Below, piece by piece: positions 1-64,000 of a DNA stretch of 64,000 bases. Position 1 is the stretch's first letter, and the number at the start of each line of letters is the position of its first letter. The notes under the pieces are model-generated. The model was given only the letters and a program-made list of their open reading frames with translations. It made no database searches and was not told the DNA's origin. The translations under genes were made by a program, and so were the position numbers. Origin of the DNA: Campylobacter concisus (GTDB taxonomy: Bacteria; Campylobacterota; Campylobacteria; Campylobacterales; Campylobacteraceae); assembly GCF_015230015.1 (NCBI RefSeq), contig NZ_JAAKZC010000002.1, positions 62,001 to 126,000 on the forward strand, written 5' to 3'.

Positions 1-282
1 GGCAAGCTCAAATTTCTTGCCTTGTGAACCAAAGCTGATTGATGTTACCATCTCTGATTCTTCTAGTAAATTTAGCGTTCTATAAACAGTTGCGATGCCG
101 ATATTTAGCTCAGGGTAGGTCTCTTTTATAAAAAGATATAGCCTCTCTGGCGTAAAGTGTTCGTCGTTGTTATAAAGCGTTTTTAGCAAAATTTCACGCT
201 GTTTTGTATATTTTAAACCATTGTCGCGAAGAACTCTTTTAAATTTCTCAAGTAAGGCATCATATTCTAAATTTTCTATCAT
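1..282 (-). CDS. fur: Ferric uptake regulator Fur (partial, N-terminal part)
   Basis: The first 94 codons of a Fur-family metal-dependent repressor are visible; the rest runs off the left edge. The translation contains the family's winged-helix DNA-binding region, with 'YTKQREILL', '[11 protein letters not shown]' and the recognition-helix motif '[13 protein letters not shown]'. Its ATG overlaps the stop of the upstream cvpA gene (ATGA), so the two are probably translationally coupled. In C. jejuni fur is also downstream of gatC and a CvpA gene (remembered gene order). This supports Fur proper rather than PerR, though the metal-binding C-terminus that would settle it is not visible. Confidence 0.88.
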
Positions 283-899
283 TTTTCTTCCCCTTTAGTG
301 ACGTTTGTGTCGGTGTTTGTGCTTGCATTTGCATCCATTGATATGAATGCATCACTCTTGTTTGTATCCTTTGGTCTTACTACCATTTCGTCTAGTTCAT
401 TTTTGATGTTTTTCACATCGATATTTGTTATCCATCTACCAGTTTCAAGTAGGAGCGGATAGACTTTGCTATTTGTGAAGTATGGCTCGATCATTTTATT
501 TAGTGAAGTGCCTGCCATTACAGCGACGACTGCTGAAAATGTGAGGAAAATTTTGCCACTTCCCATGATAAATCCACCAAGCCTGTCTAAAAAGCCAAGT
601 CCGCTTACTGAAACTATCTTTGATAAAAATTTGCCAACTAGCAGACAAATGAGCCAAAAAACTAGCCAAAGTCCGATAAATGCGACAAATTGTAAAAATG
701 AAGCATTTTCAAATTTATATATATTTTTACTTATAAAACCCTCAGCCACATCTGAAAACCTACTAGCGACAACTAAACCGCCGATAAGTCCGATGAGCCC
801 AAAAGTCTCTTTTATGAGGCCATTTATTATGCCCTTTACGCCCAGCATCAAGACAAGGGCGATAATGATAATGTCAAACCAAGTTACTAAATCCATCAT
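279..899 (-). CDS. CvpA family inner-membrane protein
   Basis: A 206-aa protein with about four hydrophobic segments in the first 150 residues, starting '[23 protein letters not shown]', here split as a first helix near residues 6-26. It has the CvpA hallmark '[12 protein letters not shown]' and the loop '[12 protein letters not shown]'. CvpA proteins are needed for colicin V export in E. coli and for envelope resistance in several bacteria; their molecular function is unclear. The C-terminal 50 residues are polar and rich in Asn, Thr and Asp. The start overlaps the pilT-like stop and the stop overlaps fur, so the gene sits in a tightly coupled operon. The family call is firm; the function in this organism is not known. 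Confidence 0.8.
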
Positions 900-2029
900 A
901 CAGTTCCTATTAAATTTTGAAGTTCTTGCTGGCTAGTCGAGTAGGCTAGCGCATTTTCTTTTGTGATCTTTTCCTCTTTTAGCGCTTTCATCAGGGCTTG
1001 AGTCTGCGTGCTCATGCCAGTTTGTTGCTGATTTAGTTGCATTTGAGAGTAAATTTGATGCACTTTGTTTTCGCGTATCAAGTTTGATATCGCCATATTA
1101 TTTATCAAAATTTCATGCACAGCGCACCTTCCGCCGCCTATTTTTGGTATCAGACTTTGTGAGATGACAGCAGTTAGCGAAACGCTAAGCATATTTCTTA
1201 CTTGAAGCTGCTCGCTTCCATCGAAGCTATCAACGATCCTATTTATAGTTTGTATGGCTGAGTTTGTGTGAAGAGTGCCAAAGACTAGGTGTCCAGTCTC
1301 AGCTGCTGTAATAGCCGTAGAGATCGTCTCTCTATCCCTCATCTCGCCCACAAGTATGATATCTGGGTCCTCACGAAGTGCAAATTTTAGCGCCTTTGAG
1401 TAAGAGTGTGTGTCGGTGCCGATATTTCTATGTGAAAATAGGGCTTTTTTGTTGTTATGCACAAACTCGACTGGGTCTTCAACGGTGATGATGTGCTTTC
1501 TATAATTTAAATTTATCTCATTAAGCATCGCAGCAAGCGTCGTTGATTTACCGCTACCTGTTGGTCCAGTAACCAGAATAAGGCCTTTTTCTCGTTTGAT
1601 GATATATTTGAAAATTTGTGGTGCATTTAGATCATCAAGCGAAGGGATGTCAATAGGTATGATACGAAAAGCTGCGGCTAGATCGCCATTCATCGTGTAG
1701 TAGTAGTTGCCGCGAAAGCGACCGATATTTGGAAGCTCTATGGCAAAGTCAAGCTCTTTATTGTTTTCAAGCTCGCTTTTTTGGGCATCTGTGATCAGAG
1801 CGTAGCATAAATTTTCTATATCTTTGCCGCTTAGCACGCCAAATTCAAGCGGTCTTAAAGTGCCATCTATCCTTATTTGAGGCTCAGACCTTGAGACTAG
1901 GTGAAGGTCACTGGCTTTATTAAAAACAACGGTTTTTAAAAGCGTTTGAATGTCGCCTGAGAGATTGCTCTCTGATGCTTTGGCTTGAGAGTCCGAGCTT
2001 TGCGCTCTTAGTTGTTCGATTAGATCCAT
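896..2029 (-). CDS. pilT: PilT/PilU-type twitching ATPase
   Basis: A 377-aa secretion/retraction ATPase of the PilT family, which normally powers type IV pilus retraction as a cytoplasmic hexamer. The Walker A motif 'GPTGSGKST' lies near residues 153-161. An Asp box 'HIITVEDPVEF', a Walker B 'DPDIILVGEMRD' near residues 216-228 and the His box 'TGHLVFGTLHT' follow in the expected order. The length fits the family, and the Gln-rich tail 'QMQLNQQQTGM' is typical. It lies between gatC and cvpA-fur, with ATGA overlap to cvpA. No other pilus genes are in the window, so the pilus or secretion partner must be encoded elsewhere. It could also serve a competence-type pseudopilus. Confidence 0.88.
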   Translation of the reverse strand: MDLIEQLRAQSSDSQAKASESNLSGDIQTLLKTVVFNKASDLHLVSRSEPQIRIDGTLRPLEFGVLSGKDIENLCYALITDAQKSELENNKELDFAIELPNIGRFRGNYYYTMNGDLAAAFRIIPIDIPSLDDLNAPQIFKYIIKREKGLILVTGPTGSGKSTTLAAMLNEINLNYRKHIITVEDPVEFVHNNKKALFSHRNIGTDTHSYSKALKFALREDPDIILVGEMRDRETISTAITAAETGHLVFGTLHTNSAIQTINRIVDSFDGSEQLQVRNMLSVSLTAVISQSLIPKIGGGRCAVHEILINNMAISNLIRENKVHQIYSQMQLNQQQTGMSTQTQALMKALKEEKITKENALAYSTSQQELQNLIGTV

Positions 2030-2033
2030 ATTT

Positions 2034-2321
2034 TTACTCTATGATCTTTGGCACGGCAAAAAAGTGTCCTTCGCGTGAAGGGGCATGCTTTAAAATTTCA
2101 TCGACAACCTCACTTAAATGTGGCTCATCTTCTCTTAATGGAGTGCCGCCTTTTATAGAGCTAACTACAGCCTCATCGCTGCTTAGATCAAGCTCGTTTA
2201 AAACATCGACAAAAGATACGATTTCACTTAATTGCTTCTTGATCTCTTCTCTTTTTTCATCATTAATTTGTAATGCTGAGAGTTTTTCTAGTTTATTTAA
2301 GAGAGTGTCGTCTATTTGCAT
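2034..2321 (-). CDS. gatC: Asp/Glu-tRNA amidotransferase subunit C
   Basis: The small subunit of GatCAB, which converts misacylated Glu-tRNA(Gln) and Asp-tRNA(Asn) to the correct aminoacyl-tRNAs. The translation shows the usual GatC pattern: an N-terminal 'LLNKLEKLSALQI', a central 'IVSFVDVLNELDLS', and the tail 'LREDEP' followed by 'FFAVPKIIE'. I chose the ATG at 2321 (95 aa). It has AAAAGG about ten bases upstream, whereas the in-frame ATG at 2354 lies inside a TATAAT -10 box and has no ribosome site. gatC appears to be the first gene of the minus-strand gatC-pilT-cvpA-fur operon. Confidence 0.9.
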   Translation of the reverse strand: MQIDDTLLNKLEKLSALQINDEKREEIKKQLSEIVSFVDVLNELDLSSDEAVVSSIKGGTPLREDEPHLSEVVDEILKHAPSREGHFFAVPKIIE

Positions 2322-2352
2322 TATTAAGCAACCTTTTAATTGATTTTGAGGC

Positions 2353-2358
2353 ATTATA
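2353..2358 (-). promoter_or_regulatory. -10 box for gatC-pilT-cvpA-fur
   Basis: A perfect TATAAT on the minus strand lies about 32 bases upstream of the chosen gatC ATG and overlaps the longer in-frame ATG. It therefore decides the gatC start. The predicted transcript starts near 2346. No clear -35 box is seen, which is usual for Campylobacter sigma-70 promoters. Confidence 0.6.
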
Positions 2359-2445
2359 TCACATTCAAGCTTTAATTTTGGGCTACTTTTAATTTAATTA
2401 TGCTAAAATCTGCAAATTAAAATTTTTCAAAAGCAAGGAAAAACG

Positions 2446-3009
2446 TTGGCTATAAAAGAAGACTTAACCGAGATAAAAAAAGAGATCGACGCCCAAGAGC
2501 AGTTTCTTGAGAGTATGATCAAGGGAGAGCGTTTTTTTAGGAAATACAAAACTTTGCTGATCGTGCTATGCGTGGCAGCTATCGTCGCACTCATCGGATT
2601 TTACGCTAGTAAGGTTTTAAACGACAACAGAGTTGAGGAGGCAAATTTAGCCTATTCAAAGCTTATCTTAAATCCAAATGACGCAAGCGCTTTAAATGTT
2701 TTAAAGGATAAAGAGCCAAACATGTATGCGCTTTTCTCGCTTGGGCAAATGCTTGATAAAAACGATACGAAAGGCATCAGTGAGCTTGCAAATTTAAAAG
2801 TAAATCCGATCGTAAAAGATATCATCCTTTCACAAACTGGCGATACAAATACTCAAATTTTAAGCGAATATAACGCACTTTTAAAAGGTTTTGAGCTTTT
2901 AAAACAAAATAAAATCAAAGAGGCAAATGTAGAATTTGACAAGATCGCACTTGACTCACAACTTCAAACTTTAGTTAAAAATTTAAAACACTATCAGGGA
3001 ATAAAATAA
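2446..3009 (+). CDS. Membrane-anchored TPR/YfgM-like protein
   Basis: A 187-aa protein with a TTG start preceded by AAGGA. A charged N-terminus is followed by one transmembrane helix near residues 35-58 ('LLIVLCVAAIVALIGFYASK'). The helical remainder carries TPR-like features ('ANLAYSKLILNP', 'LKGFELLKQNKIKEANVEFDKI'). This layout, and its place directly before a beta-propeller lipoprotein, parallel the E. coli YfgM-BamB gene pair. YfgM is an ancillary SecYEG-associated periplasmic chaperone partner. That equivalence is inferred from topology and context; the sequence alone supports only a single-pass protein with a helical periplasmic domain. The stop shares TAATG with the next start. Confidence 0.65.
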   Translation: MAIKEDLTEIKKEIDAQEQFLESMIKGERFFRKYKTLLIVLCVAAIVALIGFYASKVLNDNRVEEANLAYSKLILNPNDASALNVLKDKEPNMYALFSLGQMLDKNDTKGISELANLKVNPIVKDIILSQTGDTNTQILSEYNALLKGFELLKQNKIKEANVEFDKIALDSQLQTLVKNLKHYQGIK

Positions 3010-4016
3010 TGAAAAAACTTACACTATTCTTGGCCTTTGCCTTGGCTTTAGTTCTAAGCGGATGCGGCACAAAAAGACAATATTTTGAGCCTGCGCAAAC
3101 TTCTGGTGAGATATCTTTGTCAAAAGATCTTCCTTCTTACATAAAATCAGCAAATGCAAATGGCGCAACGCTTGATAATGGCAACATCGTCACTAAAAAT
3201 GGGCTAAATAAAAGCATTACTTTGCCTGAAAATTTCAACTTCTTAAATGAAAATAACGGCTTTGTCATCTCAGCTAGCATAAATGGCGATCTCAACGTGA
3301 CTGATCCTAGCGGCCACAGCGTCTATAGTGGTAAATTCCCAACTGCGATCGTAGCAGCCTCACTTGATCAAAACCAACTTGCAGCCATCAGCGCATCAAA
3401 CCACATCTATCTAATCGATATAAGCACTGCTACTACGCTAATGGAGTATAGCTCTTCTGACATCGCTGCGGTTGATTCAAGAGTTGTGGCACCTTACTTT
3501 ATGAGCTCACTCATCGTATATCCAGCACTTGACGGCAAAATTTACATCGTGCAAAAAGATACTGGTAGAATTTTACGTGACGTTGTCGTAAGCTCTGAAA
3601 ATTTCTTTAACAACATCATATTTTTAGGCGTTGAGGGCGACAACCTAATCGCTGCAACAGCAAAAAAAGTGATCGTCATAAACCCAAGCCAAACAGTATA
3701 TTATGACGGCGAGATCAAAGACGTGCTAGTTCATAACGATGAAATTTACATCTTTAAAAAAGATGGCACGATAGTAAGAACAGACCTTATGCTAAAAGAG
3801 CAAAATAAGGTAAATTTCAAATTTGCTATCTTCTCAGCTGCAACTATCATAAATAATAAACTCTACGTTATCGAAAAAACAGGCTACGTTATAAAGACAA
3901 ATTTAGACCTTAGTGGAGCTGAAATTTATGAGTTTAGCGACGAGATAAAAGATAAAAGCTTCATGGGAAATGGCGCATTTTACTACGATAACGAGTATGT
4001 TAATCTAGGACAATGA
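3009..4016 (+). CDS. Outer-membrane lipoprotein with BamB-like beta-propeller
   Basis: A 335-aa lipoprotein. The signal peptide ends in the lipobox 'LSGC' (Cys near residue 19), so the mature protein should be lipidated and sorted to an envelope membrane. The rest is a series of short beta-strand repeats, for example 'NQLAAISASNHIYLIDI', 'ALDGKIYIVQKDTGRI' and 'DNLIAATAKKVIVI', typical of PQQ/BamB-like propellers. BamB assists outer-membrane protein assembly. Here the role is inferred from fold and from the YfgM-like gene just upstream. It overlaps both neighbours by a few bases and is clearly in one operon with them. Exact orthology to BamB is uncertain. Confidence 0.7.
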   Translation: MKKLTLFLAFALALVLSGCGTKRQYFEPAQTSGEISLSKDLPSYIKSANANGATLDNGNIVTKNGLNKSITLPENFNFLNENNGFVISASINGDLNVTDPSGHSVYSGKFPTAIVAASLDQNQLAAISASNHIYLIDISTATTLMEYSSSDIAAVDSRVVAPYFMSSLIVYPALDGKIYIVQKDTGRILRDVVVSSENFFNNIIFLGVEGDNLIAATAKKVIVINPSQTVYYDGEIKDVLVHNDEIYIFKKDGTIVRTDLMLKEQNKVNFKFAIFSAATIINNKLYVIEKTGYVIKTNLDLSGAEIYEFSDEIKDKSFMGNGAFYYDNEYVNLGQ

Positions 4017-4345
4017 ACCAAAAAATTTGGGAGCTTTTTGAAGCTAAAAAGATCTTGCTAAGAGATCTAAAAAGGCTTGATCTTAGCGAATTTACCAAGA
4101 AACGCTCGCTTGAGGCGTTTTTTGGTGTCGATACAAAAAATTTCTACGAGATCGTTTTTTTAAGAAGCGCAAAGAGTAGGCTTTTGGTTAAAGAGGCCGG
4201 CGAGATAAATGAAATTTGTGCTAAATTTGAAGAGAAATTTCAAACCAAGATCAAAAAACGAGTTATTTTCTACAACTCACAAATTTGTTCAAAGTCCCTA
4301 AAATACTTCAAAGAGCAAGGTTGGAGCTGCTATGATTTTGTGTGA
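4013..4345 (+). CDS. Conserved hypothetical protein (110 aa)
   Basis: A 110-aa basic protein with no signal peptide or transmembrane segment. It is rich in Lys and Phe and has two cysteines near the end ('FYNSQICSKSLKYF', 'GWSCYDFV'). I do not recognise a family. It starts four bases inside the lipoprotein gene (ATGA) and its end overlaps coaX by 14 bases. It is therefore firmly embedded in the operon and probably translated in coupling. A gene of similar size occupies this place in C. jejuni as far as I recall, which suggests it is real and conserved. No function is proposed. Confidence 0.65.
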   Translation: MNQKIWELFEAKKILLRDLKRLDLSEFTKKRSLEAFFGVDTKNFYEIVFLRSAKSRLLVKEAGEINEICAKFEEKFQTKIKKRVIFYNSQICSKSLKYFKEQGWSCYDFV

Positions 4346-4961
4346 TATCGGCAACACCAACGCCTCTTTTCTGCAAAATGGCAAGATCACACATATAAAA
4401 GTTAGCGAATTTAAAAACTACAAGCCAGACGAAAAGGTCTATTTTATCTGCGTAAATGAAGAAATTTTGCGCATGATAGATAAGGACGAAATGTTTGTAA
4501 ATTTAGAGCCACACTTTGAGATCGACACGATATATCAGGGTCTTGGCGTAGATAGAAAAGCGGGTTGTTATATGATAAAAGATGGCATTATAGTAGATGC
4601 TGGAAGTGCTATAACCGTTGATATAATGGCAAACTCACTTCATCTTGGCGGCTACATCTTGCCAGGTATCGCAAGTATGTTAAATGCCTATAAAAGTATC
4701 TCGCCACGCCTTGATGTGACGCTAAATTCGCAAATCGACATCGATGCGTTGCCTCAAAAGACGAGCGACGCTGTGAGTTACGGCATCATAAAGCCCATTA
4801 TCACGCTTATCTCAAAGCTAGCAGGCAGCAAAAAAGTCTATTTTACAGGCGGAGACGGCGACTTTTTATCTAAATTTTTTAAAAATGCCATTTGCGATAA
4901 GATGCTGATCTTTCGTGCCATGCAAAAAATAATCGATGAGAAAAAGGAAATTTTAAAATGA
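4332..4961 (+). CDS. coaX: Type III pantothenate kinase
   Basis: A 209-aa CoaX, which phosphorylates pantothenate in the first step of coenzyme A synthesis. It has the ASKHA-fold motifs in order: the phosphate-1 motif 'CDIGNTNASF' at residues 4-13, 'GLGVDRKAG' near residues 76-84 and 'IVDAGSAITVD' near residues 92-102. A glycine-rich segment 'LGGYILPGI' follows, and 'KVYFTGGDGDFL' lies near the C-terminus. The length is a little short for the family but usual in epsilonproteobacteria. The gene overlaps the preceding hypothetical gene, and its stop overlaps hisG (ATGA). Confidence 0.9.
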   Translation: MILCDIGNTNASFLQNGKITHIKVSEFKNYKPDEKVYFICVNEEILRMIDKDEMFVNLEPHFEIDTIYQGLGVDRKAGCYMIKDGIIVDAGSAITVDIMANSLHLGGYILPGIASMLNAYKSISPRLDVTLNSQIDIDALPQKTSDAVSYGIIKPIITLISKLAGSKKVYFTGGDGDFLSKFFKNAICDKMLIFRAMQKIIDEKKEILK

Positions 4962-5572
4962 TAACAGTAGCCTTGCCAAAGGGTAGGATCGCGGAAGATA
5001 CACTTGAGATTTTTAGAAAGATTTTTGGTTCGAGTTTTATGTTTGAGGATAGAAAGCTCATCCTTGAAGAGGGAAATTTTAGGTTTTTAATGGTTCGCAA
5101 CCAAGATATACCAACATACGTCACCGAAGGTGCTGCAGATATCGGTGTAGTTGGCCTTGACGTGCTTGAAGAGCACAAGCCAAATGTGGTTAGACTACTT
5201 GATCTGCAAATAGGCAAGTGCAAGGTCTGTATCGGCATAAAAAACGAAGATGAGCTTGATTTTTCAAGGTCTGAGCTAAAGATCGCTACTAAGATGCCAA
5301 ATATCACGAGAAACTACTTTGCAAAGCTTGCTGTTGGCGTGAAGATCATAAAGCTTTATGGCTCGATCGAGCTAGCGCCGCTTGTCGGGCTAAGCGATGC
5401 GATCGTCGATGTGGTCGAGACTGGCTCAACCATGAAGCAAAATGGGCTAAAAGTAGCTGGTGATATCATGCAAAGCTCAGCCTATCTGATCGCAAATAAA
5501 AATAGCTTCATCATCAAAAAAGATGAAATTTTGGAGCTTTATCAAAAGATAAAAGACGAAATTTCAAAGTAA
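4958..5572 (+). CDS. hisG: ATP phosphoribosyltransferase, short form
   Basis: A 204-aa HisG that condenses ATP with PRPP in the first step of histidine synthesis. It starts 'MITVALPKGRIAEDTLEIF', has 'DIPTYVTEGAADIGVVGLD' near residues 48-67, and the PRPP-binding loop 'IVDVVETGSTMKQNGL' near residues 149-164. It lacks the C-terminal regulatory domain, so it is the short form that works as a hetero-octamer with HisZ. hisZ is not in this window. It is the last gene of the overlapping run from 2446 and is not next to other his genes. Confidence 0.92.
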   Translation: MITVALPKGRIAEDTLEIFRKIFGSSFMFEDRKLILEEGNFRFLMVRNQDIPTYVTEGAADIGVVGLDVLEEHKPNVVRLLDLQIGKCKVCIGIKNEDELDFSRSELKIATKMPNITRNYFAKLAVGVKIIKLYGSIELAPLVGLSDAIVDVVETGSTMKQNGLKVAGDIMQSSAYLIANKNSFIIKKDEILELYQKIKDEISK

Positions 5573-5609
5573 AATTTTAAAAATTTAAATAGTACAAACA
5601 AATGGAAAA

Positions 5610-5921
5610 ATGGTTAAGGTAAAACACTGTTGTACGCAAATGAAAAAGGCAATTAAATTAAATTGCGAGACTCATAAAAATATTTATGATTGTCCAGATG
5701 TACTTATCTCGTACTATCCAAAATTTGATGAATACGGAATTATAATTCACGATGGTGGAACAAGTAGTGTTTCAATCAAATTTTGCCCTTTTTGTGGCAC
5801 AAAACTGCCAAGTTCAAAACGAGATAAATGGTTTGACAAAATGGAAAAATTAGGAATAGATATTGATAGCGATGAAATTCCTAAAGTATATTTAAGCTAT
5901 GGTTGGTGGTTGAGAAAATGA
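5610..5921 (+). CDS. Small zinc-ribbon protein, DUF6980-like
   Basis: A 103-aa cytoplasmic protein. Two adjacent cysteines lie at residues 7-8 ('HCCTQMKKA'), then 'YDCPDVLI', 'EYGIIIHDGG', and a CPxCG knuckle in 'FCPFCGTKLPSSKRDKW', followed by 'DSDEIPKVY'. This pattern matches my memory of a widespread family of small CPxCG proteins of unknown function (DUF6980); that family number is from memory. The cysteines probably bind zinc. The gene stands alone between hisG and an intergenic stretch, has no strong ribosome-binding site, and is more AT-rich in codon use than its neighbours. Recent acquisition is possible. An immunity-type role is conceivable but unsupported. Confidence 0.6.
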   Translation: MVKVKHCCTQMKKAIKLNCETHKNIYDCPDVLISYYPKFDEYGIIIHDGGTSSVSIKFCPFCGTKLPSSKRDKWFDKMEKLGIDIDSDEIPKVYLSYGWWLRK

Positions 5922-6300
5922 TTTAAATTATTTTTGAATTTTTCAATCAACATAAAAACTAGTTGTTATCAATTTTAAACAACTATCTCATAAAAATCTC
6001 TGGAAATTTCTACTAACTAGATGTAATTGCAACAGAAAATGTTTAATATCTTCTTTGTCGCTCATAAGGGGGCGTGTTTTGTTAGCCTTTTTAAGGCTAA
6101 GTAGGTATAGCTTTCTATTAGAAATTTTAAATTTTTTAAAATTTACTAGCCAAATTTGATCCCAAAAAGCAAATTTAAATTTGAAGCAGTTAAATTTTAC
6201 AGGCAAAAACTATCAAATTTAGAAAAACAATAATTGTTTTTTGTGTTTTAGTGACAAGCTAAATTTAAATTTCTAGCTTTTCTAGTTAGCAAAATTCAGC
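5922..6300. other. AT-rich intergenic region with two hairpins
   Basis: No convincing gene is seen in these 379 bases. An eight-base inverted repeat (5960-5967 with 5978-5985, loop of ten) follows the zinc-ribbon gene. A perfect eight-base stem with a three-base loop sits at 6082-6100 (TTAGCCTT/AAGGCTAA). Either could end transcription, but neither has a strong T-run. The remainder is made of AAATTT-type runs common in spacers of this genome. Confidence 0.5.
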
Positions 6301-7626
6301 CTAAATTTTCCCACCAAACATCTCATACATCGCCTTTTCCTCGCCCCAAAGCTCGCGGTGCTTTTTGATAGATGATTTGATAGCGTTTATGAGATAGAGC
6401 ACGTCCTCTTTTGTGTGCGTGTAGTGCAGGCTAACTCTTACAAAACCTGGCTTTTTCTCTAAGATTTTATTCTCCTTAAGTCCAAGCAGATCAAAAGCAT
6501 AAGGCCCAGCGCACATCACGCCAGCGCGGCTTTGTATGCCGTGGTTGTTGCTAAGTGTTGCAGCAAAGTCATAAGGCGAAATGTCGCGCACATTAAATGA
6601 AAAAATAGGCAGTTTTTCTGCATTTTTAGGGCCATAAATGGTGATATCTTCGATGCTACTAAGCTCTTTTTCAAAGAAATTTGCTAGCTCATATTCGCGT
6701 GCTTTGATATTTTCTACTCCGACACTCGCTTGCAAGTTGTAGGCTAGACTTGCTCGCACTAGCCCCAAGATAGAGGGCGTGCCAGCCTCTTCAAGCTGCT
6801 CGGCATTTTTTATAAAAAGGTGCTTTGATGGCGTCGCAAGTGCGATGGTGCCACCACCTGCGAAGCTTGGTATGTCGCTTGTATAAAGCTCTTTTTTGAT
6901 CGCTAAAAGCCCACAACTCCCAACTCCGCCAAGTAGCTTGTGAGGCGAAAAAAAGGCTGCGTCAAAGTATGCAGCGTCTAAAATTTCATGCGAGCTGGTT
7001 GCCGCGCAGTCAAATGCCACCACTCCGCCAAATTTTTTAACGAGCGAGTAAATTCTCTTGTAGTCGGTTTTCACGCCTGTGACGTTTGAGGCGGCGCTAA
7101 AGCAGGCGATGATCTTTCTTTTTGCGTTTAGTTTTAGCGTCCTCTCAAGTATCACGTAGTCTATCTCGCCATTTTCATCAAGCAAGGTGCGCTCGCAGTC
7201 GCAAAGTCCCTCGCGGAAGCTGATCTCATTTGAGTGGTGCTCATACGGGCCAACAAGCACGAGTGGTAAATTTACGCTTCTTAAATTTGCTTCGCCGATC
7301 AAGGCTCTTGTCGTTGGCGGCAGATAAATTCCCATTATCTCCTGAAATTTCTTTATCGCAGCCGTTGCGCCTTGTCCTGTTGCGATGAGATAAAAGCTCT
7401 CATCAAGCCCCAAAAGCTCCTTTAACTCAGCCCTTGCGTTTTCGTAGCGTTTTTGCGTTAGCACAGCGCTTGAGCTGCTGTCTGAGTGAGTGTTTGCGTA
7501 GGTTTTTAAAAATTTAAAAATTTCATCTTCGATAGGCGCATAGGCAAGGCCTGAGGCCGTGTAGTCAAAATAGTAAATTCCATCTTTTAAAATGATATTT
7601 TTTCTTACTTCATCTATAGTTGGCAC
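6301..7626 (-). CDS. Class V aminotransferase, cysteine desulfurase-like
   Basis: A 441-aa PLP enzyme of the SufS/CsdA-like class V aminotransferase group. The PLP-binding lysine lies in 'FFSPHKLLGGVG' near residue 227, preceded by 'VVAFDCAATSSHE', which carries the conserved Asp. Near residue 371 'SRAGVMCAGPYAF' resembles the 'RxGxxCAxP' loop that holds the catalytic cysteine of SufS/CsdA desulfurases, so cysteine desulfuration is plausible. An aminotransferase annotation without assigned substrate is the safe alternative. It follows the modE/fdhD transcription unit on the same strand after an 85-base gap containing a hairpin. FdhD needs sulfur from a cysteine desulfurase, so a link to formate dehydrogenase maturation is possible but inferred. 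Confidence 0.75.
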   Translation of the reverse strand: MPTIDEVRKNIILKDGIYYFDYTASGLAYAPIEDEIFKFLKTYANTHSDSSSSAVLTQKRYENARAELKELLGLDESFYLIATGQGATAAIKKFQEIMGIYLPPTTRALIGEANLRSVNLPLVLVGPYEHHSNEISFREGLCDCERTLLDENGEIDYVILERTLKLNAKRKIIACFSAASNVTGVKTDYKRIYSLVKKFGGVVAFDCAATSSHEILDAAYFDAAFFSPHKLLGGVGSCGLLAIKKELYTSDIPSFAGGGTIALATPSKHLFIKNAEQLEEAGTPSILGLVRASLAYNLQASVGVENIKAREYELANFFEKELSSIEDITIYGPKNAEKLPIFSFNVRDISPYDFAATLSNNHGIQSRAGVMCAGPYAFDLLGLKENKILEKKPGFVRVSLHYTHTKEDVLYLINAIKSSIKKHRELWGEEKAMYEMFGGKI

Positions 7627-7684
7627 GATTTTCCCTTTGGCTAAAAGCGCGATTATAATGAAATTTTGTATAAAGTGAGGTTAC

Positions 7685-7707
7685 AAGCGGGCAGAGCGCC
7701 CACTCGC
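7685..7707 (-). terminator. Possible terminator after the modE unit
   Basis: A GC-rich hairpin lies just downstream of the 62-aa gene on the minus strand. Its core is GGGC/GCCC around a five-base loop, extended to nine pairs with imperfections. The T-run after it is poor, so read-through into the desulfurase-like gene is possible. Confidence 0.4.
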
Positions 7708-7711
7708 ATGA

Positions 7712-7900
7712 TTATTTGTTTAAGAAGTTTTTTTCTAACCACTCGTTAGCTTTTGCTTCACTCTCAAATCTTTGGCTCTTAGCAACTTGGTTTGCACCCT
7801 CATAGAAACGGATACGAATGCCGTCTTGAACGCTATCGATCTTGATTCTAGTGATCTTATCTTTGTTTAGATAAGTCCTGTCGTTTAGTTTTACATACAT
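7712..7900 (-). CDS. Small conserved protein (62 aa)
   Basis: A 62-aa protein that begins 'MYVKLNDRTYLNKDKI' and ends 'ANEWLEKNFLNK'. The ATG is preceded by a strong AAAGGAG site, so translation is likely. The sequence alternates short beta-strand-like segments with one C-terminal helix and has no cysteines or membrane segment. I do not recognise a family. It lies 24 bases downstream of modE in the fdhD-modE unit, so a role linked to molybdenum/tungsten or formate metabolism is possible on context only. Confidence 0.65.
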   Translation of the reverse strand: MYVKLNDRTYLNKDKITRIKIDSVQDGIRIRFYEGANQVAKSQRFESEAKANEWLEKNFLNK

Positions 7901-7923
7901 GTTTTCTCCTTTAAAAATTTGGT

Positions 7924-8667
7924 TTATTTTTTATCGTTTTTCTTTTCGTCTTGTTTTAAAAATAACTCTTTAAAGCGCTTATTTGCATAGTCTTCGATGT
8001 CGTTTTGAAGCTGTTTATAAGCGTTTATGAGCTCATAAGCTCTATCATTTAGCGTAGTGCCAGCGCTATCTCCGCCGCCTTGCTTGGTCGTAAAGAGATC
8101 TTCTTTTAAATTTTTTTGCAAAATTTGTAGGTGCGACCAGCATTTTTTATAGTTCATGCCTAAAATTTCAGCTGCCTTTGATATCGAGCCAACCTCGGCT
8201 ATAACGTCTAAAACTTCGGTTTTACCCTTGCCAAATATAAGCTCGCCCTCGTCGTTTTCTATCCAAGTCTTTGTCTTTACTCTCATCTTTTTGCCTTTCT
8301 TTTCCTTAAAACAGCCTAGCTGACAGTACTTCACGTCAAAGCCGTAGTCTCTAAGCGTCGAGCGCATGGTCTTTAGGCCACCGCTAGCTGCCGCCATATC
8401 CCTTGCATCTTTGCAAAAAACTCTGCCCTTTTCGTCGCTCACTTCTTTTAGTTTTAGTGACAATGTAAATTTACCGCGGTCTTTATCTAAGCCACCAAAC
8501 TGCCCAAGCTCGCAGTTATCTATCTTGATGCCAAGTCTGGTTGCCTCATCGCTCACTTCGCCGACTTCTATGCCAAGCTTGTTTGCGATCTTAAAAGCCG
8601 TGCCGCAGTCAAGTTTGCCGCTTTTATTTAGCGTTTGTTTTATTAGCTCTTCTAAATTTTTACTCAT
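7924..8667 (-). CDS. modE: ModE-like DNA-binding regulator
   Basis: A 247-aa regulator. The winged-helix region of the ModE/LysR type covers about residues 135-215 ('AEVGSISKAAEILGMNYKK', then 'TTKQGGGDSAGTTLND'). ModE represses molybdate/tungstate uptake and controls molybdoenzymes. This form lacks the usual C-terminal oxyanion-binding domain. In its place the N-terminal half carries two related motifs, 'NCELGQFGG' and 'YCQLGCFKE', each after a short helical repeat; these may form a sensing domain. I chose the ATG at 8667, within the last codons of fdhD, giving an eight-base overlap. C. jejuni has a comparable regulator controlling the mod and tup operons (established knowledge), which fits the tup genes in this window. 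Confidence 0.82.
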   Translation of the reverse strand: MSKNLEELIKQTLNKSGKLDCGTAFKIANKLGIEVGEVSDEATRLGIKIDNCELGQFGGLDKDRGKFTLSLKLKEVSDEKGRVFCKDARDMAAASGGLKTMRSTLRDYGFDVKYCQLGCFKEKKGKKMRVKTKTWIENDEGELIFGKGKTEVLDVIAEVGSISKAAEILGMNYKKCWSHLQILQKNLKEDLFTTKQGGGDSAGTTLNDRAYELINAYKQLQNDIEDYANKRFKELFLKQDEKKNDKK

Positions 8668-9442
8668 AAATTCTCTCTTCGCCGCTATAAACGTTGATAT
8701 TTTCGCCCCTTGCAAAGCCGCAAAGCGTGAGCTCAAATTTACGAGCGATCACCACGCCAAGGCTAGTCGGTGCTGTCCTTGAGATAAGCGCTGGGATGCC
8801 GTGCATAACGGCCTTTGCAACCATCTCCGAACTAAGCCTGCCACTCACCATCAAAAATGAATTTGCTAAGTTAGCTCCGTCTAAAACAGCCTTGCCAACG
8901 GCTTTGTCGATCGTGTTGTGCTGAGCGATATCCTCGCCTATGTAAAATTTATCTTCACTCACAAAAAGCTTTGCCGTATGCACGCAGCCAGTCATCTCAT
9001 AAAGCTCGCACTGCGTGTAAAACTCCTTCATTTGAGCAAGGATCATATCTTTGTTAAATTTAGCCCCGCTTTTTACGGCTCTTGCCGCCATCGCCTGTGG
9101 GTCGATATTTGCCGTTGAGCTTCTGCCACAGCCACTTATTATGACCTTTTCTTCGTCAAACTGCTCTAAGCGTTTTTCATTCACTTTGGCGCTTACATAG
9201 ACGCTTAGCTCGTCGGTTGAGAGCCTAACTTCAGCTATGTCTTCTGACTTTGTGATGACATTTTCGCTGACCAAATAGCCCACAGCAAGCGCCTTTTGAT
9301 CCGTTGGCGTTGCCATAACGGCACCAAATTTTTTGTCATTTATGTAAATTTCAAGCTTGATTTCACGCACCAAAATATCATCAACCTGCGCTTTTTGCTC
9401 GCCTTTATATTTGATGATCTGCGTTTTATAAATCGGTTCCAT
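8660..9442 (-). CDS. fdhD: Formate dehydrogenase sulfurtransferase FdhD
   Basis: A 260-aa FdhD. The protein transfers sulfur from a cysteine desulfurase to the Mo/W-bis-MGD cofactor, which formate dehydrogenases require for activity. Family motifs include 'PTDQKALAVGYLVSENVI', 'ISGCGRSS' near residue 100, 'TGCVHTAKLF', 'GEDIAQHNTIDKAVG' and 'MVSGRLSSEMVAKA'. The classical CxxC pair is not obvious: a single Cys sits in 'SGCGRSS'. The ATG at 9442 is preceded by AAGGAG. It has its own promoter, separated from fdhB by a terminator, and is followed by overlapping modE. Confidence 0.92.
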   Translation of the reverse strand: MEPIYKTQIIKYKGEQKAQVDDILVREIKLEIYINDKKFGAVMATPTDQKALAVGYLVSENVITKSEDIAEVRLSTDELSVYVSAKVNEKRLEQFDEEKVIISGCGRSSTANIDPQAMAARAVKSGAKFNKDMILAQMKEFYTQCELYEMTGCVHTAKLFVSEDKFYIGEDIAQHNTIDKAVGKAVLDGANLANSFLMVSGRLSSEMVAKAVMHGIPALISRTAPTSLGVVIARKFELTLCGFARGENINVYSGEERIYE

Positions 9443-9563
9443 CTTGCTCCTTGAAGTTTTCACAAATGATAGCCCAAAAAGCTAAATTTAATTTTGGATT
9501 GTAGTAAAAATTTGCTTAAACAAAGCAAAAAGCTTAAACGCATTTTGATACGAAATAAACGCT

Positions 9564-9599
9564 ATTATAATTAAAATTTGATATGCAAGATAGGCATAT
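9564..9599 (-). promoter_or_regulatory. fdhD-modE promoter with palindrome site A
   Basis: A minus-strand TATAAT -10 box lies at 9564-9569, about 120 bases upstream of fdhD. An inverted repeat ATATGC-N7-GCATAT lies at 9581-9599, covering the expected -35 region. The same palindrome with the same seven-base spacer occurs upstream of the fdhA operon (14121-14147) and of fdhF (16942-16970). Its position over the -35 would suit repression, perhaps autoregulation by ModE. That assignment is inferred. Confidence 0.55.
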
Positions 9600-9633
9600 T
9601 TCTTAAAGTGTAAAATTAGAGAAAATAACAAAT

Positions 9634-9660
9634 TTTATAGGTGCAAAAAGCACCTATAAA
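9634..9660 (-). terminator. Terminator after fdhB
   Basis: A perfect 11-base inverted repeat (TTTATAGGTGC and its complement) with a five-base loop lies immediately after the fdhB stop codon. On the minus strand it is followed by AAAATTTGTTATTTT, a weak T-rich tract. It separates the fdhAB operon from fdhD-modE. Confidence 0.7.
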
Positions 9661-9661
9661 T

Positions 9662-10303
9662 TTACGCTTTTAGTTTTAGTCTGTCGCCAGAGTAGTAAGC
9701 GATCTTCCAAACAGTAGTTTGTTTTAGGTCTTTTTCGCCATAACCTCTTGCAGTAACTCTGTCATTGTAGATTTTTTCTATCATATCTGACTCACCAACT
9801 AATAAAGCCTTTGTAGAGCACATCGCAGCACAAACTGGCACTTTGCCCTCAGAAATTCTATCTTGTCCATATACTTCGCGCTCTTCTTCGCTATTAGTTG
9901 GTAGCGGACCGCCTGCGCACATAGTGCATTTATCCATTACACCTCTTGCGCCAAACGCACCATCCTTAGGGAATTGCGGTGCGCCAAATGGGCAAGCATA
10001 CAAGCAGTATCCACAGCCTATGCAGATATCTTTATCGTGAAGCACAATGCCATCAGCTCTGATGTAGAAACAATCAACTGGGCAAACAAGCGAACAAGGT
10101 GCATCTTCGCAGTGCATACATGCGATTGATGTTGAAATTTCTTTGCCAGGCATACCTTCATTTAGTGTGACGACGCGGCGTCTTCTAACGCCGATAGGCA
10201 ACTCATGAGCTTCATCACATGCTACTGCGCAACCGTTGCAATCAATGCATCTATCTGTGTCGCAGTAAAATTTAAGTCTATTGTTATCGTTAAATGCGCT
10301 CAT
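9662..10303 (-). CDS. fdhB: Formate dehydrogenase iron-sulfur subunit FdhB
   Basis: A 213-aa electron-transfer subunit with four ferredoxin-type [4Fe-4S] clusters. The Cys groups are 'CIDCNGCAVAC' (residue 18 on), 'CMHCEDAPCSLVCPVDC', 'CIGCGYCLYACPFG' and 'CTMC' with later 'CAAMC'. It carries electrons from FdhA to a membrane cytochrome b or another acceptor. No C-terminal membrane helix is present, unlike E. coli FdnH. fdhB starts directly after the fdhA stop. The cytochrome b gene fdhC, which follows fdhB in C. jejuni, is absent here: a terminator comes next. Confidence 0.93.
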   Translation of the reverse strand: MSAFNDNNRLKFYCDTDRCIDCNGCAVACDEAHELPIGVRRRRVVTLNEGMPGKEISTSIACMHCEDAPCSLVCPVDCFYIRADGIVLHDKDICIGCGYCLYACPFGAPQFPKDGAFGARGVMDKCTMCAGGPLPTNSEEEREVYGQDRISEGKVPVCAAMCSTKALLVGESDMIEKIYNDRVTARGYGEKDLKQTTVWKIAYYSGDRLKLKA

Positions 10304-10304
10304 A

Positions 10305-13130
10305 TTATGCCCTTTCTATGCGGCAAAGACCGCCTTTTGTTTCTGGAATTTGAGTGTTGATATCATATCCGTAGTTTGTTACGGTATTTGCGCTCTCGCC
10401 AACCGCAAATGGCAAAGTTCCTTCTGGGAAATTTCCAGTCATATCAACACCTTGCATATATCCAGCCCAGTGGAATGGCAAGAAGATCATATCAGGCTTG
10501 ACCGATGGCACGATCCTTGCACGAACCTTGATCTTGGTACCCTCAGGTGAATGAACCCAAACAAAATCCCAATTTTTAATGCCATGTTTAGCCGCTAGCT
10601 CTGGGTGGATGTCAGCAAACATCTCAGGCGTAATGCGTGATAGATACTTACTAGCACGCGTCTCCATACCAGCACCGCTGAAATTTACGAGACGAGCTGT
10701 AATTAAGTTGATAGGGAATTCTTTTGAGAAGTCTTTACTTTGTTGCAAGCTTTCAAATTTAGTATCAACGCGGTATTGTTTTGCTTTATCTTTAAAGCTT
10801 GGATACTTCTTGGCTAGATCTGGTCTTGGTGAGTGGATCGGCTCTCTGTGTTGAGGGATCTGATCAGCAAATGTCCAAACGATAGTTCTAGCACGTGCAT
10901 TGCCATATGGAGCGATGTTTTTCTCCAAGCATTTTGTTGCTATGATATTACTATCATCAGTTGACCAGCTAGCTCCGATTCTTGCTTTTTCATCATCAGT
11001 TAGTGTGATGCCTAAAATTTTCTCGATATTGTCTTTTTTGATCTCAGGATATCCACCATTTATAGATGAACCAACTGGCGCTGAGCCTTCAGCTGCTAGC
11101 TGGCTAACACCGTTGTGCTCTAAACCAAAGCGGTTTCTAAAGCCCATTCCACCTTCGCGAACTGATTTATGTGTATCATAAAGTATTGGGCTACCTGGGT
11201 GATTTTCTGTCCAGCATGGCCATGGAAGTCCGTAGTATTCGCCTTCAACAGGAGTGCCAGGCTTGCCAAGAGATGTTACTTCATCAAATTTATCCCAGTT
11301 CTCTTGGTGGCGTTTCAAGCGCTCAGGTGTCCAGCCAGTCATACCGATAGTTTTTATAATGTTTGCTATCTCGTGAGTAGCAGCTTCTGGCCACTCTATC
11401 TTACCATCAGCGCCCCTTATAGTGCGAGTTAGTTCGTCATAAAAGCCTATACGTTTAGCTAGTTCAAACAACAACTCATGATCTGGTATGCTCTCATAGA
11501 GTGGTTTGCACACTTGGCTTCTCCATTGACCACTTCTGTTTGTAGCTACGACTGTACCGCTACCCTCAAACTGCGTTGCAGCAGGAAGTAGATAAACATC
11601 ATCTTTTTTATTTGTTATAACGGCAGCGTCATTTACAAACGGATCTACACAAACAAGTAACTCAAGTGCATCAAGACCTTCTTGAACCTTTGCTTGTTGC
11701 GCAGTAGATGTTATGCCGTTACCTATAACTACAAGAGCTTTTAGACTATCTCCTGCATTATCGATTGCATCATTACCATCTTTACCATTTAGCGTACCAG
11801 CCCACCAGCGTGCAAGTGAAAATCCTGGCTTAAACATCCACTCAGGCTTGATAAAATTCTTTTGCAACCACTCGAAATCAACCTTCCACATTTTTGCAAA
11901 ATATTTCCAGCTTCCTTCATTTTTAGGGTAATAACCAGGTAGGTTATCTGGTAAATTTGCCATATCAGTTGCACCTTGAACGTTATCGTGGCCTCTTAGG
12001 ATGTTACATCCGCCACCACTTACGCCCATGTTGCCAAGCACTAGTTGCAAGATCGGAGCTATACGAGTGTTTGAGCTACCTATTGTGTGCTGAGTTAGAC
12101 CCATCGCCCAAACGACTGAGCCAGGGCGGTTTTTAGCATAGACTTCTGTGATCTCTTTAAGAGTTGCAGCTGGGACTCCAGTCACATCTTCAACGACTTC
12201 AGGTGTCCATTTTGCAGCTTCTTCACGAATCAGATCCATACCATAAACACGGTCATCAATAAATTTCTTATCTTCCCAGCCATTTTCGAAGATGAGATTC
12301 ATCATGCCATATACAAAAGGTATATCCGTTCCTGGACGAATTTGTGCGAAATAATCAGCCTTTGCCGCTGTTCTTGTATATCTTGGATCGATTACTATTA
12401 GCTTAGCGCCATTATTCTCTTTTGCCTTTAAAAAGTGTCTAAAACCAACTGGGTGATTTACCGCTGGGTTTGATCCAATTATAAAGATAGACTTTGCGTT
12501 TTGGATATCTCCAAGGTGATTTGTCATAGCTCCATAACCCCAAGTATTCGCCACACCGGCGACTGTAGAGCTGTGTCAAAGACGTGCTTGGTGATCTAGG
12601 TTGTTTGTCCCAAACATCGCAACAAATTTGCTTATATAATAGCTTTGCTCGTTGCAGTCTTTTGCTGATCCTAAGAACATAACTTGCTCTGGGTTTTTCT
12701 CGCGGTAAGCTTTTAGTTTTGCACCGATCTCATCGAGCGCTTGCGTCATAGAGATGCGTTGCCACTTGCCACCAACTTTTTTCATCGGATATTTTACACG
12801 GCAGTGTGAGCGCACCATATCGATAACGTCTGCTCCTTTACAGCAGTGACCACCAGCACTTACTGGGTGATCTTGCGCTACTTCTTGACGCACCCAAACT
12901 CCATTTTCTACCTCAGCTAACACTCCACATCCTACAGAGCAAACCGTACAGACAGTTTTTACTATTTTTGAGTCTGGAAATGGGTTTGCCATCTCTTGTG
13001 CTGTCGCGCTTCTTGTGACATTGCTCGCTGCAAAGCCGGCCGCGCCACTAGCGCCTGCTAATGCAGCCATTTTTAAAAACGATCTACGGCCGATGTTGTT
13101 TGGCGTAGCGTTTAGTCTAGCTTCAGACAT
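10305..13130 (-). CDS. fdhA: Selenocysteine formate dehydrogenase large subunit FdhA
   Basis: A 941-residue periplasmic formate dehydrogenase catalytic subunit read through an in-frame TGA at 12576-12578 (codon 185). The TGA lies in 'DHQARL-U-HSSTVAG', exactly where formate dehydrogenases carry the catalytic selenocysteine. Upstream are a twin-arginine signal 'RRSFLKMAAL' near residue 15 and a [4Fe-4S] motif 'CTVCSVGCG'. Downstream are molybdopterin-oxidoreductase motifs ('FIIGSNPAVNHPVG', 'GLTQHTIGSSN', 'RGHDNVQGATDM'). A small hairpin follows the TGA. The ATG at 13130 has AAAGGA at good spacing; the ATG two codons earlier overlaps that ribosome site. The enzyme oxidises formate and needs a Mo or W bis-MGD cofactor. 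It is followed by fdhB with a one-base gap. Confidence 0.95.
12549..12578 (-). promoter_or_regulatory. UGA selenocysteine codon and SECIS-like hairpin of fdhA
   Basis: On the minus strand the TGA (12576-12578) is followed 14 bases later by the hairpin CGCC-GGTGT-GGCG (12561-12549). Bacterial SECIS elements lie at this distance and present a G/U-containing loop to SelB. The stem is short, only four G-C pairs, but the spacing and loop fit. Confidence 0.65.
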
Positions 13131-13161
13131 TTTCATCCTTTCTTAAATTTCTATCAAAATT

Positions 13162-13335
13162 TTATTTTGCTTGTTTGTAGTAAAGTTCCCAATTTTTGCT
13201 TCTTTTATAAAGCACTTCGGTCTTTTTACTTTTTCCTGATTTTAAATTCTCACCAGCATTTGCCACGACTGCGCCACTGGCAGCGACGGCTCCGACTAGA
13301 CCGACTTTTTTCAAAAATTCGCGTCTATTTTGCAT
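13162..13335 (-). CDS. Small Tat-signal protein of the fdh operon
   Basis: A 57-aa protein that begins 'MQNRREFLKKVGLVGAV', a twin-arginine motif followed by a hydrophobic stretch to about residue 27. A short Lys-rich mature part ends 'NWELYYKQAK'. The ATG has an excellent GGAGGG site and overlaps the chaperone gene by 11 bases. It precedes fdhA by about 30 bases. Small proteins of this type occur upstream of fdhA in many epsilonproteobacterial formate dehydrogenase operons. They may assist assembly or export of the enzyme, but no function is established that I know of. Confidence 0.82.
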   Translation of the reverse strand: MQNRREFLKKVGLVGAVAASGAVVANAGENLKSGKSKKTEVLYKRSKNWELYYKQAK

Positions 13336-14020
13336 ATGTACCCTCCGATCTTAGTTTTCTTATCCTGTTTTTTTCTCTTCTTATGCTTTCAGATCTTGAA
13401 AGACCATCGCTCTTTTTGTGGTCTATCTTGACTGGTTTTGGTGAGTTTAGTGCCACACGCTCAAATGCGATAAATTCGTTTAGCAAAACGGCTACATCCT
13501 TGTAAATTTCACTATTTTTATGCTCATATAAATTCTCTATAAACTCATCAATGTTTGGATTTATAATATTTTTAAAAAGCTCCTCTTCGCACTCGTCAAA
13601 TTTACCGATAAACTCGTTCATAAGCGTAAAGACAAAGCCCACGTTATCTTCATTCTCTTTAAATTTACTTTCATCTCTTCTAATGTTTGTCTTAGCCAAA
13701 ATTTTACGCACATCGGCGCAAGCATGACCCACCTCATATCCCTCATCGTAAAAAGATAGTGAGTTTCGAAGCGGACTTGGTGGAGTGTGAAAAATGTCAT
13801 CAAATTCAGTGATCAAATTCTCTGGATTTTTTTCATTAAATTTACTTTTTATATTAGTAGCAGCATGCAAGACTTCATCGTTTAGGCTGTATTCTTCTAT
13901 GAGATCAAGCATTTTACTAAGACCATCAAATCTCTTTTCATCTTCACTAAATACAAAGAATTTAGAGAGAGTAGCGTAGTAAAGTTTTCTGCCAGCTGCA
14001 AATTCCTCTTTTGTGCTCAC
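13325..14020 (-). CDS. TorD/DmsD-like chaperone for formate dehydrogenase
   Basis: A mostly helical 231-aa cytoplasmic protein with the TorD-family pattern: 'LYYATLSKFFVF' near the N-terminus, a central 'TPPSPLRNSLSFYDEGYEVGHACADVR', here quoted in two parts as 'TPPSPLRNSLSFYDEG' and 'YEVGHACADVR', and 'NEFIGKFDECEEELF'. Such chaperones bind Tat signal peptides and guard cofactor insertion into molybdoenzymes. The client is probably FdhA, two genes downstream. I chose GTG at 14020 because AAGGA precedes it. A longer reading from TTG at 14050 lacks a ribosome site and lies against a -10 box. It is the first gene of the chaperone-small Tat protein-fdhA-fdhB operon. Confidence 0.8.
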   Translation of the reverse strand: MSTKEEFAAGRKLYYATLSKFFVFSEDEKRFDGLSKMLDLIEEYSLNDEVLHAATNIKSKFNEKNPENLITEFDDIFHTPPSPLRNSLSFYDEGYEVGHACADVRKILAKTNIRRDESKFKENEDNVGFVFTLMNEFIGKFDECEEELFKNIINPNIDEFIENLYEHKNSEIYKDVAVLLNEFIAFERVALNSPKPVKIDHKKSDGLSRSESIRREKNRIRKLRSEGTYAK

Positions 14021-14054
14021 CTTTTTCCTTAAATAGTTTTTTAATGACAATGCA

Positions 14055-14147
14055 ACTATACAATTAATTGCCTTATTAATGTGGCTTAAAATAAAATAAA
14101 TTAGAAAAGTTAAAAAAAGCTTAAATATGCCTTAATTGCATATTTAA
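14055..14147 (-). promoter_or_regulatory. fdhA operon promoter with palindrome site B
   Basis: A TATAGT -10 box lies at 14055-14060. Upstream, at 14121-14147, is a perfect inverted repeat TTAAATATGC-N7-GCATATTTAA with ten-base arms. The centre of the palindrome is about 76 bases from the -10 box. Site C upstream of fdhF has the same spacer and nearly the same distance to its -10, which suggests a common activator or upstream-acting regulator. The binding protein is not identified. Confidence 0.6.
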
Positions 14148-14265
14148 AAACGCTATTTTTAGGTGGTTATAGAAGATATGATTTTTTAGCAGAATTATTA
14201 AAATTTAGCTCTTTTTTGATATCCATTTTTATTTTTGGACTAAATTTAAAGAGTGGGAGTAAATT

Positions 14266-15219
14266 TTACTCTAAAGCTAGCATCGAGCCGTCTTCAAATT
14301 CTAAAAATACTCGCTCGCCGATCTTTGTAATTTCATCATCGTGGCTAAAAATTTTGATCAAAAAGTCGCCAACTTTGACCTTCAAAAGCTTTTCGTTGCC
14401 CATATAAAGCGAGGCCGAGTGCAGATAGCCTGAAATTTGACCCTCACCACCCGTTTTAGAAATTTTTATCTTGCTTGGATTGATCGTGATCTTGCTTTTA
14501 CCTTTGAAATTTGAAGGTAAATTTAGCTTTATATCATCGCCAAAGCTTAGCACGCCATCTTCTATCTCAAAAATATTTTTGTACTCAAACTCGCAGACTC
14601 TGCCTTTGTGTAAAAACACGCACTCGTTTGCTAGCATACTAAGCCACTTCTCGTCGTGACTTGCGATGACAAAACCGCAGCCATATCTCTCGTGCATCAA
14701 ATTTATAGCTTTGCTAAAGAGCTTTGAAGTGCCGATATCAACGCTGTTTGTCGGCTCATCAAGCAGATAAAATGGCGCTCTTAAAGAAAGTGCCAAAGCA
14801 AATGCGATGCGCTGCGTTTGCCCAGAGCTTAGCTCAAAGTGACGCTTGTTTAAAAACTTCTCATCAAGTCCTACAAGGGCGAGTGCTTCGCTAGTTCGCT
14901 CATCAAATTCGCTTAGTAAATTTCTACTTTTTAAAATGACTTTGAAATTTTCTCTTACACTTCTTTTTAAAAGGGCAGGTTCAGGCAGTAAAACGCAAAT
15001 TTTACGCAGCATTTCAAGGCTTGGTTTGCTCTCTCCCCAGAGTGAAATTTCGCCACTATTAGGGCTTTGTAGGCGTGAGAGGACACGTATAAGCGTGCTT
15101 TTGCCGCTGCCGTTGCTGCCCATTAGAGCAGTTATTTTTTTAGTATTTATATCAAGGCTTGGGATATTTAGGATCTCGTTTTTGCCGTAGTTTAGGTGTA
15201 AATTTCTTATCTTTATCAA
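14266..15219 (-). CDS. tupC: Tungstate ABC transporter ATP-binding protein
   Basis: A 317-aa ABC ATPase. Walker A 'GSNGSGKST' lies near residues 34-42, the signature 'LSSGQTQR' near residues 129-136, Walker B 'FYLLDEPTN' near residues 150-158, and the switch His is in 'IASHDE'. After about residue 225 a C-terminal extension with beta structure ('GKSKITINPSKIKIS', 'GEGQISGYLHSAS') resembles the TOBE domain of molybdate/tungstate transporters, which binds oxyanion or regulates transport. It lies nine bases downstream of tupB. Assignment to tungstate rather than molybdate follows from the neighbouring TupA-type binding protein. Confidence 0.88.
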   Translation of the reverse strand: MIKIRNLHLNYGKNEILNIPSLDINTKKITALMGSNGSGKSTLIRVLSRLQSPNSGEISLWGESKPSLEMLRKICVLLPEPALLKRSVRENFKVILKSRNLLSEFDERTSEALALVGLDEKFLNKRHFELSSGQTQRIAFALALSLRAPFYLLDEPTNSVDIGTSKLFSKAINLMHERYGCGFVIASHDEKWLSMLANECVFLHKGRVCEFEYKNIFEIEDGVLSFGDDIKLNLPSNFKGKSKITINPSKIKISKTGGEGQISGYLHSASLYMGNEKLLKVKVGDFLIKIFSHDDEITKIGERVFLEFEDGSMLALE

Positions 15220-15228
15220 AATTTGCTC

Positions 15229-15921
15229 CTATTTGTCGAGTTTTCTTAGCGCAAAGATCACTAAATTTACCAAAAATGCGATAAATATCAAAACCATCGC
15301 GAGCGCTATACCCATGGCAAATTCACCCTTGTTTGTTTCTAGCGAAACGGCTGTGGTGATCGTTCTGGTAAAATACTTGATGTTGCCACCTATCATCATC
15401 GCAACGCCAACTTCAGCCACGATCCTGCCGTAAGCAGTGGCGATGACGACCATGAGAGCGTAACGCAGCTCATAAAGCACGCAAAAAACTAGCTTTGCTG
15501 GCGCGAGGCGTAAATTTAGGATAGTTAGATAGTGCTTTTTCTCCATATTTTCAACCACGCTTGCAGTAAGCGAGATGATGATAGGCAGGGCTAGCACAAA
15601 CTGGCCTAGCATGACCGCTTTTAGCGTAAATAGTAAATTTAGGCTGCCAAGCGGGCCATTTCTCGTGATAAATGCGTATAAAATAAGACCAATGGCAACC
15701 GTTGGCATGGCTAGAGCTGTGTCACTTAGCAGGCGTAAAATTTTGCGCCCCTTAAAGTCGTAAAAACCAAGCGAAAAACCAAGTGGAAAGCCAACAATAA
15801 CAGCAAAAAGTATCGACACGCTTGATGTGTAAAGGGTAGCCTTGATGGCTGAATATGTTTCAAGATTGCCGTTTAAAAGTAGATTAAAGGCTTCTGCAAA
15901 GCCGTGAAGTAAAAAGTCCAA
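15229..15921 (-). CDS. tupB: Tungstate ABC transporter permease
   Basis: A 230-aa integral membrane protein with about five or six hydrophobic helices. The EAA loop typical of binding-protein-dependent permeases is visible as 'NLRLAPAKLVFCVLYELRY' near residues 140-158. Other conserved parts are 'YTSSVSILFAVIVGFPLG' near the N-terminus and 'YGRIVAEVGVAMMIGGN'. It forms the membrane channel of the TupABC importer. It is transcribed divergently from tupA across a 71-base shared promoter region, and tupC follows nine bases after its stop. Confidence 0.9.
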   Translation of the reverse strand: MDFLLHGFAEAFNLLLNGNLETYSAIKATLYTSSVSILFAVIVGFPLGFSLGFYDFKGRKILRLLSDTALAMPTVAIGLILYAFITRNGPLGSLNLLFTLKAVMLGQFVLALPIIISLTASVVENMEKKHYLTILNLRLAPAKLVFCVLYELRYALMVVIATAYGRIVAEVGVAMMIGGNIKYFTRTITTAVSLETNKGEFAMGIALAMVLIFIAFLVNLVIFALRKLDK

Positions 15922-15943
15922 ATATTGTTCCTATTTTTTTATT

Positions 15944-15967
15944 CATATTATTTTAATATGCTATAAT
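15944..15967. promoter_or_regulatory. Overlapping tupA/tupB divergent promoters with operator
   Basis: A perfect inverted repeat CATATTA-TTT-TAATATG lies at 15944-15960. It directly adjoins the tupA -10 box TATAAT (15962-15967) and contains a minus-strand TAATAT (15945-15950) suited to tupB. A regulator bound here would block both promoters. The half-site TAATATGC (15954-15961) equals the half-site of palindrome C near fdhF, and a weak second half follows after seven bases. Confidence 0.55.
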
Positions 15968-15992
15968 ACCACATTTTCTAAAAAGGAGAAAA

Positions 15993-16811
15993 ATGAAAAA
16001 GATTATTTTAGGCTCACTAGCAGCTGCGGTTTTGGCATTTGGTGCTGATAATGAACTAATCATGGCGACTACAACAAGCACAGATAACACTGGCTTGCTT
16101 GACGCGATCTACCCAGTTTATAAGGCTAAAACAGGCGTTGATATAAAATGGACAGCTGTTGGCACAGGCGCTGCGCTAAAGCTTGGCGAAGACTGCAACG
16201 CTGACATACTTTTCGTGCACTCACCAAAAGTTGAGAAAGAATTTGTAGAAAAAGGTTTTGGCGTAGAGCGCAAAGCTGTAATGTACAATGACTTCGTCGT
16301 TATCGCTGATAAATCAATCGCTGATAAATTTAAAGGTAAAGATATAAAAGAGAGCTTCGAGCTTATCAAAAAAGAGGGGATCAAATTCTTCTCACGTGGC
16401 GATAAGTCAGGCACAGACAATAAAGAAAAAGGCATCTGGAAAAAGATCGCTGGCGAAGTTCCTGAAAAAGACAGCTGGTATATGCAAACAGGCCAAGGCA
16501 TGCTAGCTACGATAAATGCGGCTGCTGAGCAAAAAGGCGTTAGCTTTACAGATCGTGGTACATATATAAAATATGAAGCGAACAAGAACGGCAACCCTGA
16601 AATGGTTATCATAAATGAAGGCGACAACGACCTTAAAAACTTCTACTCTCTAATCGCAGTAAACCCAAAACACTGCGCAAAAGCTGACATCGAGAATGCA
16701 AACAAATTTATCGATTGGGCTACAAGCGAAGAGGGTCAGAAATTTATAGGCGACTTCAAACTTCTTGACAAGCCACTTTTCACACCAGACGCAAATACAC
16801 GCAAAAACTAA
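15993..16811 (+). CDS. tupA: Tungstate-binding periplasmic protein
   Basis: A 272-aa periplasmic solute-binding protein. It starts with a short signal peptide ('KKIILGSLAAAVLAFG', cleavage near residue 18), then 'IMATTTSTDNTGLLDAIYP'. The TTTS motif is characteristic of TupA/WtpA-like tungstate-binding proteins. Further family features are 'GTGAALKLGEDCNADILFVH' (shown up to 20 residues) and 'FFSRGDKSGTDNKEKGIW'. A good AAGGAG site precedes the ATG. It delivers tungstate to TupBC, which serves the tungsten or molybdenum formate dehydrogenases encoded on both sides. It ends in a hairpin terminator. Confidence 0.92.
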   Translation: MKKIILGSLAAAVLAFGADNELIMATTTSTDNTGLLDAIYPVYKAKTGVDIKWTAVGTGAALKLGEDCNADILFVHSPKVEKEFVEKGFGVERKAVMYNDFVVIADKSIADKFKGKDIKESFELIKKEGIKFFSRGDKSGTDNKEKGIWKKIAGEVPEKDSWYMQTGQGMLATINAAAEQKGVSFTDRGTYIKYEANKNGNPEMVIINEGDNDLKNFYSLIAVNPKHCAKADIENANKFIDWATSEEGQKFIGDFKLLDKPLFTPDANTRKN

Positions 16812-16817
16812 TCCAAA

Positions 16818-16833
16818 GGGCGAGCAATCGCCC
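16818..16833 (+). terminator. Hairpin after tupA
   Basis: GGGCGA and TCGCCC pair around a GCAA tetraloop seven bases after the tupA stop codon. The following tract ATCTTATT is only moderately T-rich, but position and stem suit termination. Confidence 0.65.
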
Positions 16834-16941
16834 ATCTTATTATAAAATTTCATTTTTTTAAATTTATTTCTAATCACTTAAGCTAAAAATCAAATTTAAA
16901 ATAAGGCAAAAACGATAAAAGGCTCCGTAAATTCAGCGTCA

Positions 16942-17031
16942 AAGTAATATGCAAATTTTGCATATTACTTAAAATTTTTTTAAATTAAATAATTAATTTT
17001 AAAACTACTTTTATTTTATAAGGTATATAAT
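16942..17031 (+). promoter_or_regulatory. fdhF promoter with palindrome site C
   Basis: A perfect 11-base inverted repeat AAGTAATATGC-N7-GCATATTACTT lies at 16942-16970. A TATAAT -10 box lies at 17026-17031, 38 bases upstream of the fdhF ATG, and the palindrome centre is about 72 bases from it. Spacer and distance match site B of the fdhA operon. The rest of the 235-base spacer is AT-rich without a gene. Confidence 0.65.
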
Positions 17032-17068
17032 AACCGAACTATTAGAAATATTACTTGAAAGGAAATCT

Positions 17069-19312
17069 ATGCAAAAGATTGTTCAAACAACCTGTCCGTA
17101 TTGCGGAACTGGTTGCGGCATAGACCTTATCGTAGAAAACGGTAGGATAGTCGATGCAAAGCCGACTGATAACCACCATGTAAATGATGGCGAGTTGTGC
17201 TTAAAAGGTATGTTTGGTTGGGAATTTGTAAATTCTCCAAAACGTTTAACAAAACCAATGATGAGAAAACTAAACGGAGAGTTTAACAAAGAGGGCAAAC
17301 TCGAAGAGGTTAGCTTTGAAGAGGTTTATGAATTTTTAGGAAAGACTTTTAAAAATAGCGTAGAAAAATATGGTCCAAGTTCTATCATGGGCTTTAGTTC
17401 AGCTCGTTCAAACAACGAAGACAACTATGTATTTCAAAAATTCTTTCGCGCTTTAGGAAGTAACAACGTAGATCACTGCGCTCGTCTTTGACACGCTCCA
17501 ACAGTGGCAGGTCTTGCCAGCACCCTTGGAAACGGAACAATGACAAACGATCTTGTTGAGTTTGCGACTGATACAGATGTATTTTTACTAATAGGCACAA
17601 ATACAAGCGAATGCCACCCGATCATCGCTATGCAGATGCAAAGAGGCCTAGAGCGTGGTGCAAAAATGATCGTCGTGGATCCAAAACGCACCGATATGGC
17701 TAAAAAAGCAGATATATTCTTGCAAATTCCAGTTGGCTCAAACATCAAAACACTAAACACAATGATGAACGTCATCATCTCTGAAAATTTACAAGATCGT
17801 GAATTTATCGAAAAATATGCAGAGGGTTTTGAGTATCTAAAAGAAGCCGTAAAAGACTTCACTCCTGAGAGATTTGAGCGTGAGACTGGTGTGAAAAAAG
17901 AGCTCATAATTGAGGCTGCTAGACTTTACGCTAAGGCCGGCAGTGCGGCTATTTGCTACACTATGGGTATCACTCAGTTTAGTGACGGTACATCAAATGT
18001 ATTCTCACTTTCAAATTTAGCTATCCTAACAGGAAATTTAGGTAAAAAAGGCGCTGGCGTAAACCCACTTCGTGGCCAAAACAACGTTCAAGGCTCATGC
18101 GATATGGGTGCACTACCTAACGTCATCCCAGCAGGCCCAGTAAATAGTGCCTACGCACAAGAGCAAGCTCGCAAAGTATGGCACTTCGAGCTTAATCCAG
18201 TGCCTGGCTTTAAACTAACATACGCACCTGATAAAATGGATAGCGGCGAGCTAAAAGTGCTTTACGTTTATGGCGAAAACCCTGTTATGAGTGACCCTTG
18301 GACAGAGCACTTTGTGCATGCTACACACCACCTAGACTGCTTTATCGTACAAGATCTATTCTTTACTGAAAGTGCTCAAAAAGCCGATGTCGTCTTACCT
18401 GCAGCTGGTTGGGGTGAGAAAGATGGAACATTTATCAACACATCTCGCCGCGTTCAAAGAACCAGAAAAGCAAGCGAGCCAGTAGGTGGCGTAGAGCCTG
18501 ACTGGAAAGTAGTTTGCAACATCGCAAAAGCTATGGGTCTTGAGGGATTTGACTTCTTAAGTGCAGAAGAGGTTTGGGACGAGCTTAGAAAACTAATGCC
18601 TAAATTTTTTGGTGGTATCAGCTACTATAGACTTGAAAAACTAGGTGGCATCAGCTGGCCATGCCCTGATGAAGATCACCCAGGCACACCTGATCTTTAT
18701 ACTGATCACAAATCAATGCTACCTGATGGTAAATTCCGCCTAGCTCCAGTACTTTACGCTGACGATAAAGATAAGCGTGCAAGCATGGAGGCTGAATTTA
18801 AAGCCAAAATGCATATACCTGATGGCTATCCATTAGGTTCAGGCGCAATGAGCGAAGTACCTGATGAGGTCTATCCTTGCCTATTTACAACAGGTAGAAA
18901 AGTTTATCACTACCACACAGGAACGATGACAAGAGAGTGCCCACCGCTAGAGTATGGTGCTGGCATCGAAGGTCCGCTAATAGAAGTAAGCCCTGATATC
19001 GCAAGAGAAAGAGAGCTAGAAGATGGCTGCTACGCAATGGTAGAGAACAAACGCGGCAGGATCGCAGCTAAACTTCGCGTAAATCCTGACCTTAGGGAGA
19101 GTACGATATTTACGACTTTCCACTATAGTGAGGCTGATGGCAATGAGCTCGCAAACGCACAAGACCACGACCCACTCTCAGGTATCACACCTCTTAAGAT
19201 CACTATAGCTAACATAAAAAAATTAAGCGAAGAAGAGTATATAGCATTTAGACAACAAAACGAGATGTCTATGCACTCTGAAAAACCTTATCTTTCACCT
19301 GTTAGATCATAA
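17069..19312 (+). CDS. fdhF: Selenocysteine formate dehydrogenase, FdhF type
   Basis: A 747-residue cytoplasmic-type formate dehydrogenase read through an in-frame TGA at 17489-17491 (codon 141; E. coli FdhF has Sec at 140). The N-terminus has the [4Fe-4S] motif 'CPYCGTGCG' from residue 9 and 'GELCLKGMFGWEF'. The Sec lies in 'DHCARL-U-HAPTVAG'. Molybdopterin-binding motifs follow: 'LIGTNTSECHPI', 'MGITQFSDGTSN', 'LRGQNNVQGSCDMG', 'YVYGENPVMSDPW'. No Tat signal is present, so it should stay in the cytoplasm. It has its own promoter and terminator, and no electron-transfer subunit is adjacent. A formate hydrogenlyase-type partner such as a hydrogenase-4 encoded elsewhere is an inference. Confidence 0.94.
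17489..17519 (+). promoter_or_regulatory. UGA selenocysteine codon and SECIS-like hairpin of fdhF
   Basis: The TGA at 17489-17491 is followed 13 bases later by the hairpin TGGCA-GGTCT-TGCCA (17505-17519). Position and the GGTCT loop closely resemble the apical part of the E. coli fdhF SECIS element, whose loop is AGGUCU. Confidence 0.8.
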
Positions 19313-19313
19313 T

Positions 19314-19341
19314 TTCAAGGGCGCAATGCCCTTGAATTTTT
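19314..19341 (+). terminator. Rho-independent terminator after fdhF
   Basis: TTCAAGGGC and GCCCTTGAA form a perfect nine-base stem with a five-base loop directly after the fdhF stop, followed by five T residues. This is one of the clearest terminators in the window. Confidence 0.88.
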
Positions 19342-19460
19342 AATTCAATTTTTAATAGCAAATCAACTTTTATTAAATAAAATTTCCTATTGTTTTAGAT
19401 GAAATTTCATAGTAAGAAAGGGCTATTTTTTTAAAATCACTGTGAAGTGCTATCCCTAGT

Positions 19461-19556
19461 TTTCTCTTTTAAATTTATTAAGACTTTTATGCTTTTAGAG
19501 CTTGTATGCGTCATGGCTATCTTTTTAACAAGACTTTATTGGCTTTAATTTTTAAA
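19461..19556 (-). pseudogene. Decayed fragment of a second integrase N-terminal region
   Basis: About 95 bases align with roughly three-quarters identity, by eye, to 20386-20480 inside the neighbouring integrase gene. The shared part encodes the N-terminal segment around 'LSKKITTTHANSKS'. The fragment has stop codons and at least one single-base deletion. It is therefore the remnant of a second, related integrase in the same orientation, lying just past the truncated end of the first. Confidence 0.65.
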
Positions 19557-19601
19557 ATGTGTTATCGCAGTTGGCGTGAGGGTTTAGGTATTGTTTTTCT
19601 T

Positions 19602-20624
19602 TTAGCTGACTAAGGCAAAAGTTTTGGCTGTTTTTGAATTGTCACCAAAATGCTCAATATTCTTATGTAGTGGAATTTGCCTATATTTGCTAACGCCTCC
19701 TTTTTGCTTGGCAGTTTTAACATTTATAAATTTTATGCCATCTTCTTCGCCTACACTTTTGCTATCAAGTTGCCAAATTTCATTAAGCCTTAGCCCAGTA
19801 TGAAGAGCAAATATCATATAGTTTCGTAGATCAAGCCTTTTTGTGTCAAAGATTATCATTAGTTCATCCATAGTGAAATTATCTTTCGGCGACTTCTCGT
19901 CGGCTGAAATTTTAAAGGATGTAAGCATTTTAAAAGGATTGGTCGTGAGCTTGCCCATCTTTATGGCATACTCAAAGAGCCTTTTTGAGTAAGATGTGTA
20001 GTTGTTGATGGTCTTTTTGTTGAGCTTTTTGCTTGCTAGAGTTGTTTGAAAATTTTCAGCATCGCTGTAGCTAAACTCTTTACCTTGATGATCTTTAAAA
20101 AACTCATCCAAGAGCTTGCCAGTCTTAACATAATAGCCCTTGGTTTTATCGCTAGATTTTAGCTTTAAACATTCTGTTTGCACATATCTTTTAGCTACTG
20201 CTTCAAAAGATAGCGTCGTGGCTTCTTTTGGACTTAAAGATGTATCCAATAATGTTTTGAGCTCGTTTTCAAGCTTTTCTTCTAGTGCTACTAGATTATA
20301 AAATTTAGCTATCACCTCTTTTGAGAGCTCTTTATATTCGCTAACATCTAAAAATATGCCATTTTGTTTAATGCACCGCTCATTTTGTCTTTTAATGTTT
20401 ATCAAGGCTCTTAGGCTTTTAGAATTTGCATGCGTCGTGGTTATCTTTTTAGAAAGAGCTTCGTTGGCTGCGGCTTTTATAGAATTTGCCAGTCTTACTG
20501 CCTCATCTAGATCTTTTGTAAAGAGGCAAAATTTAACAGTTAGCTTTTTACCATCTTTAAGAGCGGTATCAAAAAAGTAAAAATTTGGTCTGTTGGGAAC
20601 CTTTGTGATCAATCTAGAGCTCAT
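19602..20624 (-). pseudogene. C-terminally truncated tyrosine recombinase (integrase)
   Basis: A 340-aa phage/island-type integrase. A SAM-like core-binding domain spans about residues 140-240 ('YVQTECLKLKSSDKTKGYY', 'TINNYTSYSKRLFEYA'). It is followed by the first catalytic arginine in 'ALHTGLRLNEIW' and the beta-hairpin lysine in 'VKTAKQKGG'. The frame then ends: the HxxR box and the catalytic tyrosine are missing, about 80 residues short, so the protein is probably inactive. Its start lies about 145 bases from the 3' end of tRNA-Ser(GCT), the usual place for an island integrase. No cargo remains between it and fdhF except a second decayed integrase fragment. Confidence 0.75.
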
Positions 20625-20637
20625 AGAATGATCCTAG

Positions 20638-20672
20638 TTTCTGTAACAAAAGTGCAAATTTTCTGTAACAAA
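20638..20672. repeat. Direct repeat upstream of the integrase
   Basis: TTTCTGTAACAAA occurs twice, at 20638-20650 and 20660-20672, a period of 22 bases or about two helical turns. It lies between the integrase start and tRNA-Ser, where arm-type integrase sites or an accessory-factor site would be expected. Confidence 0.55.
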
Positions 20673-20768
20673 GCTGATTTGTCTGAAATTTAGGACAAGA
20701 ATATCTGCTAATAAATGCAGTTAAAACACCGAAATTTAGGGGAGTTGGAAAGAAAAATATTGTATTGG

Positions 20769-20859
20769 TGGCGGACAGAGAGGGATTTGAACCCTCGAGC
20801 CCCGATTAAGAGCTGCACCCTTAGCAGGGGTGTGGTTTCAGCCGCTCACCCATCTGTCC
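20769..20859 (-). tRNA. tRNA-Ser (GCT)
   Basis: The minus strand folds as a class II tRNA with a long variable arm. The acceptor stem GGACAGA pairs with TCTGTCC, the discriminator is G and CCA is encoded. The anticodon loop CTGCTAA gives anticodon GCT, reading serine AGC/AGU codons. The T arm is GGGTTCAAATCCC. It is probably co-transcribed with the tRNA-Phe gene 31 bases upstream. Confidence 0.93.
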
Positions 20860-20890
20860 GTGTCCATGAAAAAAGTTTATGAAAAAGAAA

Positions 20891-20966
20891 TGGTGGTTAG
20901 AGGCAGAATCGAACTGCCGACACGCAGATTTTCAGTCTGCTGCTCTACCGACTGAGCTATCCAACC
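20891..20966 (-). tRNA. tRNA-Phe (GAA)
   Basis: A 76-base minus-strand tRNA. The acceptor GGTTGGA pairs with TCTAACC, the discriminator is A and CCA is encoded. The D arm is TAGCTCAGTCGGTAGAGC. The anticodon stem-loop CAGACTGAAAATCTG gives GAA for phenylalanine. It is the first tRNA of a two-tRNA unit. Confidence 0.95.
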
Positions 20967-20986
20967 ACCTTGATAAAAGAAATTGG

Positions 20987-20992
20987 ATTATA
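20987..20992 (-). promoter_or_regulatory. -10 box for tRNA-Phe/tRNA-Ser
   Basis: A minus-strand TATAAT (context TGTATAATCC) lies 20 bases upstream of the tRNA-Phe 5' end. This is suitable for a short-leader tRNA transcript covering both tRNAs. Confidence 0.65.
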
Positions 20993-21047
20993 CATTTTAA
21001 ATATTTAAACTAAGTTTAAAAATCTAAAAGATGCTTTATTTTTAAAA

Positions 21048-21071
21048 TTAGGCTATAAATTTATAGCCTAA
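21048..21071 (-). terminator. Terminator after the first large surface-protein gene
   Basis: A perfect 24-base palindrome (TTAGGCTATAAA and its complement) lies 11 bases after the stop codon on the minus strand. It is followed by TTTTAAAAAT. It would also separate this gene from the tRNA promoter downstream. Confidence 0.7.
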
Positions 21072-21082
21072 TGAGATTAAAT

Positions 21083-24000
21083 TTAATGCAAATCAACTAC
21101 ACTTACATCTTTATCTATCTCGATAAAAAATGTTTGTGCGCTTGCTCCGCTACCATATACGCCTTTATAGACTTGATTTACAGCGTGACCACTTGCATCA
21201 ACTGCTACTTTGTTATATTCATCTCCGATAACGCTATGTTTTGAATTTAGCATAGTTACTTCATCATTTGTTGCTTGTGTAAAGGTAGTTCCTTTGCCTT
21301 TTAGGGCTACTATGTCATCGCTGTCGCCAAAGATTTTTAGCACTGTGTTGATATTTTCTGTGCCAGCCTTGCCCGTTATCTTTGTGACCCTTGAGTCTAT
21401 GATATCAAGCACGCTTTTGGCGTCTAGTCCTATAGAGACTGCTTGATCGCTTGTGCCTAGCTGTATGCGCTCAAAGCTTTCTAAATTTTTATCAAGGTTG
21501 GCTACTTTACTAAGATCAACATCATCTACAAAGATAAGTGTATCTATGCCACCTTTGCCATCCATTGGCTTGCCATTATAGACAAAGGCATCGTTTAGGT
21601 TGCTTCCTACGGTCTCTGTTGCGTCATGTTTTAACTGCACAATGTTGTTAAAATCGTTTGTATCATCTCCGTAGTATTTGCCATCTCTTTGGAGGATCTT
21701 GTGAAATTTATTTGTTTCATGGTCTATAAAGCCATTTTGCTCTAGTGCTTTTACGTAGTTATCGCTAAAAAGATGCGTGCCACTATCAGCAGAGCCTATG
21801 ATCTTATAGTTAGCGTCGCTCTCTCCAGTCTTTTTTATGGCAACATCTAAATTTACGTTTTCATTGTCATCAACATATTGGATATTTATTTTATGAAAGC
21901 CTTTTTCTAGGGTGAAATCTTGACTTTTATTGCGATCGCCAGCCCACGTATTATTTTTAAAACCTTGACCAGCTATGTCTATACTAAATGCAGACTCGTA
22001 TTGGCTAGCTTTTATGGTATATCTGCCTGTCTCTTTTATATATATCCAGCCCTGCATTCTCATTATGAGATCTGTTCCTACTGGCTCTGCTTCTAGTAGC
22101 ATGTAGTTTCCAGTGTGATTTACATTGTATTTTGTGCCAGTGTGGTCGGTATCGCTTGCGTTTGGTGAGTGACCGACCCTTGCCATATCTTTCATATTTA
22201 GCTCACCTTTTTTTGGTTTTGTTTCTGGGAGGTCCCAGTCTTTGCCTGATCTAAATGTCACTTCATTAAAAGTTGTGGTAGCACTTACGTTTGTCCAGTC
22301 AGCCCATTCAGTATAGTGATTTTTTACATGAAGCCCCCAGCCACCATTATAAGTTGGATTGTCTCCACCTTTTATCCAGCCTTTGCTTCTACAATAGTTG
22401 TTAAAATCTTTATTTGCACAGTCATAAAACCACATATCCACATCAAGACCGCTGTTTGAGATCATTGAGACGGTTTGGACTGACATATTGCCAGCGTCAT
22501 CTAGCCTTTTGACGATGAAATTTTTACTACCGCTGGTTAGTGTCGTTAGAAATTCGCCTTCATATTTTAGGTCAGTTAGTGGCAAAATTTGTTTAGATGA
22601 GTTATTTACATCGACGACATCTACTTTTATAGATGTCTTGTCGTCTGCTCTGTTTGGTGTGTCTGCCTCGCCACCAAAGGTTACTTTGTAGCTTTGACCT
22701 GAGCCAGACTTTGAGCCACCAAAGCTTGGCTCTTTTAGCCCATCTGGCGTCGCATCAAGATCAACTGTGATGGTTAAATTTTCACTTCGTCTTTCTGCGC
22801 CATTTTTATCTACATATGTGGCATCTATGACGTGGTGCGTCCTATCTAGCTTTACGCCAGCTGCTTCAAAGTCAGCTACTACGACATTATCTTTGATATT
22901 TGCGTAAAAGCTACTTTTTACAACGCCAGCTTCGTCTTTTACCTCAATGAGTACTTTGCCACCATCTCCACCTATGGCTGTGTCTGTATCTTTTTGTGCG
23001 ATACCAAATTTGATCATTGGACTTTCGTCATTTGTAAGAGCGATCTTGTAGTTTATGCGCTCGTTAAATGTATCGTCAAATTTACTTGTTGAGATGATGT
23101 GCTCGAAGTCTTTTTCGAGTAGGTATTTGGCTGGGTTGCTTGCTCCGCCATCTACTGAGGTAACTAGCTTAACGTCATCTACATAGTCAAGAATGCCAAA
23201 TTTAAATAATCTACCACTAGAAGAGCCAGTGAAAATTTTGGTGCCATCTCTTACAAGGTCTATATCAACAAGGGTTGGCTTGCTGGTATTTACTGGCACG
23301 TCTTTGAGCAAGAAACGACTGCCATTTACTAGCTGAGTATCTGTTGGGTCATCTTTATTTACTACTTTGATGTATTCATCTGTAAGTGTTTTGGTTTTGG
23401 CTTCATACTCGATATCTGGGTCTGGCTTTTTCTCGTATGTGGTTAGAGTTTCGCCTGGTTTTGCCTCTTTTATAATGTAGGTTTTTATCTCTTGTTTGTT
23501 TGTATTTGGATTTAGCACAGAGACTTTTAGCTCGTCGCCTACTTTAGCTGTGCTTGGGATAGAGGCTAGGACATCTGAACCTGTGATAGTGACGCCGTTT
23601 GTGCCGTCTATCAGCCCGTCGCCATCTATGTCTTTTATAAATTTAGCCTTTGGCTTGTCGTCAAAGACTATAAACTGGCTGTCAGTTGTGCCTTCGTTGC
23701 CAAACTGATCGATGACTGTTGTGTCTATGCTAGTTTTTGCACCATTTTTGATAGGCACATTGATCTTAAATTTTCCACCACTTGCATCTATCTCGTTGCC
23801 ATCAGGTGCTATGACCTTGCCATTTTCACCGATAGTAAATTCTTTTGTTTCTATGTTTCCATCTGGATTTGTTATGGCTACTCTTATCTTTTCGTTTGGT
23901 TTGCTTTGGCTTGGGATACTTATAGTTACTTCAGTTTTGTCGCTATCGTTGCCGTAACCATTTTCAAATGTGTCGATCTTGTTGTCGCTCTTGCCATCTG

Positions 24001-25873
24001 CATTTGGGAGGTTTTTGCTAAATTCTATCTTGGCTGATCTTGTAGGTGGCGTGGTGTCGGTGGCTGGAGTGTTTTCGTTAGTTTCTGTCGAGCCGTCATC
24101 TTTTTTGACCTCTGTTTTTATAGTAGCATTTTTACCCTCATTGATAGGTATTTTTACGTCAGGGACTACAAATTTACCATTTTGGATAGGTATAGGTGTG
24201 TGGTTTGGGTCATTTGGATCATAGACGCTTTTTTTATCAGGGCTTAGGACAAATTCTTTTTGCACCGGAGTTCCAGTGCCTGTATTTATCGTGACTTTTA
24301 CGCTCTCGCCTGGTTTCATGGTATTTGGTAAGTGGATATCTACGCTTGACTCGCCACTTTTTAGCTCGGATTTGCTGATAACGCCATCGTTATTAGTATC
24401 AGCGCTTAGTGTCGCCTCGGCTTTGTTGCTTATGGTGTTTGGCTTTTGCTTGATCGTGCCTTCGTTGCCAAAGCGGTCTATAAACTGAGTTTTGATCTCA
24501 GTGCCTGGCGTGATAGTGGCACCATTTGGCACATTAAATTCCATAGCACCTTTGCCATTTGGTTTTAGTGGATAGACATTGCCTGCTTCGTCGGTGGCGG
24601 TGTTGTTTTCTTTGTTTATGGTGTAAATTTTAGTGACTGAGTCGCCATTTGCGTCTGTGACGATAGACTTGATCTTATCGCCACTTTTCATATCGTCAGG
24701 CACTAGGAATTTCACATCAGTTTTTACAGAGTCCTCTCCTACGCCCATTTCGGTAGCATCTATCACGCCGTCGCCATTTTTGTCTATGCTAAGTGTCGCG
24801 CTTACTTTTGATGCTGGCGGAACGTCGTTTGTCTCAACATTTAAATTTGAACCACTTTCGTGTCCGTTTTTATCAACTAAATTTACAGCGATATCTATAG
24901 GCTTGCCATTTGGGATCTCGACATCTGGGATCTTTGCTTTGCCATTAGCAAGTGGCACTGAGATAAAAGTAGGTGCTGTTGGGGTTGAGGTGGGTGCTGG
25001 CACTGGCGATCCGTTATCATCTACTTGAATGAGTTCGCTACTTATAAGATCGATCTTGTATTTTAGAGTTTGCGAGCCACTTTTTATCTTGATGATATCG
25101 CCATCTTTTGCAGCTGGTGGCAAAGTGACAACCACAGGAGTGTAAAATTTATTCCATCTTTTTGTAGTTTCAGACGAAGCTAAAATTTCATTTTTGTCCA
25201 AAAGACCATCTTTGTTTGTGTCGGCATCCAGGAAAAATTTAGGGACATTGTCGATAAATGGCACACTTGGTTTTGTAGCTTGTGCTGGCGCACCTTTTAT
25301 AGTTGAGACTGGAGCGCTAAAGATATTTTCAAGATAGCTGACCGCACCTTTTACAGATGAGACTGAAGTGTTAAAGATATTTTCAAGATAGCTGACCGCA
25401 CCTTTTACAGATGAGACTGGAGCGTTAAAAAACTTTTCAGAGTTTATAATTTCACGTAGTGCGTGCTTTACGTTATCAAAGATATTTGTATAGTGACCGC
25501 TTTTGCTAAAGCCTGCATTATTTAGCGATGCTTGGCTAGATAAATTTGATCCGCCGTGGTGAATGTTGCTCTCATGTTCGCTATCTTCGTGTTTTGCATC
25601 TTTTTCATCTTTTTGTAAGCCAGGGATGACGAGCTCGCCGTTTTGCTCTGCAAAGACGTTTGTTGTCCTAAAAGTAGAGTTAAAGCCGATATTTGCGACC
25701 TCTCCATCATCAAAAACTATCCTTACTTTGGCATCGACAGCTGTTTTTATGATATCGCCTAAAAATATCTCATCGCCTTTGCGAAGCACTCTTGTGCTCC
25801 CATCTGGTGAGATGGCTATGACTTCGCCTACTATTTGTTTGACGATGGCTATTTTTAAGGCTACGATATGCAT
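21083..25873 (-). CDS. Giant surface protein A: retention-module adhesin with PA14-like domain
   Basis: A 1596-aa repeat protein. Residues 1-75 resemble the retention module of LapA-type adhesins ('GEVIAISPDGSTRVLRKGDE', 'VRIVFDDGEVANIGF'). A linker has 'SGHYTNIFD' near residue 125. An 18-residue repeat ('SSVKGAVSYLENIF') occupies about 145-200. Some five Ig-like repeats of about 120 residues follow to about 860, several opening with an EF-hand loop ('DTNKDGLLDKNE', 'DKNGDGVIDATE', 'DTNNDGVISKSE'). 'GLDVDMWFYDCANKDF' near 1144 leads a PA14-like region ('GWIYIKETGRYTIKAS' near 1274). A C-terminal module from about 1424 resembles type I secretion targets of large adhesins. It is probably exported by a type I system encoded elsewhere and held at the surface. 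It is the last of three related tandem genes. Confidence 0.78.
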   Translation of the reverse strand: MHIVALKIAIVKQIVGEVIAISPDGSTRVLRKGDEIFLGDIIKTAVDAKVRIVFDDGEVANIGFNSTFRTTNVFAEQNGELVIPGLQKDEKDAKHEDSEHESNIHHGGSNLSSQASLNNAGFSKSGHYTNIFDNVKHALREIINSEKFFNAPVSSVKGAVSYLENIFNTSVSSVKGAVSYLENIFSAPVSTIKGAPAQATKPSVPFIDNVPKFFLDADTNKDGLLDKNEILASSETTKRWNKFYTPVVVTLPPAAKDGDIIKIKSGSQTLKYKIDLISSELIQVDDNGSPVPAPTSTPTAPTFISVPLANGKAKIPDVEIPNGKPIDIAVNLVDKNGHESGSNLNVETNDVPPASKVSATLSIDKNGDGVIDATEMGVGEDSVKTDVKFLVPDDMKSGDKIKSIVTDANGDSVTKIYTINKENNTATDEAGNVYPLKPNGKGAMEFNVPNGATITPGTEIKTQFIDRFGNEGTIKQKPNTISNKAEATLSADTNNDGVISKSELKSGESSVDIHLPNTMKPGESVKVTINTGTGTPVQKEFVLSPDKKSVYDPNDPNHTPIPIQNGKFVVPDVKIPINEGKNATIKTEVKKDDGSTETNENTPATDTTPPTRSAKIEFSKNLPNADGKSDNKIDTFENGYGNDSDKTEVTISIPSQSKPNEKIRVAITNPDGNIETKEFTIGENGKVIAPDGNEIDASGGKFKINVPIKNGAKTSIDTTVIDQFGNEGTTDSQFIVFDDKPKAKFIKDIDGDGLIDGTNGVTITGSDVLASIPSTAKVGDELKVSVLNPNTNKQEIKTYIIKEAKPGETLTTYEKKPDPDIEYEAKTKTLTDEYIKVVNKDDPTDTQLVNGSRFLLKDVPVNTSKPTLVDIDLVRDGTKIFTGSSSGRLFKFGILDYVDDVKLVTSVDGGASNPAKYLLEKDFEHIISTSKFDDTFNERINYKIALTNDESPMIKFGIAQKDTDTAIGGDGGKVLIEVKDEAGVVKSSFYANIKDNVVVADFEAAGVKLDRTHHVIDATYVDKNGAERRSENLTITVDLDATPDGLKEPSFGGSKSGSGQSYKVTFGGEADTPNRADDKTSIKVDVVDVNNSSKQILPLTDLKYEGEFLTTLTSGSKNFIVKRLDDAGNMSVQTVSMISNSGLDVDMWFYDCANKDFNNYCRSKGWIKGGDNPTYNGGWGLHVKNHYTEWADWTNVSATTTFNEVTFRSGKDWDLPETKPKKGELNMKDMARVGHSPNASDTDHTGTKYNVNHTGNYMLLEAEPVGTDLIMRMQGWIYIKETGRYTIKASQYESAFSIDIAGQGFKNNTWAGDRNKSQDFTLEKGFHKINIQYVDDNENVNLDVAIKKTGESDANYKIIGSADSGTHLFSDNYVKALEQNGFIDHETNKFHKILQRDGKYYGDDTNDFNNIVQLKHDATETVGSNLNDAFVYNGKPMDGKGGIDTLIFVDDVDLSKVANLDKNLESFERIQLGTSDQAVSIGLDAKSVLDIIDSRVTKITGKAGTENINTVLKIFGDSDDIVALKGKGTTFTQATNDEVTMLNSKHSVIGDEYNKVAVDASGHAVNQVYKGVYGSGASAQTFFIEIDKDVSVVDLH
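25319..25426 (-). repeat. 54-bp tandem repeat inside surface protein A
   Basis: Two nearly identical 54-base units (25319-25372 and 25373-25426) differ at only a few positions, and a partial third unit lies at about 25290-25318. They encode an 18-residue repeat. The length is a multiple of three, so unit gain or loss would keep the frame. Confidence 0.85.
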
Positions 25874-26245
25874 TTTATCCCTTTGTGATATTTCTAAATT
25901 TATAAAGTTTATTTTATATCGACAAATTCCTTTAAAAGTTTATAGTTTTAAGATTAATTATTTTATTTAAGTTTTATATAAAAGCCTTGATATATTTATA
26001 ATTGATTAAATTTAGTTTTATTTGCCTTATTTTAGGTTATTTATAGATATTTCTTAGAGTAAAATTTATTTTAGTATATGATAAAAATTATTATCTATAA
26101 AGCATTATTTTTAGGGATGCTTATGAAATTTAAGCTAAATAGCACAAAAAAGCGGATTTTAGAGCATAATTTTTAAAATTTATGATTTTAGCTTAAATGT
26201 TCATTAAGCTAAGAAGTGACAGAAATTTCTTTAAATTTAAAAGAT
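25874..26245. other. AT-rich spacer between surface-protein genes A and B
   Basis: No credible gene is seen in these 372 bases. An inverted repeat TTAGCTTAA-N7-TTAAGCTAA at 26188-26212 lies 34 bases after the gene B stop on the minus strand and may be a weak terminator. Closer to gene A the minus strand has TATAAA-like boxes. The gene A ATG is preceded by AAAGGG at good spacing, so A may be transcribed from its own promoter. Confidence 0.5.
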
Positions 26246-27930
26246 TTAATGCACCAAATTTACTACACTTACATCTTTATCTATCTCGATAAAAAATGTT
26301 TGTGCGCCAGCTCCGCTGCCATATATGCCTTTATAGACTCGATTTACAGCGTGACCGCTACCATCAACTGCTACTTGGTTGTGTGTATCGCCTAAAGCGC
26401 TATGTTTTAAATTTAGTGCCGCTACTTCGCTGTCTGTTGCTTGCGCGAAGATAGTGCCTTTACCCTCTAATGCCACTTTGTCATTATTATCGCCTTTGAT
26501 TTTTAGCACGGTATTTACACTTTTTAAGCCACCATTTGTTACTTGTGCGTCTATGATATCAAGCACGCTTTTGGCATCCAGTCCTATCGAGACAGCCTGA
26601 GTGCTCTTGCTACCAAGCTGTAAAGTTTCAAAGCTCTTTAGTTTATCGTTTAGGTCAGCCACCCTGCTAAGATCGATATTTTCAGTAAAGATGAGCGTAT
26701 CAACGCCACCTTTTGCGTCTATCGGATCGCCGTCATAGATAAATTTATTATCTTTGTCATCTCCTTCGCGTGTAAATTTAACGCCTTTGTCTATCTCAAC
26801 GAAAAATGTTTTTGTGTTAGCTCCATCAGTGTATGTGCCCTTATAGACGTGATTTACCGCGTGATCCATGCCGTGTATCGTTGCATTTGCACTTGCATTG
26901 TAAGTTACATTGCTGTGGTTAGGGTAGGTTTTGCTACCGCTATTATCTGTGACTTCGACTTTATTAAATTCATCGCCCGCGACTTGACTATGCTTCCAGT
27001 TTAGCATCGTCACTTCCTCATCAGTTGCTTTTGAGAAGCTTCCTATGAGTTTTACCGCGTCACTTTCGTCGCCTGTTATTTTTAAGACTGTATTTATGCT
27101 TTTTGTGCCTTGTATCTCTTTTTTTGTGCCGCTTGTTTCGATGGTCGTGGCGGTCTCTTTTGAATCAACGATGTCAAGTATGTTTTTTGAATTTAAAGTG
27201 AGGGCAACCGCTTCATTATCTTTACCTAGTTGCAACCTCTCAAAGCTTTTTAGCTTATCTTTTACGTCTATGTTGCTAAGGTCGGTATTTGCTGTAAAGA
27301 TGAGCGTGTCTACTCCATCTTTTGCGTCTATAAGGTTGGTGGCATTATATGTAAAGGTGTCGTCGTAGTTGCGCTCTTGCGCTACGATCTTGACATTTTT
27401 GTCTATCTCAATAAAAAATGTCTTTAACTCGCCATCTTTTACGTATGTGCCTTTATAGATGTGATTTACTGCATATCCATTCGTATCTACTTCTACTTTG
27501 TTATAGCTATCCCCTATGGCTTTGCTATGCTTCCAGTTTAGTAAAGTTACCTCTTCTTTTGTTGCTAATTCAAATTTATTAACTCCAGAATTTATAAGTT
27601 TTACTATATCTCCATCCTTACCTGCTATCTTTAAAACTGTATTTACACTCTCTGTTCCAGGTATAGTTCTTAAGGTTGAGTATTCGCCCTCTGTTATCTT
27701 TGTCGTTTTTGAGTCTATGATGTCAAGAACGCTCTTTGCATTTAGCGCGATTGAAACGTTTTGGCTCTCTGTGCCTAGTTGCAGGCGTTCAAAGCTTTTT
27801 AGTTTATCTTTTAGATTATTTACTTCACTAAGGTCTATATCTTCAACAAATATCAGCTTATCTACGCCACCTTTTGCGTCTATATTCTTGCCGTTATAGA
27901 TAAAGACATCGTTTAGGTTGCTACCTTCAA
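26246..27930 (-). repeat. Three tandem copies of the C-terminal module in surface protein B
   Basis: Copies cover about 27370-27930, 26770-27369 and 26246-26769. Each encodes 'IDAK(G/D)GVD-LIF', then 'LKSFE-LQLG', 'S-LDI-DS', 'VNTVLKI-G', 'LN-KHS' and ends in 'FF-EIDK'. Boundaries are approximate and read from the translation. Only the last copy is at the natural C-terminus. Confidence 0.7.
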
Positions 27931-30900
27931 GAGCATCTGTGTTGTGTTTTAGATGTATTACTTTGTTAAAGTCATCCGCATCATCACCAAAATATTTTGC
28001 TGGTTTGCTTATATCTTTTTCTTGATTTACTAAACTTCTATATCCTTTTTTACCAGCTATAAGACCATCTTTTTCATCGCTAACATATCCTTTGTCATGT
28101 AGGGCTTTTACATAGCTATCACTAAAAAGGTGCGTGCCGCTTCCTTGTGAGCCTATGATTTTATAGTCGCTAGGGTTTTGTGAGCTTTTCTTTATCATTA
28201 TGTCTAAGAATGTATCTTCTGTCCTATCGACATAATCAACCTCTATCCTATAAAATCCTTTTTTTAGATTATAAGTATGAGTTTGTCCATGAGGACCATT
28301 ATCTCCTGAACCAAACCAATACGCCCACTTTCCAAAACTTTCATCTGCTATTTTGACATCTATCATGTCTTGATGGTGTCTTGCAGCTATATTATATCGA
28401 CCATCTTCTTTTATGTATATCCAACCTTTCATTTTCATGATCAGATCAGTTCCTACAGGCTCTGCTTCTTCAAGGACGTAGTTTCCTGTTTTGTTTAGGT
28501 TATAGTGTGCCCCAGTGTGATCGGTATCCTTTGCATATGGAGAGTGACCTACTTTTGCCATATCGTCCGTATTTAGCTCACCTTTGTGAGGTCTTGTTGA
28601 GCTTAATTGCCAGTCTTTACCTCCTTGAAAAGAAAGCTCATTATAAGTAGTAGTTGCACTAACGCCAGCCCACTCCATCCACTGTGTGTAGTGATTAGCT
28701 ACGTGGTATCCATATCCTGTTTTTTTATCATTAAGGTCTGCTCTAGAATTAGTTGTTACTTCTGGATATATATCCATAAATTCTCTATTTGTGCAGTCAA
28801 AAAACCACATATCAACATCAAGGCCTTTGTTTGCCACCATAGTTACGGTTTGAACAGCTAAATTTCCCGCATCATCTAGTCTTTCTACTATGTAGTTTTT
28901 GCTGCCAGTATTTTGTGCTACGTTAAAGCTTCCAGAGTAGCTTAAATTTCTATCAAGTGTCAGTGTCGTCTTCTCAGATGTCTCAGCGTCTATGACCTCT
29001 ACATCTTTTGATTTTTCATCGTGTGGATTGTTTGCAGCTTCGCCTTTGCCGCTAAAATTTATAGCGTAGTTGCCAGAGCTGTTTTTTATATTATCAAAGT
29101 CAGATTCTATTAGCTTATCAGGCTTTGAGTCAAGATCGACTGTGATAGTTAGGTTATCATCTCTTTGAGGCACGCCGTCAGTTCCCACGTAGGTAGCGTC
29201 TATGATGTGGTGAGTTCTATCTAGCTTTTTGCCAACCTTTTCAAAGTCTGCTATTACGGTGTTGTTTTCGATCTTAGCTATAAAGCTATCACTTACATTT
29301 GCGTTTTCATCTTTTATCTCTATTAGCACGTAGCCTTTGCCGTCACTTGTGGTATCGGGCTTATTTATACCAAATTTAATGTATGGCTGTTCGTCATTTG
29401 TAAGGGCGATGCTATAGTTTATCTTTTGGGTCGAATTTGACTCATACTGGCTTGTTGAGATGATATGCTCGTAGTCCTCTTCGTTTAGGTATTTTGCGGA
29501 GTGGATATCGGCATTATCTATCTTTGTAACAAGCTTTACGTCGTCTATATAGTCAAGCACGCCAAAGGCAAATAGCCTGCCACTTGAAGTGCCTGATATT
29601 GCACTCCCGTCGTCTTTTATAAGGGTCGCATCGACTAAGGTTGGGCGCTTGCTACTTACCGTCACGTCTGGTATGGTGATAGCGCCGTCACTTATCACTT
29701 TTATATCGCTCGGGTCTTTTTTGTTTATCATATGCACGCCATCATCGTCTAGGATGTAGCTCACGGTTGATTGTTTGTTGGTAAGCGGGTTTAGGATGCT
29801 TATCTTTAGTTCATCTTTTGGCACTGCGCTACTTGGGAGATAGACCTTTACATCAGAGGTCGTTATAGCTCCAGTGGTGTCATCTATGAGCCCATCTCCG
29901 TCAGCGTCTTTGACAAATTTCGCCACTGGGCTGTCGCTAAATTTTATCTCATTTGTGTCGCTCTCGCCTTTGTTGCCAGCCTTATCCATCATGGTCGTCG
30001 TTATGCTTGTTGTTTTGCCATGTTCTATTGGCACTGTGATCTTAAATTTACCATCATTTAGGGGCACTTCATTGTGATCAGGGGCGATTATCTTGCCGTT
30101 AGTGTATGTATAGACCTTGTGCGTTTTACTGCCGTCTGGATTTGTGACATCTATGGCTATCTTATCGCCTTCTTTTATCACGCTTGGGATTTTTATAGAC
30201 GCCTCAGTTTTTGTTGGGTCGCCGTCATTGTATCTGTTTTCTGAGGTATCTATCTTGCCATCTGGAGTTCCATTGTTATGCCCTAGGTCGCTATCAAAGC
30301 TTATCTTGGCTGATTTTACAGGTGGAGCTACTACGACGCTTGGGGTGGTTTGGTTGCTTGTGCCATTTGGTTTTGGCGTGCCATGCTCGTCATTAACCGT
30401 TGTATTTATAGATACACTTGAGCCAGGTGTCACTGGCACACTTACGCCCGGCACTTCAAATTTACCATTAACTATTGGTATAAATACGTTTGGGTGATTT
30501 TTATCATAAACGCTTGTGCCATCGTCGCTTACTACAAATTCTTTTGGCGAGCCACCTATGTTTATAGTGACGCTCTCTTTTGGCTTTATGGTGCGAGGTA
30601 AATTTATCTCAACCTTTGAAGTACCGTCACCTATCTCGTCGCTACTTATCAGCCCATCACCGTTTTTATCAGCTGTTAGCGTCACTTTGACGGTGTCACT
30701 TACGTTACTGCTTGGCGTAGTGCTTGTGGCTGAGACGTTGCCAAATTTATCAACTACGCCAGTTTCTATGCTGCTTCCTGCTGTGATGTTTGCGATATTT
30801 GGCACGCTAAAGCTAACTGCGCCATTTTCATCTGTCGTAAATGTATAGCTGTTGCCGTCCTCGTCAGTAGCTGTGCCATTTTCTTTATCTAGCGTAAATT

Positions 30901-32140
30901 TCTTCTCAACTGGCGGTTTGCCCGGCTCATTTAGCTTAAACGTGATCTTATCTCCAGTGCTAAGCTCGTCAGGCACTACAAATTTCATGCCGCTAGTTTG
31001 CGTGCCGCTGCCATATCCTAGCTCGGTCGCATCTATCACGCCGTCGCCATTTTTATCAAGATCAAGCGTGGCTGTCACTTTTGAAATGGCTGGCGTGTCG
31101 TTTAGCTCATAGGCAGTTGGCGGCGCGGTAAATGTCCTGCCACCAGTGGTGTATGAGCTTGTCACGGTCGTTTTGCCATGGTTTAAAATTTCAACTCCAG
31201 TGATCTCTGCTTTGCCATTTACGATAGGTATAGCAGGCGCTCCAGTAGGCATGCCGGTGCTATCAACTGGGATTAGCTCGTTTGTTATCGTATTTACTTT
31301 GTAGTTGCTAGTTTTGCCACCACCTTTCATGTTTGTCTTTATCGTGATGATGTCGCCATTTTTAGCAACGTCTGGGATATCAACGCCTATGCTTGTGATG
31401 ATCTTTTTGCCATCAGGAGTTTTTGGTAGTGAGTTTAGCTGCGCTCCTCCTAAAAAGCCCTTTTTCTCGCCAGTGTCGCTTGTGAGGTTGAAATTTAGCA
31501 CGATGTTTGGCTCTGGCGGTGTATAAGTGCCAGGATTTATAAATGTGTTGTTGATAGGAGGTACGTATGTGTCATAGTTTATGACGTTGTTATTGGTTGC
31601 ACTAGTATTTGACTCTAGTTTGTTAGACCCAGCGTATGAGATCCCGCCGATCTTAGCCTCGCCAACTGGCCATTTGACCTCGTCATGCCTAGCTTCAAGA
31701 GCGCGCAAACCTGTGTAAAAGTCGTAGATATTTGAGTAGTGGCCACCTAGTTCAAATTTGATGCCGCCACTACCCACTGAAGCAGAGTATTGCGATGATG
31801 AGCCGTGAGAAGATAGCTCTTGATGGGAGATTTGATCATCGTCATTTGCGTGTTCTTTGTGATTTTCAAGGATGTTTGCATTTTTTGGGATGACTAGCTC
31901 GCCCTTATGCTCAGCAAAGACATTTATAGTGTGAAATACCGAGCTAAAGCCGACATAAGCCTTTTCGCCGTCATCAAAAACAATGGTAAGGTTCGAGTTT
32001 TCGCTCGTTTTTATATCATCACCAAGGTAAATTTCATCGCCTTTGTGTAGCACCCTCATAGTGCCGTCCCTACTTATGGCGATGGCTTCACCCTTGATCT
32101 TTTTGATAACGCCGATCCTTATGGCGTCAAAATTTGGCAT
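26246..32140 (-). CDS. Giant surface protein B: retention-module adhesin with triplicated C-terminal module
   Basis: The longest gene of the window (1964 aa). It begins with a retention-module-like segment ('GEAIAISRDGTMRVLHKGDE', 'LTIVFDDGEKAYVGFSS'), then 'GGHYSNIYD' near residue 130. Ig-like repeats with EF-hand loops follow ('DKNGDGVIDATE', 'DKNGDGLISSDE', 'DADGDGLIDD'). 'GLDVDMWFFDCTNREF' near 1115 opens a PA14-like segment ('GWIYIKEDGRYNIAARHH' near 1250). The C-terminal module then occurs three times in tandem, starting near residues 1410, 1592 and 1797; each copy runs from 'IDAKGGVDKLIF'-type sequence to 'FFIEIDK'-type sequence. The ATG has AGGGATG upstream. It is the middle gene of three paralogues. 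It probably acts as an adhesin or matrix protein; no ligand is known. Confidence 0.78.
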   Translation of the reverse strand: MPNFDAIRIGVIKKIKGEAIAISRDGTMRVLHKGDEIYLGDDIKTSENSNLTIVFDDGEKAYVGFSSVFHTINVFAEHKGELVIPKNANILENHKEHANDDDQISHQELSSHGSSSQYSASVGSGGIKFELGGHYSNIYDFYTGLRALEARHDEVKWPVGEAKIGGISYAGSNKLESNTSATNNNVINYDTYVPPINNTFINPGTYTPPEPNIVLNFNLTSDTGEKKGFLGGAQLNSLPKTPDGKKIITSIGVDIPDVAKNGDIITIKTNMKGGGKTSNYKVNTITNELIPVDSTGMPTGAPAIPIVNGKAEITGVEILNHGKTTVTSSYTTGGRTFTAPPTAYELNDTPAISKVTATLDLDKNGDGVIDATELGYGSGTQTSGMKFVVPDELSTGDKITFKLNEPGKPPVEKKFTLDKENGTATDEDGNSYTFTTDENGAVSFSVPNIANITAGSSIETGVVDKFGNVSATSTTPSSNVSDTVKVTLTADKNGDGLISSDEIGDGTSKVEINLPRTIKPKESVTINIGGSPKEFVVSDDGTSVYDKNHPNVFIPIVNGKFEVPGVSVPVTPGSSVSINTTVNDEHGTPKPNGTSNQTTPSVVVAPPVKSAKISFDSDLGHNNGTPDGKIDTSENRYNDGDPTKTEASIKIPSVIKEGDKIAIDVTNPDGSKTHKVYTYTNGKIIAPDHNEVPLNDGKFKITVPIEHGKTTSITTTMMDKAGNKGESDTNEIKFSDSPVAKFVKDADGDGLIDDTTGAITTSDVKVYLPSSAVPKDELKISILNPLTNKQSTVSYILDDDGVHMINKKDPSDIKVISDGAITIPDVTVSSKRPTLVDATLIKDDGSAISGTSSGRLFAFGVLDYIDDVKLVTKIDNADIHSAKYLNEEDYEHIISTSQYESNSTQKINYSIALTNDEQPYIKFGINKPDTTSDGKGYVLIEIKDENANVSDSFIAKIENNTVIADFEKVGKKLDRTHHIIDATYVGTDGVPQRDDNLTITVDLDSKPDKLIESDFDNIKNSSGNYAINFSGKGEAANNPHDEKSKDVEVIDAETSEKTTLTLDRNLSYSGSFNVAQNTGSKNYIVERLDDAGNLAVQTVTMVANKGLDVDMWFFDCTNREFMDIYPEVTTNSRADLNDKKTGYGYHVANHYTQWMEWAGVSATTTYNELSFQGGKDWQLSSTRPHKGELNTDDMAKVGHSPYAKDTDHTGAHYNLNKTGNYVLEEAEPVGTDLIMKMKGWIYIKEDGRYNIAARHHQDMIDVKIADESFGKWAYWFGSGDNGPHGQTHTYNLKKGFYRIEVDYVDRTEDTFLDIMIKKSSQNPSDYKIIGSQGSGTHLFSDSYVKALHDKGYVSDEKDGLIAGKKGYRSLVNQEKDISKPAKYFGDDADDFNKVIHLKHNTDALEGSNLNDVFIYNGKNIDAKGGVDKLIFVEDIDLSEVNNLKDKLKSFERLQLGTESQNVSIALNAKSVLDIIDSKTTKITEGEYSTLRTIPGTESVNTVLKIAGKDGDIVKLINSGVNKFELATKEEVTLLNWKHSKAIGDSYNKVEVDTNGYAVNHIYKGTYVKDGELKTFFIEIDKNVKIVAQERNYDDTFTYNATNLIDAKDGVDTLIFTANTDLSNIDVKDKLKSFERLQLGKDNEAVALTLNSKNILDIVDSKETATTIETSGTKKEIQGTKSINTVLKITGDESDAVKLIGSFSKATDEEVTMLNWKHSQVAGDEFNKVEVTDNSGSKTYPNHSNVTYNASANATIHGMDHAVNHVYKGTYTDGANTKTFFVEIDKGVKFTREGDDKDNKFIYDGDPIDAKGGVDTLIFTENIDLSRVADLNDKLKSFETLQLGSKSTQAVSIGLDAKSVLDIIDAQVTNGGLKSVNTVLKIKGDNNDKVALEGKGTIFAQATDSEVAALNLKHSALGDTHNQVAVDGSGHAVNRVYKGIYGSGAGAQTFFIEIDKDVSVVNLVH

Positions 32141-32245
32141 TTCTTCATCCCTGTAAAATGTGTGTATTGTAATATCGGAAAATCTCTTAAAATTTATATA
32201 GTTTTGTGGCTTTTTGGGATGAGGTCTTTAGCTCTTGTAAATTTA

Positions 32246-34279
32246 CTACATCACCTCGACATGCACGTTTTTATCTATCTCTACGAAAAATGTCTGCCCA
32301 GCGTTGTTTTCGCCTTTATAGACTTGATTGACCGCTTCGCCCCCAACTTCATCGAGTTTGTTATAACCAGCTCCGATTACGCTATTTTTTGCATTTAGCG
32401 CGGCTACTTCGCCGCTTGTGGCCTTTACGAAATTTCCAACTAGCTGCACCACATCGTCACTATCGCCTGAAATTTTAAGGATAGTATTTAGGCTCTCTAA
32501 GCCATCGGGTCCTTTGGTAGGGTTGGAGTCTATCATATCGCTTATGTTTTGCCCATTTAGCTTTAGCTTCACAGCCTTTGTGTGATCAAGTTCGATGCGC
32601 TCAAAGCTCTCAAGGCGCTTATCTAGCTCACTTATCTTTGTTAGATCCACGTTTTGGGTAAAAACTAGCGTATCTATGCCACCTTTTGCGTCGATATCGT
32701 GTGAGTTAAAGATGAATTTGTCATCAAGGTTGCTACCAACGTCTTTTGTACCTTCAAATTTTAGGTCAAATGGCTTATCAAAATCGCTTGCATTATCGCC
32801 AAATTTTGTACCATTTATTTCTTTTGCCTTATAAAATGTATCGCTCTCTTTTGTCACAAGGCCCTTTTGAGCAAGAGCCTCCATGTAGGCATCACTTACT
32901 AGAGTAACGCCTGTTTTATCAAATGTATAATTATCATCTTCACTTGTCCCTGTTATCCTTGTGGCAACTCTTTTTGACATATATGGCGTGTCATCAACTA
33001 CTATAAAAGTTACTTTATAAAAACCACTCTCACTTAAGTGTAGCTCATTTGTCTTTACATAGTTTACGCCTTCTTCGTCCGCGCCTTTTGCAGTAGTAAA
33101 ACCTCTGTTGTATATGGCTGTGTCATTAAAGATAAATTTTATTATCTCTCTTGATTTTACCTCGTAAAAAGCAAATTCTTTAACGAGTGTATGATCTTTG
33201 ATATGTATCCAGCCCTCTGCCTTTAGTATCAAGCCGTCGCTCCCACTCGGCTTTGACTCATTTAAAAGATAGTGTCCATTCGATTTCTGTGGCAAACCAT
33301 AGCTACCAAAGCTATTACCAAGTCTATCTACATCATATTTTGCACGTGGGTCTTGCCCTATCCTGATAAGCTCTTCTGGCTTTAGATCTGGATCAGATAG
33401 TATTTTGTATTTTTTTAGATCTTCATTTGTACCTTGTCTTTTAAAAGATAATGGATTATATGCTGTGCCAGTGCGCCATCTAAGCTCACTAAAAGTGCTT
33501 GAGGCGCTAACCTTATGCTCGTCCATCCACTCTTCATATGCGTATTTGTTGTTTGAGTGCCAATCTATCTCTTTGTTGTTGTTTCTAGCGATATTATAAA
33601 ACCACATATCTGCGTCTAGTCCTCTGTTTGTGACATTTAACACATTTATGGTATCTATAAATGGCTCTTCTTTTGGCTCTGCAGCGCCGCCACTTTTTTC
33701 TACTAGCGTGCTAGAGGATAGACTTGAAGCGCCTGAGACGCTTTTTAGCTCGCTTGGCTGGGCACTACTTATATTTGAGTCTAACCCTTTATTTACAACC
33801 ATTATTTTATTGGTGGAATCTATAAATGATTCTTCGGTGGCGCTACCTTTTTCTACCTGCGTGCTTGAAGCGCCTGAGACGCTTTTTGTCTGAGCTGGCT
33901 GGGTGCTACTTATATTTGGCTCTAAAGATCTGTACTGGTTGTAAATTTGATGGATATTTGCGCTGTGACCACTTGTGGTAAAACTAGCCGCGCTTAGAGA
34001 TATGCCATCTCTTACTGATGATCCGTATCCACTCTCACTCTTTTCTTCTGCTGGTTTTGTTGAAATTTTTAAAATATCATCTAAATTTATGCTTTGATGA
34101 GCGTTTAAATTTATCTGCTCGCCACCTTCTAGAGTGATCTTGGCATCTAAATTTTTAGTAAAAATTTTCTGATCAGGATAAATTTCGTCGCCATCTTTTA
34201 GCATTTTTATGCTTCCATCTTGGCTTATGATGTAAATTTCGCCCTGAGTATCTTTTATTATCAATTTTTTATTTTTCAT
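32246..34279 (-). CDS. Surface protein C: short paralogue without Ig-like repeats
   Basis: A 677-aa protein with the same ends as A and B. The N-terminal segment resembles a retention module ('GEIYIISQDGSIKMLKDGDE', 'AKITLEGGEQINLNAHQS') and is followed by 'SGHSANIHQIY' near residue 107. A linker contains two copies of a roughly 50-residue Ser-rich repeat ('KSVSGASS', 'VVNKGLDS' and 'NVTNRGLDAD'). 'GLDADMWFYNIARNN' near 225 starts the shared lectin-like region with 'GWIHIKDHTLVKEFAFYE', and one C-terminal module runs from about 510 to the end ('FFVEIDKNVHVEVM'). The Ig/EF-hand array is missing. It is the first of the three genes on the minus strand, 105 bases upstream of B. Confidence 0.75.
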   Translation of the reverse strand: MKNKKLIIKDTQGEIYIISQDGSIKMLKDGDEIYPDQKIFTKNLDAKITLEGGEQINLNAHQSINLDDILKISTKPAEEKSESGYGSSVRDGISLSAASFTTSGHSANIHQIYNQYRSLEPNISSTQPAQTKSVSGASSTQVEKGSATEESFIDSTNKIMVVNKGLDSNISSAQPSELKSVSGASSLSSSTLVEKSGGAAEPKEEPFIDTINVLNVTNRGLDADMWFYNIARNNNKEIDWHSNNKYAYEEWMDEHKVSASSTFSELRWRTGTAYNPLSFKRQGTNEDLKKYKILSDPDLKPEELIRIGQDPRAKYDVDRLGNSFGSYGLPQKSNGHYLLNESKPSGSDGLILKAEGWIHIKDHTLVKEFAFYEVKSREIIKFIFNDTAIYNRGFTTAKGADEEGVNYVKTNELHLSESGFYKVTFIVVDDTPYMSKRVATRITGTSEDDNYTFDKTGVTLVSDAYMEALAQKGLVTKESDTFYKAKEINGTKFGDNASDFDKPFDLKFEGTKDVGSNLDDKFIFNSHDIDAKGGIDTLVFTQNVDLTKISELDKRLESFERIELDHTKAVKLKLNGQNISDMIDSNPTKGPDGLESLNTILKISGDSDDVVQLVGNFVKATSGEVAALNAKNSVIGAGYNKLDEVGGEAVNQVYKGENNAGQTFFVEIDKNVHVEVM

Positions 34280-34372
34280 ATTTTTCCTTGGTTTAGTCTA
34301 AGCCATATCGGATAAATTTATAAAATATGTATAGCTAAAGTCTTATTTTGTGGAGATTGTAGTCAAAGTTGC

Positions 34373-34409
34373 TAGGTATTATCATTGTTTTAGATCAAAG
34401 TAATACCTA
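34373..34409. promoter_or_regulatory. Inverted repeat upstream of surface protein C
   Basis: TAGGTATTA (34373-34381) and TAATACCTA (34401-34409) form a perfect nine-base inverted repeat around 19 bases. It lies in the spacer between the murD stop and the surface protein C start, about 95 bases upstream of that ATG. It may be a terminator for murD or an operator for the surface-protein genes; no T-run favours the first option. Confidence 0.45.
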
Positions 34410-34451
34410 TATATTTATGAAAAAGCAGGGTAAATTTAAAAAATTTGAGTT

Positions 34452-35669
34452 TTAAAGAGCCCTTATAAACTCTTTAAATTTATCTCCTCGCTCGGCGTAG
34501 CTCTTAAACTGGTCAAGGCTCGCAGCAGCAGGGCTTAGAAGCGCTATCTCGTCAGCTTTTAGCTCTTTGCTTATCTCATTTACAGCGTTTTGTAAAAAGT
34601 CACATTTTAGGGCAGGCACGCTAAATTTAGCGGCTAAATTCATAAGTTTGTCGCTGTTTGAGCCAATGGCATAAATTTTGACTTTAAGACCCTTTAAATT
34701 TTCAAATAGCTCATCCATGCTAACGCCCTTGTCGTCGCCGCCTAGGATTAGGTGTATAAAGTGATCTTTGTAGCGTTTCACGGCTTGTATGCTTGCATCT
34801 ATGTTGGTCGCTTTTGTGTCATTAACCCAGGTTCGCCCCATCTTGTCGGTGAGCTCTTCAAGCTTGTTTGCCTCGATGACAAATGTGTTTAAAAGTGCGA
34901 CATCACAGCGGTCAAATAAAATTTTCTCCACCGCAAGTGCCAGTAGTGCGTCAAGTAAAAACGGCGTTTTAAAGGCTATATCGTCCAAATTTACGCCGCA
35001 AAATTTAGCTAAATCGCTCTCATCTTTATAGGCGATAACTTTGGCTTTTGTAGGCGTTTTAGCGTAAATTTCAGGCACGATCGCTACGCTAGTTTCGCTC
35101 ATGCTAGCAAGCGGCTTTAGCTTGGCTTTTTCGTACTCGCTCATGTCGCCATGCCAGCTTAGATGATCTGGTGTGATCGGCAAAAGCACGTAAATTCCTG
35201 GTGTGGCGTGGTTTGTGTAGTGCAGAGTAAATGAGCTGGTCTCAAGTATCCAAATTTTAGCTTGTGGGTCTAAATTTGCTAGTGCGATGCCGACGTTTCC
35301 GCCCATCACTGAGCCTTTGCTCTCTAGCAGGTGCTGCATCATCTTTGTAGTCGTCGTTTTGCCGTTTGTGCCGCTTATCCAGACGTTAAATGGTAAATGC
35401 GCCTTGTAAATTTCATAAAAATAGTCATATTCGCTAACTAAATTTCTAGCTTTTTTGATAAGCTCGTGGTGAGGCGGGATGCCCGGGCTTGGTATCTCTA
35501 GGCTGCTTTTTGCTGGGTCAAATTCGCTAACTGGCAAAAGAGCGTTGCCAAACTCATCTTTTGAAATTTCGCTAAATTTATCATCATAGATATCCCAAAA
35601 GCCGTCTTTTACGAAGTTTTTAGCGATAGCTTTCGTCGTGCCACCATAGCCAAATAGTGATTTTCTCAT
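34452..35669 (-). CDS. murD: UDP-N-acetylmuramoylalanine--D-glutamate ligase
   Basis: A 405-aa Mur ligase adding D-Glu to UDP-MurNAc-L-Ala in cytoplasmic peptidoglycan precursor synthesis. The ATP-binding loop '[15 protein letters not shown]' lies near residues 93-107. '[11 protein letters not shown]' near 146, '[17 protein letters not shown]' near 168, '[12 protein letters not shown]' near 280 and 'LILGGDDKG' near 310 all match MurD. The ATG follows GAGGATAAAAGC. It is downstream of mraY, separated by a 171-aa unknown gene. Confidence 0.93.
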
Positions 35670-35673
35670 GCTT

Positions 35674-36189
35674 TTATCCTCTTTTGCCCCATAAAATTTC
35701 TACTATCTCATTAGCACTTAGCTCACGCATCACGCCCTCTATCTCGCGGCGTTCAAAGAGCTCAAATCTAAACGTATCAGCAAAATTTAGCTTCAAAAAC
35801 TCTGCAAAATATGCGCCTTTGCAGGCAAATTTTACTCTTATATAAAATGCCTCTAAAAAATCATCATCAAATTCAGGCACAGGCGCCAACATGCGTTCTA
35901 CGATCACGCTAAGCTCGTCTTTTGTGGTATCAGGCACCAGTTTTGGCTCTGGCAGGGCGATGTCAAAGGCTAAATTCTCAGCGCCCTCAGCCTCCCACCA
36001 CTCGTGCAGGCTAAATTTACTCATATCCTTGCCACTTATCTGTGCTAGGCGTTTCTCTACTTTGCGGTACTCTTCGCCGTCCTCATCGCCATTTTCGTCG
36101 CAAAAGTCGGTATAGGCTAAAATTTGCTCCAAAATTTCATCATATATTTTTCTAGCACGCTCAAAGTCAGGCTCTATCTGCGCTCGCAT
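35674..36189 (-). CDS. Hypothetical acidic protein between mraY and murD
   Basis: A 171-aa acidic, mainly helical soluble protein with no signal peptide or membrane segment and one cysteine. Readable features are '[21 protein letters not shown]' split as '[14 protein letters not shown]' and 'RKVEKRL', '[21 protein letters not shown]' split as '[13 protein letters not shown]' and 'LAFDIALP', and the end '[14 protein letters not shown]'. I do not recognise a family. The start is four bases after the mraY stop and the stop is four bases before murD, so all three are in one operon. That places it in a cell-wall synthesis context, but no function can be assigned. Confidence 0.7.
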
Positions 36190-36192
36190 GAT

Positions 36193-37257
36193 CTACCTGA
36201 TCTTTAGCGCGGTTAGTGCGATCAAATTTGCTAAAAGTGCGATGATCCAAAAGCGCACGATGATCTTATTTTCCGCCCAGCCTTTTATCTCAAAATGGTG
36301 ATGTATAGGCGCCATGAGAAAAATTCTGCGTTTAAAAATTTTAAAGCTACCCACCTGCAAGATGACACTAAGCGTCTCTACGACAAAGATGAGGCCGATG
36401 ATGATGAGCAAAATTTCGTTTTTGGTCGCAACGCCCATAAAACCGATATATGCACCAACGCTTAAGCTGCCGCTATCGCCCATAAAGACTTCAGCCGGAT
36501 GGCAGTTAAACCACAAAAAGCCCATGAGCGAGCCAATGAGTGCAGAGGCTACGACGACGCTCTCGCCAACGCCTGCGATCTTTGGTAGAAGCAGGTATGA
36601 GCTAAAGACAGCGTGGCCGCAGATGTAGGCAAAAACGCCAAGAGTTAGAAGTGAAAATATTGATGGTACGGCGGCAAGTCCGTCAAGTCCGTCTGTTAAA
36701 TTTACCGCATTTGAGGCTGCGACGATGACAAGCGTCCAAAAGAAAATGGCAAAAATTTTCATATCAAAGATGGGCTGCTTGTAAAATGGCAGGTAAAACT
36801 CAGTATTTAGCTCTTTGCTGATGTATAAAAACGCTGCGAGTAAAAAGGCGATGAGAAACTGAAAAAAGAGCTTTGCCTTTGGGCTTAGGCCGGCGTGGTT
36901 TTTAGCACCTAAAATTTTGCTGTAATCATCCTTGTAGCCAAGCAGAGTAAAGCAAACTAGGCAAAAGAGCGAGGCTAGAATGAAGGTGTTATCAAGCCTT
37001 GCACAGATGATCGTGGCGATCACGGCAGTAAAGACAAAGACAAGTCCGCCCATGGTCGGTGTTTTGGCCTTTTTTTGGTGAGTTTGTGGTGCGAGCTCAT
37101 AGATAGGCTGGGCGGCATTTTTTGCCTTTGCCCAAGCGATAAATTTAGGCATCAGATAAGCTGTCAAGATAAATGCTATGAAAAATGCGATGCCAGCGCG
37201 AACGGTGATATACTGAAAGATATTAAAGTTGAAAATTTCATAGATATAGTAAAACAT
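36193..37257 (-). CDS. mraY: Phospho-N-acetylmuramoyl-pentapeptide transferase
   Basis: A 354-aa integral membrane enzyme that moves phospho-MurNAc-pentapeptide to undecaprenyl phosphate, forming lipid I. About ten hydrophobic helices are present. Family motifs are '[13 protein letters not shown]' near residues 65-77, 'GYKDDYSKI' near 108, '[13 protein letters not shown]' near 185, '[20 protein letters not shown]' near 255 and '[12 protein letters not shown]' near 318. I chose the ATG at 37257 ('[12 protein letters not shown]'), which gives the usual family length, over an ATG nine codons upstream. Confidence 0.94.
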
Positions 37258-37290
37258 GGGAGCCTTTATTTTAAAAAAAAGCAATTTTAG

Positions 37291-37296
37291 TATAAT
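37291..37296 (+). promoter_or_regulatory. -10 box for gpmI
   Basis: TATAAT (context TAGTATAATGG) lies 41 bases upstream of the gpmI ATG in the spacer shared with divergent mraY. Confidence 0.6.
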
Positions 37297-37336
37297 GGCC
37301 TTAAAAATTATCTAAATTTAAGGATAAAATTTAAAA

Positions 37337-38800
37337 ATGGCTCAAAAAACTATACTTATAATAACTGATGGTATCGGATCTAATAAAAATGGTAAATTTA
37401 ACGCATTTGAGGCGGCCAAAAAGCCAAACTACGATAAATTTTTTAAAGAAATTCCAAACTCGCTCATAAAAACCTCTGGAAACGCTGTGGGGCTACCCAA
37501 AGGACAGATGGGAAACAGCGAAGTAGGGCACATGTGCATAGGAAGCGGTCGAGTTTTGTATCAAAATTTGGTCAAAATTTCACGCGGCTTTAATGATGGC
37601 TCAGTAGCAGAAAATGAAGCGCTAAAGGCTCTTTTTAAAAAGTGCAAAAAGATCCACGTCATAGGGCTTTATAGCGACGGTGGCGTGCACTCTCACATGG
37701 AGCATTTTGATGGTATGTGCGAGCTTGCTAGCAAAAGTGGCTGCGAAGTTTTTGCCCACGCTATCACCGACGGACGCGACGTTAGCCCAAATAGCGGTCT
37801 AAATTTCATAAAAAGCTTGGAGGCTAAATTTAAGGTAGCGACAGTTTGCGGGAGATTTTACGCGATGGATAGAGACAAACGCTGGGAGCGCGTAAAAGAG
37901 GCCTATGATAGCTTGGTAAAGGGAGCAAATTTAAGCGAGCTTTCGCCAAGCGAGTATCTACAAAAAAGCTACGATGAGGGCATGACAGACGAGTTTGTAA
38001 AGCCAGCAAGCTTTAATGGCTTTAAGGGCATAGGCGAAGATGACGGCGTGATCTTTATAAATTTTAGAAATGATAGAGCAAGAGAGATTTGTCAGGCTTT
38101 GGGTGAAGAGAAATTTGGCGAGTTTGAGCGACCTTTTGCTATCAAAAATCTCATCACCATGACCGAATACGACGCAAATTTTAAATTTGAAGTGCTATTT
38201 AAAAATGAAAAGATAAAAAACACCCTAAGCGAGGTCGTAGCGGCTGCTGGGCTAAGGCAGCTTCACACGGCTGAGACTGAAAAATACGCCCACGTAACCT
38301 TTTTCTTTAATGGCGGCGTCGAGGAGCTAGCTAGCAACGAAACTAGGGTGCTCATCCCTAGTCCAAAAGTAAAAACCTACGACGAAAAGCCAGAGATGAG
38401 CGCTGCTGAGGTTTGCAAAGCCGTGCTAAAGGGCATGGATGACGAGCAAGACTTTATCGTGGTAAATTTCGCAAATGGCGATATGGTAGGCCACACTGGC
38501 AACTACGAGGCCGCTATAAAAGCAGTTGAAGCAGTGGATGCGGCTCTTGGAGAAATTTACGCAAAAGCAAAAGAGAAAAACTACGCTATGATCATCACGA
38601 GCGATCACGGAAACTGCGAAGAGATGCGTGATAGTAGCGGCGAGCTACTGACAAACCACACAACTTATGATGTCTTTTGCTTTGTGATGGCTGATGGCGT
38701 AAAAAAGGTAAAAAACGGTGGTCTAAACAACATCGCGCCTAGCGTTTTAAAGCTCATGGGGCTTGAGATCCCAGCTGAGATGGACGAGGCGTTATTTTAA
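37337..38800 (+). CDS. gpmI: Phosphoglycerate mutase, cofactor-independent
   Basis: A 487-aa enzyme interconverting 3- and 2-phosphoglycerate in glycolysis and gluconeogenesis. It is an alkaline-phosphatase-superfamily, manganese-dependent mutase. The N-terminal metal site is in '[14 protein letters not shown]', and the catalytic serine is in '[17 protein letters not shown]' near residue 62. '[10 protein letters not shown]' near 145, '[10 protein letters not shown]' near 235 and the C-terminal metal ligands in '[12 protein letters not shown]' and '[11 protein letters not shown]' are all present. It is divergent from mraY and followed by fabG after 36 bases. Confidence 0.95.
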
Positions 38801-38836
38801 ATTTGATAATATAAGCAAAATTTATAAGGAGAATCT

Positions 38837-39580
38837 ATGAAATTTAGTGGAAAAAACGTGCTAATAACAGGTGCAAGCAGAGGTATCGGCGCACAGATCG
38901 CAAAGACGCTTGCAAATATGGGCTTAAAAGTGTGGATAAACTACCGCTCAAAGCCTGAGATAGCAGACGCTTTGCAGGCTGAGATCGAGCAAAATGGCGG
39001 CAAGGCTGCGGTGATAAAATTTGACGCAACAGACGAAGATGAGTTTATAAAAGGTATAAATTTGATAGTCGATAGCGACGGCGAGCTAAGCTACCTTGTA
39101 AATAACGCTGGCATCACAAATGACAAGCTAGCGCTTCGCATGAAAACTAGCGAATTTACAGATGTGATAAATGCAAATTTAACTTCAGCTTTCATAGGAT
39201 GTAGAGAGGCTTTAAAAGTGATGAGCAAAAAGCGCTTTGGAGCGGTCGTAAACGTCGCATCTATCGTTGGCGAGATGGGAAATGCAGGACAGGTGAATTA
39301 TTCAGCCAGTAAGGGCGGACTAATCGCCATGAGCAAGAGCTTTGCAAAAGAGGGCGCAAGTAGAAATATCCGCTTTAACAGCGTAACTCCAGGCTTTATC
39401 GAGACTGATATGACGCATGGGCTAAGCGATGAGGTGAAAAAAACTTATAGCGATAATATCCCGCTAAAACGCTTTGGCAGCGCTAGTGAGGTGGCCGAGG
39501 CTGTGGCATTTTTACTAAGTGATCACGCAAGCTACATAACTGGCGAGACGCTAAAAATAAACGGTGGACTTTATATGTAA
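38837..39580 (+). CDS. fabG: 3-oxoacyl-ACP reductase
   Basis: A 247-aa short-chain dehydrogenase that reduces 3-oxoacyl-ACP with NADPH in fatty acid synthesis. The cofactor loop 'GASRGIGAQIA' lies near residues 12-22, 'NNAGITNDKLALRM' near 89, the catalytic serine is in 'NVASIVGEMGNAGQ' and the Tyr/Lys pair in 'YSASKGG' near 154. The C-terminal 'ITGETLKINGGLYM' matches FabG. AAGGAG precedes the ATG. It is followed by acpP, fabF and accA, forming a fatty acid synthesis run. Confidence 0.94.
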   Translation: MKFSGKNVLITGASRGIGAQIAKTLANMGLKVWINYRSKPEIADALQAEIEQNGGKAAVIKFDATDEDEFIKGINLIVDSDGELSYLVNNAGITNDKLALRMKTSEFTDVINANLTSAFIGCREALKVMSKKRFGAVVNVASIVGEMGNAGQVNYSASKGGLIAMSKSFAKEGASRNIRFNSVTPGFIETDMTHGLSDEVKKTYSDNIPLKRFGSASEVAEAVAFLLSDHASYITGETLKINGGLYM

Positions 39581-39666
39581 TGAAATTTCAACAAGTTTTG
39601 AAATTTAAAATAAATAAAAGCGTAAATATTATAAGATAACAGACATTTTTTATAAGGAGACCTTAA

Positions 39667-39900
39667 ATGGCAGTATTTGAAGACGTAAGAGACGTAGTTG
39701 TAGAGCAACTAAGCGTAGATCCACAAGCGGTAAAACTAGAGTCTAAAATCATCGAAGATTTAGGCGCTGATTCACTTGACGTTGTAGAGCTAGTTATGGC
39801 TTTAGAAGAGAAATTTGAAGTAGAAATTCCTGATAGCGAAGCAGAGAAATTAGTAAGCATTCAAGACGTTGTAAATTATATAGAAAAACTAGGCAAATAA
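39667..39900 (+). CDS. acpP: Acyl carrier protein
   Basis: A 77-aa acidic four-helix carrier protein. The phosphopantetheine attachment serine is in '[18 protein letters not shown]' (Ser near residue 37). The length, acidity and '[19 protein letters not shown]' are typical. It carries growing acyl chains in fatty acid synthesis. A strong AAGGAG ribosome site precedes the ATG. An 86-base spacer separates it from fabG and may contain a separate promoter (TATAAG near 39630). Confidence 0.96.
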
Positions 39901-39934
39901 TTTAAATTTGCATAGTTTGATTTAAGGAGATGTA

Positions 39935-41146
39935 TTGAAACGAGTCGTTGTAACTGGTATTGGCATGATAAACGCACTTGGTCTTGATAAAGAGAGCTCT
40001 TTTAAGGCTATTTGCGAGGGTAAAACAGGTGTGAAAGAGATCACGAGCTTTGATGTAAGCGAATTCCCTGTTAAAATTGCTGCCGAGATAACTGATTTTG
40101 ATCCAAATAGCATTTTAGACGGCAAAGAGGTGAAAAAAGTAGATCGTTTCATACAGCTTGGCATAAAAGCATCTAACGAAGCTATGGCTGATGCGAATTT
40201 TAAGGAGTTTGACGCTCATAAATTTGGCGTTAGTTCAGCAGCTGGCATAGGTGGTTTGCCAAATATTGAGAAAAACTCAATCACATATTTTGAAAAAGGC
40301 GTAAAGAGAATTTCGCCATTTTTCATCCCATCTGCACTTGTAAATATGCTAGGTGGCATAGTTTCAATAAACCACGGACTAAAAGGTCCAAATTTATCAA
40401 GCGTAACAGCTTGTGCAGCAAGCACTCATGCGATATCACAAGCTGCAAAATGCATAATGATCGGTCAAGCAACAAATATGCTAGTTATCGGTGCTGAATC
40501 AACTATCTGCGGCGTTGGTATAGGCGGTTTTGCGGCGATGAAAGCACTCTCAACTAGAAATGACGAGCCAAGCAAAGCTTCAAGGCCATTTGATGCAAAC
40601 CGCGATGGCTTTGTAATGGGCGAAGGCGCTGGCGCACTTGTGCTTGAAGAGTATGAGTCAGCTGTTGCAAGAGGTGCTAAAATTTACGCTGAAGTAGTTG
40701 GCTTTGGCGAGAGCGGAGACGCACACCATATCACATCACCAACACTTGAAGGTCCATTAAGCGCGATGAAGCAAGCACTTGATATGGCAAAAGGCGTAAA
40801 GATAGACTATGTCAATGCGCATGGTACTTCAACACCAGTAAATGATAAAAATGAGACAGCTGCACTAAAGGCTGTTTTTGGTGATAAGTGCCCACCAGTT
40901 AGTTCAACCAAAGGTCAGACCGGACACTGCTTAGGCGGCGCTGGTGCGATCGAGGCTGTCATATCTATAATGGCAATGAGAGATGGCATCATCCCTCCAA
41001 CGATAAACTACGAAACACCAGATCCAGACTGCGATCTAGACTACGTTCCAAATAAAGCTAGAAAAGCTGATATAAAAGCTGTTATGAGCAACTCATTTGG
41101 CTTTGGTGGAACAAACGGCGTCGTGATATTTAAAAAGTTGGATTAA
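39935..41146 (+). CDS. fabF: 3-oxoacyl-ACP synthase II
   Basis: A 403-aa condensing enzyme that elongates acyl-ACP with malonyl-ACP. The active-site cysteine is in '[11 protein letters not shown]' near residue 160, the two histidines are in '[14 protein letters not shown]' near 296 and '[15 protein letters not shown]' near 330, and the C-terminal '[11 protein letters not shown]' is present. The start is TTG, preceded by AAGGAG. It sits between acpP and accA; the accA ATG follows two bases after its stop. Confidence 0.95.
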
Positions 41147-41147
41147 G

Positions 41148-42083
41148 ATGTCAAATTATTTAGATTTTGAAAAGAGCATAAAGCAGATTGATGAAGATAT
41201 AGCAAATGCTAAGATCAGAGGCGATGAACATGCTGTTGAAATTTTAAATAAGAACCTATCTAAAGAGATATCAAAAGTATATAAAAATTTAAACGAATAT
41301 CAACGTTTACAACTTGCTCGTCACCCAGATAGGCCATACGCTATTGATTATATAAATTCATTTTTAGTTGATGGCTATGAGATCCATGGCGACAGGGCAT
41401 TTCGCGACGACCCAGCAATAGTTTGCTACATCGGTTACATCGGAGGCAAAAAGGCTGTCGTTATAGGCGAGCAAAAAGGTCGTGGCACTAAAAATAAACT
41501 AAAAAGAAATTTTGGTATGCCTCATCCAGAGGGTTACCGAAAGGCTTTACGCGTAGCAAAATTGGCTGAGAAATTTAACCTACCTATCTTATTTTTGATA
41601 GACACTCCAGGCGCATATCCTGGTGTTGGCGCTGAAGAGCGAGGTCAAAGCGAGGCCATAGCTAGAAATTTATTTGAATTTGCAAATTTAAAAACTCCAA
41701 TAATAGCTGTCGTTATCGGCGAAGGCGGAAGTGGCGGTGCTTTAGCAATAGGCGTGGCTGATAGACTTGCCATGATGAAAAACTCTGTCTTTTCAGTCAT
41801 CTCGCCAGAGGGTTGTGCAGCGATACTTTGGAATGACCCAGCTAAACAAGAGCAAGCCACAAAATCTATGAAGATAACGGCTGATGACTTAAAAAATTTA
41901 TCGCTTATAGATGACGTGATAAACGAGCCGATAAATGGAGCTCATAGAGATAAAGATGGTGCCGCAAAAGCACTTGCAAACTACTTCATCTCAGAGCTAG
42001 CCGAGCTTGAGAAGCTTGATATAAACGAGCTTGTCGCAAAAAGAATAGACAAAATCCTCTCTATCGGGGCTTATGAAGAGTAA
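41148..42083 (+). CDS. accA: Acetyl-CoA carboxylase carboxyltransferase subunit alpha
   Basis: A 311-aa subunit of acetyl-CoA carboxylase that, with AccD, transfers carboxyl from biotin to acetyl-CoA to make malonyl-CoA. It begins '[19 protein letters not shown]'. Then come '[11 protein letters not shown]', '[15 protein letters not shown]', '[20 protein letters not shown]' (20 residues), '[20 protein letters not shown]' and '[11 protein letters not shown]', all standard for AccA. It closes the fabG-acpP-fabF-accA run and is followed by a long-loop hairpin. Confidence 0.95.
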
Positions 42084-42090
42084 AATTTAC

Positions 42091-42133
42091 AGTCGCAAGT
42101 GAGTTGAAAGTTTAAGTAAATTTGCTTGCGACT
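42091..42133 (+). terminator. Hairpin after accA
   Basis: AGTCGCAAG (42091-42099) and CTTGCGACT (42125-42133) form a perfect nine-base stem with a 25-base loop, followed by CTCCTTTAT. It lies eight bases after the accA stop. The remainder of the 200-base spacer to 42286 is AT-rich with no gene. Confidence 0.55.
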
Positions 42134-42286
42134 CTCCTTTATGCTAAATTTGATATGCTTTTTTTAAATTTTAAAAATTAAACAGTTTTATTTTTTTATC
42201 TCAGTATTTTAAAATTTAATAACTCATCTATGCAACTTTTAAGTGTTTAAGGCTAAAATTCTTAGCAAATTTCATAAAGGCTATTT

Positions 42287-43141
42287 ATGGATAAATTTCA
42301 AGAAAAATATATAAAGCTTTCAAAAGATTACTACAAAAATAACGGCAATGCGGCGAGTGTGGAGGCTTTGTATCAGTTTAAAGAAGAGCTTGAAGCAAGC
42401 AAGGACTCGCAAGCAAAGAGCGTTTTAGTCGATATTTATCAGCTTTTGTCTATGCAAAAGAGTGCTTACGAGCTACTTTTAAATATACATGATAAAAACG
42501 ACAAAAAACAGCTAAAAACGCTTGGCTACCTTGCGCAGTTTATGGATGAGGGTGACAAATGGGCGGTGCCAAGGCCAAAGAGCAAAGAGCAAATTTTAGC
42601 TCAAAAGGCAAAGGCTGCCACCTTGCCAAAATTTCGCTATCACCCAGAGCCATTAAAAACTGGCGCATTTAAAGATGATATGAGTGTCACCTGCGAGTGC
42701 TGCGGCAAAAACACAGAAATTTATTACAACAATGGCGTCTATAGCGAGCAAGACGTCACCTATCTTTGCCCAGCCTGCATCGCAAATGGTGAAGCTGCCA
42801 AGAAATTTGACGCTACCTTTGTGCAAGATGCCGACAATCTTGCCACGGATGACGCCAAAAAAGATGAGGAGCTCTTTGAAAGAACACCTGGCTATGAGAG
42901 CTGGCAGGGCGAGCACTGGGTGGCGTGCTGTGATGATTATTGCGCATTTTTGGGAGATGTGGGCACGAAGGAGCTTCTTGAGCTCGGCATCGCAGACGAG
43001 GTCTTTGCGGACTACGCAAAAAGGGACGATTACGACGCGAAAATGGCTCGCGAGCTGCTCGTAGCGGGTGGCGATTTTGCTGGATATTTGTTTCGTTGCT
43101 TGCACTGCAAAAAGTATCACATCTACATTGATGCTTGCTAG
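42287..43141 (+). CDS. CbrC family protein with N-terminal helical extension
   Basis: A 284-aa protein. Residues from about 110 on match the CbrC (UPF0167) family: 'LPKFRYHPEPLKTGAF', 'CECCGKNTEIYYNNGVYSEQ' (20 residues), 'YLCPACIANGEAAKKFDATF', 'FERTPGYESWQGEHWVACCDD' shown in part as 'RTPGYESWQGEHW', and 'YLFRCLHCKKYHIYIDAC'. The family is cysteine-rich, probably zinc-binding, and of unknown function; E. coli CbrC is in the CreBC regulon and linked to colicin E2 tolerance. The first 105 residues are a helical extension. The next gene starts 11 bases downstream, so the two are paired. Confidence 0.82.
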   Translation: MDKFQEKYIKLSKDYYKNNGNAASVEALYQFKEELEASKDSQAKSVLVDIYQLLSMQKSAYELLLNIHDKNDKKQLKTLGYLAQFMDEGDKWAVPRPKSKEQILAQKAKAATLPKFRYHPEPLKTGAFKDDMSVTCECCGKNTEIYYNNGVYSEQDVTYLCPACIANGEAAKKFDATFVQDADNLATDDAKKDEELFERTPGYESWQGEHWVACCDDYCAFLGDVGTKELLELGIADEVFADYAKRDDYDAKMARELLVAGGDFAGYLFRCLHCKKYHIYIDAC

Positions 43142-43152
43142 AAAGGAAAAAT

Positions 43153-43995
43153 ATGGATCTAAATGAAATTGCAAAAGGCTGCAAAGAGCGCGGTTTGGAG
43201 GGGCTTTTCGAGTTTTTAAAGCCAATGGCCAAAAATGCTATAAAGATAGATACGCAGGCTAAAGATGACGGTGATATCGTTGTTGGAGCGTCTAAATTTG
43301 GCGGGCAGCCAGATCTACCAGCTAGCGTGTCTTGGCCCTCAAATGAAAACGGCGCGCTTAGCTTTGTGGCGCAGATAAATTTTGCTGAAGCTAGTAAATT
43401 TGACACCGACGGGTTGCTACCAAAAAGTGGTATGCTATATCTTTTTTATGATATAAATTTACGCATTTGGGGCTACGACCCTGCTGATAAAAAGGGCTTT
43501 GCTGTGATCTTTAGTGAGGCAGCTAAAGACCAGCTTGCTCGCCAAAACATGGAGGGCGGAAATTTCACATTTGGCGCATGCTCTCTTAGCTTTAAAAACG
43601 AGCTAAATTTGCCAAGTTTGCAAAGCTCACTCGTGCCATTTGGTAAATTTAGCGAGGAGGAGTGGGCGGCCTATCACGAGATCATCGAGCCAAGCTGGCA
43701 GGCCAAAGAAAACAAGTTACTTGGCCACTCTGACAATATCCAAGACGGCATGGAGCTAGAGTGCGAGCTCGTGGCAAATGGCCTTGACTGCGGCGATGGC
43801 AGCGCTTATCACCACCCAAATATCTCTGAATTTGAGAAAAATGCCGCCCAGTGGCAGCTGCTTTTGCAGATAGATAGCGACTGGGATAGCGACATGGACT
43901 GGGACGGAGAGGGCAGAGTTTATCTATGGATAAAGAGGGACGATCTAGCGGCGCGCGACTTTAGCAAGACGTGGCTAGTTTTGCAGACGAGCTAG
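43153..43995 (+). CDS. DUF1963 (YwqG-like) protein
   Basis: A 280-aa protein of the YwqG/DUF1963 family. Recognisable parts are 'ASKFGGQPDLPASVSWPSNE' (20 residues), 'LSFVAQINFAEAS', 'LPKSGMLYLFYDI', 'HKLLGHSDNIQ'-type sequence seen here as 'NKLLGHSDNIQDGM', and 'WQLLLQIDSDW' with 'GRVYLWIKRDDL' near the end. The family has no established biochemical role; some members occur near toxin or immunity genes. The ATG at 43153 has AAAGGA upstream, and an earlier in-frame ATG overlaps the CbrC gene without a ribosome site. It is likely co-transcribed with the CbrC-family gene. Confidence 0.8.
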   Translation: MDLNEIAKGCKERGLEGLFEFLKPMAKNAIKIDTQAKDDGDIVVGASKFGGQPDLPASVSWPSNENGALSFVAQINFAEASKFDTDGLLPKSGMLYLFYDINLRIWGYDPADKKGFAVIFSEAAKDQLARQNMEGGNFTFGACSLSFKNELNLPSLQSSLVPFGKFSEEEWAAYHEIIEPSWQAKENKLLGHSDNIQDGMELECELVANGLDCGDGSAYHHPNISEFEKNAAQWQLLLQIDSDWDSDMDWDGEGRVYLWIKRDDLAARDFSKTWLVLQTS

Positions 43996-44339
43996 GGGCG
44001 AAAATTTAGCCAAAAGCTCTTGTTGGTGTGGATTTGGTAGTAAAATTATTTGGCATGCCATCTAAATTTCGTGCGTAGAATGTGTAAATTTAAAAATTTA
44101 AAGGTAAATGGCAGATTAAATTTAAATTTTTTGTAGTTTGCTGCTGGTTAAATTTACCTTGCAAGTGACTTTTACTCCCATACTAGCTTGGCTCTCCTTA
44201 AATTTCTCTTTGCTGATTAGATAGAAAATCGCGATATTTAGCCTTTATATCTCTTAAATTTAATAAAACTAGCAAATCTATCCATGCGCCAAATTTAGGC
44301 AAAATTTAGTAAAATCCTTAAAAAATTTAAAGGCAAAAT
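43996..44339. other. AT-rich intergenic region upstream of ribE
   Basis: No gene is seen in these 344 bases. There is a ten-base palindrome TGGCATGCCA at 44051-44060 and an inverted repeat AAGGTAAAT/ATTTACCTT (44101-44109 with 44152-44160). No FMN-riboswitch-like conserved sequence is recognisable before ribE. Confidence 0.5.
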
Positions 44340-44954
44340 ATGTTTAATGGCTTAATTAGGGAGCTTGCCGAGGTCATTAGCTACTCGCAAAATGTTTTAC
44401 GGCTAAAGGCTAAATTTCGCCCAAATTTAGGCGACAGCATCGCAGTAAATGGTGCTTGCTTAAGTGTGACTAAACTATATGAGGACGGCTTTAGCGTGGA
44501 GTTAAGCGCAGAGAGCAGGGCAAATGTCGCGGTTGAAAATTTAGCTGGCAGGGTGCATATAGAGCCAGCGATGAAGCTTGGAGAGCGAGTAGATGGGCAT
44601 TTGATGCAAGGCCACATCGACTTTATCGGCGTGATCTCGGCTATCAAAAAGCATGAAAACGGCGTTGATTTTTACATCGACCTGCCGCGCGAGGCGATGG
44701 CTCTTATGGCAAATAAGGGCTCGGTGGGCGTCGAGGGCGTGAGCCTTACGATCAACGAAATTTTGCCAAAAGGTATCAGGCTCACGATCATTCCCATCAC
44801 ATTTAGAGATAGTCTTTTTGGCACTTTCAAGGTTGGCAGACGCGTAAATATCGAGAGTGACCTGCTGGCTCGCTACGTGACTAGGATGCTTGATACTAAG
44901 CAAAATAGCGGCCTTAGCTGGGACGAGGTCGAGAGGATTTCGAGCCTTTACTAA
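44340..44954 (+). CDS. ribE: Riboflavin synthase alpha subunit
   Basis: A 204-aa enzyme that dismutates two 6,7-dimethyl-8-ribityllumazine molecules to riboflavin. It is built of two homologous lumazine-binding barrels: 'MFNGLIRELAEVI' and 'GDSIAVNGACLSVTKL' in the first, 'VDGHLMQGHIDFIGVI' and 'GSVGVEGVSLTINEI' in the second. The C-terminal trimerisation helix region follows ('NIESDLLARYVTRML'). Family length is normal. The laccase-domain gene follows ten bases later. The usual symbol in other organisms is ribC or ribE. Confidence 0.92.
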   Translation: MFNGLIRELAEVISYSQNVLRLKAKFRPNLGDSIAVNGACLSVTKLYEDGFSVELSAESRANVAVENLAGRVHIEPAMKLGERVDGHLMQGHIDFIGVISAIKKHENGVDFYIDLPREAMALMANKGSVGVEGVSLTINEILPKGIRLTIIPITFRDSLFGTFKVGRRVNIESDLLARYVTRMLDTKQNSGLSWDEVERISSLY

Positions 44955-44964
44955 GCGAGCGAAG

Positions 44965-45684
44965 ATGCGTGAAAATTTAGAGATCGTTTTTGATAAAAAT
45001 GGCATAGTAGCTGGCTTTACAAATAGGCTTGGCGGCGTGAGTGAGGGTAAATTTAGCTCGCTAAATTTAGGCGATCACGTGGGCGATGAGCCAAGAGATG
45101 TCATAAAAAATAGAGAAATTTTGGCTAAAAATTTAGGCGTGAAAAAGCTTAAATTTATGAAGCAGATCCACTCGGACAAGGTCTTTGTCCTTGAAAACGA
45201 GGAGGACGAGCTGCCAGAGTGTGACGCTGTGATCACAAATTTAAGCGATGTCGGCATCTGCGTCTTGGTGGCGGACTGCTCGCCAGTCGTGATGATAGAT
45301 GAGAGGCAGGGCGCTATCTGCGTGGCTCATGCAGGAAGAGCTGGCGTTACGCTAAAAATTTGCACAAAAGCATTTGGGCTTATGAGTGAGAAATTTGGCT
45401 CAAAAGCAGACGAAATGAGTGTCTTTGTCGGAGCAAATATAAAGGGCGGCTGCTACGAGGTTGGCGAGCTTGACCTTGGGGAATTTAACGCATATAAGAT
45501 AGGTAGAAATTTTGATATGAACGCGGCCTTAAGGGATGAATTTAGCGCACTTGGGGTTAAAAATTTAAACTTTAGCGAGGTCTGCACGCACTGCGACGAG
45601 AGATATTTTTCGTACCGAAGAGACGGCGTGTGCGGTAGATTTTGTGGATTTGCAGTGAAATTTAAGGATAAAAATGAGATATGA
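44965..45684 (+). CDS. pgeF: Polyphenol oxidase/laccase-domain protein PgeF (YfiH)
   Basis: A 239-aa multicopper-oxidoreductase-like DUF152 protein. Motifs include 'TNRLGGVSEGKFSSLNLGDH' (20 residues), 'KQIHSDKVFV', 'ADCSPVVMID', 'VAHAGRAGVTL', 'GANIKGGCYEVGE' and 'CTHCDERYFSYRRDG'. E. coli YfiH corrects misincorporation of L-Ser in the peptidoglycan precursor stem, hence PgeF. I chose the ATG at 44965 ('MRENLEIVFDKNG'), just after the ribE stop; a longer frame overlaps ribE without need. The stop overlaps the next small gene. Confidence 0.85.
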   Translation: MRENLEIVFDKNGIVAGFTNRLGGVSEGKFSSLNLGDHVGDEPRDVIKNREILAKNLGVKKLKFMKQIHSDKVFVLENEEDELPECDAVITNLSDVGICVLVADCSPVVMIDERQGAICVAHAGRAGVTLKICTKAFGLMSEKFGSKADEMSVFVGANIKGGCYEVGELDLGEFNAYKIGRNFDMNAALRDEFSALGVKNLNFSEVCTHCDERYFSYRRDGVCGRFCGFAVKFKDKNEI

Positions 45685-45883
45685 GAGTTTTAAAAATCCA
45701 CTAGCGGCAAAAATAGCTCAAAACGCTAGAAATTTGGGCTTTGAGCAGCTTATGAACGAAGAGTTTGTGCAGATGCTTCTTAGCTCAAAAAAGTTGGAGC
45801 TAAGTGCCGTGGATAGGGAAAATGTGGAGCAAATTTTTATAAAACTGATGGAGATAGAAGAGAAAGTACAACTTAGCAAATAA
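45674..45883 (+). CDS. Small conserved hypothetical protein (69 aa)
   Basis: A 69-aa helical protein starting 'MRYESFKNPLAAKIAQNARN' and ending 'MEIEEKVQLSK'. The ATG lies inside the last codons of pgeF, an 11-base overlap, and GGATAAA precedes it. It ends ten bases before the iadA start. No family is recognised. The tight packing and sensible composition suggest a real gene. Confidence 0.65.
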   Translation: MRYESFKNPLAAKIAQNARNLGFEQLMNEEFVQMLLSSKKLELSAVDRENVEQIFIKLMEIEEKVQLSK

Positions 45884-45893
45884 AGGAGAAAAT

Positions 45894-47033
45894 ATGCTTT
45901 TGCTTAAAAATGCTAATCTATACACGCCAAAATTTCTTGACAAGTGCGATGTTTTGGTAGGTGGCGGTAAAATTTTAGCTATCGGCGAGGGGTTAAGCTT
46001 TAGCGTAGAAGGGCTAGAAATTTACGATCTTAAAGGTAAAATTTTGGCTCCAGGCCTCATTGATCAGCACGTGCATATCACGGGTGGCGGTGGCGAGGCT
46101 GGATATCACTCAAGAACGCCTGAGATCACGCTTAGTCAGATCGTAAAATACGGCACGACCACACTTGTTGGCGTTTTGGGGACCGATGGTGTCACCAGAA
46201 GCTTGGAAAATCTCTACTCAAAGGCAAAAGCGCTCGAGTTTGAGGGCATCTCGACCTTTATCCACACTGGCTCATACGCAAGCCCCTGTGTGACATTTAC
46301 TGGCGACATCGCAAAGGATCTCATTTTAATAGACAAAGTGATCGGCGTAAAGATCGCACTAACCGACAACCGCGGCAGCTACGTCTCAAAAGAGGAGCTC
46401 ATCAAGATACTAAGCAAGATACGCATAGGCGGCATGGTCTCTAAAAAAGGCGGCGTGCTTCACATGCACATGGGCGGATTAAGCGAGAAATTTGACAACG
46501 TCTTTAAGGTGATAAAAGACTATGAATTCCCAGTTCATTACTTCTCGCCGACGCACTGCGCTAGGACAAAAGACCTGTTTAACGAGGCTTTGAAATTTCA
46601 AAAAATGGGCGGAAACGTCGATATCACAAGCGGTGGAAGTAAATTTGCCCCGCTTCATGAGGTGGTGGCTTACGGCCTTGAAAATGGGCTAAATTTAGAG
46701 CGCCTAACGATAAGCTCAGACGGCAACGGCAGCGTGCCTAAATTTAACGAAAATGGCGAGCTAGTGGGATATGGCTGTGCGTCATGTGCGTCAAATTTGG
46801 AGGTATTGCAAGCTTTGGTAAGAAATAAAATTTTAAATATAGAAGATACTTTGGCCTTGATGAGTAAAAATGTGGCGAGGTATCTAAATTTAAGCCAAAA
46901 AGGCGAGATAAAAGTTGGCAACGACGCTGATCTTTGCGTCTTTGACGAGGAGCTAAATTTATATGACGTGATCGCAAAAGGCGAGTTTTGTGTCAAGGAC
47001 GAAAAGGTCGTTAAAAAAGGCTTTTTCGAGTAA
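45894..47033 (+). CDS. iadA: Beta-aspartyl (isoaspartyl) dipeptidase
   Basis: A 379-aa amidohydrolase that cleaves isoaspartyl dipeptides from damaged proteins. The N-terminal beta domain is followed by 'LAPGLIDQHVHITGGGGEAG' (metal-binding HxH near residues 61-63). Next come 'YGTTTLVGVLGTDG', 'GVKIALTDNRGSYV' (the usual bridging Lys is in 'VKIAL'), 'HMHMGG', 'FSPTHCARTKDL' and 'TISSDGNGS' with the catalytic Asp. AAAGGAG precedes the ATG. A dihydroorotase-like alternative is less likely given the GGGGE motif. Confidence 0.9.
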   Translation: MLLLKNANLYTPKFLDKCDVLVGGGKILAIGEGLSFSVEGLEIYDLKGKILAPGLIDQHVHITGGGGEAGYHSRTPEITLSQIVKYGTTTLVGVLGTDGVTRSLENLYSKAKALEFEGISTFIHTGSYASPCVTFTGDIAKDLILIDKVIGVKIALTDNRGSYVSKEELIKILSKIRIGGMVSKKGGVLHMHMGGLSEKFDNVFKVIKDYEFPVHYFSPTHCARTKDLFNEALKFQKMGGNVDITSGGSKFAPLHEVVAYGLENGLNLERLTISSDGNGSVPKFNENGELVGYGCASCASNLEVLQALVRNKILNIEDTLALMSKNVARYLNLSQKGEIKVGNDADLCVFDEELNLYDVIAKGEFCVKDEKVVKKGFFE

Positions 47034-47106
47034 ATTTATAGAAATTTGAGCTTTATTTATAGCTAAAAAAATCTTTAAATTTAGCTTCAATAAAGCCAAG
47101 TTTCAA

Positions 47107-47223
47107 TATAATCCAAGCTTTATTTCACACACGACAATCCTAAATTTGGTTGTGCGAAAGCATTAATGGTCGTGGAGGATAAAACTAAATTCAAGGCAAA
47201 ATGCCTAAAACAAGGAGAAACTC
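47107..47223 (+). promoter_or_regulatory. rpsB promoter and structured leader
   Basis: A TATAAT -10 box at 47107-47112 gives a leader of about 105 bases before rpsB. CACGAC (47130-47135) can pair with GTCGTG (47169-47174) or, with its flank, with TTGTGCG (47149-47155), so alternative folds are possible. A further hairpin AGGCA-AAA-TGCCT lies at 47194-47206 just before the AAGGAG ribosome site. Ribosomal protein operon leaders are often autoregulatory, but that is not shown here. Confidence 0.5.
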
Positions 47224-48012
47224 ATGGTAACTATGAGAGATTTATTAGAGTGTGGCGTACATTTTGGTCACCAAACACGCCGCTGGAATCCAAAGATGAA
47301 AAAATTTATCTTTGGCGAGAGAAAAGGTATCTATATTATAGATCTACAAAAGACTATTCGCTACTTCCGCTACACTTACAACATCGTTCGTGACGCAGCT
47401 GCTGAAGGCAAGTCAGTGTTATTTGTCGGTACTAAAAAACAAGCTATCGACGCTATCAAAGAGTATGCTGAAAAATGTGGAATGCCTTATGTAAATCACC
47501 GCTGGTTAGGTGGTATGATGACAAACTTCGGTACTATCCGCCAGTCTATCCGCAAACTAGAAGTTATCGAGACTATGGAAGAAGATGGCTCGATAAATTT
47601 ACTAACTAAAAAAGAGGCTTTGATGCTTCGCCGCAAAAAAGAGAAGCTTATCGCAACTCTAGGTGGTATCCGTAATATGAAAAGCCTTCCTGATATGATA
47701 TTTGTTGTTGATACAGTGAAAGAAAAGATCGCTGTTCAAGAGGCAAATCGCTTAAAAATCCCAGTTGTAGCACCTATCGATACAAACTGCGATCCTGACG
47801 TTGTTGATTATCCTATCCCAGGAAATGACGACGCGATCCGCTCTGTTCAGCTTTTCTGCCAAGAGATGGCTGAGGCTATCAACGAAGGCAAATCACTTCT
47901 TGAGCAAGATGGTGGCGAACAAGCTGCTGGCGAAGAAGTAAGCCAAGATGAGAAAGACGCAGTTGTAGCTGAGGCTATGAGTGAAGAAGACTTTGGCGAG
48001 GACGAAGAGTAA
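47224..48012 (+). CDS. rpsB: 30S ribosomal protein S2
   Basis: A 262-aa S2, part of the small ribosomal subunit. It starts '[20 protein letters not shown]' (20 residues) after the initiator Met. It contains '[10 protein letters not shown]', '[12 protein letters not shown]', '[13 protein letters not shown]' and '[13 protein letters not shown]', the family signature. The C-terminal 35 residues form an acidic tail, usual in epsilonproteobacteria. AAGGAG precedes the ATG. Its stop codon overlaps the tsf start. Confidence 0.97.
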
Positions 48013-49076
48013 TGGAAATAACTGCACAAATGGTAAAAGAGCTCCGTGAATCAACCGGAGCTGGCATGATGGACTGCAAAAAGGCACTTGGCGAAGCAAA
48101 TGGCGACATGGAAAAAGCTGTTGATATTCTTCGTGAAAAAGGCCTAGGTCAAGCTGCTAAAAAGGCTGACCGCCTTGCAAGCGAGGGCCTAGTAAGCGTT
48201 GAAGTTTGCTCAAAATGCAAAAAAGCAACTATTAGTGAGATCAACTCTGAAACTGACTTTGTTGCTAGAAACCCACAGTTTCAAGCACTTGCAAAAGACG
48301 CTACAGCTCACATCCAATCAAGCGGTATAAAAACAGTTGAAGAGCTAAATGCTAGCACTTTAAATGGCGTTAAATTTGAAGAATACTTCAAAACTCAGAT
48401 CGCAACTATCGGCGAAAACCTTGTAGTTCGTCGCTTTGAGACTATTAGCGCTGATGATAAGGGCGTGGTAAATGGCTATGTTCACTCAAATGGCCGTGTT
48501 GGCGTACTTATCGGTGCAGCTTGCGAAAGTGCTGAAGTTGCAAACAAAGCAACTGAATTTATAAGAAATTTATGTATGCATGCAGCTGCGATGAAGCCAA
48601 GCGTTATAAGCTACAAAGACCTTGATAAAGAGTTTGTTGAGAAAGAATTTATCGCACTTCGCGCTGAGCTTGAAAAAGACAATGAAGAACTAAAACGCCT
48701 AGGCAAGCCACTTCACCACATCCCTGAGTATGCTAGCCGCTGCCAGATAGGCGACGCTGAGCTTGCAAAAGCTACAAAAGCGATCGAAGAAGAGCTAAAA
48801 GCTGAGGGTAAGCCTGAGAAAATTTGGGATAAGATCATCCCTGGTAAGATCGAGAGATTTTATGCTGATAACACAGTGCTTGACCAACGCCTTACGCTTT
48901 TAGGTCAGTTTTATGTAATGGACGATAAAAAGACTATCGAACAAGTTATCGAAGAGAAAAGCAAAGAGCTTGGCGGCAAGATCGAGATCGTAAAATACGT
49001 TCGCTTCGAGCTTGGCGAAGGCTTAGAGAAAAAAGTAGATGACTTTGCTGCAGAAGTTGCTGCTCAAATAGGCTAA
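48012..49076 (+). CDS. tsf: Elongation factor Ts
   Basis: A 354-aa nucleotide exchange factor for EF-Tu. The N-terminal UBA-like domain has 'LRESTGAGMMDCKKAL', then 'SEGLVSVEV', the core contact 'INSETDFVARNPQFQ' with Asp/Phe positions known to touch EF-Tu, and 'HIQSSGIKTVEE'. It is longer than E. coli Ts, with the insert typical of Campylobacter. The start overlaps rpsB and the stop overlaps the ABC ATPase gene. Confidence 0.96.
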   Translation: MEITAQMVKELRESTGAGMMDCKKALGEANGDMEKAVDILREKGLGQAAKKADRLASEGLVSVEVCSKCKKATISEINSETDFVARNPQFQALAKDATAHIQSSGIKTVEELNASTLNGVKFEEYFKTQIATIGENLVVRRFETISADDKGVVNGYVHSNGRVGVLIGAACESAEVANKATEFIRNLCMHAAAMKPSVISYKDLDKEFVEKEFIALRAELEKDNEELKRLGKPLHHIPEYASRCQIGDAELAKATKAIEEELKAEGKPEKIWDKIIPGKIERFYADNTVLDQRLTLLGQFYVMDDKKTIEQVIEEKSKELGGKIEIVKYVRFELGEGLEKKVDDFAAEVAAQIG

Positions 49077-49720
49077 TGGAAATTTTAAGAGCGTCTAATC
49101 TAGGCTTTGCGTATGATTATACGCTCTTTAACAATATAAATTTAATTCTCAATCAAAAACAAAGTATTGCGATAACTGGCGTTAGCGGTTGTGGCAAATC
49201 AACACTTTTACATATACTTTCAACACTTTTAAAACCAAATTTTGGCGAAGTTATCTACCAAGATAGATCGATCTATGAGCTCTCTCAAAACGAGCTTTTG
49301 GCTATTAGAAGGCTTCATTTTGGCATTATTTTTCAGTCGCACTATCTTTTTAAAGGCTTTAGCGCTTATGAAAATATCGAGCTTGCAAGCATACTATCAG
49401 GCGAAAATATAGAAAAAAATGATCTTGAAGCGCTTAAAATTTCAAGCGTTATAAATCAAAAAGTTGGTGAGCTAAGTGGCGGTCAGCAGCAGCGTGTCAG
49501 CATTGCTAGAGTGCTTACTAAAAAGCCAAAGATCATCTTTGCAGACGAGCCAACAGGCAACCTTGATAAGCAAACGGCAAATGAAGTGATGCAGGTTTTA
49601 TTTGACTACATAAATGAAAACAACGCCGCCCTTGTTTTAGTCACTCACGACAACGACTTAGCCGCAAAATGCGACAACTCATACAAGCTTGAGAACAAAG
49701 AGCTTGTGCAAATTTCTTAA
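49076..49720 (+). CDS. ABC transporter ATP-binding protein, LolD/FtsE-like
   Basis: A 214-aa ABC ATPase. Walker A 'GVSGCGKST' lies near residues 36-44, the Q-loop in 'GIIFQSHYLF', the signature 'LSGGQQQRVSIARVL' near 140, Walker B 'IIFADEPTGNLD', and the switch His in 'LVTHDNDLA'. It resembles LolD/MacB-type ATPases that work with lipoprotein-sorting or mechanotransmission permeases. No permease is adjacent, so its partner is unknown. It starts on the last base of tsf, and fliR follows after 89 bases. The same order is known in C. jejuni. Confidence 0.82.
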   Translation: MEILRASNLGFAYDYTLFNNINLILNQKQSIAITGVSGCGKSTLLHILSTLLKPNFGEVIYQDRSIYELSQNELLAIRRLHFGIIFQSHYLFKGFSAYENIELASILSGENIEKNDLEALKISSVINQKVGELSGGQQQRVSIARVLTKKPKIIFADEPTGNLDKQTANEVMQVLFDYINENNAALVLVTHDNDLAAKCDNSYKLENKELVQIS

Positions 49721-49809
49721 AATTTAGCTTCAAATTTCTAAAAACTACCGCATAAATTTAAAAACAAAGTAAAATTTTGTAAAATTAGCAAAAATTTAAA
49801 AAGAGCAAA

Positions 49810-50571
49810 ATGGAACTAGTAGAATTTTTTGGAGCCGATAAAGCTATAGTTTTTATGCTTTTATTTGCACGTCTAAGCGGTCTCATCGTCTTTTTTCCAT
49901 TCTACTCGCACAATCAAATTCCTCTTAGCGTAAAAACGCTTTTAGTTTTTGTTCTTTGTGTCGTGCTTTTTCCTCTCTCAAAAGCTCATGAAAACTCTAT
50001 AAATTTCCTAGTCGGTGAGATACTTGGCGAGGTGATGCTAGGTCTTAGTGCAGGACTTATGCTAACCATCATATTTGCCACGCTTCAAATGGCAGGCGAG
50101 CAAATTTCCATGGTCATGGGCTTTTCTATGGCCTCTGTGCTTGACCCACAAACTGGCACAAACTCTCCAGTCATTGCAAACCTTATAAATTTCATCGCAC
50201 TGCTAACATTTTTGGCATTTGATGGACATCATTTACTCCTTCAGTTTTACGCTAGCTCACTTGCTGTGGTGCCTCTAGGAGATTTTTATCCACGCCCTGG
50301 CATAATGAGCTATGCGATAAATTTATTTACAAATTTGTTTATATTTGGCTTTATCATGTCATTTCCTATCATCGCCCTCTCTTTGCTCTCAGACTCCATT
50401 TTTGGTATGCTCATGAAGACGATGCCGCAGTTTAACCTACTAGTCATCGGCTATCCTATAAAAGTGACGATCGGATTTTCTGTTTTGATAGCCATTTTAG
50501 CAGGCATTATGAAGATAATGAGCGACCTACTTTTAAAAGTGATAAATGATCTGCCAGCTCTGTTTTTTTAA
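49810..50571 (+). CDS. fliR: Flagellar export protein FliR
   Basis: A 253-aa inner-membrane component of the flagellar type III export gate. It has about six hydrophobic segments. Family features are 'LLFARLSGLIVFFPFYSHNQ' (20 residues), 'LGEVMLGLSAGLMLTIIF', 'AGEQISMVMGFSMASVLDPQ' and 'GMLMKTMPQFNLLVIGYPIK'. It lies in a housekeeping run rather than a flagellar cluster, as in C. jejuni, where flagellar genes are scattered. Confidence 0.93.
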   Translation: MELVEFFGADKAIVFMLLFARLSGLIVFFPFYSHNQIPLSVKTLLVFVLCVVLFPLSKAHENSINFLVGEILGEVMLGLSAGLMLTIIFATLQMAGEQISMVMGFSMASVLDPQTGTNSPVIANLINFIALLTFLAFDGHHLLLQFYASSLAVVPLGDFYPRPGIMSYAINLFTNLFIFGFIMSFPIIALSLLSDSIFGMLMKTMPQFNLLVIGYPIKVTIGFSVLIAILAGIMKIMSDLLLKVINDLPALFF

Positions 50572-50627
50572 GAAAATAGCAATGAAATTTATCATAGAAT
50601 AGGCTTTTACTATTACAAGGAGGGATG

Positions 50628-52184
50628 ATGAAAGTTGCTCTTATAAATAAAAATCCAGCAGTTTCACGTCTGATAACTTTAAGTCTGAATAAAATCGGCA
50701 CCGAATATAGCGAATTTGAGGATCTAAATGGATTTGACGATGCTCAGTTTGACTTTATTATAATCGACAGCGACGTGGACAGCAGCGAGCTTGCGACTAC
50801 AAAAGATGTGATGTATCTAGCAAGTCGTGGCGAGAGCAAACCAGAATTTGCTACTTTGATGCTTGAAAAACCATTTTTACCGACTGAATTTATAAGTGTT
50901 TTTGAGCAAAATATCCCAAAAGATGAGCCAGCTGCCCAGCAGAGCGAGAGTGAGCAGAGTGAAAGTGACTTTGGTGACTTTAGCGACGAGGCTATAAATT
51001 TTGACGAGATGTCTGGGTTTAAACTGCCTGATATCGATACAAATTTAGAAAATTTTGCAGATCTTGACAAAGAGCTTTTAGAAAGTGGCATAGATAGCCC
51101 AAGCGAGGAGATTAGCCAGAGCGACTTACAAGAGGAAAATGAAGCTAGCGATATGGAGTCTTTAGAAGAGCTTGAAGACCTACAAGAGCTTGCCAGCGAA
51201 GATCTTGCTGATGAGAGCGTGGATGAAGAGACTAGCGAAGCGATAAGTGATGCGCATGAGAGCGAAGAGAGTAAAGATGGCGATCTAGCAGAGCTTAGTG
51301 CGCTTGTCGATGAGATAGAAAATATGCCAGAAGAGTCTGAAGCAGATGAAGAGCTAAATAAAAATTTAGATGATATTATTAGCCAAAATGACGTTGCAGG
51401 CTTGGTTGATGAAGAGAACACTGGTAGCGAGTTTGACGAGATAGATCAGAGTAAATTTGAGCTTAGTGAGATTGATTCGCTTGATGAAGAGCTAAATAGT
51501 GAAGAGTCTAATGAGGAAAATAAAAATTTAGACGATATCGAGCTAGATGTTCAAAATTTAGAGCAAGAAGAGCTAAATATAGACGATCTAGCCAAATTTG
51601 ATGATGAAGATAGCCTTGAAAATGAGGCAAATTTAGAAGATGAGCCTAAAGATGATGAGAATTTAGATGAGAGCTTTGAGGCTGATGAAGAGCAAATTCA
51701 AGTAGATGATGAAAAAGTAGAAGAAGATATAGAAGAAGAGGCTTTGGATGAAATTTCAAGTGAGGAGCTAGAAAATTTAGAGTCTAGCCAGAGTGAAAAT
51801 GCTTCTAATGAGATGCCAGTAGAAGAGCTAGAAGATGTGAGCGAGCCAGAAGTTAAAGAAGATCTAGGTCTTGCGGATGAAACTTTTGAAGAAGAAAATG
51901 CTCAAGAAGAAGACGTACAAGAAAAGAGCAAAGACGCAGCATCAAGCGAGTTAAACTTCGACGCAGTATCGATAGATGATATAGATGAAAGCACGATGTT
52001 GGCGGCATTTGGACTAAAAGATATGCCTCAAACAAGCTCAAAAAAAGAGACAAAAGAAGGCTACAAAGAAGAGCTAACTAAAAAGATAACAAAACACGTC
52101 CACGAGTCACTAAATGAGAGCTCACTAAGAGATGTGCTAAAAGATATGAACATCAAGATAAATATAAGTTTCGAGGAAAAGTAG
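50628..52184 (+). CDS. Highly acidic low-complexity protein
   Basis: A 518-aa protein. The first 90 residues look folded and receiver-like ('KVALINKNPAVSRLITLSLN', then 'FDFIIIDSDVDSSEL'). From about 100 to 460 it is dominated by Glu, Asp, Ser and Leu in irregular repeats ('LEELEDLQELASEDLADES', 'ENKNLDDIELDV'). The last 55 residues are basic and helical ('KEELTKKITKHVHES', 'LRDVLKDMNIKINISFEE'). A similar highly acidic protein lies between fliR and gmk in C. jejuni. Function is unknown; scaffold or polar-localisation roles are conceivable. AAGGAGGG is followed by two ATGs; I chose the second for spacing, though the one at 50625 is possible. Confidence 0.78.
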   Translation: MKVALINKNPAVSRLITLSLNKIGTEYSEFEDLNGFDDAQFDFIIIDSDVDSSELATTKDVMYLASRGESKPEFATLMLEKPFLPTEFISVFEQNIPKDEPAAQQSESEQSESDFGDFSDEAINFDEMSGFKLPDIDTNLENFADLDKELLESGIDSPSEEISQSDLQEENEASDMESLEELEDLQELASEDLADESVDEETSEAISDAHESEESKDGDLAELSALVDEIENMPEESEADEELNKNLDDIISQNDVAGLVDEENTGSEFDEIDQSKFELSEIDSLDEELNSEESNEENKNLDDIELDVQNLEQEELNIDDLAKFDDEDSLENEANLEDEPKDDENLDESFEADEEQIQVDDEKVEEDIEEEALDEISSEELENLESSQSENASNEMPVEELEDVSEPEVKEDLGLADETFEEENAQEEDVQEKSKDAASSELNFDAVSIDDIDESTMLAAFGLKDMPQTSSKKETKEGYKEELTKKITKHVHESLNESSLRDVLKDMNIKINISFEEK

Positions 52185-52796
52185 TTGCAAGGACAAATTT
52201 TAGTAGTTTCAGGACCTAGTGGAAGCGGTAAAAGCACGCTTTTGGGCCGTCTTTTAAAGGAAGAGAAAGACCTATATTTTTCTATCTCAAGTACAACAAG
52301 AGCCAAAAGAGAAGGCGAAGTCGATGGGGTGGATTATTATTTTATAAAAGAGGATGAATTTAAAAGCGGCATAGAAAAGGGCGAGTTTTTAGAGTGGGCG
52401 CAGGTGCATAAAAACTACTATGGCACGAGCTTAAAGCCAGTTTTAGCAGCGCTTGAGGCTGGGAAGATAGTGATATTTGACATCGACGTACAAGGCTTTC
52501 ACATCGCACTTGAGAGATTTAAAAGCTATATCACCTCAGTTTTTATCACGACTATAAATAAAAAAGAGCTTAAAAAGCGCTTGAAAAACCGCGGAACAGA
52601 TAGCGAAGAGACGATAGAAAATCGCCTAATGAACGCAGTTGGAGAGATGGAGCATATCTTAGAGTATGATTATTTTTTAGTAAATGATGATATCGAAAAG
52701 AGCTACCGCGGACTAAAGTCAATACTTAGAGCGATGAGGCTAAAAAGTGCCAAGATAAACTTGAGGCGCGTTATAGACGAGTGGATAGATTGCTAG
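52185..52796 (+). CDS. gmk: Guanylate kinase
   Basis: A 203-aa enzyme phosphorylating GMP to GDP. The P-loop 'VSGPSGSGKSTLLGRLLKE' lies near residues 8-26. The GMP-binding part 'FSISSTTRAKREGEVDGVDY' (20 residues), 'FLEWAQVHKNYYGTS', 'IVIFDIDVQG' and 'RLKNRGTDSEETIENRL' are all present. The start is a TTG directly after the TAG of the acidic protein gene, with GAGG upstream in that gene's end. This points to translational coupling. Confidence 0.94.
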   Translation: MQGQILVVSGPSGSGKSTLLGRLLKEEKDLYFSISSTTRAKREGEVDGVDYYFIKEDEFKSGIEKGEFLEWAQVHKNYYGTSLKPVLAALEAGKIVIFDIDVQGFHIALERFKSYITSVFITTINKKELKKRLKNRGTDSEETIENRLMNAVGEMEHILEYDYFLVNDDIEKSYRGLKSILRAMRLKSAKINLRRVIDEWIDC

Positions 52797-52847
52797 AAAT
52801 TCAGGAATTTATGATAACATTTTGAAAAATTTTAACGAGGAGAAAAG

Positions 52848-53069
52848 ATGGGTTCTTTTAGTATTGGACACTGGCTAGTTGTTTTGGCGATTATTATTTT
52901 ACTTTTTGGAGCAAAGAAGATCCCAGAACTTGCAAAAGGACTAGGTAAGGGCATAAAGACTTTTAAAGCCGAGATGGAAGACACAACACCTGAAAAGAGC
53001 GAGAAAGTCGAGCATAAAGAAGAGAGCGCTGCTAGTCATAAGATAGAAGAAACAACTAAAAACGCATAG
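52848..53069 (+). CDS. tatA: Twin-arginine translocase subunit TatA
   Basis: A 73-aa TatA/E protein. One N-terminal membrane helix ('[20 protein letters not shown]') leads into the conserved amphipathic helix '[17 protein letters not shown]' and a charged tail. TatA forms the pore of the Tat system, which here would export FdhA and the small Tat protein of the formate dehydrogenase operon. GAGGAGAAAAG precedes the ATG. tatB and tatC are not adjacent. Confidence 0.94.
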
Positions 53070-53078
53070 GTTTTAGAG

Positions 53079-54662
53079 TTGAAAAATAAAATAAAAGCTG
53101 AAATTTCAAAGGTTTTAGAGCGTGAATTTGTGCTTGAAAAGCCAAAAGATAAAAATTTAGCCCACTATGCGACGCCACTTTTTAGCCTTGCAAAGGAGCT
53201 AAGAAAGTCGCCGGCTATGATAGCTAGCGAATTTGCTGATAAATTTAGTGATAGCAAGATAGTCGAAGCTAGTGCGGTAAATGGCTACTTAAATTTCAAG
53301 CTTAAGAGCGAATTTTTAGATGAAATTTCAAAGCAAATTTTGCTAGATAGCGAAAATTTTGCAAAAGAAGATACAAATAAAGATAGCTATTTAATAGAAT
53401 ACATCAGCGCAAATCCAACTGGGCCGCTTCACATCGGACACGTTAGAGGTGCGGTTTACGGCGATACTTTGGCTAGGCTTGGCAAAAGACTTGGCTACGC
53501 CATCTCAACAGAATACTACATAAACGATGCGGGCAATCAAATAGATCTGCTTGGAACTTCGATATCTCTCGCGGCCAAAGAGCAGCTTTTTGGCGAAAGT
53601 GTCGTCTATCCAGAGAAATATTACCGCGGGGATTATATTTTAGATATCGCTAAGCTTGCAAATGAGAAATTTGGTAAGGAAATTTTTTATGACGAGAGCA
53701 GAAACCCTGAGCTTGCTGAGTTTGGCAAGGATATCGTGCTTGATATCATCAAAAAAGACTTAGCTGATGTTGGGATATTTATAGAGAGCTGGGCTAGCGA
53801 AAAGGCTCTTTATGACCATCTTGTGCCAACTATAGAAAAGCTAAAACGCTCAAATCAAATGTATGAAAAAGAGGGCGCTACCTATATCGCTTCTACTACG
53901 CTTGGCGACGATAACGATAGGGTTGTGGTTAGAAATGACGGCAGACCGACATATCTAGCTGGTGACATCATTTACCATAATGCTAAATTTGAGAAAAATT
54001 TTGACCACTATATAAACATTTGGGGTGCGGATCATCACGGATATATTGCAAGGCTAAAGGCTGCGATAAATTTCCTTGGGTATGATGAAAACAAGCTTGA
54101 AGTGATACTTATGCAGATGGTTAGCCTGCTAAAAGATGGTAAGCCATACAAGATGAGTAAGCGTGCTGGCAATGCCGTGCTTATGAGTGATATCGCAAGC
54201 GAGATCGGTGCTGAGGCGCTTAGATTTATCTTTATAAGCAAGGCAAACACAAGTAGCTTGGAATTTGACGTAGATGAGCTTAAAAAAGAGGATAGCTCAA
54301 ACCCTATTTTTTATATAAATTATGCTCACGCTAGGATAAATCAGGTCTTTGCAAAGGCTGAAAAAAGCGTTAGCGACGTGATAAATGCGGACTTTGAGTG
54401 TCTAGATGAAAATGCTAAAAATTTACTTTTTGAAGCACTGATATTGCCTGAAATTTTAGAGGACGCTTTCATCTCAAGACAGCTTCAAAAGATCCCAGAC
54501 TATCTAAAGTCACTAGCTGCTAGCTTTCATAAATTTTATAATGAAAACCGCGTGGTTGGAAATGAAAATGAAGATAGCTTGTTAAAAGTCTTTGCAGTCG
54601 TTGCTATCTCGATAAAAACAGCATTTAATATAATGGGAATCACAGCTAAAGATAGGATGTAG
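53079..54662 (+). CDS. argS: Arginyl-tRNA synthetase
   Basis: A 527-aa class I synthetase. The HIGH motif is in 'PTGPLHIGHVRGAVYGD' near residue 118, the KMSKS-like motif is 'YKMSKRAGNAVLM' near 365, and the DALR anticodon-binding domain has 'NYAHARINQVFAKAE'. The start is TTG, nine bases after tatA. The length is slightly below the E. coli enzyme but normal for epsilonproteobacteria. It ends at a bidirectional terminator shared with the facing sugar transferase gene. Confidence 0.95.
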   Translation: MKNKIKAEISKVLEREFVLEKPKDKNLAHYATPLFSLAKELRKSPAMIASEFADKFSDSKIVEASAVNGYLNFKLKSEFLDEISKQILLDSENFAKEDTNKDSYLIEYISANPTGPLHIGHVRGAVYGDTLARLGKRLGYAISTEYYINDAGNQIDLLGTSISLAAKEQLFGESVVYPEKYYRGDYILDIAKLANEKFGKEIFYDESRNPELAEFGKDIVLDIIKKDLADVGIFIESWASEKALYDHLVPTIEKLKRSNQMYEKEGATYIASTTLGDDNDRVVVRNDGRPTYLAGDIIYHNAKFEKNFDHYINIWGADHHGYIARLKAAINFLGYDENKLEVILMQMVSLLKDGKPYKMSKRAGNAVLMSDIASEIGAEALRFIFISKANTSSLEFDVDELKKEDSSNPIFYINYAHARINQVFAKAEKSVSDVINADFECLDENAKNLLFEALILPEILEDAFISRQLQKIPDYLKSLAASFHKFYNENRVVGNENEDSLLKVFAVVAISIKTAFNIMGITAKDRM

Positions 54663-54682
54663 CTTTATAGCTACCAGACAAA

Positions 54683-54717
54683 TTTAGTCAAAAAGAGATA
54701 TGCGGTTTTTGACTAAA
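54683..54717. terminator. Bidirectional terminator between argS and sugar transferase
   Basis: TTTAGTCAAAAA and TTTTTGACTAAA form a perfect 12-base stem with an 11-base loop. On the plus strand a CCCTTTTTT tract follows. The right arm overlaps the final bases of the facing sugar transferase gene. A smaller hairpin GTAGCT-TTAT-AGCTAC sits at the argS stop (54659-54674). Confidence 0.8.
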
Positions 54718-55648
54718 TACCCCTTTTTTCAAATATAATTGCAATAGTTTTTGCTATGATCTTTATCTCCAGCCAAAGTGACCAGTGCTTGATGTAGTAA
54801 AGATCATACATCAGCTTTTGTTTGGCGTCATGTGTGTTTGCACCATAAGGGTAATTTACCTGTGCCCAGCCGGTGATGCCAGGGCGGACGATGTGGCGTT
54901 CATTGTAGTAAGGTATCTCTTTTTCAAAGAAATTTATCCAGTATCTTCGCTCTGGTCTTGGTCCTATTAGGTGCATCTGTCCGCAAAGCACATTTATGCA
55001 CTGCGGTATCTCATCGATGCGAGTTTTGCGCATAAATTCGCCAAATTCAAAGACCCTTTCATCGTTTTTGCTAGCAAATTTAGCCCCATCTTTTTCAGCA
55101 TCAACCACCATCGAGCGAAATTTGATACATTCAAATTCTTTGTTTCCTAGCCCAACCCTGTTTTGCAAAAAGTAAAGGCTACCAGGCGACTGCTCGTCTA
55201 TCTTTTTCTTTACGTAAAATTTAAGCACAAAAAGCATCACAAACAGCGTCGAGCAGCTTACATAGTCGATCACACGTTTTAAGACATATTCAAAGGCATT
55301 ATAAGGCTTGATGTCGTTTAGAAAGTTTAAATTTTCGCCATTTTCTGGGATATAGCACTTTTGCAGGTAAATTTCTAAAAAGCTCTCCACATTTAGAAAT
55401 TTTATTTTTTTATACTTCGTTTTAAACTGCAAAAGCGTGAGAAATCTCACTAGCTTGCCATCAACCGGTGTCGCGGTATTTAGTACGATCAGCCTTTGAT
55501 TACCTGATTTTATGAGATTTTCTAGTGCGCCTCGCAACGCCTTCGCGTCGCTATTTTTTGGGGATAGAAAATTTACCTGGCCAAATTTCTTCCTAAGCTT
55601 CTCTAGCTCGAGTTTGGTGAAAGTATATTTTTCGCCAAGGATGATCAT
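54713..55648 (-). CDS. Polyprenyl-phosphate sugar-1-phosphate transferase (short form)
   Basis: A 311-aa initiating glycosyl transferase. The C-terminal catalytic domain has the usual motifs: 'KRVIDYVSCSTLFVMLFVL' (membrane hairpin near residue 138), 'FLQNRVGLGNKEFECIKFRS' (20 residues), 'FMRKTRIDEIPQCINVL', 'MHLIGPRPERRYW' and 'RPGITGWAQVNYPYG'. It moves a sugar phosphate to undecaprenyl phosphate at the inner membrane, starting a polysaccharide or glycan chain. The N-terminal 120 residues are soluble; the four extra helices of WbaP/WcaJ-type enzymes are missing. It stands alone without glycan genes nearby. Confidence 0.85.
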   Translation of the reverse strand: MIILGEKYTFTKLELEKLRKKFGQVNFLSPKNSDAKALRGALENLIKSGNQRLIVLNTATPVDGKLVRFLTLLQFKTKYKKIKFLNVESFLEIYLQKCYIPENGENLNFLNDIKPYNAFEYVLKRVIDYVSCSTLFVMLFVLKFYVKKKIDEQSPGSLYFLQNRVGLGNKEFECIKFRSMVVDAEKDGAKFASKNDERVFEFGEFMRKTRIDEIPQCINVLCGQMHLIGPRPERRYWINFFEKEIPYYNERHIVRPGITGWAQVNYPYGANTHDAKQKLMYDLYYIKHWSLWLEIKIIAKTIAIIFEKRGI

Positions 55649-55751
55649 AGGCCTATCCCTTTATCTTTATTTTAAATTTGCATTATAAAATTCGTCTAAT
55701 TATACCCAAACGTGCTAATTGCATTTTTAAAAAAAGAGTTAAGGTTAAAAT

Positions 55752-56735
55752 ATGTCTCATAAATTTCTTGCTGTGCTTGTTTTGGCGCTGATCTGTGCCA
55801 TTTCTTTTACGCTCTCAAACACGCTTCTAGCCAAATTTCATATTAGCCCGCTCATCATCTCGATCATTCTTGGCGCCATTTTTGCAAATTTTTTTCCAAA
55901 ACAAACACAAACTATAAAATCAAGTGGCGTCGTAGCGGTCGCTGGGAAGCAAATTTTAAGGCTAGGTATCATACTTTTTGGCTTTAACATAAGCCTTAGC
56001 GAGATCACAAGTGTCGGCACTCTAGGCGTGATATACTCAGCTTTTATGGTATTTGCAACCTTTTGCTTTGCGCTTTTTGTCGCTAAAGCTTTGGGGCTTA
56101 GCAAGGATAGTGCCGTGCTCATTGGCTCAGGGGCAAGCATCTGCGGCGCAGCTGCTGTTATGGCTACTCAAAATGAGATAAAAGCGGACGCAAACAAGCT
56201 TGCTATCGCCATTTGCACTGTTGTACTCTTTGGGACTATTGGCATGTTTATCTATCCGTTTATCGCTAAATTTCTAGCTCTCACGCCTCAGCAAACTGGC
56301 TTTTTTATCGGCGGCTCACTTCACGAGGTAGCTCACGTTGTCGGAGCCTCAGCAGCATTTGATGGCGCGACAAGCAGCACCGCCCTCATCATAAAAATGC
56401 TTCGCGTCATCATGCTAGTGCCATTTTTGTTTTTGCTAAATTTCTTAAATTTAAGCCAAAATAGTGGCGGCTCAAAGCTAAAGAGCATTCCGTGGTTTGC
56501 GCTATTTTTCCTAGTGGCGATCTGCATTAGATCTTTGCCATTTTTCCCTGAAAATTTGGTGCAAATTTTTAAGCTCTTAGCTAGCATCTGCCTTTGCGTG
56601 GCGATGTGTGCTTTGGGGTTTGGGATAGATAGGAGTATATTTAAAGCGACTGGCAAAAAGCCATTTTTGTTAGCATTTTTTATATTTTTATGGCTTATTT
56701 GCTCATCGCTTGTCTTTGTTAAGACTCTTTGCTAG
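55752..56735 (+). CDS. YeiH family putative sulfate/anion exporter
   Basis: A 327-aa membrane protein of the YeiH/UPF0324 family with about ten hydrophobic helices. Typical parts are 'QILRLGIILFGFNISLSEI', 'IGSGASICGAAAVMA' near residue 125 and 'GSLHEVAHVVGASAAF' near 190. The family has been annotated as sulfate exporters in some bacteria, which is not general proof of substrate. No cysteine-degradation or sulfonate genes are adjacent. Its last 17 bases overlap the facing nadD-rsfS gene tail to tail. Confidence 0.83.
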   Translation: MSHKFLAVLVLALICAISFTLSNTLLAKFHISPLIISIILGAIFANFFPKQTQTIKSSGVVAVAGKQILRLGIILFGFNISLSEITSVGTLGVIYSAFMVFATFCFALFVAKALGLSKDSAVLIGSGASICGAAAVMATQNEIKADANKLAIAICTVVLFGTIGMFIYPFIAKFLALTPQQTGFFIGGSLHEVAHVVGASAAFDGATSSTALIIKMLRVIMLVPFLFLLNFLNLSQNSGGSKLKSIPWFALFFLVAICIRSLPFFPENLVQIFKLLASICLCVAMCALGFGIDRSIFKATGKKPFLLAFFIFLWLICSSLVFVKTLC

Positions 56736-57600
56736 TTTTTAGCTTTTGCAAAAACTCTTCGATGTTGTATTTTGCTCTATAAGCTGGGCTTAAAAGATGT
56801 ATCAAAATGTCACCAAGGTCCATCACGATCCAATCAGGCGAGCTCTCCGTGCCTATAAATTTCTCACCAAGAGGCTTTAACTCCTCTTTTAGATCCTCGC
56901 TCAGTGAATAAGCATGCCTCTCACCAAGAGTCGTAGCGATAACTACGGCTTTTACGAAATAATCATCCCCGCTCATATCAAACACTTGTATCTCTTCAGC
57001 TTTTTTTGAGTCTAAAACCTTAACTATACTTTCGGTGCGCTCTTGCATCGATCTCTCTTGCATCTTTAATCCTTGGTAAAAATTTATAATCTCATCTTTT
57101 ATCTCGCTAGGCAGCTCATCAAGCCCCTTTTGGTGCCTGATCTGCGATGAGCTAACATCCACATGCACGTCCATTTTTTGTAAATTTTGTGGAATTTCTA
57201 TATGATTGCGCTTGGCGATCACAAACTGCACTAAATTTTTTAGCTCCTCATATCCATGCCACTTATCAAGCGTAGCTAGGTGGTCCGCGCCTATTATGAG
57301 ATAAAATTTCTCTATCTTGAATTTCTCATACAAATACTTAACAGTCTCTATGGTAGGCACTGGGCGAGCTAAATTTATCTCATAGTCTGATATCTCGACC
57401 TTCTCTAGGCCGCCCCAAATTTCTCTTATCCACTTTAGGCGAAGCTCTGGCGGAGCTGAAAATTCGCTCTTAAAGGGACTTATAAAAGTTGGCATGATGA
57501 TGAGCTTGTCGATATCAAGGCCGCTTAGTGCCATTTTCACAATGCTATCGTGTCCTAAATGAACCGGATCAAAGCTCCCGCCAAAAAGTGCTAACTTCAT
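56719..57600 (-). CDS. nadD: Fusion of nicotinate-nucleotide adenylyltransferase (NadD) and ribosome silencing factor (RsfS)
   Basis: A 293-aa fusion. Residues 1-175 are NadD, which makes NaAD from NaMN and ATP: 'FGGSFDPVHLGHDSI' with the HxGH motif, 'LIIMPTFISPFK', 'LIIGADHLATLDKWHGYEEL' (20 residues) and 'SSSQIRHQKG'. Residues from about 185 are RsfS, which binds L14 and keeps ribosomal subunits apart: 'SIVKVLDSKKAEEI', 'ATTLGERHAYSL' and 'WIVMDLGDILIHLL'. In other Campylobacter these are two neighbouring genes. At the junction an in-frame ATG (57063) has AAGGA six bases upstream and would yield a separate 114-aa RsfS, so both forms may be made. It is divergent from gapA. Confidence 0.9.
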   Translation of the reverse strand: MKLALFGGSFDPVHLGHDSIVKMALSGLDIDKLIIMPTFISPFKSEFSAPPELRLKWIREIWGGLEKVEISDYEINLARPVPTIETVKYLYEKFKIEKFYLIIGADHLATLDKWHGYEELKNLVQFVIAKRNHIEIPQNLQKMDVHVDVSSSQIRHQKGLDELPSEIKDEIINFYQGLKMQERSMQERTESIVKVLDSKKAEEIQVFDMSGDDYFVKAVVIATTLGERHAYSLSEDLKEELKPLGEKFIGTESSPDWIVMDLGDILIHLLSPAYRAKYNIEEFLQKLKTSKES

Positions 57601-57679
57601 CTATTAAAGTGCCTTGTTTATATTTGTTTTAAAATTCTTTTTTGTAGAATTAGGCGTAATTATATCAAAAGGAGCTAAG

Positions 57680-58678
57680 ATGTCAGTTAAAGTAGCAATA
57701 AACGGCTTTGGGCGTATCGGTAGGTGTGCTGCGCGTATTATTTTAGAGCGAGATGATGTTGAGCTTGTCGCTATTAACGACACCGCAACAAGGGATATGA
57801 CGAGGTATTTGCTCAAATACGACAGCGTGCATGGCGAATTTAAGCAAGACGTTAAGGTGATAAGCGACGATTTTATAGAAGTAAATGGCAAAAAGATAAG
57901 AGTTTTTTCTACAAGAGATTTAAACGAGCTTAGCTACGCAGACTACGGCGTGGACGTAGTTTTAGAGTGCACTGGCAAGTTTTTAACCACTGAAAAATGT
58001 GAGCCTTATCTTGCTCGCGGCGTCAAAAAAGTCGTCATGAGCGCTCCTGCAAAAGATGATACTGCTACATTTGTAGTCGGCGTAAACGACGATAAATACG
58101 CAGGCGAAGCGATCGTTTCAAATGCAAGCTGCACTACAAACGGCCTAGCTCCAGTAGCAAAGGTGCTAAACGATAAATTTGGCATCGTAAAAGGGCTTAT
58201 GACTACGATCCACGCATATACAAATGGCCAGAGCCTAGTTGATGTAAAAGCTAAAGACTTCCGCCGCTCACGCGCAGCAGCACTAAATATCGGACCTACG
58301 ACCACAGGAGCTGCAAAAGCGATCGCTAAAGTACTTCCAGAGCTAAGCGGCAAGTTGCACGGCCAAGCAGTGCGCGTGCCAGTGGCAAACGTATCAATGG
58401 TCGATCTAACGGCGGTTTTAAAAAGACCAGCTAGCAAAGAGGAGATAAACGAGGCGTTTAGAGCGGCTGCGGAGTCAAATTTAAAGGGAATTTTATTTGT
58501 CGATGACGACTACAGAGTTAGCAGCGACTTTTGCACAAGCACCTTTAGCAGCATCGTAGCGAGCGACACTACGCAGGTCATCGCTGATGATATGGTGAAG
58601 GTCTTTGCGTGGTACGACAACGAGTGGGGCTACTCAACAAGGCTTGTAGATCTTGCTAAGATCGTGGCTACAAAGTAA
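57680..58678 (+). CDS. gapA: Glyceraldehyde-3-phosphate dehydrogenase
   Basis: A 332-aa NAD(P)-dependent enzyme of glycolysis/gluconeogenesis. The Rossmann motif 'AINGFGRIGRCAARI' is at the N-terminus, the catalytic cysteine in 'SNASCTTNGLAPVAK' near residue 152, 'RAAALNIGPTTTGAAKA' near 195 and 'WYDNEWGYSTRLVDL' near the C-terminus. The ATG at 57680 has AAAAGGAG upstream; an in-frame ATG 22 codons earlier gives a hydrophobic, non-family extension and is rejected. It is the first gene of gapA-pgk-tpiA. Confidence 0.96.
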   Translation: MSVKVAINGFGRIGRCAARIILERDDVELVAINDTATRDMTRYLLKYDSVHGEFKQDVKVISDDFIEVNGKKIRVFSTRDLNELSYADYGVDVVLECTGKFLTTEKCEPYLARGVKKVVMSAPAKDDTATFVVGVNDDKYAGEAIVSNASCTTNGLAPVAKVLNDKFGIVKGLMTTIHAYTNGQSLVDVKAKDFRRSRAAALNIGPTTTGAAKAIAKVLPELSGKLHGQAVRVPVANVSMVDLTAVLKRPASKEEINEAFRAAAESNLKGILFVDDDYRVSSDFCTSTFSSIVASDTTQVIADDMVKVFAWYDNEWGYSTRLVDLAKIVATK

Positions 58679-58694
58679 ATTTAAAGGGTAAAAA

Positions 58695-59894
58695 ATGAGT
58701 GATATTTTATCGATCAACGACCTTGAGCTAAACGGCGCAAAAGTCTTTATAAGGTGCGATTTTAACGTGCCTATGGACGAGTTTTTAAACATCACTGATG
58801 ACCGCAGGATCCGCTCAGCGATACCAACTATCCGCTACTGCCTAGATAACGGCTGCAGCGTGGTTTTGGCTAGCCATCTTGGACGCCCAAAAAATGGTTA
58901 CGAGGAGAAATTTTCACTTCAAGGCGTAGCAAAAAGGCTATCAAGACTTCTTGATAGGGAGGTGATATTTGCTGAAGATGTGATCGGAAATGACGCTAAA
59001 ACAAAGGCTGAGGCGCTAAAGCCAGGCGAAATTTTGATGATAGAAAATTTGCGCTTTGAAAAGGGCGAGACAAAAAATGATGAAAATTTAGCAAAAGAGC
59101 TTTCAGAATTTGGCGAATTTTACATAAACGACGCATTTGGCGTTTGCCACAGGGCTCACGCATCGGTTGAGGCGATCACTAAATTTTACGATGAAAAGCA
59201 TAAAGCGGCGGGATTTTTACTACAAAAGGAGATAAATTTCGCTCAAAATTTGATAAAACATCCGTCACGTCCATTTGTCGCAGTTGTTGGCGGTAGCAAG
59301 GTGAGCGGCAAGCTTCAAGCATTGCATAACCTTCTGCCACGTGTTGATAAGCTTATAATAGGCGGTGGCATGGCATTTACATTTTTAAAATCACTTGGCG
59401 AAAACATCGGAAATTCGCTCCTTGAAGAAGAGCTCATCGAAGATGCAAGGCAAATTTTACAAAAAGGCAAAGAGCTAGGAGTGAAAATTTATCTGCCAGT
59501 GGATGTCGTCGCTGCTCAGACATTTTCAGCTGAAAGTGCCGTAAAATACGTCCCAGCTCAAGAGATTCCAAACGGCTGGATGGGGCTTGACATAGGACCA
59601 GCGTCCATTAGACTATTTAAAGAGGTCATCGCAGATGCGCAGACTATCTGGTGGAACGGACCTATGGGCGTTTTTGAGATGGATAAATTTAGCAAAGGCA
59701 GCATCAAAATGAGTCACGCTATCATTGACACTCACGCGACAACCGTTGTTGGCGGCGGTGATACGGCTGACGTGGTCGAGCGCGCAGGCGACGCTGATGA
59801 GATGACATTTATCTCAACTGGCGGTGGTGCTAGCTTGGAGCTAATAGAAGGCAAAGAGCTGCCTGGCATAAAACCGCTTAGAAAAGAGGAGTAG
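58695..59894 (+). CDS. pgk: Phosphoglycerate kinase
   Basis: A 399-aa kinase that moves phosphate between 1,3-bisphosphoglycerate and ADP. It shows '[14 protein letters not shown]', '[20 protein letters not shown]' (20 residues), '[15 protein letters not shown]', '[16 protein letters not shown]', '[14 protein letters not shown]' and the nucleotide loop '[15 protein letters not shown]'. It follows gapA by 16 bases and tpiA starts three bases after its stop. Confidence 0.96.
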
Positions 59895-59897
59895 GTC

Positions 59898-60581
59898 TTG
59901 AAATTTCTAGCGAATTTAAAGTGCAACCACACAAGAGAGAGCTTTAGAGAGTACGCAAAAATTTTAGACGCAAATTTAAGCGCAAATGACGATGTGAGCG
60001 TATTTGCGCCAGCTAGTGCCTTTGATGAAAAAAGGCATATGTTTAGGCTTGGGACGCAGAATTTCTATCCGTGCGAGAGCGGGGCATTTACCGGCGAGAT
60101 CGGCAAGGCGATGCTTGATGAGTTTGGCATCAAAGATGTGCTGATCGGCCACTCTGAGAGGCGTGAAATTTTAAAAGAGAGCGAGGAGTTTTTGCGAGCG
60201 AAATTTGACTTTGCCGCAAAAAATGGTTGGAACGTGATCTACTGCATCGGCGAAAATTTAAGCACAAATGAAAGCGGAGCGACCAAAGAATTTCTAAGTC
60301 GCCAGCTTGAAAATATCGACATTGGCTATAAAAATCTAGTCATCGCCTACGAGCCGATCTGGGCGATAGGAACTGGCAAGAGCGCTAGCATAGAGCAGAT
60401 AGATGAGGTGCTAAGTTTTTTAAAGACAAAGGCAAACGTGCCGCTACTTTACGGCGGAAGCGTCAATGCAGCAAACATCGCTGATATCGCAGGTATAAAG
60501 AGCTGCGATGGGGTGCTAGTAGGCACAGCCAGCTGGGATGCGAATAATTTTCTAGGGCTTATTAACGCGGCATCTCGCTGA
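59898..60581 (+). CDS. tpiA: Triosephosphate isomerase
   Basis: A 227-aa TIM-barrel enzyme interconverting dihydroxyacetone phosphate and glyceraldehyde-3-phosphate. Motifs: 'FLANLKCNHTRESF' with the substrate Asn/Lys, 'VLIGHSERREIL' with the electrophilic His, 'IAYEPIWAIGTGKSAS' with the catalytic Glu, and 'LLYGGSVNAANI'. The start is TTG with GAGGAG upstream. The protein is about 25 residues shorter than the common 250-aa form, as usual in epsilonproteobacteria. Confidence 0.95.
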   Translation: MKFLANLKCNHTRESFREYAKILDANLSANDDVSVFAPASAFDEKRHMFRLGTQNFYPCESGAFTGEIGKAMLDEFGIKDVLIGHSERREILKESEEFLRAKFDFAAKNGWNVIYCIGENLSTNESGATKEFLSRQLENIDIGYKNLVIAYEPIWAIGTGKSASIEQIDEVLSFLKTKANVPLLYGGSVNAANIADIAGIKSCDGVLVGTASWDANNFLGLINAASR

Positions 60582-60582
60582 T

Positions 60583-60667
60583 AAATTTAAACGATCTTGC
60601 AAATTTCACCCTGTGACAGGCTATCTGCCTAGTCTGGGATGAAATTTGCTGCGAAACATTTAAATTT
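60583..60667. other. Nested long hairpin between tpiA and fabI
   Basis: Three nested inverted repeats share one centre. The outer is AAATTTAAA/TTTAAATTT (60583-60591 with 60659-60667). The middle is GCAAATTTCA/TGAAATTTGC (60599-60608 with 60640-60649). The inner stem has CCC/GGG and AGGC-TATCT-GCCT with GAC/GTC around it. The whole could fold as an RNA hairpin of about 85 bases. No T-run follows, so a simple terminator is doubtful. Confidence 0.6.
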
Positions 60668-60695
60668 ACCTAGCGATATATCCGCTTGTTGGTTT

Positions 60696-61616
<921 letters not shown>

Positions 61617-61630
61617 CTTACTGATATAAA

Positions 61631-61652
61631 TTTGGCGGGGCGGCTCGCCAAA
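61631..61652 (+). terminator. Terminator after fabI
   Basis: TTTGGCG and CGCCAAA form a stem around GGGCGGCT, followed by TTCTTCTTTT, starting 15 bases after the fabI stop codon. Confidence 0.8.
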
Positions 61653-61694
61653 TTCTTCTTTTAAATTTCACCAAATTTATCGCAAGGACAGAAA

Positions 61695-61829
61695 ATGAGA
61701 ACTTTGGACGAGCTTATAGAAGTAAATGAGCCAGGCTGGGCGCTGATAGACGAGTGGCTAAAAGATATGAAAAAAGATGGCGTTAATATTGATGAGTATT
61801 TTGATTCTTTGTTTAAGGGCGAGAAATAG
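61695..61829 (+). CDS. Small protein, DUF2625 N-terminus-like (44 aa)
   Basis: A 44-aa acidic protein starting 'MRTLDELIEVNEPGWALIDE' and ending 'DEYFDSLFKGEK'. The ATG is preceded by AAGGACAGAAA, a good ribosome site. The first half resembles the N-terminus of the much longer DUF2625 proteins, from memory, so this may be a remnant or a stand-alone short form. It follows fabI after a terminator and precedes the facing dnaJ. Confidence 0.55.
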   Translation: MRTLDELIEVNEPGWALIDEWLKDMKKDGVNIDEYFDSLFKGEK

Positions 61830-61955
61830 GGTTTTGTAAATTTTTTACTTTTTTACAAATTTTAAAATTTGTGTGAAATTTACTTGTAAAAATTAGGATA
61901 TAAAATTTATTTTGAAAGAATTTGTGACGCCAAATTTCACGCCACAAATTTAAAT

Positions 61956-63098
61956 TTATTTTTTCTTTTTGCCTTTTGGCTCGTCTCCTTTAAACCAGCT
62001 TTTTATCTTGTCAAAGACGCTTTCATCGGTGCTTGACTTGCCTGAAACTATGCCAAAACTAGCTTGAAGTTTGTTTAAAAGCTCTTTTTGTTCGTCGCTT
62101 AGTTTATCAGGCGTTTGGATAGAAATTTGAGCTACAAGTCTGCCTTTTTTGCGTGAATTTACGCCCTTGATACCCTCATTTTCAAAGATAAATTGCTGTT
62201 TATCTTTCGCACCAACTGGCAGTTTTAGCTCTGCTTCACCGCGAAGTGTTGGGATTTTTATACTCTCGCCAAGAACAGCTTGGGTAAAAAATACTGGAAT
62301 TTCTATATAAACGTCGTCATTGTGGCGGATAAAGTGCTTGTCGTCTTTTACATTTATGCTCACATAAAGATCGCCTTGAACGCCGTTTGCACCGATGTTG
62401 CCTTTACCAGCGACCCTCATCCTCATGCCACTATCAACGCCCTCTGGGATCGTGATCTTGACGCTTTGCTCTTTGATTTTATAAGCTTTTGCGTTGCAAT
62501 CAGGGCATGGCTCGCTTATCACTTCGCCAGATCCGTGGCAGTATGGGCACTCTTGAACGATATTCATAAAGCCATTTCCACGCGTGATCCTGCCGCTTCC
62601 GCCGCAGTGCTGGCAAGTTTTGTTTTTGCCGTCTTTGCTACCTGTGGCGTTGCATGTTGGGCAAGGCACTTTTTGATCAAATTTGATCTCTTTTTCACAG
62701 CCAAAAACAGCTTCGTTAAACTCTAAATTTATAGGAATTTCAAGGTCGGCCGAATACTTTTCAGCTCGTCTTTTTCTCTGTCTAGAGCCACCACCAAAAC
62801 CGCCTCCAAAAAACGAGTCAAAAATGTCTGAAAGATCAAAATCAGCGCTAAATCCGCCCCCACTGCCAAATCTGCCCTCAAGCCCTTCTTTGCCGTATCT
62901 GTCGTAGATAGAGCGTTTTTGCTCGTCGCTTAAAACCTGATAGGCTTCGTTTATCTGTTTAAATTTCTGCTCAGCCTCTTTGTCGCCAGCATTTCTGTCT
63001 GGGTGGTACTTTAGTGCGAGCTTTCTAAAGGCTTTTTTTATCTCGTCGCCACTTGCATTTCTTGAAATTTCAAGGATCTCGTAATAATCAAACTCCAC
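61956..63098 (-). CDS. dnaJ: Chaperone protein DnaJ
   Basis: A 380-aa type I Hsp40 that works with DnaK and GrpE. The J domain has '[17 protein letters not shown]' with the HPD near residues 33-35. A Gly/Phe-rich segment follows ('[20 protein letters not shown]', 20 residues). The zinc region has four CxxCxxxG-type repeats ('CPTCNATG', 'CQHCGGSG', 'CPYCHGSG', 'CPDCNAKA'). The C-terminal substrate-binding domains follow. The start is GTG preceded by AAGGA. It is divergent from racR, the same arrangement as in C. jejuni. Confidence 0.96.
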
Positions 63099-63184
63099 AT
63101 TTTTCCTTGTTCATTAAGCTTATTTTAAATGCGAGATTTTATCCAAAAAAGTTTAAATTTAAAAAAGAATTTACATTTTTGCCG

Positions 63185-63190
63185 TATAAT
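63185..63190 (+). promoter_or_regulatory. -10 box for racRS
   Basis: TATAAT (context GCCGTATAATCTC) lies 33 bases upstream of the racR ATG, in the 124-base spacer shared with divergent dnaJ. Confidence 0.6.
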
Positions 63191-63222
63191 CTCTAACTAT
63201 TTTTAGTCAAAAGGAAAAAATT

Positions 63223-63894
63223 ATGATTAATGTTTTAATGATCGAAGACGATCCAGAATTTGCACAAATTTTATCTGAATATCTTGATAGCTTTAATATA
63301 AAAGTGACTAACTTTGAAGACCCATATCTAGGCCTAAGCGCAGGGATAAAAAACTATGACCTGCTCATACTTGACCTTACTTTGCCAGGCATAGACGGCC
63401 TTGAAGTTTGCAAAGAAATTCGCCAAAAATACGACATACCTATCATTATAAGCTCAGCTCGCAGTGACATCAGTGACAAGGTAGTTGGACTTCAGCTTGG
63501 AGCGGACGACTACCTGCCAAAGCCATACGATCCAAAAGAGATGTATGCTCGTATCACAAGCCTTATTAGAAGATATAAAAAGACAAACGAAGTGCAAGAA
63601 GAGGTCGTTGATAGCGCATTTAGGATAGACGACAAGCGCCATGAAATTTACTTTAATAATGAAGCCCTTGCTCTAACACCTGCTGAGTATGAAATTTTAA
63701 CCTATCTCATCAAACAGCACAGCTTTTCAGTATCTCGCGAGCAGCTAGTTTATAACTGCAAGAGCCTAAAAGATAAGGACTCAAAGAGCCTAGATGTCAT
63801 CATTGGACGCCTTAGAACGAAGATCGGCGATAGCTCAAAAGCGCCAAAACATATATTTTCAGTTAGAGGCATAGGATATAAACTTATCGGATGA
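63223..63894 (+). CDS. racR: OmpR-type response regulator RacR
   Basis: A 223-aa two-component regulator. The receiver has acidic residues in 'VLMIEDDPEF', the phosphorylated Asp in 'DLLILDLTLPGIDGLEVCKE' (20 residues; Asp near 51) and Lys in 'DDYLPKPYDPKEM'. The OmpR-type winged helix follows from about residue 130 ('LALTPAEYEILTYLIKQ', 'SLDVIIGRLRTKIGD', 'SVRGIGYKLIG'). The gene is divergent from dnaJ as is racR in C. jejuni, a regulator tied to temperature-dependent growth and fumarate/aspartate metabolism there. Orthology rests on that context. The stop overlaps the kinase start (ATGA). Confidence 0.88.
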   Translation: MINVLMIEDDPEFAQILSEYLDSFNIKVTNFEDPYLGLSAGIKNYDLLILDLTLPGIDGLEVCKEIRQKYDIPIIISSARSDISDKVVGLQLGADDYLPKPYDPKEMYARITSLIRRYKKTNEVQEEVVDSAFRIDDKRHEIYFNNEALALTPAEYEILTYLIKQHSFSVSREQLVYNCKSLKDKDSKSLDVIIGRLRTKIGDSSKAPKHIFSVRGIGYKLIG

Positions 63895-64000
63895 AATACT
63901 CCATAACCACCAAGATAACTATCATCTTTGCCATCGCTTTCTCGCTGATGTGCTTGCTTTTTGTGACATTTGCAAACATTCAGCAAGAAAGTGCCCTTGA
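63891..64000 (+). CDS. racS: Sensor histidine kinase RacS (partial N-terminus)
   Basis: The first 36 codons of a gene that starts on the racR stop (ATGA) and runs off the window. The visible part is 'MKYSITTKITIIFAIAFSLM' followed by 'CLLFVTFANIQQESAL', a short cytoplasmic start and first membrane helix, as expected for a sensor kinase. The kinase identity is inferred from pairing with racR. Confidence 0.75.
   Translation, partial: MKYSITTKITIIFAIAFSLMCLLFVTFANIQQESAL

Follow-up and report, generated by a model that had tools for sequence, protein, structure and literature searches.

A palindrome shared by formate dehydrogenase promoters of Campylobacterota, probably the operator of an fdhD-linked ModE-like protein

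In a 64,000-nt stretch of the Campylobacter concisus genome (hereafter the window), three units related to formate dehydrogenase (FDH) are each preceded by a palindrome with the core ATATGC-N7-GCATAT. Which protein reads this palindrome, and which genes does it bring under common control? Campylobacter and many Campylobacterota of the deep sea draw electrons to a large extent from formate oxidation, and FDHs that depend on tungsten attract wide interest. C. jejuni was already known to have a ModE-like protein that lacks a metal-binding domain; the candidate operator, the phylum-wide list of targets and the conserved four-cysteine domain described below make the operator, the reach and the sensor of such a protein directly testable.

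The palindrome in the C. concisus genome

The features of the locus are listed in Table 1. A sequence-only reading of the window had proposed three perfect palindromes, upstream of fdhD-modE, of the chaperone-fdhAB operon and of fdhF; all three were found at the positions and with the arm lengths (6, 10 and 11 bases) and the 7-base spacer that it gave. The spacer, said to be identical, is so in length but not in sequence, and site C is palindromic through its spacer too (14-1-14). The proposed geometry was likewise correct: site A, whose centre lies about 23 bp before the fdhD -10, covers the -35 region, and the centre-to-(-10) distances are 76.5 bp for site B (torD) and 72.5 bp for site C (fdhF), i.e. 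within the 72-77 bases announced.

The exact pattern ATATGC-N7-GCATAT occurs three times in the 2,013,281 bases of the genome, all at sites A to C, against 0.18-0.25 expected per genome (and 0.0009 in a 7.4-kb stretch); occurrence at the random rate, which was to count against a regulon, was thus not what we found. With two mismatches allowed, the 12-base pattern gave five matches in the window, which is chance level, so that the signal is confined to exact and near-exact sites; two-mismatch scanning was for that reason rejected as evidence. When the pattern was extended to AATATGC-N7-GCATATT with at most one of the 14 bases off, six sites were found in the genome, corresponding to five FDH units and a Sel1-repeat gene. 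Upstream of its near-exact site, at a distance of 81 bp, the second FDH operon has another copy with two mismatches. The Sel1-repeat gene shows no evident link; another palindrome, ATATGC-N9-GCATAT, lies about 170 bp from its site.

Table 1. Palindrome sites, promoters and genes of the C. concisus FDH locus, with the near-exact sites found elsewhere in the genome
Feature	Position	Strand	Description	Basis
Site A	9581..9599	.	ATATGC-AAGATAG-GCATAT, 6-base arms, over -35 region of fdhD-modE	exact match
Site B	14121..14147	.	TTAAATATGC-CTTAATT-GCATATTTAA, 10-base arms, upstream of torD-like chaperone-fdhAB operon	exact match
Site C	16942..16970	.	AAGTAATATGC-AAATTTT-GCATATTACTT, 11-base arms, upstream of fdhF	exact match
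Fourth site, near-exact	C3:89425		before second FDH operon	at most 1/14 off
Fifth site, near-exact	C19:41353		before second fdhF-like gene, which likewise contains an in-frame TGA	Fdh-alpha match
Sixth site, near-exact	G000:C16 48280-48298 (L012)		28 bp before Sel1-repeat gene, overlaps likely -10	one mismatch
tupA promoter	15951..15974	+	extended -10 TGCTATAAT and degenerate site; doubtful regulon member	
modE-like gene	7924..8664	-	proposed regulator	NCBIfam TIGR00637, 53 bits (below cut-off of 98.5); alignment; Foldseek
fdhD	8660..9442	-	formate dehydrogenase accessory sulfurtransferase	NCBIfam NF001943, 316 bits
Probable -10 of fdhD-modE	9564..9569	-	TATAAT	sequence
fdhB	9662..10303	-	FDH3 beta subunit	NCBIfam NF038355, 331 bits
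fdhA	10305..13136	-		ORFs flanking TGA; Fdh-alpha family match, downstream part
fdhA in-frame TGA	12576-12578	-	single, presumed selenocysteine	
TorD/DmsD-like chaperone gene	13325..14020	-	gene 1 of fdhAB operon	Pfam PF02613
Probable -10 of torD-fdhAB operon	14055..14060	-	TATAGT	conserved in promoter alignment
tupC and tupB (minus), tupA (plus)	14266..16811	-/+	tungstate ABC transporter	NF041774 (TupC), NF041772 (TupA)
Probable -10 of fdhF	17026..17031	+	TATAAT	invariant in 11 fdhF promoters
fdhF	17069..19312	+		ORFs; Fdh-alpha family match, downstream part
fdhF in-frame TGA	17489-17491	+	single, presumed selenocysteine	

The FdhB protein is 98-99% identical to C. concisus records. From the sequence, the torD-like chaperone gene starts at a GTG (position 14020) after GGAAAAAGGT. 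The TupC and TupA matches are above the NCBIfam cut-off, and tupB was assigned by position and homology. A half-site next to the tupA -10 had been taken as a further member of the series. The half-site TAATATGC does exist, but it supplies the TGC of the extended -10 (15959-15967). A full-length site can be aligned there with 2 of 14 bases off (AATATGC-TATAATA-CCACATT); three other C. concisus genomes have not retained it, and tupA was on this account rejected as a firm member of the regulon.

Conservation of the site and of its targets

The effect of spacer length gave the enrichment control. Among 48 Campylobacter genomes, 93 sites with N7 were counted, as against 69 for N8 to N12 together (13.8 on the average per alternative spacer); a reversed pattern was too lenient a control, its dinucleotides being different. 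The conservation in related Campylobacter, on which the regulon was said to depend, also holds promoter by promoter. Site A is retained in the relatives of C. concisus. Alignments showed the palindrome of site B and its -10 to be conserved across Campylobacter torD promoters, and site C to be conserved in 11 distinct fdhF promoters with diverged upstream flanks; in both cases the distance between site and -10 is kept as well.

A scan with a single protein, FdhB, led to the FDH loci of many Campylobacterota, most of which carry sites that are exact or one base off, in the main immediately before fdhD; these loci belong to Campylobacter, Sulfurimonas, Arcobacter, Sulfurospirillum and Nautiliaceae records. 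The consensus of 70 non-redundant sites is AAATATGC-AAAATTT-GCATATTTA, where the core served for selection, unlike the A/T-rich spacer, the A at -10/-11 and the T at +10. We regard the palindrome as almost certainly a real protein-binding operator, and its distribution points to a phylum-wide one. A full-text search of open papers returned no description of it; a report in a subscription journal is still possible.

In other families of Campylobacterota the sites precede fdhD-modE, torD-fdhAB, fdhF and fdhA, and the targets extend beyond FDH genes. Sites were found before wtpA, the gene for a tungstate-binding protein (L053 and L103, with wtpA above curated cut-offs), before genes for WtpA look-alike proteins (L058, L061, L066 and L080), and, in Arcobacteraceae, before an operon that comprises a cysteine-desulfurase-like gene, moeA and tup or wtp genes. 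In f10 genomes, tandem sites precede the gene for a molybdopterin (Mo) aldehyde oxidoreductase (L254 and L265). Such a set of targets reads as a regulon of Mo/W homeostasis. The proposed regulon, which was to join the FDH units, their maturation gene and tungstate uptake, stands for the first two and is conserved far beyond this genome; as to tungstate uptake, it would be true of relatives, and the case is weak in C. concisus, where it depends on tupA.

The fdhD-linked ModE-like protein and its coupling to the site

The protein encoded by the modE-like gene combines a C-terminal ModE-type helix-turn-helix (HTH) with an N-terminal half in which a repeat occurs in two similar copies, four cysteines being invariant (C19, C50, C83 and C113 in the numbering of alignment A1). 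Its TIGR00637 match covers nearly the full profile length (E = 2.6e-14), though below the curated cut-off, and its best PDB fold matches in Foldseek are ModE proteins (1b9m, 1o7l and 2ijl), by which it possesses a ModE-type winged HTH domain. The AlphaFold model (pLDDT 83.6) resembles ModE structures over the HTH only. The N-terminal half, modelled alone with a pLDDT of 86.5, has no significant structural or sequence match in the PDB; searches of Pfam and NCBIfam gave no match for its tandem repeat, nor for Mop/TOBE molybdate-binding domains in the protein. In Arcobacteraceae, the N-terminal domain and the HTH are encoded by separate, overlapping genes. Overall, the N-terminal domain is present in 144 of the 397 genomes of the phylum. 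The C. concisus genome has in addition a canonical ModE with two Mop domains, which matches TIGR00638 and is encoded directly upstream of modA (G000:C3 16940-18391, L124). The sequence-only reading had named ModE as candidate regulator: the choice appears right, the candidate being more precisely the FDH-linked protein of the fdhD operon and not the canonical ModE by modA.

The frequency of sites varies with the presence of this protein. Over the 397 genomes, the mean number of exact sites per genome was 2.25 with the N-terminal domain (save genus g2, which we take to include C. jejuni) and 0.59 without, and 2.18 versus 0.36 within family f6; these means ignore kinship, and the groups differ in FDH content as well. 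Single sites elsewhere may be fortuitous, as genomes without the regulator have about 0.6 exact sites each on average. In Helicobacter, FDH loci without a nearby ModE-like gene had no site.

The promoter of the second FDH operon (FDH-2) allows a comparison of C. concisus with relatives. In ModE-bearing C. concisus both tandem sites are kept, with 1 of 28 core bases and 8-20 of 160 flanking bases changed. Three relatives (G007, G008 and G014) have FDH-2 without the FDH-linked ModE: in the orthologous promoter both sites are lost, with 10 of 28 core bases and 35-36 of 160 flanking bases changed. The tandem FDH-2 sites are also absent from G031, where the ModE gene is broken, and from G042, where there is none. 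A search for FdhD in G007, G008 and G014, with no positive genome among its targets, gave no match, so the decay of their sites could follow a loss of FDH function, a possible alternative cause. The reverse situation is found in G027, which has retained the sites without the regulator; as fdhD could not be found in this genome either, the whole fdhD-modE unit may have been lost recently.

Loci were also compared by their recognition helix. Where it is of the usual MNYKKxWxH type, 47 of 52 loci have a site, as against 2 of 12 for the other helices (Fisher p ~1e-6, the loci not being independent). A near-exact site is missing from four intact ModE loci that have the usual helix (L050, L242, L054 and L090), two of which, L050 and L242, are probably the same genome. 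On these counts, helix and site mostly go together.

Candidate binders and mode of regulation

Binding by the ModE-like protein is a prediction from sequence comparison, and a different regulator co-inherited with FDH, be it one that senses formate, a two-component regulator or a metal regulator such as NikR, could bind the palindrome instead. It would suit the regulon of C. concisus, which is FDH-only apart from one Sel1-repeat gene, and the sites of G027, where no ModE-like gene is present. We nevertheless consider it unlikely: the sites before wtpA, before the moeA-tup/wtp operon and before the Mo aldehyde oxidoreductase gene of relatives fit Mo/W control, sites are absent or decayed where FDH occurs without the ModE-like gene, their presence follows the ModE recognition helix, and one of them sits on the modE operon itself. 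For the same reasons, the NikR-like regulator and the separate formate sensor admitted by the earlier reading found no support. The NikR operator, of the GTGTTAC-N13/14-GTAACAC type (PMC545781), also differs from the palindrome, whose spacer is 7 and whose half-site is another.

Much less probable still is binding by the canonical, molybdate-binding ModE beside modA. In its favour, this protein has Mop domains and is thus a true ModE, and a single regulator may act on several targets; however, its own modE-modA promoter has no site (at best 5 of 14 bases off), its helix reads GISYKNAWD, unlike GMNYKKCWSH, and there are no sites in G007, G008, G014 and G042, which keep its HTH homologue without the FDH-linked one. 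The siteless promoter and the absence of sites where only the homologue remains led us to reject it as the binder. The least probable explanation, to be practically discounted, is that of chance repeats or RNA hairpins (attenuators or terminators). The genome is AT-rich and two-mismatch sites are at chance level, but the exact sites, all at FDH promoters, exceed expectation more than 10 times and the enrichment is specific to N7. The lack of any Rfam match and the position of sites B and C, upstream of conserved -10 boxes and hence outside the mRNA, led to the rejection of an RNA element.

Binding of the palindrome by the fdhD-linked ModE-like protein is, on these comparisons, very probable; that the palindrome, i.e. 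AAATATGC, 7 A/T-rich bases and GCATATTT, is its operator as part of the full explanation that follows is a likely proposition. The comparisons support the conservation of the operator, its set of targets and its link to the regulator; that the protein binds directly, what it senses and in which direction it regulates are inferred. A dimer of the ModE-like protein would bind the two half-sites with its ModE-type HTHs. It would thereby place the FDHs and the gene for their maturation under common control, to which related genera would add the uptake of tungstate and the insertion of the Mo/W cofactor. Where the site sits on the promoter (fdhD-modE, and wtpA in relatives) the outcome would be repression: site A lies on the -35, and most fdhD and wtpA sites of other families have their centres some 13-60 bp ahead of the start codon, which are repressor positions. 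At torD-fdhAB and fdhF, activation or at least remote control would apply, since a site 72-77 bp upstream of the -10, with a spacing kept in relatives, better suits activation or looping. E. coli ModE both represses and activates. By analogy with it, a dual action may be envisaged here, its chances being evenly balanced. The four-cysteine tandem domain takes the place of the molybdate-binding domains and would sense Mo/W status directly, via a metal centre or via a partner; we lean towards a Mo/W-related signal. The protein could represent a Campylobacterota-wide ModE-like class whose undescribed four-cysteine domain senses W/Mo cofactor or redox-metal status and whose own operator governs FDH, tungstate uptake and cofactor insertion, a generalization that could go either way.

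The system has features in common with known ones. Like E. coli ModE, it would combine a ModE-type HTH with a dyad operator that is comparable in span and lies at genes for Mo enzymes and Mo uptake. It differs by the lack of Mop/TOBE domains, by the four-cysteine N-terminal tandem domain, the HTH being C-terminal, by the ATATGC-N7-GCATAT core with A/T flanks, where the E. coli consensus is ATCGnTATATA-N6-TATATAnCGAT (PMC545781), and by the siteless modE-modA promoter, whereas E. coli ModE controls modABC. The single-domain ModE of Desulfovibrio has likewise a ModE DNA-binding domain without molybdate-binding domains, and its metal sensing is unexplained; its predicted operator, CGGTCACG-N14-CGTGACCG, differs in sequence and spacing, and its predicted targets are mod operons, not FDH (PMC545781). 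As far as its published description goes, C. jejuni Cj1507c, which was given the name ModE, is also a ModE-like protein without metal-binding domain, encoded with fdhD/FDH genes; according to a summary of Taveirne 2009 (in PMC7011364), it represses modABC and the tungstate transporter, whereas the sites described here are on FDH genes, with no clear one at modA or tupA. Its operator sequence was not found in open papers. The ModE-like homologues of genus g2 lie within the FDH cluster, but this cluster has no such operator and the recognition helix differs, so that the C. jejuni data are not directly transferable.

A few other palindromes were observed. In part of genus g2 (L233, L235, L236 and relatives), where the ModE helix reads WLYIQD, a 9-7-9 palindrome, TAAATACTT-N7-AAGTATTTA, precedes a small Tat gene and fdhA. 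It is possibly an altered operator; a scan of whole genomes that tolerated one mismatch did not rise above background, which makes it only a lead. Six Arcobacteraceae loci (L156, L165, L166, L168, L170 and L174) were set aside: the GTTGTATATGCAACTATTGCATATACAA upstream of their MarR-like genes matches the pattern but looks like part of a different, longer palindrome. This long palindrome, around TTGCATATGCAACTATTGCATATGCAA, lies just upstream of the MarR-family-like genes and is probably an unrelated autoregulatory operator.

The surroundings of the locus call for some remarks. Directly after modE, a conserved 62-aa protein without family match is encoded (window 7712-7900, minus strand); its L066 homologue has a near-exact site upstream. 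Near modE lies a gene for a SufS/CsdA-like cysteine desulfurase (6301-7626, minus), and since modE of Arcobacteraceae is likewise followed, under a site, by a desulfurase-like gene, this enzyme may feed sulfur to FdhD. Downstream of fdhF, an integrase-like ORF (19602-20966, minus) beside two tRNA genes is followed by a gene for a 1596-aa repetitive protein (21083-25873), a region which looks like an island junction.

Follow-up and report, generated by a model that had tools for sequence, protein, structure and literature searches.

LapA-type adhesins are regarded as being under reversible control, with c-di-GMP deciding whether LapG cuts the protein. LapA of Pseudomonas fluorescens and the retention-module RTX adhesins recognized by the NF033682 profile combine a retention beta-domain, a repeat stalk and a C-terminal type I export module, and LapBCE, LapD and LapG are encoded in the genome. 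LapG substrates carry a targeting helix together with a [T/A/P]AAG site (PMC13090378), and a di-Ala to di-Arg mutation in the adhesins of Vibrio cholerae abolishes cleavage by LapG (PMC6890996). In V. cholerae, as here, more than one retention-module adhesin depends on a single LapD/LapG pair (PMC6890996); both of the V. cholerae adhesins, FrhA and CraA, have LapG sites and are cleaved. The Dvh system of Desulfovibrio vulgaris is Lap-like but lies outside the gammaproteobacteria (PMC13090378); its adhesins keep the helix and AAG, and its receptor is an HD-GYP protein.

The three Campylobacter concisus proteins described here, A, B and C, share the listed features with LapA, except that C has no repeat stalk. 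Unlike LapA and the V. cholerae adhesins, however, they have neither the targeting helix nor [T/A/P]AAG; their genes are far from the exporter operon, and one exporter appears to serve 12 proteins. In contrast to the Dvh system, the C. concisus receptor is a classical LapD. The closest solved folds for both ends of the proteins come from MpAFP/MpIBP of Marinomonas primoryensis (5ix9 for anchoring and 6x7z for PA14), although in A-C no ice-binding domain was identified, the Asp-Asp pair of PA14 is not evident and the stalk is far shorter.

Three retention-module proteins in tandem

The genome belongs to C. concisus sensu lato, an inhabitant of the gut and mouth. Within the window, by which we mean the whole stretch of 64,000 nucleotides that was analysed, the A-B-C cluster is flanked by murD and by a tRNA-Phe/tRNA-Ser pair with a tyrosine integrase gene. 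The preliminary description had reported three tandem paralogues of 1596, 1964 and 677 aa, which agrees exactly with the coordinates and lengths of the open reading frames. The genes and their main domains are as follows.

21083..25873, minus strand: adhesin A, open reading frame of 1596 aa (retention_LapA NF033682, E 2.7e-12)
25658..25861, minus strand: retention (membrane-anchoring) beta-domain of A, residues 5-72 (AF2, Foldseek, hmmsearch)
22469..25246, minus strand: Ig-like/bacterial adhesin repeats of A with DxDxDG calcium loops, residues ~210-1135 (EF-hand-type loop matches; repeated 'D.N.DG.I...E')
21674..22450, minus strand: PA14/GLEYA-like domain of A, residues 1142-1400 (Foldseek; weak Pfam GLEYA)
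21086..21640, minus strand: type I export-like C-terminal module of A (common to B, C and C2_5915 of the same genome, E 1.3e-11)
26246..32140, minus strand: adhesin B, open reading frame of 1964 aa (NF033682, E 1.4e-10)
31922..32128, minus strand: retention beta-domain of B, residues 5-73 (NF033682 profile and N-terminal alignment)
28001..28825, minus strand: PA14-like domain of B (alignments A1 and A2)
26249..27955, minus strand: three tandem export-like C-terminal modules of B (alignment)
32246..34279, minus strand: adhesin C, open reading frame of 677 aa without a repeat array (NF033682, E 1.1e-6)
34070..34273, minus strand: retention beta-domain of C, residues 3-70 (NF033682 profile and N-terminal alignment)
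32780..33622, minus strand: PA14-like domain of C (38% identity to A; alignment A1)
32249..32767, minus strand: export-like C-terminal module of C (alignment)

A and B are 47% identical along their whole length and both carry the calcium-loop repeats. A and C have only the ends in common, with 38% identity in the C-terminal ~490 aa and 30% in the N-terminal part; the earlier reading of C as a short stalkless form without the Ig array fits this arrangement, the array being absent and both ends kept.

Retention-like N-termini had been proposed for all three proteins, and the NCBIfam LapA retention module, NF033682, does match each of them (47.1, 41.5 and 28.9 bits for A, B and C), although in this protein scan all three scores fall under the curated whole-protein cut-off of 50 bits; in a whole-genome scan A reached 51.3 bits, above the cut-off. 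The AF2 model of residues 1-141 of A contains a confident beta-domain at residues 5-72 (pLDDT 72-88) followed by a disordered stretch. The best Foldseek match of this domain among solved structures is 5ix9 (E 1.1e-4, TM 0.84), the cell-surface anchoring domain of M. primoryensis, which is also matched by hmmsearch (E 1e-6). The AF2 models were built on shallow alignments and have pTM values of 0.45 and 0.52.

The GLD[VA]DMWF motif, noted earlier together with a PA14-like region, is present in all three proteins (at residue 1142 in A, 1106 in B and 220 in C). The model of this region in A, which is of modest confidence, matched the PA14 sugar-binding domain of M. primoryensis in Foldseek (6x7z, E 1.1e-5) and then the Epa1/Flo yeast lectins, and thus agrees with the PA14 assignment. 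A plain Pfam search returned weak EF-hand and GLEYA matches only, and a sequence search of the PDB with alignment A1, which covers the PA14-like region, returned no match. The position expected for the cis Asp-Asp pair of the sugar site, read by eye, is YES in A and HQD in B; the calcium-binding pair of PA14 lectins is not evident, and sugar binding can be suggested only with reserve.

The last ~170 residues form a module that is also found at the C-terminus of C2_5915, a canonical site-bearing retention protein of the same genome. The module is strongly shared with only this one site-bearing sibling; it is consistent with a type I export signal, as had been suggested.

Several features of the genomic setting are worth recording. 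The tRNA-Phe/tRNA-Ser pair and tyrosine integrase gene adjoin the cluster (window 19602-20966; compare L062:16066-17999 and L068:469-4163), and relatives hold apparent filamentous-prophage genes at this place. Among strains the adhesin cluster occupies two different chromosomal sites. Frameshifts were noted at loci L064, L068 and L181: they interrupt gene B in the relatives G025 and G016, in the latter close to a poly-A tract, and lapE in G005, and could be real, phase-variable or assembly errors. Elsewhere in the window, two formate dehydrogenase-like genes contain an in-frame TGA (12576-12578, minus strand, and 17489-17491, plus strand), and in both of them the protein continues through the TGA without interruption and contains 'ARLUH', which is what selenocysteine would give.

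The LapG site in the cluster and in sibling proteins

The genome encodes 12 retention-module proteins: A, B, C, eight other full-size proteins and one mini-protein of 170 aa. All eight of the other full-size proteins carry, with small variations, the pattern 'LQ.A(I/L)L.G....LE[ED][TS]AAGG', a Gly-rich stretch and 'DG[VI]SL...F..GGH.SN[VI]', so that the mini-protein is the only one of the nine others without a LapG site. The helix and [TS]AAG were likewise present in every one of 40 retention proteins in a sample drawn from 32 further Campylobacter genomes. Of this pattern, only the post-site segment is left in A, B and C, which have a polar Ser/His/Glu/Lys-rich linker at the position of the helix and site.

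25538..25621, minus strand: polar Ser/His/Glu/Lys-rich linker of A, residues 85-112, where canonical proteins have the LapG targeting helix and AAG (alignment and site profile; predicted disordered)
25481..25534, minus strand: conserved post-site segment of A, residues 114-131, QASLNNAGFSKSGHYTNI (matches the canonical 'DGVSL...F..GGH.SN[VI]' after the LapG site)
31727..31786, minus strand: post-site segment of B, SASVGSGGIKFELGGHYSNI (alignment and site profile)
33953..34006, minus strand: post-site segment of C, GISLSAASFTTSGHSANI (compared with the canonical 'GVSLAAASFAQGGHESNV')

No helix is predicted by AF2 in the linker of A. A fourth type, D, of about 1570-1584 aa and encoded at a separate locus, is likewise without helix and site. 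A profile of the helix and site was trained on half of the canonical proteins and tested on the held-out half, which scored 30.6-53.8 bits; shuffled sequences reached at most 2.9 bits, and the 27 proteins of types A-D scored -1.1 or were unreported, so that the profile found the helix and LapG site in none of the 27. The earlier remark that a LapG-type di-alanine site is missing is thereby confirmed, the absence being significant, and at the level of sequence the loss of the site in A-D is clear. The '(S/G)GHxxN[IV]' motif, first placed near residues 107-130, is present, although its positions were slightly off: it lies at residue 125 in A, 132 in B and 103 in C. It corresponds to the conserved stretch that immediately follows the LapG site of ordinary retention-module adhesins, a connection that the preliminary description had not made.

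The 170-aa mini-protein (G000:C1:13549-14061; L023, L151) consists of a retention domain followed by a helix, an acidic linker and a C-terminal strand. The helix resembles the LapG targeting helix but AAG is absent, and the C-terminal strand has the look of an export signal. Each of the 27 C. concisus-complex genomes searched encodes a full-length orthologue, and none of the other Campylobacter genomes searched does; another family has a mini retention protein that looks independent (L184). The mini-protein could be a channel plug or a LapG decoy.

The lap operon and a proposed mode of action

The preliminary description had noted that the cluster is without a local exporter. This holds locally, but the exporter is not missing from the genome: LapB, LapC, LapE, LapD and LapG are all encoded by one complete lap operon on contig C8, and a missing exporter, which had been named in advance as evidence against the reading, is therefore rejected. 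The operon encodes in order TolC/LapE (TIGR01844, 226 bits), LapG (NF045674, 228 bits), LapD (LapD_MoxY_N, GGDEF and EAL domains), LapB (TIGR03375, 939 bits), LapC (TIGR01843, 397 bits), a DUF5416 protein, a LuxR-type regulator and a second BTLCP protease. A genome search found no type I ABC/HlyD pair over the cut-off besides that of the lap operon; by elimination, therefore, the 12 retention-module proteins would share this single exporter.

We propose that A-C are probably PA14-lectin-like adhesins that are exported and anchored by the Lap system, tipped by the PA14-like domain and not released by LapG. All three would be exported through the one Lap type I system, whose genes lie on a different contig; the N-terminal beta-domain would stay in the periplasm and plug the outer-membrane channel LapE, thereby anchoring them. 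The repeat array, absent in C, would form the stalk, while the likely ligand-binding tip would be the PA14-like domain, which lies close to the C-terminus. Without the targeting helix and [TS]AAG, LapG would be unable to release A-C at low c-di-GMP, unlike the eight full-size siblings, and the three proteins are therefore expected to remain on the surface independently of the LapD/LapG switch and of the c-di-GMP level. Lap export, anchoring, resistance to LapG, permanence and ligand binding are what we infer for A-C, which on their sequences may be permanent rather than releasable grips.

The main alternative, though an unlikely one, is that the second BTLCP protease, or some other protease, cuts within the Ser/His-rich linker and so releases A-C, which would then form a second, separately controlled class of adhesins. 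This LapG-like protease (L004:18435-19061 on G000:C8, 208 aa) has an intact C-H-D triad, lies inside the lap operon and clearly differs from LapG (87.5 vs 228 bits on NF045674). This old paralogue has been retained in the lap operon of several Campylobacter species, and 18 of 27 C. concisus-complex genomes do not have it. Each of the nine genomes with A/B/C-type genes encodes both proteases. However, the second protease is also found in nine genomes without A-C, and site-less type D proteins occur in genomes that have LapG but not the second protease. The co-occurrence is moreover confounded by ancestry, since it divides the C. concisus complex into two groups and may reflect one event. The link is therefore weak, and a role of the second BTLCP as a dedicated partner of A-C is not supported.

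Recognition by LapG of a degenerate site, such as Ala-Ala in C or Asn-Asn-Ala-Gly in A, would make these proteins behave like their siblings. The Ala-Ala is kept in all six copies of C, and the LapG of V. cholerae accepts certain changes around Ala-Ala (PMC6890996). The Ala-Ala of C lies, however, in the post-site segment, and canonical proteins carry the same Ala-rich post-site segment in addition to TAAG, so it was rejected as a LapG site; in A, B and D an Ala-Ala is not conserved at this place, and these proteins have neither a targeting helix nor a profile score, and we regard this explanation as quite improbable. That the genes are relics, or encode unexported proteins with a non-functional retention domain, is the least credible alternative, for although two relatives (G016 and G025) have a frameshift in B, the reading frames of 677-1964 aa are intact in this genome, the N-terminus of A is 98-100% identical between strains, and the beta-domain and post-site segment are conserved in the 27 A-D proteins.

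Distribution and implications

For the PA14-like and C-terminal half, the named relatives are from C. concisus only, and among 299 genomes of the order this half was found in eight, all of one genus. The site-less A-D adhesins are largely confined to the C. concisus complex. A more distant homologue in genome G035 keeps both a TAAG site and a GGHYSNV motif, which fits a loss of the site in the A-D lineage. A tree of the PA14 and C-terminal region, in which the only homologue with a site (G035) has a long branch and to which the motif used brought no D-type rows, shows a pattern compatible with a single loss among other numbers of losses. C. concisus is not strictly alone in having site-less retention proteins, since outside the genus at least one giant retention protein with a 4111-aa frame (L182) and the mini retention protein of L184, both of other families, appear to have no site. 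Short NF033682 matches at L183 and L186, also outside the genus, were read as a different family and set aside.

Several more giant retention-module adhesins, these with LapG sites, are clustered at G000:C1:1-21563 (L023, L024). Related genomes encode up to 14 retention proteins each, with reading frames of up to 4763 aa. The literature that we searched contained no earlier description of a complete Lap system or of such a repertoire in C. concisus.

A broader and rather tentative picture is that of a two-tier Lap surface, in which LapG-releasable adhesins would stand beside lineage-specific, LapG-proof, lectin-like ones, both displayed by one exporter, and the second BTLCP or the universally conserved, retention-only mini-protein of 170-190 aa would add further control as an alternative cutter, channel plug or LapG decoy. 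C. concisus joins the bacteria with a complete Lap system, and a genome may encode as many as 14 retention proteins. With siblings that do and do not carry the cut site in one genome and served, as it appears, by one exporter, the purpose of release becomes testable, and this natural set of siblings makes it possible to ask whether some adhesins were never meant to let go.
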